From a virus, in IMG/VR virus record IMGVR_UViG_3300025151_000167, positions 1 through 32,391 of that record: a stretch of DNA of 32,391 nucleotides. One strand, given 5' to 3'. The position numbers and the translations under genes are program-made. Below the pieces are notes generated by a model, which worked only from the letters and a program-made list of their open reading frames with translations, was not told the origin of the DNA and made no database searches. This document shows, piece after piece, positions 1-32,391 of the stretch; the first letter of the stretch is position 1; each line of letters begins with the position of its first letter.

Positions 1-2
1 TT

Positions 3-2930
3 TCGACAAAGTACTTTGGTGGTAAAGGTCATCATAATACTCTACAAAGAAAGTTGGATGCTGATATCAAAGCGATTGCAGACGCAGGTGAGCATCTATA
101 CAGGATGCTTGGGCAAACTCCAGAAGGTAGGGCTCAACTTGCTCAGATATTCAACCCCAATGCTGACCACGAAACAGCGGCTGCTAACATGCGTATGTGG
201 GCAGCAATGTCAAATGATTTTTTACAAAAGGCACCCGAAGATAGTCACGACATCATGACGCTGGGTAACACGAAGGTTGAAGTTAAAGGTCAATCAAAGC
301 CGACTACAGACTTTGCTACGGGTATGAAAACTGCGGTTTCTAACTTTGGTAATGCAATTGGTGCTAAAAATGTATTTGATTATTTTCGTGCTTTGGATGC
401 TATTTCACAAATACAGAACGGCGTTATGATGCAGGCTGACCCTGAACAAGCACAAGCCTTGATTGAACAAGGAGAAATGTTTAATCGTCAATATGAAGAT
501 TCGCTTATGGATTCACTTGGTTTGGATAAATCTGATAATAGATTGCGACAAACGGTAAAAGATTATCTTGACAATACTCTACTACCCAGACTTAACGAAA
601 ACAAACCTATGCCTTCTGTTATGACAGGTCGACAATTGTTTAGTCAAATGTATCCTGATATAGACATCGACGCTATGCTTGCAGACATGCTCAATCGTGA
701 ACGGGTAAACAAACCTAATGTCAAAGACTTCGTTAGAAAGGTAGGACAAATATACAATACATTGGGTAGAAAAGCAGAAGAGAGAAACCGACAAACTGGT
801 ATCGGTTTTCAACTTGCACACAACTTAGATGATAGGTTTGAAGAAGATTTGCATACGAGTCGTTCTAAATTTTCAAGAGATTTGAAGGGTAAAGGTAAAG
901 CAAATGCAAGATATTTAGACGACCAGCAAAATGCGATACAGACACTCAATTCTTTAATTACTAATTTTTCAGATGTAGAAGTTCCACAGGAATTCACTCA
1001 AACTAAATCCGGTCTTGGTCGAGTTAAAGTCGGGCCAAACGGTCACGACACACATACCGTCAAGAGCCTGTATAACTCAGCCGGTTTTAGACATGAGTTT
1101 GGAGACGACTTTTCACCTAATTTCAATTACTACATAGGTTCTGACGGTACTCCTAAGATTACTATGGTTAACCCCAATGAGGATAATACTCAGGCTTTAG
1201 TCCCACTGACTAGTCACTTTTGGGACAAGATGATTTCAGTAGCGGCACCTGCTTGGCAGAGTTTACTTTACGGCCCTGAGCATCAAGAAGCAAGACAATC
1301 GTTGGCTATAAACGAAAGAAGAGCCCCTCAGTTTAAGTCTGGTGAGTTTACTAGGACACTCAATCAAAAGCCTAGGTCGGTTACTAAGTCTGACATCGGT
1401 CTAGCAGACTTAACTAATCCTGACATTATCAGAAAAGACTTGGGCCCGGAAGTCCCTACACTACAGCCGATGCACCGTATCTTTGAACTCGACGACCTTG
1501 AACATCTGCGTGGATTTACAGGCGACTGGATAGTTTCTGTCATGCCAGAGGGTGAAAGAGGGTTTGTTAAGAAAGACGATGACAAAGTTACATCTCCTAC
1601 TTTCGATTTATCAGATGAAGACAAAAAGAACTTCAAGAAAGTAACAAATGAAGATTATCATGTAGATGTCATAAAGACAGAAGACGGCTACTATATCTTT
1701 GATATCTTAGAATACGAAGATAAAGAAGTTCACGAAATCACGATTGACGATAGAATCAAAATACTTAGAGGTGCTATGGAAGGTGTAGGTAATATTCACT
1801 TACCAAGTGCTAGTGACACTCGACTTGCTGATGATGCAGGTCTTAAGTTAGCAGTAGATGATTTACAGAAAGACCACGGCTCAGTATTACTTAGAGACGC
1901 TAAGTCAACATATATGGCTGGTGAACTAAGACATCCTAAGTGGGTCATGCTCAAACCCGGCAAGGATGTAGTACTAAGAGTATTAGATAGAAGAGGTAAT
2001 GGACCTTACACATATCGTTTAGGTACTGGTCCGATTACTCAAGCCGAAAAGATAGGCAATCGAGCAGTAGAGTCAGAAGGTGAAACCTATATGGATGTGG
2101 GTGTTGCTTTCAATAGTTCAGAAAAATACAACAAAGGTGACCATGTTAAGGTCAACGCTGCTAATGTAAGTAAGGTAGAGTCAGTAGACGAAGAGACTGT
2201 TTACACTTTGACTGGCTCAGAAATAATTGGTGAAGCAGAAGGTGAAGGTCTTGTCAGCAGAGAGACACTAGGTTTACTTGCCAAGTCATTAGATTCACAA
2301 TGGCTTTGTGAAGTTCACAGGGCTAAGAGTGGCATCCGAGTAGTAATGCCACAAGGAGATGTAGTTTACAAAGCCACAGAATCTCAAGGTCATTGGTCGG
2401 TTCATAGTCCACTTTCTTCTAACAGTTATTTGGTCAGACTATCTGAAAGCCAACGAGCGTACTGGAGTCCCATAGCAGGTGCATTACTCAAGGCTAATCT
2501 TGATATTGCAGAATCAGATAACGAAGACAAAGCAGAAGTTCATGAATCACAAGGTGACGGTAAGCCACTTATACCTCCTAAGAAAATAAAAGACTCCGAA
2601 TGGAAAGATAGAGAGAAACGGATGGTAATGGTCAAAGGTCTACAATTGATAGAGAAACTTCTGAAAAGCGGAGTAGGCGCTGTAGGTCAATCGAGCACAG
2701 GTACTATGGGTCTGGGTATAGACTATGCCACGCCTATAGAATCACCCATGGGTCCGACGAACTTACACGATGAGAAGACGATGCCGGACTATGACAACAA
2801 AAAACGACCCGGAGAAGACTCTTCTATAGAACCGGAAACGGAAGACCAAGAGGATAAAAAGCACTTGGTCATACCTGTATCAGATGGTGTTTTAGAGGTA
2901 GATTCAGACAAGGCCGTTTTCCATACTTGA
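3..2930 (+). CDS. Large head-module protein with degenerate ATP-dependent DNA ligase domain, 5' partial
   Basis: The frame is open to the left edge, so the TTG at 54 is probably internal and the gene is cut off; residues here count from that TTG. Residues 1 to about 460 are mostly charged and helical and I do not recognise them. From about 466 to 725 the order of motifs matches an ATP-dependent DNA ligase: a TLQPM lead-in, motif I at 497-502 (MPEGER where KxDGxR is expected), FDIL at 549-552 followed by a DDR, motif IV at 608-615 (HGSVLLRD), motif V at 630-635 (WVMLKP), then an OB-fold-like stretch. The catalytic lysine is methionine, the motif IV glutamate is histidine, and one motif V lysine is methionine, so ligation activity is unlikely. 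The C-terminus is acidic. It lies directly upstream of the prohead protease, where a portal or portal-associated protein is usual, so a virion or packaging role is inferred. Confidence 0.75.
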   Translation, partial: STKYFGGKGHHNTLQRKLDADIKAIADAGEHLYRMLGQTPEGRAQLAQIFNPNADHETAAANMRMWAAMSNDFLQKAPEDSHDIMTLGNTKVEVKGQSKPTTDFATGMKTAVSNFGNAIGAKNVFDYFRALDAISQIQNGVMMQADPEQAQALIEQGEMFNRQYEDSLMDSLGLDKSDNRLRQTVKDYLDNTLLPRLNENKPMPSVMTGRQLFSQMYPDIDIDAMLADMLNRERVNKPNVKDFVRKVGQIYNTLGRKAEERNRQTGIGFQLAHNLDDRFEEDLHTSRSKFSRDLKGKGKANARYLDDQQNAIQTLNSLITNFSDVEVPQEFTQTKSGLGRVKVGPNGHDTHTVKSLYNSAGFRHEFGDDFSPNFNYYIGSDGTPKITMVNPNEDNTQALVPLTSHFWDKMISVAAPAWQSLLYGPEHQEARQSLAINERRAPQFKSGEFTRTLNQKPRSVTKSDIGLADLTNPDIIRKDLGPEVPTLQPMHRIFELDDLEHLRGFTGDWIVSVMPEGERGFVKKDDDKVTSPTFDLSDEDKKNFKKVTNEDYHVDVIKTEDGYYIFDILEYEDKEVHEITIDDRIKILRGAMEGVGNIHLPSASDTRLADDAGLKLAVDDLQKDHGSVLLRDAKSTYMAGELRHPKWVMLKPGKDVVLRVLDRRGNGPYTYRLGTGPITQAEKIGNRAVESEGETYMDVGVAFNSSEKYNKGDHVKVNAANVSKVESVDEETVYTLTGSEIIGEAEGEGLVSRETLGLLAKSLDSQWLCEVHRAKSGIRVVMPQGDVVYKATESQGHWSVHSPLSSNSYLVRLSESQRAYWSPIAGALLKANLDIAESDNEDKAEVHESQGDGKPLIPPKKIKDSEWKDREKRMVMVKGLQLIEKLLKSGVGAVGQSSTGTMGLGIDYATPIESPMGPTNLHDEKTMPDYDNKKRPGEDSSIEPETEDQEDKKHLVIPVSDGVLEVDSDKAVFHT
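1449..2230 (+). other. Pseudo-ligase nucleotidyltransferase plus OB-fold-like region
   Basis: This part of the first gene encodes the ligase-like region. Visible landmarks are MPEGER (1542-1559), FDIL (1698-1709), HGSVLLRD (1875-1898) and WVMLKP (1941-1958). Spacing and order follow archaeal ATP-dependent ligases, whose corresponding motifs are KxDGxR, FDxL, EGxxxK/R and WLKxKP. The glycine and arginine of motif I, the FDIL core and the second lysine of motif V are kept. The covalent-intermediate lysine is not, and no alternative KxDG occurs nearby. This was judged by eye without an alignment program. Confidence 0.65.
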
Positions 2931-2938
2931 TTAAATAG
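2931..2938 (+). promoter_or_regulatory. Possible archaeal TATA box for the protease gene
   Basis: TTAAATAG follows the upstream stop codon directly and is centred about 27 bases before the ATG at 2962. That is the usual archaeal TATA-to-start distance and would give a leaderless transcript. The 31-base spacer has no convincing Shine-Dalgarno sequence, unlike the next two spacers, which fits leaderless initiation. No clear BRE is seen, so this is tentative. Confidence 0.3.
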
Positions 2939-2961
2939 TATGAGCATTCTCTATAGAATCA

Positions 2962-4359
2962 ATGGCAGCGATGGCTTCACTGAGAACTTCCCCCGTCAAC
3001 CACGGTGGAACTATTAGTATAGTTAAGGCTGACAACGACCTCGTAATCGCTGGATACGCATCTGTTGAGATGGTAGACAAGCAAGGAGATTTGATTACCA
3101 GAGGTGCTTTGAAAGACGCTTTTGGTGACTTTATGAAAGCAGATGGATTTAGAAATGTCCAACTTGCTCACTCAAACATACAAGTTGGAAGCGTTATTCC
3201 ATCTTATACTGACTCTGATGGCAGAGTTTGGAAATCCGGTGTCGATGACGCTGGTATGTTCGTAGTCATTAAACTACGAGACGACATAGAAAAGGCAAGA
3301 GAAGTTGCCAAGGAAATTCGCAAAGGAGCCCTTAGAGGTTTCAGTATTGGAGGACAAGCATTCAAGAGAATGCGAAAGAGTGACCAACAACACGGTGACT
3401 ACACAGAAATCTCCAAACTGGAACTACACGAGGTCACAATTTGTGAGAAAGGTATTAACCCGGAGGCGACATTCCGTATATTGAAGGAGGACACAAACAT
3501 GAACGATGATAATGTATTGAATGAACTGTCAAGCACACTAGATAGACTGAACGGAAGACTCGACGCTATGGAAAAAGGCGAAATGCCAAAAGAAGCAAGA
3601 GAGGCGCTTGAGGCATCTCAAGACAAGAAACCCAAAAAAGATGAGGCGGAAGAAATGGCTGATGATAACGAAGATAAGAAAATGTACGGTGCTGAGCACA
3701 AAGGTGAAGGAGACATGGAAAAAGGATATTCCGATGTCATTACTACTGATTACCTAAACTGGATGGAAAACACTCTGAAATCAGCAGGTGTTGACATCGC
3801 AGGTGCAAGAAACCACTTCGACAATGTTTCAAAGGCTAACCTAGGAAGCACACCAGAAGCAATCGGTGACGGTGCAGACTACTTCGCTGGACAAGTTAAG
3901 GGTCGAGCACAAGAAGGTGGCTCTCCATCAACTAATGCAATTGGAAAACTCAACAGCGGCGGAAGCGGTGCAGTAGCAAAAGGCTACCTACACCCAGACC
4001 TAGTTACTGCATCTGATTTGGAAGCAGCATACGAAGTTTACAAAGCAGCATCCCTAGAAGAACAATTCAAGGGTAACCTTGGTGCTGTATTTGCTGACAG
4101 ACTAAACAAAGAACTTACCTCAGAAGCACAAGCAAGAGAAGCCGCTTCCTTTGACGCAAGAACACCACTTGCTAACATCGAAAAGGCTCTGGCTGACTTG
4201 AGCGACAGAATTGATAACATCAGTAAGTCGTCTGATTCAGTAGAAGCAGCAACAATTAGAAAGCAACTTTCCACTGTCGAAGTACCTTCGACACAGGACT
4301 TAGCAAGCATGGACTGGTCAGAAGTCCATAACCTTGCTGGGAGCGTATTTCATAACTGA
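2962..4359 (+). CDS. HK97-type prohead protease fused to scaffold-like domain
   Basis: This 465-residue protein starts with a phage prohead serine protease domain (residues about 17-175) that would cleave scaffold and capsid protein during head maturation. Visible family features are the GYASVEMVDKQGDLI strand, a probable catalytic His70 in QLAHSN, a probable catalytic Ser128 in GFSIGG, and the ELHEVTICEKGINPEA strand that closes the domain. From residue 180 the sequence changes to a predicted coiled coil, a highly charged Lys/Glu/Asp segment, then an alanine- and serine-rich helical tail to 465. That resembles a scaffold or delta domain. The gene sits directly before the major capsid gene, the standard order. 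The ATG at 2962 is used; an ATG three codons later (2971) is also possible. See the internal start at 3499. Confidence 0.85.
   Translation: MAAMASLRTSPVNHGGTISIVKADNDLVIAGYASVEMVDKQGDLITRGALKDAFGDFMKADGFRNVQLAHSNIQVGSVIPSYTDSDGRVWKSGVDDAGMFVVIKLRDDIEKAREVAKEIRKGALRGFSIGGQAFKRMRKSDQQHGDYTEISKLELHEVTICEKGINPEATFRILKEDTNMNDDNVLNELSSTLDRLNGRLDAMEKGEMPKEAREALEASQDKKPKKDEAEEMADDNEDKKMYGAEHKGEGDMEKGYSDVITTDYLNWMENTLKSAGVDIAGARNHFDNVSKANLGSTPEAIGDGADYFAGQVKGRAQEGGSPSTNAIGKLNSGGSGAVAKGYLHPDLVTASDLEAAYEVYKAASLEEQFKGNLGAVFADRLNKELTSEAQAREAASFDARTPLANIEKALADLSDRIDNISKSSDSVEAATIRKQLSTVEVPSTQDLASMDWSEVHNLAGSVFHN
3484..3490 (+). promoter_or_regulatory. Internal Shine-Dalgarno for a nested scaffold start
   Basis: AAGGAGG lies inside the protease gene, eight bases before an in-frame ATG at 3499. 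The match to the archaeal/bacterial anti-Shine-Dalgarno is stronger than at the gene's own start, and it falls exactly at the boundary between the protease and scaffold-like parts. Confidence 0.55.
3499..4359 (+). CDS. Candidate nested scaffold protein from internal in-frame start
   Basis: Initiation at the internal ATG would give a 286-residue protein made only of the scaffold-like region: MNDDNVLNELSSTLDRLNGR, then a charged linker, then a helical C-terminus. In phage lambda the protease gene C and scaffold gene Nu3 are nested in this same way, with the scaffold made in larger amounts from an internal start. The support here is the AAGGAGG at good spacing and the domain boundary at the same codon. 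Use of the start in vivo is inferred. Confidence 0.5.
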   Translation: MNDDNVLNELSSTLDRLNGRLDAMEKGEMPKEAREALEASQDKKPKKDEAEEMADDNEDKKMYGAEHKGEGDMEKGYSDVITTDYLNWMENTLKSAGVDIAGARNHFDNVSKANLGSTPEAIGDGADYFAGQVKGRAQEGGSPSTNAIGKLNSGGSGAVAKGYLHPDLVTASDLEAAYEVYKAASLEEQFKGNLGAVFADRLNKELTSEAQAREAASFDARTPLANIEKALADLSDRIDNISKSSDSVEAATIRKQLSTVEVPSTQDLASMDWSEVHNLAGSVFHN

Positions 4360-4378
4360 ATAGGTGGATAAAATAAGA

Positions 4379-4390
4379 TTAAGGAGATGA
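4379..4390 (+). promoter_or_regulatory. Strong Shine-Dalgarno of the major capsid gene
   Basis: TTAAGGAGATGA lies six bases before the ATG at 4397 and matches the anti-Shine-Dalgarno complement TAAGGAGGTGA at all but one position. The same 12 bases at the same spacing precede the next gene. An AT-rich GATAAAATA (4368-4376) just upstream could be a TATA element, but it is too close to serve this site and a leadered transcript together. Confidence 0.7.
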
Positions 4391-4396
4391 CAAGAT

Positions 4397-5530
4397 ATGG
4401 CAAGAAATTACATGAGAACAATCAATGACATGGAGCGTTACTACTACGGTGCTGGACAAAGTATGGGATACTCATACACTGGTTCAGAACTATTGAAGGC
4501 TGATGCACCATTGCTAAGCACAACAGCAGGAACATACCAAGCAATCTACGGTAGAAAAGTTTGGTCACAACTAAACCAAGAATTCAACGCATTTTCAATT
4601 CTACCAAAGAAACCATGGGACAGAAGTGGATGGAGAGTAGTTACTGCTAAGCCTTCCAAGACTGTTGGTGGCGGAATTGCAGAGAACGGTACACTACCAG
4701 ACACAACCAAACCTACTTTCCAGAATGTTGCAGCAAAGCCTAAAACTATCGCTCACTCATTCGATATGTCTGAAGTAGCAATTTTCCTAAATGACAAAGA
4801 CGACGGTCTAGGTGACATTCGTTCAGTCTTGAAAGAAGAGATGGGTAAGCACCACGCAGAGCACATCAACGACATGCTAACTGAGGATGTAACAACTGTA
4901 GCAGGTAACGACTTTGAATCACTTGACAGAATTACCACTGGTAACAACTCAATGACATCTGGTACTCACTACGATGCAGGTGACGAAGACATTTACTCCA
5001 TTGACAGAAGTGCAGCCGGGAACTCTTGGGCATTTGCTGAGGATTCTGCTGACAGCGGTTCTACTAACAGAACTCTATCACTTGACCACTTAGATGAGAT
5101 GTTTAGACTTATCTGGACTCGTGGTGGAAATCCAAAGGTCATGCTAACTGGATATGACACCTTGATGAGAATACAACAACTTCTACAAAGCCAACAAAGG
5201 TTCATGGAAGAAAAGAGAGTAGTTCCAACATTCAACGGTGTAAAAGGTGTTCCGGGTATGGAAGCAGGTTTCATCGTAGCAACTTACAACGGTGTTCCAA
5301 TTATCCCAACCAAGGAGATGGCAAGCGACGGCATCAGCAGAATTTACATGCTTGATACTGACTACCTATACTTTAGCACTGCAAAGCCAACACAATACTT
5401 TGAATCTGGTATCGAAACCGGAGACCCATTCGCCATTAACCGCCTCGGTCAAGAGGGACTTTACCGAACAATGGGTGAAGTATGGACAACTTTCTTCGGA
5501 GGTCAAGGTTCTATCCGTGACTTGAAGTGA
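4397..5530 (+). CDS. Major capsid protein, HK97 fold
   Basis: This 377-residue protein follows the protease-scaffold gene and has the length and layout of HK97-type major capsid proteins, which assemble into the icosahedral shell. The N-terminal about 45 residues, with several Tyr and Gly, would be the N-arm. A segment rich in W, P and K (KVWSQLNQEFNAFSILPKKP) leads into the E-loop and spine region. The C-terminal half has typical P- and A-domain patterns, such as LDHLDEMFRLIWTRGGNPKVMLTGYDTLMRIQQLL, PGMEAGFIVATYNGVPIIPT, and DTDYLYFSTAKPTQYFESGI near the end. Its Asn codons favour AAC (12 against 5 AAT), as in a highly expressed gene. The assignment rests on position, length and pattern, not on a computed match. 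Confidence 0.85.
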   Translation: MARNYMRTINDMERYYYGAGQSMGYSYTGSELLKADAPLLSTTAGTYQAIYGRKVWSQLNQEFNAFSILPKKPWDRSGWRVVTAKPSKTVGGGIAENGTLPDTTKPTFQNVAAKPKTIAHSFDMSEVAIFLNDKDDGLGDIRSVLKEEMGKHHAEHINDMLTEDVTTVAGNDFESLDRITTGNNSMTSGTHYDAGDEDIYSIDRSAAGNSWAFAEDSADSGSTNRTLSLDHLDEMFRLIWTRGGNPKVMLTGYDTLMRIQQLLQSQQRFMEEKRVVPTFNGVKGVPGMEAGFIVATYNGVPIIPTKEMASDGISRIYMLDTDYLYFSTAKPTQYFESGIETGDPFAINRLGQEGLYRTMGEVWTTFFGGQGSIRDLK

Positions 5531-5551
5531 GGATTAATGGAGAATAAGATA

Positions 5552-5563
5552 TTAAGGAGATGA
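5552..5563 (+). promoter_or_regulatory. Strong Shine-Dalgarno, copy of the capsid-gene leader
   Basis: TTAAGGAGATGA is six bases before the ATG at 5570. It is identical in sequence and spacing to the capsid gene site, and both are preceded by AATAAGAT. This suggests matched high translation of the two neighbouring genes. Confidence 0.7.
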
Positions 5564-5569
5564 TTAAAT

Positions 5570-6010
5570 ATGGCAGCATTAACACACAGAGGAATAACAT
5601 ATACGCTAAGCAGTGCAGTTACACCAGTAATGAACTTGGATTTACAACTTCAAGGCGGAGTAGACCAAGATGAAACTGGTTGGCTAAGTGGTGCAGGAGC
5701 AGCACCGGGAACTTATCCGGGTGCTTTGACTGGTTTCCAAGCAACTAACACAGATACAACTAACATCGGGGCAAGGAATCCACGATTGGCTATGCTAACT
5801 TTACCTTCTGGAGTAGCAGAAGGAAGTACTTTGACTCTTTCTGGAGAGGTTAGTAAAATTGTATCATTCGTATCACAAAGAGCAGATGCAACAGCAAACA
5901 TAGCGATTACACATACTAGTGACCTAGTATTGACTTTCGATATGGAAGCAACTGCTGATGGTACCACTGACGATTTAACTGCAATGGAACTTTGGCTAGT
6001 ATTGGCTTGA
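5570..6010 (+). CDS. Putative capsid decoration (cement) protein
   Basis: This 146-residue protein has no recognised motif. It is rich in Thr, Ala, Gly and Ser with alternating hydrophobic residues (TLTLSGEVSKIVSFVSQR, IAITHTSDLVLTFDMEA), which suggests an all-beta fold. It has no signal peptide, membrane segment or cysteine. The position immediately after the major capsid gene and the near-identical leader suggest a stoichiometric capsid component, so a decoration or cement protein is the best guess. A minor tail or head-fibre subunit is an alternative. Confidence 0.5.
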   Translation: MAALTHRGITYTLSSAVTPVMNLDLQLQGGVDQDETGWLSGAGAAPGTYPGALTGFQATNTDTTNIGARNPRLAMLTLPSGVAEGSTLTLSGEVSKIVSFVSQRADATANIAITHTSDLVLTFDMEATADGTTDDLTAMELWLVLA

Positions 6011-6021
6011 GGTGAGTAACC

Positions 6022-6471
6022 TTGCCTAAAGTTACATACATAGGTAACTACGCCTATAGGAAAGTACCGGGTACTAAAGAAGTCTGGATAAGAAGAGAAG
6101 TCAAAGAGGTTTCTCAGGAATGGCTAGACACTTACCGTACCGCTATCTGTACTAACCCAGAAGTGTTTGTAGTCGAAGGCGATGCTAAGACTACACCGGG
6201 AGTAGGTATCACAGTAGACGAAGGTGGCGACGGATTACCTGACGCAGGTTGGACTAAGAAGGATATCACAGGATGGCTAAAAGAAAAAGGAGTAACCGTA
6301 ACAGGGTATGCTACTAAAGCAAAACTCTTGGATAAGGTAAAGACAGCGCTCAATCCACCGGCACCAGAGCCAGTGGTTGAGGAGGTCGCTCCTGAACCTG
6401 TAGCAGAAGAAGTGGTAGAAGAGACTATAACAGAGGACACTATCGTAAAGACAGACGGAGTTGAAGAATAA
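6022..6471 (+). CDS. HeH/SAP-like domain virion-region protein with Pro-Glu tail
   Basis: The 149-residue product starts at TTG 6022, seven bases after GGTGA. The N-terminal about 55 residues form a small beta-type module (KVTYIGNYAYRKVPGTKEVW). Residues 76-110 form a helix-extension-helix pattern (GWTKKDITGWLKEKG, then ATKAKLLDKVKTAL), a nucleic-acid-binding motif often found in small phage proteins coded just after the capsid gene. Residues 112-133 are a Pro/Glu/Val low-complexity stretch with an EPV(V/A)EEV repeat, probably unstructured. The stop codon overlaps the next ATG by one base, so translation is coupled. A role at the head-DNA or head-completion step is inferred from position. Confidence 0.6.
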   Translation: MPKVTYIGNYAYRKVPGTKEVWIRREVKEVSQEWLDTYRTAICTNPEVFVVEGDAKTTPGVGITVDEGGDGLPDAGWTKKDITGWLKEKGVTVTGYATKAKLLDKVKTALNPPAPEPVVEEVAPEPVAEEVVEETITEDTIVKTDGVEE

Positions 6472-7037
6472 TGGCAGCAACAATTGAACAAGATGTAAGA
6501 ATAACTACTTTGGGTAACTTAACAATGATAACGGGTACATTTACAGAAGGTGGATTAGAAATAGATTACAGTTCTTATTTGAGTAATGTAATGGCAGCAG
6601 GCGCTAATCTTACTTCTCTAACTAAAACTCCTGTAACCACTAACGGTACAGCCTCAATTGGCGATACCGCTATCACAGTTGACGGAGTTAACGCACATGA
6701 AGTAATTTCAAAGGGTATGACAATATATGATGAGAACTCTGCTAAAATTGGAGTTGTTTCCAGTGTTGGCGGAGGCGGCGGAGTAGGTGTAACAATCAAC
6801 TTAGAAGCAGGTTCATTAGTGGATTTGGCTAACAACAAGCGTATCTGTGTATGGGGAGCCGCTACTGGTCTACATGATTTCAGCCAATCTACCGATGTAG
6901 ATATAGATGTTTCACCAGATGTTTCTATCAATGAAGCAAGACAAGTCCTACACATTAGTGTGGGTCGAGGTGGAGAAGATTTAACAGATGATGCTACAGA
7001 CAGAGCAGGTAAGTGGTGGGCTTTAGGTCAGCGCTGA
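6471..7037 (+). CDS. Beta-rich virion protein carrying a recurring structural module
   Basis: This 188-residue protein begins in the TAATG overlap with the previous gene. I do not recognise a family. Residues about 60-130 contain the pattern GDTAITVDG...KGMTIYDE...KIGVVSSV...VTINLEAGSLV, a compact beta unit that recurs in altered form in three larger tail proteins of this window. The rest is also Gly/Thr/Asp-rich with little helix. No cysteine pairs or membrane segments are seen. It lies between capsid and connector genes, so a head-surface or head-completion protein is likely. Confidence 0.5.
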   Translation: MAATIEQDVRITTLGNLTMITGTFTEGGLEIDYSSYLSNVMAAGANLTSLTKTPVTTNGTASIGDTAITVDGVNAHEVISKGMTIYDENSAKIGVVSSVGGGGGVGVTINLEAGSLVDLANNKRICVWGAATGLHDFSQSTDVDIDVSPDVSINEARQVLHISVGRGGEDLTDDATDRAGKWWALGQR

Positions 7038-7053
7038 TTAGGCGGTGATTTGA

Positions 7054-7227
7054 TTGGCAACAACAGTGACAATACTTGGTCCTTTTGCACAGGCCGATTT
7101 CAATACTAGTAGTGGAAAAACTACCATACAAAATGCAATAAGTACTGCTATAGGTGGTAACACATGTGTTTCTGCCGACCCTCAAGTTATACTTGGTAAC
7201 ATCTACATATTCGTAACCACATCTTGA
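7054..7227 (+). CDS. Small 57-residue protein, TTG start
   Basis: This short frame starts at TTG after GGCGGTGATT (7041-7050), a good archaeal ribosome-binding site at close spacing, and ends with TGA at 7225-7227. The product begins LATTVTILGPFAQADFNTSS and ends IYIFVTTS. It has a Gly/Thr/Ser-rich middle with one Cys and an extended, beta-like pattern, with no recognisable domain. It fills what would otherwise be a 200-base gap in a tightly packed operon, and the next gene starts ten bases after its stop, which supports it being real. Function unknown. Confidence 0.55.
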   Translation: MATTVTILGPFAQADFNTSSGKTTIQNAISTAIGGNTCVSADPQVILGNIYIFVTTS

Positions 7228-7236
7228 GGTGGTTGA

Positions 7237-7521
7237 ATGGATGCTTTTGGTAGTTTAGGACTTGACGATATCAAGCGTTTACAAAAGCGGGGTATTCGTC
7301 TCAACGAATCATACGGTGCTTCTGTTAAAACCGACGAAGAAAGACCGTTAGAAGGTGTCACCCTTAAGCAGCGTAACCGTAACAAGAACGCTGGCGATGT
7401 ACTGAACATCGGTAGCGGCACTAGATGCAAAAGTTGCGGTATGCTTTACTTCTGTTGGGTCGATAAGTGTAGAACATGCGGCAAGCAAATGGACTTCAAT
7501 TTAGGAGTGAAAGAACAGTAG
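7237..7521 (+). CDS. Small zinc-ribbon protein
   Basis: This is a 94-residue protein with a charged N-terminal half rich in Lys, Arg, Asp and Glu. The C-terminal zinc-ribbon pattern is Cys64-X2-Cys67 and Cys78-X2-Cys81, with an extra Cys73 between. GAGGTGGTTGA precedes the ATG. It sits between head genes and the adaptor gene. Small zinc-binding proteins in this part of tailed-virus genomes can be head-completion or assembly factors, but a transcription-related role is equally possible. The zinc motif is seen; the role is not known. Confidence 0.6.
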   Translation: MDAFGSLGLDDIKRLQKRGIRLNESYGASVKTDEERPLEGVTLKQRNRNKNAGDVLNIGSGTRCKSCGMLYFCWVDKCRTCGKQMDFNLGVKEQ

Positions 7522-7565
7522 ATTTAATCATGTACCGTGTCATGGCTTAGTTAAGAGGATGACAG

Positions 7566-9176
7566 ATGCCTGTAGTATTTTCACCCGGAGAGCCTGAAAC
7601 ACGCCCTCTTGACCCTGACGCAATAGTTTACACCACTCCACAAAAAGTCGCAGACTTACTTGGCATAGGTCCTAGTGAGGCAGTGTTGGCCAGTGCTAAC
7701 GCTGTGTCAGACGGTGTATTCGTTACTGGTGGAGACTTTAGAAACATCGGGTTTAGTGCTAATGATACTGTTCTCATATACAGTGATTTAGACCCTAAAG
7801 GTGTAGAACTTAATATCACCTCGACTACTAGTGGAGGCGCAAGTGGCGTAAAGTTAGTCACGGACACATCTTTTACACATACTAATTTTACTACGGCTGC
7901 CAACACCTATGTAGAAAACCAAGCAGCGTTTACCAATGGTAAGACTCGTGGTATGAAGAAGTCAATTGTAGAGACGAGAATCAAAGAAGTACAAGACCGT
8001 ATTGACAACATCACTCATAATGCTTGGAGACCTTATCTAGTCTCGGCAGAATACCTAAACTTTGATACATACAAACCATACAGGCGCAGATACTTTACTG
8101 ACTATGTTGGTACTACGCCTCTATTGTTTAGAAATGTTCAACAAATGCTCAGGATAGAAATGTGGCAAGGTGAGGATTACAGAGAGATATGCGGAGCAGA
8201 GGCTCGTCTGGAAATAAAAGACACTTTGACAACTTCAGAGACTATCCATATAGGGCTCGAAGGTGGGTTCAAAGCAGACATGGGCGCAGCCCTAAGTAAC
8301 GGTACAGGTAGTTTTGACATTAGATTTGACAGAGTCTATGCTGCACAGAGTTTAGCAGACTTGGTCAATAAAGAAGACCGAGTTAGTAAGGCTGCAATTA
8401 ATTTCCAAGATAAAGATGCAAATACTTTCACAATGGCAGGTAGTACATCTAATGTCTCTCTGCACAATGAAATTTTTGCATCTGCTAATGCAGATTATGG
8501 AAATGGTAAAGTAAAACTTACAAGTATGCGTCAAACGAAAGGTGGCGAATCAGTAAGTATTGCGTCTACTAATTTAGACGATATTACCATTACCCAAACG
8601 ACATCAGTCAGTACAACTTCTACTAGCGTCGTCGGTACCACTGTAAATGTCGCTAGTACTGAGGGATTTGCCGATGGAGGAGTATTAATGGTCGGTGATG
8701 GTACTGGAACTAATGTGGAAACTTTACTTTATCAAAGTAAAACTGCAACTAGTTTCCTAAATTGTAGTAATTTAAATGGAGCAGCATTAACCACATTAAA
8801 CACTGGAGGTACTACTGTATTCCAGCGTTTGTTCAAATTAGATTTACAAGCGGGCTCTTCTAGTGGTGACCAAGCAAGGTTGCGTGACTGGTGGCTAGAC
8901 GCTGAGATGGGAATAGTTTACTTCAATAATTCATATCCTTTCTTTGAACACAACTCTGTCAAGGTATCTTACATCTACGGAGAAAGATATGTGGAGAAAG
9001 CGATAGAAGAGGCTGCTACCAAGATGGTAGCGGCTGATTTGTTAATGTCAGATGACCGTAGCGTTTTGATACCGGAGGGCTCTCAAAATGTCGACTTAGG
9101 TTCTAAAATTCAATTGTTCCGTAAAGAAGCCGCAGATATATTAGCCCGCTACAAAGAAGTGGTGGTGTTTTCTTAA
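7566..9176 (+). CDS. Head-tail adaptor (gp6-like) with large beta insertion
   Basis: This 536-residue protein is much longer than the usual 100-200-residue adaptors. Near its start, VYTTPQKVADLLGIG is the typical opening of gp6-like head-tail connectors. The end (YIYGERYVEKAIEEAATKMVAADLLMSDD) matches the usual C-terminal helices of that family. Between them is a long beta-rich insertion. Within it, TVNVASTEGFADGGVLMVGD with a following TATSFLNCSNLNG resembles a small repeat found in many phage tail proteins. The adaptor would sit under the portal ring and receive the tail. GAGGATGACAG precedes the ATG, and the stop overlaps the next ATG (TAATG). Confidence 0.65.
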   Translation: MPVVFSPGEPETRPLDPDAIVYTTPQKVADLLGIGPSEAVLASANAVSDGVFVTGGDFRNIGFSANDTVLIYSDLDPKGVELNITSTTSGGASGVKLVTDTSFTHTNFTTAANTYVENQAAFTNGKTRGMKKSIVETRIKEVQDRIDNITHNAWRPYLVSAEYLNFDTYKPYRRRYFTDYVGTTPLLFRNVQQMLRIEMWQGEDYREICGAEARLEIKDTLTTSETIHIGLEGGFKADMGAALSNGTGSFDIRFDRVYAAQSLADLVNKEDRVSKAAINFQDKDANTFTMAGSTSNVSLHNEIFASANADYGNGKVKLTSMRQTKGGESVSIASTNLDDITITQTTSVSTTSTSVVGTTVNVASTEGFADGGVLMVGDGTGTNVETLLYQSKTATSFLNCSNLNGAALTTLNTGGTTVFQRLFKLDLQAGSSSGDQARLRDWWLDAEMGIVYFNNSYPFFEHNSVKVSYIYGERYVEKAIEEAATKMVAADLLMSDDRSVLIPEGSQNVDLGSKIQLFRKEAADILARYKEVVVFS

Positions 9177-9649
9177 TGGTCGCTACATTCAAAGAGCCTT
9201 TGGAAACGGTCATTGATTTACTAAAGGCCAATCACGATTCTGGAACAGGTACTGGTTGGAATAGGGCTAATACTGACAATGTAAAGCCGGTAATCATAGA
9301 CATTGCCAGCGAAGGTCCAGAGAGAGGGAAAAGGCTAGATTTACAAAGGCACGACTTTATTCTTTGTTACGAAACTGCCGAAGAAGAGCGAGTGCCAGAT
9401 TTGTTTTACAACTTCGTTACAACCCGCTATAACATAACTATTGACATGAGAACTACAAGGGGTAGGTCAAGGCTAAGAAAAATGGAAAACGAAATGCGCC
9501 GAATCATACACACTAGTCGCAAAGGCGACGGGGCTAATTTTGACCGGATGGTTTTGAAAACTAGAACTGATTTGTCTGACCGTACTAAGAAATTATTTAG
9601 ACACACATTTCAAGTAGAAGTTGTAATATTAGCGGAGATGATACCTTGA
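9176..9649 (+). CDS. Putative tail terminator / tail completion protein
   Basis: This 157-residue protein has an alpha/beta pattern: an N-terminal helix (EPLETVIDLLKANHD), a strand (KPVIIDIASEGPERG), a second strand (DFILCYETAEE), a strand plus long basic helix (NITIDMRTTRGRSRLRKMENEMRRIIH), and a last strand (KKLFRHTFQVEVVILAEM). This order and length fit tail-terminator or neck proteins that join the tail tube to the connector. Position between the adaptor and the probable tube gene agrees. The start overlaps the adaptor stop, and the next gene starts in a TTGA overlap. Sequence similarity was not computed. Confidence 0.5.
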   Translation: MVATFKEPLETVIDLLKANHDSGTGTGWNRANTDNVKPVIIDIASEGPERGKRLDLQRHDFILCYETAEEERVPDLFYNFVTTRYNITIDMRTTRGRSRLRKMENEMRRIIHTSRKGDGANFDRMVLKTRTDLSDRTKKLFRHTFQVEVVILAEMIP

Positions 9650-11703
9650 GTTTTGGTGCCCATTACAAAGGAGATGTCTCCGAAGTCGTTATGGGGCAAG
9701 AAACTAGTCTGTTTATCGAACACAATGTACCTCGAACTTGGACTGCTACCACCAGTAGTTCTTCTCCAGATTTTACAGAAATACAGTTTGTCGGTACAAG
9801 TGCCGCTGGTGACACGAGTATATTTGAGCCAGCCTTACCTATTTTGAAAATACCTTTGGGCATGCTGATAGGTCAAAAGATGACATTTCATTCTTCTGCT
9901 GTCGGCACAAACAACTTTTCTTCTTATTACTATACAGATTTGAACAGTAAAGTCTACACTATAATAGACCACACACTCGATAGTAACTCTACTAAGATTA
10001 AGATTGTACCTGCCTTGACACCGTTCCAAGCATCTGTCAGTAGTGGGACTGGCGACGCTATTCTCATCCATTCTGTCGGTTTACCGACTGTACAGGGTGA
10101 TACTAACTCTGTCATGAACACAGCGGCAGAGTTGTCTAAAGAAGTTAGTCTGATTGACGGCTTTGTTGGTCTGGCATCTTACATGACATTACCTGATACG
10201 AAAGTAGATTTACACAGTTATTATGTCGTAGGTCTAGGTAGACAAGTAGCAGTCCAGCAGACAGGTAAAGTGCATCACATGGGTGGTGCAATCGAGATGC
10301 CTTTACACAGTCCCAAATGGTTGTTCTATAGTTTAGGCAGAGAGGTTGTCAGTAAAGAGAAATGCGGAGAGCGTGTACATAACACTAGTCCATTACCAAC
10401 CATAGTAGCGTCTGTAGCGCCCGGTCAAGGTTACATTGATGTCTTGAGTGACGACGCATCTAATATTAAATTTGGAACCACTAATGCAGAAGTGGGTGAT
10501 TATTTACTCATCAAGGATACTACCAAAGTTCCTATGACTACTTACAAAACTCCTGAATTAGACACCGATAAGTATTGGCCGCCTGAATCTAGTTCTAATC
10601 TAAGCAGTGACGCTCATCATTTTGAATGGTCGGAAAGTAACGAGTGCAGAAGAATAAGTGCTATAGAAAGTTTAGGCAGTAGTAAATTTAGACTGTATGT
10701 AGACGGCAATTGGCAATTTGAACACACTACCGCTGATACATTAGAATTAAGACATTACCGTGATAATAATGCTGACGGTAGCCCGCATGTACAATCTAGT
10801 CGCCAGATTGATAACCATGTTCATAGGTTACTATTCTCAAGTGATACTATACCCAGTTTCTGTTTAGAGCATAGTGTTAGAACAAGAGACGCTGGGTCAT
10901 TTAATGCTACCAATGAAACAACTATTGCTCCGGGCTCTACGGGAGACACTAAGCAACTTACAAGAATATTCAGAGGTTGTAAGATAGTGGAGTATGAGAT
11001 ATCTAGTACGACAGATGCAGAATTGAAATATCGTGCAATATTCGACGCTTTGTCTTGTTACACAGATACGGGTAGATTAGAAAGCGCTAACAAAGGTGAC
11101 AGATATACTGCTCATAGAATGTTTCAAAACACCGCTGATACTCTAAGAGGTAAGAAAGCATCCGGTATAGCCAAAGGCTCAGAAAAGCCGTTTATGTTTT
11201 ACAACGGAAGCGTTACGGCGTTTGACCAAAACTTAGGGCTAGTTAGTGCATTTGAACTTAGAGGCAAGACTGGAGTAGAGGTCTTTCACACTATACAAAG
11301 TAATCCGGTGGCAGAAAGCGTAGACGCTAACGGTTTGAGTTTGAAACAAGTGCCGTATGGCGGAACTCGTAACGCCTCGATAATTAGAGAGGGAAGAGAG
11401 CAGTTTGAGATGGAAGTGACGCTGGCACTTCAAGATGCTGCTTTGTATCACGAACTAAGAACGCACACGCAGCGAGGAGGTGGTGCGATTAACACTACTG
11501 GTGGTACAATCATGTTGCACTTCACTAAGCCTACTACCACTGGTTCTGATAAGATACCTAGCATTAGAATAATTATAGATGATTACATTATTACAGATTT
11601 AGCAATACCTGTACCTGATGACAAAGGGTTACTATTTACCACTTTGAAACTCAAACCACAGAATGTTAAAGTAATTAGTGAAGATACCATTTACCATTGC
11701 TGA
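9646..11703 (+). CDS. Putative major tail tube protein, unusually large
   Basis: The 685-residue product begins at TTG 9646, overlapping the previous stop as TTGA, with GGAGATG just upstream. Its position after the tail terminator and before the small tail-assembly genes is that of the major tail (tube) protein. The C-terminal about 160 residues show a tube-like beta pattern: GVEVFHTIQSNPVAESVD, FEMEVTLALQDAALYHELRT, GGTIMLHFTKPT and SIRIIIDDYIITDLAIPVPD. Typical tube proteins are 150-300 residues; here a long N-terminal part, also beta-rich, may form outward-facing domains or be a fused neighbour. An alternative is a baseplate or tail-sheath-like protein. Confidence 0.45.
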   Translation: MSFGAHYKGDVSEVVMGQETSLFIEHNVPRTWTATTSSSSPDFTEIQFVGTSAAGDTSIFEPALPILKIPLGMLIGQKMTFHSSAVGTNNFSSYYYTDLNSKVYTIIDHTLDSNSTKIKIVPALTPFQASVSSGTGDAILIHSVGLPTVQGDTNSVMNTAAELSKEVSLIDGFVGLASYMTLPDTKVDLHSYYVVGLGRQVAVQQTGKVHHMGGAIEMPLHSPKWLFYSLGREVVSKEKCGERVHNTSPLPTIVASVAPGQGYIDVLSDDASNIKFGTTNAEVGDYLLIKDTTKVPMTTYKTPELDTDKYWPPESSSNLSSDAHHFEWSESNECRRISAIESLGSSKFRLYVDGNWQFEHTTADTLELRHYRDNNADGSPHVQSSRQIDNHVHRLLFSSDTIPSFCLEHSVRTRDAGSFNATNETTIAPGSTGDTKQLTRIFRGCKIVEYEISSTTDAELKYRAIFDALSCYTDTGRLESANKGDRYTAHRMFQNTADTLRGKKASGIAKGSEKPFMFYNGSVTAFDQNLGLVSAFELRGKTGVEVFHTIQSNPVAESVDANGLSLKQVPYGGTRNASIIREGREQFEMEVTLALQDAALYHELRTHTQRGGGAINTTGGTIMLHFTKPTTTGSDKIPSIRIIIDDYIITDLAIPVPDDKGLLFTTLKLKPQNVKVISEDTIYHC

Positions 11704-11712
11704 GGAGTTAAC

Positions 11713-11934
11713 ATGCCGATGAGAGAGAGAATTTCGCTCAATCCATTTGCTGAGTTTTATTTAGCCAAAGTAATTGAAGAAGAAGAGGAAGAGGGTGGAG
11801 AATACCTCTTTGACCCAGAAGCAGGGCGAGCCAGTGATGACCCATTCGCTCACCTGAAACTGGAGGATAGCCCCTCGGAAGAGGCACTATCCGACGAGGA
11901 AGTGAGTAAGTATGTCACAGGAGAACAAGAGTAA
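11713..11934 (+). CDS. Small acidic protein, possible tail-assembly factor
   Basis: This 73-residue, strongly acidic protein has a run of glutamates after a short hydrophobic N-terminal helix (LNPFAEFYLAKVIEEEEEEG). GAGGAG precedes the ATG, and its 3' end overlaps the next gene by 23 bases. Small acidic proteins between the tube and tape-measure genes are often tail-assembly chaperones, but there is no diagnostic motif. Function is inferred from position only. Confidence 0.5.
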   Translation: MPMRERISLNPFAEFYLAKVIEEEEEEGGEYLFDPEAGRASDDPFAHLKLEDSPSEEALSDEEVSKYVTGEQE

Positions 11935-12247
11935 AATAACAATTGACGGTAAACCAGTAGAAGTTAGTAAGCGGCGTTTGACTTTTTATCATATTCAAAA
12001 AGTAGCACCGTTAATGACTCACGGTAGCCTAGACTTTTCGGACTACTGGCGACATGCTTTTAGCCACTGGCTCAGTTACACAAATCCAGATGGGCAATCT
12101 ATAGAAATTGACATAGAGAGCCTGTCTCCAGAAGATGGCAATAAACTTACTAGCCTTTTACCAGACCCAAGTCAGGTCATGGACTGGTTAGTTTTTCGGC
12201 CAGCGAAGTCGGACAAATCAAGTTCTTCATCAACGGGAGACCTGTGA
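11912..12247 (+). CDS. Putative tail assembly chaperone, first reading frame
   Basis: This 111-residue protein contains a beta start (SKITIDGKPVEVSKRRLTFYHIQKVAPLM), a central aromatic helix and a serine-rich C-terminus. A gene of this size between the tail tube and tape measure is the usual first tail-assembly chaperone (gpG position). GAGGAAGTGAG lies before the ATG. The next frame starts in a GTGA overlap at 12244. Before that GTG the next frame is open back to 12154, so a -1 ribosomal frameshift joining the two, as in many phages, is possible (see findings). The Ser-rich end could be the unshifted form. Confidence 0.5.
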   Translation: MSQENKSKITIDGKPVEVSKRRLTFYHIQKVAPLMTHGSLDFSDYWRHAFSHWLSYTNPDGQSIEIDIESLSPEDGNKLTSLLPDPSQVMDWLVFRPAKSDKSSSSSTGDL

Positions 12248-12459
12248 GTGACCGGCTTCGCTATCAGAAACAAGCAATGGAATATTTATTGATGACACAT
12301 TACAATATGACACTAAAGGATGTGAGACACTTGAACATAGATGATGCCAAGCAACTTCTTTACTGGGCTCAGGCTATGCAAGGCGAAGAGCAGGCTGCTG
12401 AAAACGCAGTTTATTTGGGGTATGACTTAGTGGGTATCATGGGGGAAGATGAATGGTAG
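12244..12459 (+). CDS. Putative second tail assembly chaperone frame
   Basis: The 71-residue product starts at GTG 12244, overlapping the previous stop by four bases, with GGGAG five bases upstream. The sequence is mainly helical (YQKQAMEYLLMTHYNMTLKD, DAKQLLYWAQAMQGEEQAAE) and resembles the short helical gene that follows the first tail chaperone in many tailed viruses, the gpT position. It may be made alone, or as the C-terminal part of a frameshift fusion with the preceding gene. Its end overlaps the next ATG by seven bases. Confidence 0.5.
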   Translation: MSDRLRYQKQAMEYLLMTHYNMTLKDVRHLNIDDAKQLLYWAQAMQGEEQAAENAVYLGYDLVGIMGEDEW

Positions 12460-12863
12460 ATGACAATATAGACCCTAAGACTGTAGAGTCGATGAAAAAC
12501 TTTAGCGAGTACAGTAAAACCGCTAAAGAGAATATGCAGGCTTTGCAGCAACAAATGGACAAGTTCACTAAGTCAATGGCTATGACCAAAACGAATACAA
12601 TTGATTTGACTAAGTCTCTTAGAGACATGAGTAAGACTGAACCAATGCAGCAAAGTATAGGTGAAACAGCATCACCTGTAGCAGGTGGCGGAGTAAACCA
12701 AGAGACTAATGTAACGGTCAATCTAAAAATAGATGTTAGTGGAGTTACCGACAAAACAGACAAGCGTACTTTAGCCAAAGAAATAAGCGCCATGGTTACT
12801 AAAGAACTCAAGTCAAAGATTGGCGGCTCGCTCACACAAAGTGGTTTCAACAGGAGTGGTTAA
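12453..12863 (+). CDS. Miniature tape-measure-like protein
   Basis: The 136-residue protein has a coiled-coil N-terminal half rich in Met, Lys and Gln (EYSKTAKENMQALQQQMDKF). After a short Gly/Pro linker its C-terminal part (NVTVNLKIDVSGVTDKTDKR, then LAKEISAMVTKELKSKIGG) resembles the extreme C-terminus of tape measure proteins. A tape measure spans the tail lumen and sets tail length. It sits where the tape measure is expected, after the chaperone genes and before the distal tail genes. At 136 residues it is far below the several hundred to thousands usual. GGGGGAAG precedes the ATG. It might instead be a remnant or a tail-tip plug. Confidence 0.5.
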   Translation: MVDDNIDPKTVESMKNFSEYSKTAKENMQALQQQMDKFTKSMAMTKTNTIDLTKSLRDMSKTEPMQQSIGETASPVAGGGVNQETNVTVNLKIDVSGVTDKTDKRTLAKEISAMVTKELKSKIGGSLTQSGFNRSG

Positions 12864-12865
12864 GT

Positions 12866-15400
12866 TTGGTAGACGCTGGAGAGAGAATGCCTGTTCGCCT
12901 TGTTCAAGAGAACGGTGAAACTATCTCTCTCGATGCTACCAGTATTGACATAGTGGTTGAAAGGCAAATTAGTAACTTCGGCATACCGTTTTTCGATGCT
13001 AAGAAGTTGGGTATAGATTTGAATCAAGCAGCAGTTGCTATAGAAATACAAGGTGTATTTGCTGACGACACTGGTCAAGAAGAAACCAGTAGCGCCGTTG
13101 CGTTCTTTGACTTCTACCAACCTCAGCAACTGTTTACACCTAAACCCGATAGCGGAGGCGGCGGAGGCATGACAGGTGGGCTAATGCCATCTGCATTTAA
13201 CACTCAAGGTGCTATGGGAGTATCTGCCATAGGCGGTACTGGTCTAGGTAGTGGAGGTGGCTTTTCCAGCGGCTTTGGTGGTGGTTTCGGTGGAGGTCTA
13301 GGTGGTCACCCTACATCTTCTGGAGATTTGGGTAATCGTATATTACAACATTGGAGTAAAAGATACATCGACTTACCTGTAGGTTATTGGGTGGAGAAGG
13401 CCACTTTGTTAGATAATCCTGTCAAGACTGGTTTGCAATTATGGTTGAAGCCCGAAAACATAGTCGGTAATCCAAACACATCCGTAGAAACATGGAATGA
13501 TGCTAGTGGTAACGGGAGACATGCTACTCAGTCTACTGCCGGGTTAAGACCGTTCCATAGAATTGCATCTACTGGAGGGTTGGCCGAAGTGGTTTTCAAC
13601 GGCTCTGATAGATTAGACATACCTTACAGTGCATTTCTAAACTCCGAAGAATTTTCTATATTCGTTATCGCTAGGAACTTCTCTACAGGTGTAAAGCCTA
13701 TTTTAAAATCCGCTACAGGTGGTTATTCATTATCCTTCGACCAAGGTAACACAAGAGTTGTGGCTGGCTGGGATGAATCTGGTGTCGCTGATACACAAGC
13801 GTCTAGTGCCGGTAGCAGCAGAAGTTTTAGCACTCAATTGATATGTTACACGATGGATGACACAAACGCTAACTCAGAAGCAGACACTGTAAAGATATAT
13901 TCTCGTGGAGAAGAAGTTGGCAGTAAAACATCAGGCGTTGATTACACACCTGCTGGTAGCGGAGTTCTTTACTTAGGTCACGATACTAGCACTAGTTTAG
14001 ACGGCGCTATACAAGAAGTGTTGATTTACAACCGAGCAGTTACTACCGATGAGCGAAACCAAATAGAAGGTTATCTCGCTCGAAAATATGGTATGCATCT
14101 CAAAGAAGGCAAGTATGAGGGTTTGGCTCGATATTCTTACGACAACAAACACATCAGAGTAGCGTTTGACAAAGAGTTAGTCGGCTCGGTCAAAGAACCA
14201 CACGGTTTTCTTAATCAACGCAGGAAGACTAATATGACAATTGGTTCTATATCAGCGGGTGCAACTGTTTTACCTGTAACTGGAGGTGACCCAAGAGAGT
14301 GGTTTGAACTTACAGAAAATAACCGCCCTATGAGAATAGTGTTCAAGGAAAGCGATAGTGCTGCAAATTACCGTAAAACTAGCGGCGGTCAAGAATACTT
14401 TGGAGAAGTTACTGCTATTACTTCTAGCCAAATTACAATCAATCTATCACAGGGTAATGCTACTCACGCTACCGGAGACCAAGTGTGGATAGAGCCGTTT
14501 AGTTATGGAGATGCATCTGGCTTGAATGGTAACGACTTGTTTCCTGTAGTAATTATACCAGTAAAGAATGCAGATACTTACGAAGCCAACGCTTTGCCTG
14601 AAAAGGCTGTAGGGCCTGAGTTCCCTTCCCATCAAAATGGCGCTACTAGAGATAGTGGCGGAGGACTGACAAGAACCGACGAATACATTTCTTACCTGTT
14701 TTCTAAAGCAATAACTAGTGACTACATCACTTTAGGTAAAGCGGTCAATGCGGCTGGTAATCTTACTCTTGATAAAGCGTTTACTACATCTATCGGTCAA
14801 TCATCTAGTGGTCACAATTCAAGAGTTACAGTTACTCAGAGTCATGAGACATCTTTGGGATTGTTAGCAGATACAATAAACACTAACTTAGGAGTAGGTC
14901 AAGCACCTGTAATCGAAGGCTTTTCTGGTGGCAAATCTGGTAAGAAAGTCAAAAGCGGCGGCGACAAAACGCAAGACATAATCGGTATACTGGCTAACAG
15001 TAATAACTTTTTGAACTTCCAACCCAGTAACAGAATTGCTAAGGTAATAGATGTAGCAAGTGGCTTTGTCCAAGATACTATCTACAACACACCAGAAGCA
15101 CAGGGTGATTATATCAGAGGTATACAGATACCCTATAACTCGCTGGCTACAAGAGGTAAATCCAATCTTGATTCAGAAGTAGCACAAAGAAACTTTTTCT
15201 TGACTACCGAAGGTAATACTAGTGACAAGTTGTCATCAATAAATAGCGTACATGCATCTCGCTTGTTCTCACATACAGCAGAAGGTCATTTCAAAAATGG
15301 CATAAGCGGTATAATCACGGATTTCAATGTTCATCGAGAAGCGGAAATGAAAGCCTATGATTTTAGTTTGAAATTCATAGCGGCTGATATAATATTGTGA
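12866..15400 (+). CDS. Distal tail/baseplate protein with inserted LamG lectin domain
   Basis: The 844-residue frame starts at TTG 12866, but ATG 12887 (MPVRLV) aligns better with the start of the next gene's product (IPIRLL) and has GGAGAG before it. Residues 8-95 form an N-terminal tail-type beta domain shared with the next protein. Residues 96-148 are a glycine-rich linker. Residues about 187-412 are a clear LamG/concanavalin-like domain (LQLWLKPENI, WNDASGNGRHATQ, FNGSDRL, IQEVLIYNRAVTTDERNQIE). The C-terminal region, with DKTQDIIGILANS and RGIQIPYNSL...RNFFLT, recurs in the next protein. The pair probably form the distal tail or baseplate, with the lectin domain binding host surface glycan. 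Confidence 0.6.
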   Translation: MVDAGERMPVRLVQENGETISLDATSIDIVVERQISNFGIPFFDAKKLGIDLNQAAVAIEIQGVFADDTGQEETSSAVAFFDFYQPQQLFTPKPDSGGGGGMTGGLMPSAFNTQGAMGVSAIGGTGLGSGGGFSSGFGGGFGGGLGGHPTSSGDLGNRILQHWSKRYIDLPVGYWVEKATLLDNPVKTGLQLWLKPENIVGNPNTSVETWNDASGNGRHATQSTAGLRPFHRIASTGGLAEVVFNGSDRLDIPYSAFLNSEEFSIFVIARNFSTGVKPILKSATGGYSLSFDQGNTRVVAGWDESGVADTQASSAGSSRSFSTQLICYTMDDTNANSEADTVKIYSRGEEVGSKTSGVDYTPAGSGVLYLGHDTSTSLDGAIQEVLIYNRAVTTDERNQIEGYLARKYGMHLKEGKYEGLARYSYDNKHIRVAFDKELVGSVKEPHGFLNQRRKTNMTIGSISAGATVLPVTGGDPREWFELTENNRPMRIVFKESDSAANYRKTSGGQEYFGEVTAITSSQITINLSQGNATHATGDQVWIEPFSYGDASGLNGNDLFPVVIIPVKNADTYEANALPEKAVGPEFPSHQNGATRDSGGGLTRTDEYISYLFSKAITSDYITLGKAVNAAGNLTLDKAFTTSIGQSSSGHNSRVTVTQSHETSLGLLADTINTNLGVGQAPVIEGFSGGKSGKKVKSGGDKTQDIIGILANSNNFLNFQPSNRIAKVIDVASGFVQDTIYNTPEAQGDYIRGIQIPYNSLATRGKSNLDSEVAQRNFFLTTEGNTSDKLSSINSVHASRLFSHTAEGHFKNGISGIITDFNVHREAEMKAYDFSLKFIAADIIL
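13424..14101 (+). other. LamG / concanavalin A-like domain insertion
   Basis: This segment of the preceding gene encodes the jelly-roll lectin domain. The strongest markers are the WNDASGNGRHATQ loop, FNGSDRLDIP, and the closing EVLIYNRAVTTDERNQIEGY helix. It has no counterpart in the paralogous gene that follows, which indicates an insertion between shared N- and C-terminal parts. Confidence 0.75.
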
Positions 15401-15409
15401 GGTGAGAAA

Positions 15410-17425
15410 ATGGCGATACCAATCAGACTATTACTTGCTAACGGTAAAGACCAGATTGATTTAGTAGCCCAAAGTATAGATATGTCAGTTGACAGGAAAG
15501 CCAGCGCTTTTCCTACTCCCGATAACATGCTCAAGCGATTCGCAATAGACACTAACACTCCTCAAATACAGATAGAAGTAAACGGTATATTCGTTGATGA
15601 CGAAGGAGTGAGTGCTAATTCTGATGGTATACTTGAAGCGGAGCCTATGAGAAGCGCAATCAATTTTGGTGCATTTTTCCCTACTAATTCATCTTTACCT
15701 CTATCTAATCTACATCATGGTAACATGGCTGGTTTTACGGGTAGTAGCAGACCGGCTTTTCGTAGTAATGTAGGAGTGTTCGTAGATGATGAGTTTAAGT
15801 CAATAGACACATTAAGTAAAAATCAATCAAGTACTTTGACTGTTCAAGCGTTACCGGGCTCTATTTTAGAATTTGCCAGTGACGATACTGCTCAAATAAA
15901 TGTTAACCCCTTTATGAATTTTAAATCTACAAATAACTTTTCTACCTCTGTTAACCAAATAACGGTTACAAGCACACTTCCCGGCTCAGCCCAAGCCGAA
16001 GATAGAGGCGGCTTTGAAGCAGGTGACACATTAATAAAAGAAGATAATTCTCTTATAGGTGTTGTTCAGTCTGTATCCGGTAATCAAATCACCTTTACTG
16101 GTAACTTAAGCACTGCTGTGTCAACCAATGATAAAATATTTATGTCTTTGCAGGTTTTTAACCATATGGGTAATTTTGTTGGACATATTAAGTATATGGT
16201 TGACGACTCAACTGTTGCAGATGGTGATAAAGCAACTTTTACTATAGAGTTGTATGATACAAACGCCAATTCAGTTTCGGAAAATGCTTCTATATTTATA
16301 GACAGACGACCAGATATATCTGAAAGGTTTAGAAACCAAACAATAAAACTGATACCTAGTCTGTGGTTGTCCAGACCGGATAGAGTTTATGGACAAAATT
16401 CTGTTACTCATGATACTTCTATGGACAGTAATCTTACAAATGTTGGCTCTTCTACAATGTCTACTTTAACGCCAAGAATAGGTGTAAGGTTACAGTTTGA
16501 CTTAGGTAGCCCTTATACTAACTCTCCTACTATAGTTCAGAAGGCGTTTGATAACTTTAGCCTTGATGCAGCACAAATGGATGCCATAATCAAGTTACCT
16601 ATTAAAGATATACACACAGTTGACAATCCGGCTTTAGAAATGGCTAATAGAGTAAAAGCGGCTTTTGAATTAAGTGGAAATGTAGTAAGAAGTGGCTCAT
16701 TTATGCCGGGTTTCACTTTACTTTCACTCACGCTTGATACTGGTAAAACTCTAAGTGATGCGTTCAGAGTAGTTCAAAATGGTACTATACTAACTTTTGA
16801 ACAAGTATATTCACCCCCAGAACCTATTTTGCACCCTAGTATGATAAGTTCAGATTTGAAAGCACTTTTTAGAGAGCAAGAATTTCACAGCGCTAGTACT
16901 ACTCCGGTAGAGTCAAGAAAGTCAGCAGGTGATAAGGCGCAAGATTTGATAGGGCTGGTTTCTAATTCAGACCGAACAGTAGACTTGTTGAGAGGTATAC
17001 AGATACCTTACGACAGCCTGATACAAAGTTCTGGGGTAACTGGAGTAGCCCGTAATTTCTTTTTGACTTTCGGTGAAGTGCCCGTATTGGACAAAGGTTC
17101 AGCGAGTAACAATCGCCCCGCTTCTCAAAAAATGGACAATTTACTTTTGAACATGACAGGGTTTCAAACAGACGACAGTCCAGACAGTTGGTTTGAAAGA
17201 AAATTAAAAGCAATTACTCCTAATGAGATAGAATCTCTATTTGGCTTTTTGGTCGGTATAGGCAAGGATGCAATATGGCTGACTCTGCAAACTAATATTT
17301 CTAGTGTAAATGAAGGCGGTATTAGGATAATACCGGAGAAACTTCATGTGCGTTATGATGCTGGGAACAACTACTACGCTTACAGTTTGTTATTGTCAGC
17401 ATCGGACTTCGTAATAGGTGTGTAA
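15410..17425 (+). CDS. Distal tail/baseplate protein, paralogue of the preceding gene
   Basis: This is a 671-residue protein with GAGGTGAG before its ATG. The N-terminus (IPIRLLLANGKDQIDLVAQS, later IQIEVNGIFVDDEG) aligns with the start of the previous product (MPVRLVQENGETISLDATS, IEIQGVFADDTG). The C-terminal part shares DKAQDLIGLVSNS and RGIQIPYDSL...RNFFLT. It lacks the glycine linker and LamG domain. Residues about 200-250 carry the recurring beta module (GDTLIKEDNSLIGVVQSV). Likely duplicated from one ancestor, the two may form successive rings at the tail tip. The exact baseplate role is not determined. Confidence 0.6.
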   Translation: MAIPIRLLLANGKDQIDLVAQSIDMSVDRKASAFPTPDNMLKRFAIDTNTPQIQIEVNGIFVDDEGVSANSDGILEAEPMRSAINFGAFFPTNSSLPLSNLHHGNMAGFTGSSRPAFRSNVGVFVDDEFKSIDTLSKNQSSTLTVQALPGSILEFASDDTAQINVNPFMNFKSTNNFSTSVNQITVTSTLPGSAQAEDRGGFEAGDTLIKEDNSLIGVVQSVSGNQITFTGNLSTAVSTNDKIFMSLQVFNHMGNFVGHIKYMVDDSTVADGDKATFTIELYDTNANSVSENASIFIDRRPDISERFRNQTIKLIPSLWLSRPDRVYGQNSVTHDTSMDSNLTNVGSSTMSTLTPRIGVRLQFDLGSPYTNSPTIVQKAFDNFSLDAAQMDAIIKLPIKDIHTVDNPALEMANRVKAAFELSGNVVRSGSFMPGFTLLSLTLDTGKTLSDAFRVVQNGTILTFEQVYSPPEPILHPSMISSDLKALFREQEFHSASTTPVESRKSAGDKAQDLIGLVSNSDRTVDLLRGIQIPYDSLIQSSGVTGVARNFFLTFGEVPVLDKGSASNNRPASQKMDNLLLNMTGFQTDDSPDSWFERKLKAITPNEIESLFGFLVGIGKDAIWLTLQTNISSVNEGGIRIIPEKLHVRYDAGNNYYAYSLLLSASDFVIGV

Positions 17426-17426
17426 T

Positions 17427-20400
17427 ATGAGTTTGCTAATAGATGCTGGTTATGGACTGAAATTCAACGGTATAAGCGATAGCGTCTTAGTTCCTACAAA
17501 CAATACTAATCTGCATGGTGCACAAACCAAAGAAAGAAAAAGACTACCTACTTCTATGAGTTCTTTTACTTTGGAAACTTGGTTCATTCCTGATTCTGGC
17601 GGTACTATATTTGAACAAGACAATGTTATGAGACTTACAGTAGGCTCTCCTAGTAGTTCAGCACCTGCTTTTTTTGAGGTCAGATTGAGGAATAAAAATA
17701 ATGGTAAAGACAATGTATTCACACTTAGCAGCGCAAAGGCTGTAAACAAGGCAAACGGGTTACTTGCTTACTGGGATGGTATCCTTTTCCCAACAAACAA
17801 TTCTACTATCAACTCTGCAAACTTAGGTTCAGATGTCGATACTAATGATGTTACTGCTTTTTCTGAGGGTTCCAGAGAGTTGCTGAATGTTACTGTTACA
17901 TTCGACAGAAGAATACTCAGCATGCATGTCAATGGCGATTTACTCGTCGAACAAGTATTAGAAGAAGAACACGAACTAGTGCCACAACAAAGTCAAATGT
18001 TTTTGGGTGGTAGAGGTGGAGACTTTAGAGGTACATTAGAAACCATCCATTTGTCTGCTAGCGCTCTGCCTTCTGGTAGACAACAATTCGCACCAATTAA
18101 AGGTGACAACACACTTGGTCTATGGCGATTTGAAGAGCCAATTAACCCTATTGCTATGAGAGTAGTTACTCCTTCGTTGTCTGCTTCGACGGCTACGACT
18201 TCTACTATAACAGTAAGTACAACTGTTGCGAAGGATTTGATTGAAGAATTGACTGGAGAAAGAAGAGAAGTCTTTACTAATTTTCAATTAGCACCTTGGA
18301 GTGCTGGTAAATATTCTTACAAAGTCTACACTGCTACTTCTAGTAATAACAGAGAATTAGAAAAAGTACCTTTTAATTTAATAATAAATCCATTGGGTTA
18401 TGATAAAAAAACAGGTAAGCCTACTAACAAAGCCCCTGAAAGAGTAAGGTTACTTTCTATAGACCCGGCTACTGGGCAAATAAAAGTTTCATCTATTCAT
18501 TTAGATTTTTCAGCAAATCCTACTACTGGACAAAGAGGACTACTAATGGCTCATGACGCAGGTGAGTTCGTAGTAGTAATAGGTGATTGTATAGTAGACG
18601 GTGGTAACGGCAATGTATTCCAACCACAAGGTAGCGGCACTCAGTTTTCTCAAAGACAAGGTCAGGTTATAATTGATGAAAGTGACTTTGAAAATCATGG
18701 CATTATGTTTTCTATGAGTATGGCAGTTGATTCTCACGAATACAACCAGTTTTCTGCAAGTACGACTAACATGGGCACTGACTTCTTAATTGGCCATACA
18801 GGTAGGCACATTCTCAATCATGTCAAAAGCCATCCGTTTATGGGTCTACTTCCACCACCTGAATCGCACAATGTCGAAAAGAAATTAGATGCAGGTAGTG
18901 ATGTAGTCAATGCCACCTTTATGCCTCAATTTGGCAACATAAAAGATGTAGTGCCAGTTAATAGCATAATCTCTAGTTTTGATACTCACGGTACAATTCC
19001 TGTAAACGACTTAGTCTATTCATCTGTTGTGTCTACTTTTGTAGAAAACGGCATGTCTGATATAGACGACACTAAAAGAGGATTATTAGCAATAGGTGGA
19101 CCTCAGTTCAACACTGAACCTTTCCTATTGAAGTCTATATCTTCTACAGATGCTAAGAGCGATATTAAAGCGCTGATACCTTCCAACGAAGATAGAATAG
19201 CAACATTAGTTTTACCTGAGTTAGAAACTTACAACTATGCACCTTTTGTACAAATACACTATAACGCAATAGACCGAACAGGTGAACATTTTGATGTTGG
19301 AGCCACATCCAGATTGACTGCGAACATTTCTACTGCCACGCTTACTTTACAAAGCGTAAAATCGTTTGGAGTAGACGGTGCTGTAATACCAGCCAGTCGG
19401 ATATCAATAGATGGAGAGACACCTTTTACTTCTTATACCAACCAAACGGCTACAATAGATTACAGTACCAAGACTATTGTATTTTCTTCCACCCCTAATA
19501 ATAGCGCTTTTAATACGGCTGCTGTAAACAATGCTATAGTAAAGTTGTCAGATAACTTTCCTAAATTATTAATTAACAAAATCTTACCCGATGTCAGTAC
19601 AATAGTAACAGGTACAACTAGTATACTTGACTTGATAAGAACATCTGCTAATACTAAGCCTCTAACTTTAGTTTCACCCGGCGGTGTTATGACATTCAAG
19701 ACCCCTAATTTATTTCCATTTGACGATGGTCAGTTAGAAGGAGACGATTCAGAAGGATTAGTTGGCGAAGGGCAACTAGATTTGAGTCTGTGCCCGACTA
19801 ATTATCTACCTAGCGTTGCTACAGATGCACCTCAGACTACGCCTAAAGGGATAGGATTGGCTCAATCAGAGTTATCTAACAGGTCTTCTGTATTTCATAA
19901 AGTACTTGTCCGTAATCATTTCGTCAAATCTTCTGATTACGATGAACTAGCCAATGTAAAATTAAGGAAAACGACTAACGGGACTAGGCAAAGACTAGGT
20001 TTGACTTTCAGTGCAGACTACGCTGCTTCGACTTCGACAGCAATGAATGTAACAGGTGGTACGGTAAATGACACAATAGCAGTCGATGATGTAATTTACA
20101 AAGCAAATGGTAAGCAATTGGGCACAGTTACTGCTGTCACCAGTAGTAGTATTACCATAGGTGCAGGTACGAGTGACGCTGTGGTAAACAAAGACGAACT
20201 TTTCTTAGAACCTCAAGCGGCAGGTAGAGGTAGTACAAACCAAAGTACAGTGGTGCATGAATACTTTGACATCATAGAGCATAAGTCAAGGAACAATGTT
20301 ACTAGTTTAGTCATTCAGCCTACAGATAGGAGTCGTTTCGCTCAATTATCTAAAATGATAAAAGATACAGAAATGAGAAACCATATCAGTATTGAACACC

Positions 20401-23400
20401 TTATGTCGAGAGCAAGAGTGCTTTCTTTTGGAGATGACAGCGATGGTAACACTGTACTTAGGGCACACGGTTTGATAAGCGATATAGCATCCTCAACTGT
20501 TAGTGTCAAAGGCTCAGCCAGTCCAGATTCTCACATTGTCAAAGAAATCATGCCGGGTGCCCCGGTAGTGACAATGACTCTTGGCGGTGGAGGTCAAGGA
20601 GCAGTCAACACAAAGGAGACTTGGGACCCAGCCCCACTCAGCAGATTGGCTTGGAACACTCGTAGAGACTGTCAAGCGAAAGTCAATGCTACTATCAGTA
20701 TAGGTACAAAGAGACAGATATCAGTGCTACCTTTGAACAACAATGCTGACGATTTACAATCTTGGGGAACTTATTGTTTCCCTGCTACAGGAAGAGTTTA
20801 TCTTGAATTATCAGGTAACCAAGGAGAACAAAAACAGTTTGCCAGTGCTGAATATACCAGTAAGACAGGTACTTTATTTTCATTCAGTAACAGTACTGGA
20901 CTTGTAGGTTCAGGTACATTTGTACTAGCAGACGGCTCAGAAGCAGATTCATTCAACGCTTGGGTGACCGCTACTGGAATAGATGAGACTAGCGTATTGC
21001 ATGTTGATGACAAGTTTAGCGAAGAGTCAATGTGTAATGATGGGACAACAATCAACGACAGATTGTTCCAAAGCCTAGATACAGTTCAGCATGATTACCA
21101 GTTAGGTAGTCAGTACGCAAGTACTCGTGCGCTTGTTGAGATACCTCTATTCGAGGAGTTCTTCTTCGACAACCCAGACAAGGGTATTTTCCCCGGCCCT
21201 GATAACAGTATGAAGTTGCACATAGACGCTACTCATACAGCGCATTCTTGGAACCCTAATCCAGTCGGTAGAAGAGCAGATGCTATCTCTCCTCAAGACC
21301 CTGAGATTTTTGGTCCGTTTTCTTACACTATCCAAAGAGGTACGCACCGTAGTGGTACCAAGGTAACCAGACCTTACGATTCGACCAACTATCGAGTATA
21401 TGTCGAAGATGCTAATATTTTCCCTATACCAACAGCGCCCCCTACAGAAGTTGCTAATTTAGGTGGTCAGGCTAGATACCGAAGAGCATTTTTGCCTAAC
21501 GGAGAATGGTTTACTTACAGCGCTAGAAACACTTCCGACCACTATCTTACCGTAGTCGATTCGGGAGACGACCACGCATTCAGTGAAAACTTCTTGCGAG
21601 ACATCAGAGTTGGAGCACACATTACTCCTGCTCCGGGCTATCAGGATATGAATTACAACAGTATTGCTGACAATCCGAGTTTGATTAGTGCTGGTTACGA
21701 AAGAAGAAGGTCATTTTACTATGACCGTTCCAATGTCACGACACAAGGTGGCAACGCTGACTACGGTCTAAAGCAGTATGTTAGCGCTATCGAATTAAGG
21801 GCTGGTCCTTCAACCAACCCTCATTTGCCAAAAATTATCAGCAAGCGACCTAGAGCAAAGGCTGTTCTAGTTACTGGGAGCCCTGCTACTTCTATCAAAC
21901 TAGACGATGCCAGCCTTTTCCCTATCAAAAGTCCTGACAGCGATTACAATTTTAGAGTCGCTTGGGTAGATTCCAGTGGAAATGTAAAGAGGGGGTTCTA
22001 TAACAATAGGTCAGGAAACACACTGACCATTACCAGCCCTGACACTGGCTTTACACCTTCGGCAGGTGACGAAATATATGTTGAGGACTTGTACGCCACT
22101 TCTGCAAGCACTTGGCCAAAGGTCAAAGAGACATTCCTAAACAGGGCTTGGGCACATCCTTACTGTCCGGGTGGACTTAGACAAGGTGATACAATATGGA
22201 TGAATATGCACTATACCAATCCTCACGCAGTTGAAGGTTTGTTCTGTAAGAGTAGAGGAACGCTCAATGAAGCAGAGGTTTGGAAAGGCTTTAACGGCGG
22301 AGTAGGAGAAGTAGATGCTAATCCAAGAGATAGTATTCCATTGGAAAACTTCCTCATCGGAAACAGTTGTATAGAAACGGCTCAGAATTTAGTACAGCAC
22401 ATTAACAAAACTATTGAACTAAACTACTCCGAAGTTGTAGGAACTTCAATAACCGCACCAGTTGTTGCTTACCTAGACCCTTATCAGTGTACAGATGGCT
22501 TTGTTAGAATATTACTCTACGATGTAGGGCATGACCGTGAATTTATCGCATTCCAAGATTTACACATGCAGGTTCAATCAAGCCCTGCCGCTGCTAGAAT
22601 TAGCGAAGAGGATGCTAACAAAACAGGAGTTGTAAAGAATACTGTCACGGATTCGGGTACTCAATTAGATGTTGCGGCTGGTTTCCTTAGTCAAAACAAG
22701 AGAATGAATACTACTACAAAATCTGATTTTATCGAGTCAAGTTACGCCCACGCATCTGATTGGAATGAAAGTTACTCTGGTGCAATATCGGAACATAATG
22801 TCGGTGGACTAGCAGATATAGTCAAAGACAGTTATAGTAGTAGAACAACTCCATCAGTAGCGTCAGCAGACGAAGCGTTAATTCAGCACCAAGTTATTGA
22901 CGATACGAGTAGAGAATCTTCTACTTTCTTTGATACCCCAGATGGCACTAGAGTCATACCTGCTTTCTTAGCCATGAAAGGTATTAGGAACTCGGTATTA
23001 GATTTAACTTCACACACCGAAGCAAGATTGCAGTATCTTGACCAATGGACTGATATGGATTTTGTTAGAAGACTGACCCTAGATTTAGGAGAGGTTGCGC
23101 TCAAAGATGGTGTGACCAACATAGAATCGGCTGCTAGAGAAGTAGTCAGACTAATCAACCAAGCGGGCGCAAGAAATGGTAAAACACACGCCCGTAGACC
23201 AAACGACCAGTTCTTAGGTGACAGTTCTAAGTTCGACTTGTCCAGCCCCGGACCTAAATCAAACGCTTACAGCACTAACATTGACCCAGCGGCCACACAT
23301 CTTCATGCTGATTTTGCTGCTACTGCTTCAACACACGACCCTGCACCTTTCTGGGACCCAAGTAAGGCGTTTTCAAGCCATGACCGTGGTACTCACATGG

Positions 23401-26400
23401 GATATGTTCGTGCCCATCTTGGAAGAGTCGTTCTCGACTCAGAAGATAATCCGGGCTTTTCTATAGTAATACACTCTACTATTCCGGGCGCTGCTGGTCG
23501 TAATTTCTGTACTTGGTTGGACAGTAGTAAAGCACAGAGTCCTTACAGACCACAGTTCTTGATAGGTCACGGTGGTCGTTTCAGAAACTATTGGTGCCAG
23601 CCTGATGAGATGACTGGAGAAAATATGCACCCTGCGCCTATGCCTATCAACAGATTTGGTAGACCGTTTGCGCCTATCACGACATTGAAAGAGCATTTAC
23701 CTCCAGAAAATCCTAGTGACCCATTCTTGAACAACTTGAATTTCGGACCAGATAGAACTGATAGTGCAGGTGCATTAGTGTCTGCTAATACAGAAGTTGT
23801 CAGCGGAAGGAATAGTAATACTTTACTCAATGAATCGTTTGAAACCAAGAGTCCTGCTTCTACTTTAGTAGACGGACTCAGGATAGGTACAAGAGCCAAG
23901 GCTAGAATTAACTTTGGTGGCTTGACCCAAGCAGGAGTACCCGGTTGGGCACCTGATGTAAGTAAGTGGGGCTTTGATAATGATGGCACTCAAAATCATT
24001 TCCTATCTAAATACGGCAACCCATCAAATGTATCAGATGCTATGACAGTCAATACTGATGGTAGTAACGACGGTTACATTCCAAAAGCAGATATGAAGAA
24101 AGAAAACATAGGTAACAATCCACTTTACGGCTTTAGGTTCGTCGACCACCGAGGAGACAATCATACAATCAGAATGGTTTACAGACAGTTTGGCCAAAGT
24201 TTTGCTAACGACAATACATACTTGCCTCCTACACTTGATGAAGAAGTTATCATCCATTTTGATGACAGAGATGTAGGTCAGGGTGGTTTTACTATCGGTA
24301 GGCATATGGTCGGTACTGGTGAGGTGTGTGGAGAAAAGACAGGTGGTAGCACTCTAAGTAAACTAAAAGGTAATCTTTGGAACAACTACCCTGCTCCGAT
24401 TGTCGGAGTAAAAGTCGCTACAACTTACTCAAGTGGTACAATGGCTGTGGTACTGGATGCGCCTTACGATACGAGTGCGCCAGCGGTAATGCAAACTCAT
24501 CCTGACATACTGGGTTATCTTGGATTTCCAGAAAGTGGTATGTTCCAACTTTCCACGCAAAGCGGTGTCCAAGGTCTAAATTTCTACTATACTAGTAGAA
24601 CGCACAACGATTACAGTGGTACTCACAAGTTCTTTGGAGTCATTGGTGGCTCTAGCAGTCATACTAATGGTGATTGGTTTATGAGTCCTAGACTCAACTT
24701 TACTTCTTTGCTGACCGACGAAGTTATTGCCGCAGCAGTCGAATATGCTATCAACATGCCTGATTCAGGATTAGAAGGATTGGATGTTACGAGTTTCGAT
24801 TGTACTAACATGTTCGCACCAGACGGACAAACTTTAGGCGAATGGGGAGTAAGCCCTACCGCTATTAGAATTCATACCAGAGCAGACAGAAAGGTAGCCT
24901 TGAGTAAATTATTCGAGGCGACAAGAAGCAAAGACTGGGGATTGTTAGAAGGTGCTTCTACTGATGCAGTTGTATCGAGTAAGCACACTGGTGGTCTGAG
25001 CACAGGCGAAATAGATGCAGGTACAAGGTTAGATATCGGCTACATCCCTAGCACTGTATTACATATTACTACTAAATACCGAGGTTCTAATGCCAACACT
25101 GCTACTCCTATATTAGTTGACAGTCAAAACAACATGGTCGATATTACCACTTGGCAAAGAAATCTCAGAGGGGAAAACTTCACCGATGTAGCAGGTGACC
25201 ATATTATTCCAAGGGTAGATGCCCCTTGTCTCGAAATACACAATATTACTTCTACTGAGGTCCATGCTGCTAGTAATGAGTCTTGGGCTTTGTTTGGTAA
25301 GTTAGCATGTGACGATACTAACAGTTGGGGTCAACCATTTTTGATTTGGTATAGTACTACTGATTGGGCTGAGGTTAGAAGCAAGCCGGGTACATCTAGC
25401 GTTACTCATGTAAACATCATCGCTAAGTCTGCAAACTTTTCTCCTAACAACCATGATGTTATATTCAAGTCATATAGTAGCGACGGGTACAGTAAGGAAA
25501 TAGATGGTGTCAGAAGGGCGGGTAGTAAGAAAGCCAGTCCTTTCCTTTATTTCCGTGGCGGTAGAGACAGCCCTGACCACTGGGTACCGCTTTACTTCGG
25601 CGGCGGATTCAGCGGTGCTGTTGTAGATATTAACGACGGAACTCAAAATGATTACAGTGAGTTCTACACGCATCCGTATTCTTCTGGACCGACAGGTAGC
25701 GCAGGCATGCAGAATATAGGAGAAGTGGCTGGCTCTTATGCATTGTTAGATACCAATGCTATGTTGGCAATGTTCCCCGGTACACCTTATCTCGACCAAC
25801 ATCGAGGACAGAATAATCCACCTTTCTTTAACCAAGATGCTCTGTTGACATTCGATATGACAAAGACTGCTAATAACAAAGTCACAGGAATAGATTACAC
25901 TGACGGAACGAATACCGTCAACGCAAACATCCCTAGCCCTATTGTCTTGAGATTTGCTCATCCTCACGCCAGATATAGTGCGACAGGAGATACTACAGAC
26001 CATACCACCTATATGGTATTTGGCCCCGGTCAGGCTTTTCCGCACAATACAGCGGCACATGAACCACAGGGCTCTCGTATAGTTACACTGGGTAACGGTT
26101 ACAGTGCAGTTCCTATTCACTTCAACAGCGACGCTACTAAAGATACATTCTTACCTAATCAATTGGCCAACGGCGACATAACAGAACACAGTGGTTTCAA
26201 CAGAGGTAGTGCTGAGGCTCACCTGCCTATGACTACTTTCTTCCAGAAAAACAATGAGACTGGGTTTAATTATGTCATGAACTGGCAACCTACCAAAGGT
26301 TTCCCATCAGAAGATGCAAGTGCCACTAAAAACTACAATCAAGTTAACACTAAGGCTTTCTATTACGACGGTAGTGTAGCCACCACCGCTAACTTACCTA

Positions 26401-29400
26401 AGCATTATCATCCTTTCAATCATGTCCCCGTAGCATTCGCAGGCGGTGCGGCTAATACTATAGGTGGTTCTAATTTCCTACAGACTAGAAAGTCTGCTGC
26501 TGTATGGCACATGGATGGAGGTTATCATCCGGGTGGTCATTTCTTAGACAATCATGTAAGTAAAAACCCTGCTCATCCTCTAGGAGTAAGGTTAGATACT
26601 GGTAGCGGTGCGGCTCACAATGTATCTGCATTCAGACCTTGTGGTTTGTTAGCACAGGCTTACTTAGCCTACTATGGAGGAACTCCTACTAATCAGGTAG
26701 TTAACGAAAACATAGTGATTGTCGATGCAACTCGTGTTCAAAACGCAGAAGAGTTGGCTACAATTATTAGTGCGTCAATCAACACATTCCCCGGCAAAGA
26801 CCCACTCAAGGCTATGGGTGGTACATTCATGCCTTCTATGCAAAATGCTCACAAGCAAGATAGATATGGCTGGGTCAAGGCACCTAGCATAAGCGCTTAC
26901 AATCAAGAAGAAGACGGTGCTGCTGCTGCTAACATAGTATTAGGTGGTAGTCTTACTAACCTACCACAATATGGTTGGATAAGGCTTAGTGACGGTACTA
27001 ATTCTTACTACGCCCCTTATGTCGCTACATCTTATTCTGCACCTAATCTTACTCTTACATTAGGTAAAAGTCCTGATGGTGGCTCTACTAATTTTATAAA
27101 TCCACACGATAGTAGTGAATTGACTGCCCTTGCCGGAGGCACTACTTACGAGGCTTATGTTTGGACAAAGGCAGGTACTCATAGGCACAATAACGATGCG
27201 GCTAATACTTCAAGAGACCACATGTGTCAGGTTCACTTTAGTGGGTTTGTCGACGCTGTAGACCGAACTAGACCTGTCGGTGCAGTAGGATGGCATGGTG
27301 AGAGATATTCTTACTTTAACTCCTTAGACTTGGGTAGTAATACCTACGCTGCTGGATTGGGTGCTTGGCATCCTTTCTTAGGTTTCAATCCATACGGCGC
27401 AGCAGAAACTTGTTTGACTGGCTCTGCACCTGTAACTGTTACTGGAGAAACTGCTGCTAATACATTTACATCTGACTATTGCGTTACTGGTTTAGCCAGC
27501 AGGCACTTGATTGTGATTAGTCACGAAAGTGAATTACCTTTGATTGCTAAGGCTGACCGTAACGGAACAACTTGTACAGGTGATTTACTAATTGCCAACC
27601 AGACAGACAGACATGACGGTGTTGGAACCATTGCTTGGGATACTACTAAAATTCACAACAAAGACCGATATGTTGGACCTGCCACTGCTGGGCCTCATGT
27701 AGAAGTACAGATACACAGCAGTCAGTTTGTCCCAGTGGTCGCTGGAGATTACCCTGCTGGAAACGCTTTACCGGCTGACAATAAGTGGCACAGGGCTTTC
27801 CAAAGCGGCGACATGGTAAGAGCCAACGCTTGTAGATATCCTACTGGTGATTTGTTTTGGGATGAAAGTCTGTTACCGAGTAATACATTGTCAGAGTATG
27901 CAGGTACTTATGCTACCGAGTGCGTGGGTATAACTGGACAAGACCACTACTTAGATTCAGCCGCTAACCAAGGTCATACTGGTTTATTCGGTTATTACAA
28001 TAAGAGAAGTGCAGCAAGAAATTTCCTACCTGAACATGTCGTTTGGAAGCGTATGGATGGTGGCAGTCTAACCATGCCTGCTGTTAACGCTAGAGGTCTC
28101 GGTATGATTCCTTGGGTTAAGAGGAAAGATAGCAGCGCTACCGATTACAAACTAGTAGGAGAAAAAATACTTGGTAATGTAAGATTTAGTTTTGAGACTA
28201 CAAATACCGCTATGTTCCCAATCATCCAAGCACAGGAACTAGGGCACCCTCAGTTAGCAGAGCAACATCCTCTGGAAGTAAGGAATGCCTTACTTATACC
28301 AAACGAACACCTACAGTTCGACAGTGTACAGGTAGTTGATGACACAGGTCAGGAGCATAGGATAGAAGGCGGCTCTCCTTTCGGTACCGTCATTATGGAC
28401 TTTAGGCACATCAGTGACAGAGAAATAGAAGGACTTGCGCCTGCTCTAGCCGGTGCCGGTGTAAATCCAAATCTCAAAATCAGATTACCGAACCCAGATG
28501 AAGTACCGGGTAACATCGTAATTAGGTCAGGATTTGACAGAATACAGGCTTATCAAAACGAAACGATTGGCTCTGGCGGTCTGCAACATCCTGCTCAGAA
28601 CATAACCCAGATAAGACAAATGTTCGACCATGAATATGCTGGACCGAGGCTTTGGCCGACATGGGAAAACAATGGCTGGGAACACCTCAGTCAGGATAGT
28701 GATGATATTTCATTGGCTCAAGCCAATAGCAGATTAAAGTTTCCTGCTTCTAACAAAGAAGGTTGGCACGACCATACTGATAATAGCCCTCTCAAGTCTT
28801 CATTTGAGCCTCACGACAGGTCGTTATATTTCCATGTGACAAGAATGGGAACAACGATGACTCATCGTTATGACTTAGACGAAAAGGAGTATAGAGGAAT
28901 TAGTGGTACTGACTTACAAGTTAATTTAACCCCCGAAGCATCAGTTTGGTTAGACACCAGTCAATTAAGCGGTGGTAGATATTTCTTAAGAGTCTATAAC
29001 CCCGCTACAGACAAAGGTGTAATAGCATCTTACACAGGTACAGGTAGTAAGAAATTTACCGGAGTGGTGTATAGTCCAGAATTTGAACAATTCATTACTG
29101 ATAATGACGACGGTACTGATAATCTAAGAGTGGTACCTTCTTATTATGTTCCCGCTGGAACGACAAGAATGTTTGCTGCTCGTAGATTGAGAGACCACAG
29201 CGAGTACAGCGGTGCAAGTCCAGATATGAAGAAAATAGATTGGCACGGGATGTACAGTAACATGGAAACCAGCACTGGTAGTTTTTCTGCTACTTCTGTC
29301 CCAACGCAATATATTACTGCTCCTAAAATGACACCTATGCCTATACCAAGAATGGGTCATCACTATGTTACTCCGAGCATGGCATTGATGCCCGGACACT

Positions 29401-32391
29401 ATGCTCATCCTGCCTATCAAAGAATATACGACTTACATACTGCTTGTAAAAGTTCTAGTTATTCTCCTTTTGACAGTGACTTAATTGGTACGATAGAAGC
29501 AAGTAGGCTAGGATTAGATTCGGAGGATGTGACCGCTAAAGGTTTCACTAGAGACCCATTGTTATGGTTCTCAGCAGCGAGTGCAGCGTATGGCCCAAGT
29601 GATATACACGGCGGCGCATTTACTCTACTTACCGAAACCAAACTAAAGTATGAAGGATACGGTATAGCAGCCAGCGTAGGTACTAATGCAGGTGACATAA
29701 ACGCAGCAGGAGGACATACACTTGTTCTCGAAGCAGCGGCTACATACACTATGAACAATCACTTCCCTGACCCACTGGAAGTGGGCGCTTATCAGATTAT
29801 CATTCAGCCGAATGTGTTTAAACAACAGTTACAAGGGTTCCATCAAAACCATAGTGACGCTGTAAAGGCACCTAGTGAATCTGGTGCCAAGGTAACTGAA
29901 CTAACAGGTCAACAAGTCAACACCGTCATTGCTATAGAAAAGAATGTCAGTAGTAGAGGTGCTTATGCGCTTATCTTAGCCGAGGCTATGATGGCTGATG
30001 TAAGAGGGTGTGAAGTAATACTCAACGAAGTCATATTGGATATCGACCCTGACCCCGGCAGCCAGTTTGCTTCTCTTCCACCTTTGGCACTTTACAACCC
30101 ACTCGGCGTACAAGAATCTACCAGCCCTTCCTTTACTAGAAGAAGCCTACCTTACAGGCCGGGTATGTTTGTAAGTTCTACTCCGGGTAGAACCTTGACC
30201 ATACCATGGTGGAGTATACTGCACAAAGACGGTGCGACTGCTAGTGGTGCGAGCAAATTCAAACACCTTGAGTGGTATAAACCTGATAATTATTACGAGT
30301 TGTGTAGAGCAGGTTACGGTGCTGTTGGCGCTCAGATTACTTTGGCTGGATACCCTACATCTTTCCTTGACATATACGAGCCACACAAGAGAGTCAGAAG
30401 TTTAAACCCTCACTGCGTAGTGATATCTGCGACACAAGGCTCCAGTGAAATTGTAGTTGACAACGCTGACTTGTTCCCGATTTATCCTTATTACGGAGAG
30501 GTATTAGAATATACAAAAGACGGCAAAAGATATACCGCTTCTTACACAGATGTTAGAGGTACACTTGCTACAGGAAGTCTAGGTCAAACAATTGCATTTG
30601 ATGGCGTTACTCAAATAACTACTGGGTTTTGGACAAACATAGCAGCAAATACCATATTGAAGTTAAGTAGACCTTACGATAATGATATTTCTGATGCGCT
30701 TTATTTAGATTCAGAAACAAGCCTACTGACTAGAAACTTACCTCAATTGGCTAACGGTAGCAGAGATACTAACTCTTTACACCCTGCTGACGCTTTCCTT
30801 TGTATGTGGCACCCTAATCTAGGTAGACCATTTACTTGGTACAGTGACGACTCCTCTAGGCCTATTTATACCAAAGCAGGTACGAATGATACACCTGTAG
30901 ACCAAAAACCGTACAACCATGTACCGGAATATTTTGAGACTATACATTATCATGATTTCAATTATGTTGCCAGCAAGGGTCCGTTTGCGCTCGGTATGAA
31001 GTGGCCTGCACCACCTCGTGACCACGATAATGATAGCGGCACCACTCTAAGTCATGACGGTACGGTTTACACCGCCTCAGAGATAGATGCACTTGCTGAC
31101 GGCTCTGGTACTTTAAATCACCAAGGAGGTACAGTAGGTTCAAACAAATACAATTTCTTTGGGTTCTGGCCGGGCGGAAGTCACGGTGCAGGTGCTGTTA
31201 GTAGGCTTGAATCATATGGACATTCACTAATGGGTTGGGGTAGTGATACTTTTGGCATGGACTGTGAGACATATCAAGACTCAACTGGAGTCGCCACGCT
31301 ATCTTTGCCCAATGATAGAAACAGATGTTTCGGTTATAGAATGGCAGTTAGGCAATTGTACAACAGACCAAGGTGGTCTCCTTACATTCGTGGTTGGTTA
31401 GAAGTAGCCGATTCAAACGCTATGCTTGGATACTACAACGGACCGCTAATCCAGCAAGATTCTAAAACGAATGGTTGGGACTATGTAGGTAGTGTCAGTG
31501 GTCAAGTAGATGTCGATTTCGATGCACTGTATGTAGGTATACTTGAGAGAATAACGCAAGTTTCTAGTCTACTTGGACAAGACCAACTTGGTCGTCAGGT
31601 CAGATACAGTGACGGTAGAAGAATGACAGGACCGTTTGGTTGCCCGGTTAGGACTGCAAGAAATGCATCTACTGTAACTCGTTTCTTCCCTAATGATGAA
31701 GAAGGGCAAGGCATCGAAGAGTTGTCACAAGTCCACAGACATTACATGGTCGACTGGTGGGGCAACACTCGTGGTGAAGATGTCAGGCGTTTCCCTGTAA
31801 GAGGATTCGGGCTACGACCTTCTTGGGACCCAGAAGACGCTTACAAAGATACGAATGTCACTCACAGACCCGCTGCAAATGGTTTGTTTGGTGGCGACGG
31901 TAATGACAGACAAAGTGGTAATGCGAACACAGTCAATAACGACGGCACCAACATGGGAACCGTTGACTGGTTTAATCCAGCAAGTATGCTGAGAGTCGGT
32001 GACCGAGGAGACGGTAGAGGCTGTAGATGGCCTACAGTCTTCAACGAAAGTCTACTTATGGCTGTCAGCGAAAACCATGACGCTACTGGACTTGTACTAT
32101 CAAGTAACACAGCCGAACCTGTCTATGGACAAGGTTTGGTTAGACCAAGCAACGAGACTTTGCAGGCTGGCGAAATCGAAAGAGGCATCAGCGATAGAGT
32201 AGACCTAGATTCTGATGACGGGCTGCTCAAGCCTAGCGCACATGTTGGTGAGGCTATCGAAACTGTCAACGCAGATACTAGAGGTGCTGAGCCTGTATCA
32301 AGAGATGATGTCAGATTGGGGCTGGATGTAGACACTATCGCAGAACTAAACGACGGTGTAAGTAGAGAATACATTGTCATGTCAACAGAAG
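17427..32391 (+). CDS. Giant tail/adhesion protein, at least 4,988 residues, 3' partial
   Basis: The ATG is one base after the previous stop, with GGTG six bases upstream. I read the frame codon by codon to the right edge without meeting a stop. The N-terminal about 245 residues look LamG-like (YGLKFNGISDSVLVPT, SSFTLETWFIPDSGG, LGLWRFEEP). The rest is rich in Gly, Asn, Ser, Thr, Tyr, Trp and His, with beta patterns, few Cys and no membrane segment. One recurring unit seen in other tail genes lies at residues about 885-930. A D-A-x-(I/L)-F-P-I motif recurs at residues 1324-1334, 1490-1500 and 4342-4352. Position after the baseplate genes suggests a tail-tip, fibre or receptor-binding component. 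Proteolytic processing is possible but not shown. Confidence 0.75.
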   Translation, partial: MSLLIDAGYGLKFNGISDSVLVPTNNTNLHGAQTKERKRLPTSMSSFTLETWFIPDSGGTIFEQDNVMRLTVGSPSSSAPAFFEVRLRNKNNGKDNVFTLSSAKAVNKANGLLAYWDGILFPTNNSTINSANLGSDVDTNDVTAFSEGSRELLNVTVTFDRRILSMHVNGDLLVEQVLEEEHELVPQQSQMFLGGRGGDFRGTLETIHLSASALPSGRQQFAPIKGDNTLGLWRFEEPINPIAMRVVTPSLSASTATTSTITVSTTVAKDLIEELTGERREVFTNFQLAPWSAGKYSYKVYTATSSNNRELEKVPFNLIINPLGYDKKTGKPTNKAPERVRLLSIDPATGQIKVSSIHLDFSANPTTGQRGLLMAHDAGEFVVVIGDCIVDGGNGNVFQPQGSGTQFSQRQGQVIIDESDFENHGIMFSMSMAVDSHEYNQFSASTTNMGTDFLIGHTGRHILNHVKSHPFMGLLPPPESHNVEKKLDAGSDVVNATFMPQFGNIKDVVPVNSIISSFDTHGTIPVNDLVYSSVVSTFVENGMSDIDDTKRGLLAIGGPQFNTEPFLLKSISSTDAKSDIKALIPSNEDRIATLVLPELETYNYAPFVQIHYNAIDRTGEHFDVGATSRLTANISTATLTLQSVKSFGVDGAVIPASRISIDGETPFTSYTNQTATIDYSTKTIVFSSTPNNSAFNTAAVNNAIVKLSDNFPKLLINKILPDVSTIVTGTTSILDLIRTSANTKPLTLVSPGGVMTFKTPNLFPFDDGQLEGDDSEGLVGEGQLDLSLCPTNYLPSVATDAPQTTPKGIGLAQSELSNRSSVFHKVLVRNHFVKSSDYDELANVKLRKTTNGTRQRLGLTFSADYAASTSTAMNVTGGTVNDTIAVDDVIYKANGKQLGTVTAVTSSSITIGAGTSDAVVNKDELFLEPQAAGRGSTNQSTVVHEYFDIIEHKSRNNVTSLVIQPTDRSRFAQLSKMIKDTEMRNHISIEHLMSRARVLSFGDDSDGNTVLRAHGLISDIASSTVSVKGSASPDSHIVKEIMPGAPVVTMTLGGGGQGAVNTKETWDPAPLSRLAWNTRRDCQAKVNATISIGTKRQISVLPLNNNADDLQSWGTYCFPATGRVYLELSGNQGEQKQFASAEYTSKTGTLFSFSNSTGLVGSGTFVLADGSEADSFNAWVTATGIDETSVLHVDDKFSEESMCNDGTTINDRLFQSLDTVQHDYQLGSQYASTRALVEIPLFEEFFFDNPDKGIFPGPDNSMKLHIDATHTAHSWNPNPVGRRADAISPQDPEIFGPFSYTIQRGTHRSGTKVTRPYDSTNYRVYVEDANIFPIPTAPPTEVANLGGQARYRRAFLPNGEWFTYSARNTSDHYLTVVDSGDDHAFSENFLRDIRVGAHITPAPGYQDMNYNSIADNPSLISAGYERRRSFYYDRSNVTTQGGNADYGLKQYVSAIELRAGPSTNPHLPKIISKRPRAKAVLVTGSPATSIKLDDASLFPIKSPDSDYNFRVAWVDSSGNVKRGFYNNRSGNTLTITSPDTGFTPSAGDEIYVEDLYATSASTWPKVKETFLNRAWAHPYCPGGLRQGDTIWMNMHYTNPHAVEGLFCKSRGTLNEAEVWKGFNGGVGEVDANPRDSIPLENFLIGNSCIETAQNLVQHINKTIELNYSEVVGTSITAPVVAYLDPYQCTDGFVRILLYDVGHDREFIAFQDLHMQVQSSPAAARISEEDANKTGVVKNTVTDSGTQLDVAAGFLSQNKRMNTTTKSDFIESSYAHASDWNESYSGAISEHNVGGLADIVKDSYSSRTTPSVASADEALIQHQVIDDTSRESSTFFDTPDGTRVIPAFLAMKGIRNSVLDLTSHTEARLQYLDQWTDMDFVRRLTLDLGEVALKDGVTNIESAAREVVRLINQAGARNGKTHARRPNDQFLGDSSKFDLSSPGPKSNAYSTNIDPAATHLHADFAATASTHDPAPFWDPSKAFSSHDRGTHMGYVRAHLGRVVLDSEDNPGFSIVIHSTIPGAAGRNFCTWLDSSKAQSPYRPQFLIGHGGRFRNYWCQPDEMTGENMHPAPMPINRFGRPFAPITTLKEHLPPENPSDPFLNNLNFGPDRTDSAGALVSANTEVVSGRNSNTLLNESFETKSPASTLVDGLRIGTRAKARINFGGLTQAGVPGWAPDVSKWGFDNDGTQNHFLSKYGNPSNVSDAMTVNTDGSNDGYIPKADMKKENIGNNPLYGFRFVDHRGDNHTIRMVYRQFGQSFANDNTYLPPTLDEEVIIHFDDRDVGQGGFTIGRHMVGTGEVCGEKTGGSTLSKLKGNLWNNYPAPIVGVKVATTYSSGTMAVVLDAPYDTSAPAVMQTHPDILGYLGFPESGMFQLSTQSGVQGLNFYYTSRTHNDYSGTHKFFGVIGGSSSHTNGDWFMSPRLNFTSLLTDEVIAAAVEYAINMPDSGLEGLDVTSFDCTNMFAPDGQTLGEWGVSPTAIRIHTRADRKVALSKLFEATRSKDWGLLEGASTDAVVSSKHTGGLSTGEIDAGTRLDIGYIPSTVLHITTKYRGSNANTATPILVDSQNNMVDITTWQRNLRGENFTDVAGDHIIPRVDAPCLEIHNITSTEVHAASNESWALFGKLACDDTNSWGQPFLIWYSTTDWAEVRSKPGTSSVTHVNIIAKSANFSPNNHDVIFKSYSSDGYSKEIDGVRRAGSKKASPFLYFRGGRDSPDHWVPLYFGGGFSGAVVDINDGTQNDYSEFYTHPYSSGPTGSAGMQNIGEVAGSYALLDTNAMLAMFPGTPYLDQHRGQNNPPFFNQDALLTFDMTKTANNKVTGIDYTDGTNTVNANIPSPIVLRFAHPHARYSATGDTTDHTTYMVFGPGQAFPHNTAAHEPQGSRIVTLGNGYSAVPIHFNSDATKDTFLPNQLANGDITEHSGFNRGSAEAHLPMTTFFQKNNETGFNYVMNWQPTKGFPSEDASATKNYNQVNTKAFYYDGSVATTANLPKHYHPFNHVPVAFAGGAANTIGGSNFLQTRKSAAVWHMDGGYHPGGHFLDNHVSKNPAHPLGVRLDTGSGAAHNVSAFRPCGLLAQAYLAYYGGTPTNQVVNENIVIVDATRVQNAEELATIISASINTFPGKDPLKAMGGTFMPSMQNAHKQDRYGWVKAPSISAYNQEEDGAAAANIVLGGSLTNLPQYGWIRLSDGTNSYYAPYVATSYSAPNLTLTLGKSPDGGSTNFINPHDSSELTALAGGTTYEAYVWTKAGTHRHNNDAANTSRDHMCQVHFSGFVDAVDRTRPVGAVGWHGERYSYFNSLDLGSNTYAAGLGAWHPFLGFNPYGAAETCLTGSAPVTVTGETAANTFTSDYCVTGLASRHLIVISHESELPLIAKADRNGTTCTGDLLIANQTDRHDGVGTIAWDTTKIHNKDRYVGPATAGPHVEVQIHSSQFVPVVAGDYPAGNALPADNKWHRAFQSGDMVRANACRYPTGDLFWDESLLPSNTLSEYAGTYATECVGITGQDHYLDSAANQGHTGLFGYYNKRSAARNFLPEHVVWKRMDGGSLTMPAVNARGLGMIPWVKRKDSSATDYKLVGEKILGNVRFSFETTNTAMFPIIQAQELGHPQLAEQHPLEVRNALLIPNEHLQFDSVQVVDDTGQEHRIEGGSPFGTVIMDFRHISDREIEGLAPALAGAGVNPNLKIRLPNPDEVPGNIVIRSGFDRIQAYQNETIGSGGLQHPAQNITQIRQMFDHEYAGPRLWPTWENNGWEHLSQDSDDISLAQANSRLKFPASNKEGWHDHTDNSPLKSSFEPHDRSLYFHVTRMGTTMTHRYDLDEKEYRGISGTDLQVNLTPEASVWLDTSQLSGGRYFLRVYNPATDKGVIASYTGTGSKKFTGVVYSPEFEQFITDNDDGTDNLRVVPSYYVPAGTTRMFAARRLRDHSEYSGASPDMKKIDWHGMYSNMETSTGSFSATSVPTQYITAPKMTPMPIPRMGHHYVTPSMALMPGHYAHPAYQRIYDLHTACKSSSYSPFDSDLIGTIEASRLGLDSEDVTAKGFTRDPLLWFSAASAAYGPSDIHGGAFTLLTETKLKYEGYGIAASVGTNAGDINAAGGHTLVLEAAATYTMNNHFPDPLEVGAYQIIIQPNVFKQQLQGFHQNHSDAVKAPSESGAKVTELTGQQVNTVIAIEKNVSSRGAYALILAEAMMADVRGCEVILNEVILDIDPDPGSQFASLPPLALYNPLGVQESTSPSFTRRSLPYRPGMFVSSTPGRTLTIPWWSILHKDGATASGASKFKHLEWYKPDNYYELCRAGYGAVGAQITLAGYPTSFLDIYEPHKRVRSLNPHCVVISATQGSSEIVVDNADLFPIYPYYGEVLEYTKDGKRYTASYTDVRGTLATGSLGQTIAFDGVTQITTGFWTNIAANTILKLSRPYDNDISDALYLDSETSLLTRNLPQLANGSRDTNSLHPADAFLCMWHPNLGRPFTWYSDDSSRPIYTKAGTNDTPVDQKPYNHVPEYFETIHYHDFNYVASKGPFALGMKWPAPPRDHDNDSGTTLSHDGTVYTASEIDALADGSGTLNHQGGTVGSNKYNFFGFWPGGSHGAGAVSRLESYGHSLMGWGSDTFGMDCETYQDSTGVATLSLPNDRNRCFGYRMAVRQLYNRPRWSPYIRGWLEVADSNAMLGYYNGPLIQQDSKTNGWDYVGSVSGQVDVDFDALYVGILERITQVSSLLGQDQLGRQVRYSDGRRMTGPFGCPVRTARNASTVTRFFPNDEEGQGIEELSQVHRHYMVDWWGNTRGEDVRRFPVRGFGLRPSWDPEDAYKDTNVTHRPAANGLFGGDGNDRQSGNANTVNNDGTNMGTVDWFNPASMLRVGDRGDGRGCRWPTVFNESLLMAVSENHDATGLVLSSNTAEPVYGQGLVRPSNETLQAGEIERGISDRVDLDSDDGLLKPSAHVGEAIETVNADTRGAEPVSRDDVRLGLDVDTIAELNDGVSREYIVMSTE
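21396..21428 (+). other. DANIFPI motif, copy 1 in the giant protein
   Basis: Encodes VYVEDANIFPI. It is the first of three similar short segments inside the giant frame and is preceded by RPYD. Confidence 0.5.
21894..21926 (+). other. DASLFPI motif, copy 2 in the giant protein
   Basis: Encodes IKLDDASLFPI, followed by a beta unit ending GDEIYVEDLY. It is similar to copies 1 and 3. Confidence 0.5.
30450..30482 (+). other. DADLFPI motif, copy 3 in the giant protein
   Basis: Encodes IVVDNADLFPI, about 2,850 residues after copy 2. It is again close to an RPYD (30669-30680). Confidence 0.5.

Follow-up and report, generated by a model that had tools for sequence, protein, structure and literature searches.

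Magroviruses rank with the most abundant viruses of the sea and have been described with a near-complete replisome, including an ATP-dependent DNA ligase. This ligase is counted among the magrovirus replication genes (Aoguangviridae/Apasviridae) in ICTV profiles and in a 2023 survey (PMC10768690, PMC12999244, PMC10160649), and the "ATP-dependent DNA ligase" gene was placed beside the prohead protease (PMC7318539). The annotated gene is cited as a replication enzyme, whereas the pseudo-ligase sequence described here argues against the formation of any ligase-adenylate.

The ligase I family (PF01068; Thermococcus 4eq5 and 3rr5; human Lig I, III and IV) shares with the pseudo-ligase the nucleotidyltransferase (NTase) and OB domains, the upstream PM motif, the Gly and Arg of motif I, motif IIIa and the SxYxxGxR...W segment. 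Unlike this family, the pseudo-ligase has lost the catalytic Lys, the motif III Glu and the first motif V Lys in every member, and it sits at the C-terminus of a head-module protein of ~1,900 aa. The re-use of dead nucleotidyltransferases for binding is known in kind; in snurportin-1, a dead nucleotidyltransferase fold without the catalytic Lys is re-used to bind the RNA cap. Unlike the pseudo-ligase, however, snurportin-1 is a eukaryotic nuclear import adaptor for capped snRNA, with a capping-enzyme-type origin and no viral context. Ligase-less jumbo phages possess a stand-alone ligase DNA-binding domain, likewise a non-catalytic ligase piece in a virus without a ligase, which was proposed to recruit the host ligase (PMC7824862). 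Yet this piece is the DNA-binding domain rather than the NTase-OB core, and it does not lie in a head-module protein. No precedent for an inactive ligase in a virion or capsid module was found in the open-licence literature. A first-pass annotation of this DNA, made from its letters, had known of no well-described precedent; this stands as regards a ligase in a capsid module, while snurportin-1 is a precedent in kind.

Gene neighbourhood of the pseudo-ligase

The whole stretch of DNA analysed here ("the window", 32,391 nucleotides) is a 32.4-kb piece of the structural module of a tailed archaeal virus. Its features around the pseudo-ligase are the following.

3-2930, + strand: giant head-module protein, C-terminal ~975 aa; open frame with its 5' end beyond the window's left edge
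1467-1955, + strand: ligase-type NTase domain, predicted to be catalytically dead (PF01068, PDB profile matches, AlphaFold2 model, Foldseek)
1956-2243, + strand: OB-fold domain (AlphaFold2 strands at domain residues 164-261); missing in a sister lineage (L241, L242, L248)
2244-2510, + strand: C-terminal domain conserved among relatives (LIRLSESQRPYW), present with the pseudo-ligase even without the OB domain
2511-2927, + strand: C-terminal tail conserved among relatives, KSGVGAVG..GLGIDYATPIESP.GPTNL..KTMPDYD
2962-4359, + strand: S78 prohead protease (PF04586, E 1.9e-10; phrog_23555)
4397-5530, + strand: HK97-type major capsid protein, MCP (PF17236; phrog_24667, E 4e-56)

In relatives, the complete frame of the giant protein spans ~1,800-2,000 aa (1954 aa in L005, 1913 aa in L018, and others), and the window holds its C-terminal half. 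In a 96.8-kb relative (G002), the terminase, the portal (PF04860, E 7e-11) and three small genes all lie upstream of the giant protein. The components of the structural module of a magrovirus (order Magrovirales) were thus all found, namely the portal, the large protein, the S78 protease and an HK97-type MCP related to that of Druskaviridae, and the same records carry PolB. The window MCP shares 31-34% identity with those of haloarchaeal Druskaviridae viruses, a family named as kin of magroviruses, which infect marine Poseidoniales (PMC8651126, PMC10768690), archaea that are abundant in the ocean. The PF04586 match confirms that the ligase-like region adjoins a prohead protease, as had been noted at first pass. 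The gene position suggests that the giant protein is a virion (head) protein or an ejected one; a functional assignment was sought for its N-terminal ~1,400 aa and none was obtained.

Druskaviridae have large multi-domain proteins in the same slot, between a head-assembly gene and the prohead protease. In HVTV-1, this is gp115 (KC117377.1, 68622-72563; L157 6623-10564), a protein of 1,313 aa with an N-terminal zeta-toxin kinase and a C-terminal ADP-ribosyltransferase. Unlike the magrovirus giant protein, gp115 has no ligase domain, and hhalign comparison of the giant protein with HVTV-1 gp115, gp113 and gp119 and with vir519_00022 revealed no homology. The enzyme folds present in the slot before the prohead protease differ from one virus family to another.

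Further downstream on the + strand, the window encodes at 12866-15400 a putative virion structural protein with a laminin-G/concanavalin-type lectin domain (PF13385, E 7e-11); cyanophage KBS-S-2A and Rhodococcus phage REQ2 have distant relatives of this protein. At 17418-32390 (+ strand), a frame that is still open at the right edge spans at least 4,991 aa. It gave no Pfam match over its first 4,000 residues and probably encodes a giant protein of the tail or for adhesion.

A ligase fold in the giant protein

Bases ~1467-2243 encode the NTase and OB fold of an ATP-dependent DNA ligase (residue 1 of the domain numbering is at base 1452). Taken alone, the window matches PF01068 with an E-value of 2.5e-5 and 24.5 bits, under the Pfam curated cut-off of 26.2 bits, a score that would leave room for a chance resemblance or a misalignment with no ligase descent. 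Yet several relatives pass this cut-off with up to 33.3 bits, PF01068 matches 20/20 diverse family members tested (best E 8.8e-8), and the NCBIfam archaeal/eukaryal ligase model TIGR00574 matches 19 of these 20 (best E 1.1e-8). When the family profile was compared with the PDB, the archaeal (Thermococcus) ligase 4eq5 was matched with an E-value of 3.4e-6, and the rest comprised more DNA ligases and snurportin, plus two weak matches with E >0.8. The snurportin-1 m3G-cap-binding domain (PF21974; PDB 1xk5) gave weak profile matches over motif I, with E about 0.02, and in the Pfam search PF21974 matched 5/20 members (best E 0.007).

The AlphaFold2 model, built with 52 relatives, has a mean pLDDT of 82 and exceeds 90 across most of the NTase core; an earlier model (A1; mean pLDDT 59, poor outside the core) was superseded by model A3. 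In a Foldseek search of the PDB, the best 50 matches were all DNA ligases (E 5e-11, probability 1.00). Global TM-scores against PDB ligases are modest (0.4-0.6), because the NTase-OB hinge varies among structures and the targets have an extra DNA-binding domain; no ligase DNA-binding domain was detected in the giant protein. The NTase fold with the ligase motif order is therefore present, as the first-pass annotation had claimed, and the structure prediction that it had proposed as a check came out in its favour. The OB-fold domain is predicted in the window and in most relatives, with one lineage lacking it. Moreover, one lineage of the family reads WYDGxR at motif I and often keeps the DG of motif III; with such an intermediate in the family, descent from a ligase can hardly be doubted. 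The profile matches, the predicted fold and these intermediate sequences thus refute a chance resemblance, to which we assign practically no probability, and the sequence and the predicted structure together establish descent from an ATP-dependent DNA ligase. A viral protein of 827 aa in BFVD (A0A516LT18), with 25% identity to the pseudo-ligase across 384 columns and a Foldseek E-value of 3e-17, may be a more distant member of the family.

Active-site motifs

Motif counts were taken over 94 distinct domains. In the window, the motifs lie as follows.

1542-1559, + strand: motif I, MPEGER in place of KxDGxR (HMM alignment to 4eq5; the catalytic Lys is Met, codon 1542-1544)
1665-1673, + strand: motif III, DVI in place of DGE, Glu lost (I/V/F/M in 94/94)
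1698-1703, + strand: motif IIIa, FD, retained (HMM alignment to 4eq5 LNLFDIL)
1878-1895, + strand: motif IV region, GSVLLR in place of EGxxxK (Glu position is Gly143)
1905-1943, + strand: invariant segment SxYMxGExRHPKW (ligase SxYxxGxR...W with lineage-specific E, P and K)
1947-1955, + strand: motif V, MLK in place of KxK (first Lys is Met166; second Lys kept here, variable in relatives)

The HMM alignment sets EIKYDGAR of 4eq5 against SKMPEGER, with a column of M or W opposite the catalytic Lys. Across the 94 domains this column holds M in 51, W in 29, Y in 8, F in 4 and L in 2, and Lys in none, which answers the alignment of homologues called for at first pass. At least 7 residue switches at this position can be placed on the tree, always among the bulky hydrophobics M/W/Y/F/L; the position is therefore constrained, though not by catalysis. 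Gly and Arg of motif I are invariant (94/94 each), and the Asp is kept in 26/28 of the WYDGxR lineage and replaced by Glu in 60/66 of the other lineage. The motif III Asp is retained in 93/94. The motif IV Glu column is variable, with E in 32, D in 27, K in 16 and other residues in the remainder, and a G follows the E in almost none. In motif V, every domain has L, M, V or I at the first Lys position, and 27/94 have Lys at the second. Within S-x-Y-x-x-G-E-x-R-H-P-K-W, the Ser, Tyr, Gly, Glu, Pro, Lys and Trp are present in 94/94, the Arg in 92/94 (otherwise Lys) and the His in 91/94. Measured against PF01068, the domain thus departs at the motif I Lys, the motif III Glu, the motif IV EG and the motif V KxK. 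The first-pass annotation had correctly read MPEGER for motif I and Met for the first motif V Lys; its His for the motif IV Glu was off by one, as this Glu aligns with Gly143 and the His precedes it, as in GHEGLMAK of 4eq5, and the loss of the motif III Glu had escaped it.

The neighbouring Lys of KWYDGKR in the second lineage was considered as a catalytic residue and rejected. It lies one residue upstream of the KxDG position and is K in only 28/94, and in both the HMM and the AlphaFold2 register the catalytic site is occupied by W or M.

Judged on these motifs, the ligase-domain protein should be unable to form a ligase-adenylate, and the magrovirus "DNA ligase" is very probably incapable of joining DNA, so that its job must be a different one. 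"Dead" here refers, strictly, to the inability to self-adenylate, since two mutants without the Lys, K273A of LigIV and K27A of the Chlorella virus ligase, can still seal nicks that are already adenylated (PMC6035275). Perhaps, then, the domain is a partial enzyme that retains step 3, the sealing of pre-adenylated nicks, with which the Asp kept by the WYDGxR lineage would agree. We consider such residual sealing highly improbable, because the motif III Glu and the first motif V Lys are lost everywhere and the motif I Asp in most of the other lineage; in the Chlorella enzyme, the activity of D29A on an adenylated substrate is undetectable or trace (PMC6035275).

Conservation, selection and domain loss

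Among 30 non-redundant full-length relatives, majority-residue frequencies reach ~0.6-0.9 over the domain and the C-terminus (from ~residue 1450), and column identity in the ligase domain is 0.67-0.89, versus 0.1-0.6 over most of the upstream 1,400 aa. The pN/pS ratio is 0.18 in the NTase and in the OB domain versus 0.46-0.65 upstream, these figures being ratios of raw differences with synonymous sites near saturation. Such sequence comparisons place the pseudo-ligase under strong purifying selection; it is not a decaying relic. The first-pass picture of an enzyme core kept in shape and stripped of its chemistry holds across the virus group, in a head-gene cluster.

In L241, L242 and L248 (records G037, G031 and G025), the OB domain is cleanly lost and the NTase is joined straight to the following C-terminal domain. 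Neither this domain nor the tail (2244-2927) gave a database match, and all lineages keep both; they may be the part that contacts the capsid or the portal. The NTase has an acidic composition (mean pI 5.25, net charge -10.6), the pseudo-ligase domain of the window's lineage is acidic, and a basic OB domain (mean pI 9.8) is seen in the WYDGxR lineage alone. Since the NTase is acidic, and the OB domain is basic in one lineage only and dispensable in another, a purely structural or protein-binding pseudoenzyme is a close rival to a nucleic-acid-binding module. It would act as a rigid block contacting portal, protease, scaffold or capsid, with no nucleic acid bound. The retention of the NTase and the following C-terminal domain where the OB domain was deleted would suit such a role, as would the new invariant residues E158, P162 and K163, which are not in ligases, and the bulky hydrophobic that always fills the Lys position. 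On the other side, the motif I Arg and the Arg of SxYxxGxR remain, and in ligases these two residues face the active site and the DNA. We regard the structural role as a serious possibility, though somewhat unlikely.

Possible role of the pseudo-ligase

Our best explanation, which we consider as a whole to have about an even chance of being right, is a captured ligase core with a dismantled site that serves as a non-catalytic binding module of a head or ejected protein; 1- a giant magrovirus head-module protein would have captured a LigI-type core (NTase and OB, without the N-terminal DNA-binding domain), 2- this capture would predate the divergence of the sampled magroviruses, 3- the active site would have been dismantled by replacing the Lys with a bulky hydrophobic and the motif III Glu and the first motif V Lys with aliphatic residues and 4- the protein would have kept the fold, along with a new conserved face (SxYMxGExRHPKW, PMHRIF...GDW). 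The protein would be part of the head, or be ejected with the genome, and its ex-ligase domain would bind most likely nucleic acid, such as a DNA terminus, a nick, or packaged or ejected DNA, with strand sealing left to the host ligase.

Among ligands, nucleic acid seems the likeliest, since a DNA-end enzyme has this fold and since the Arg residues that face the nick or the nucleotide, as in the Chlorella virus and human ligases, are kept. In LigIV, Arg278 (the motif I Arg) contacts the 2'-OH of AMP (PMC6035275). The acidity of the NTase speaks against DNA binding, yet it is weak evidence, as other proteins of the window are acidic too. With the OB domain deleted in one lineage, DNA encirclement cannot be the universal function. 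Moreover, K27A of the Chlorella virus ligase reportedly binds adenylated but not standard nicks; loss of the Lys might therefore reduce rather than preserve nick binding. The first-pass interpretation, re-use as a DNA-end or nick-binding module in packaging or portal function, is partly supported overall. A bolder version, which we hold to be rather doubtful, is that a cellular DNA ligase became, across a whole order of abundant marine archaeal viruses, a head or ejection module without catalysis that grips the genome terminus or nicks; the bulky hydrophobic at the Lys position would lock its pocket in a binding-competent state, and the virus would have no ligase of its own.

Ligase supply and the published magrovirus ligase

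The search of 52 virus records with PF01068 returned exactly one locus in 49, always in the giant head-module protein; in the remaining 3, judged from the MCP positions, the contigs end between the MCP and the ligase domain. Twelve of the records are 90-109 kb long and PolB is present in 12/12, so the replication module is represented in this search. The NAD ligase (PF01653) and RNA ligase (PF09414) families were absent from the records tested. A second, intact ligase elsewhere, which had been suggested at first pass as something to look for, thus found no candidate in the genomes tested with any of these three families. Beyond magroviruses, the pseudo-ligase domain and PF01068 were both missing from HVTV-1 and from two further archaeal viruses, the cellular genomes scanned contained no relatives, and tblastn against named phage records gave none that was convincing.

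Dependence on a host ligase bears on another reading, in which the domain is a counter-host decoy, delivered with the genome to occupy host nicks, PCNA or the host ligase and so block the processing of viral ends. The giant proteins in the same slot of related haloviruses carry other enzyme domains, as in HVTV-1 gp115, and in this they resemble effector-like ejected proteins. Yet magroviruses appear to rely on the host ligase themselves, so that blocking it would be costly; we find a decoy delivered in this way improbable.

The published magrovirus ligase is very probably the head-module pseudoenzyme, because it was placed beside the prohead protease and this is the only PF01068 locus in the records. 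If the only ligase-like gene is indeed this pseudoenzyme, the statement of a near-complete replisome with a ligase needs correcting, and the host must therefore seal both the Okazaki fragments and the genome ends. It would also stand as a clear example of the recruitment of a ligase core to a virion-morphogenesis cluster.

As a minor observation on the replication genes, PolB is split in two frames of 471 and 349 aa in two near-identical magrovirus records, G002 (73771-74918) and G003 (29184-30328).
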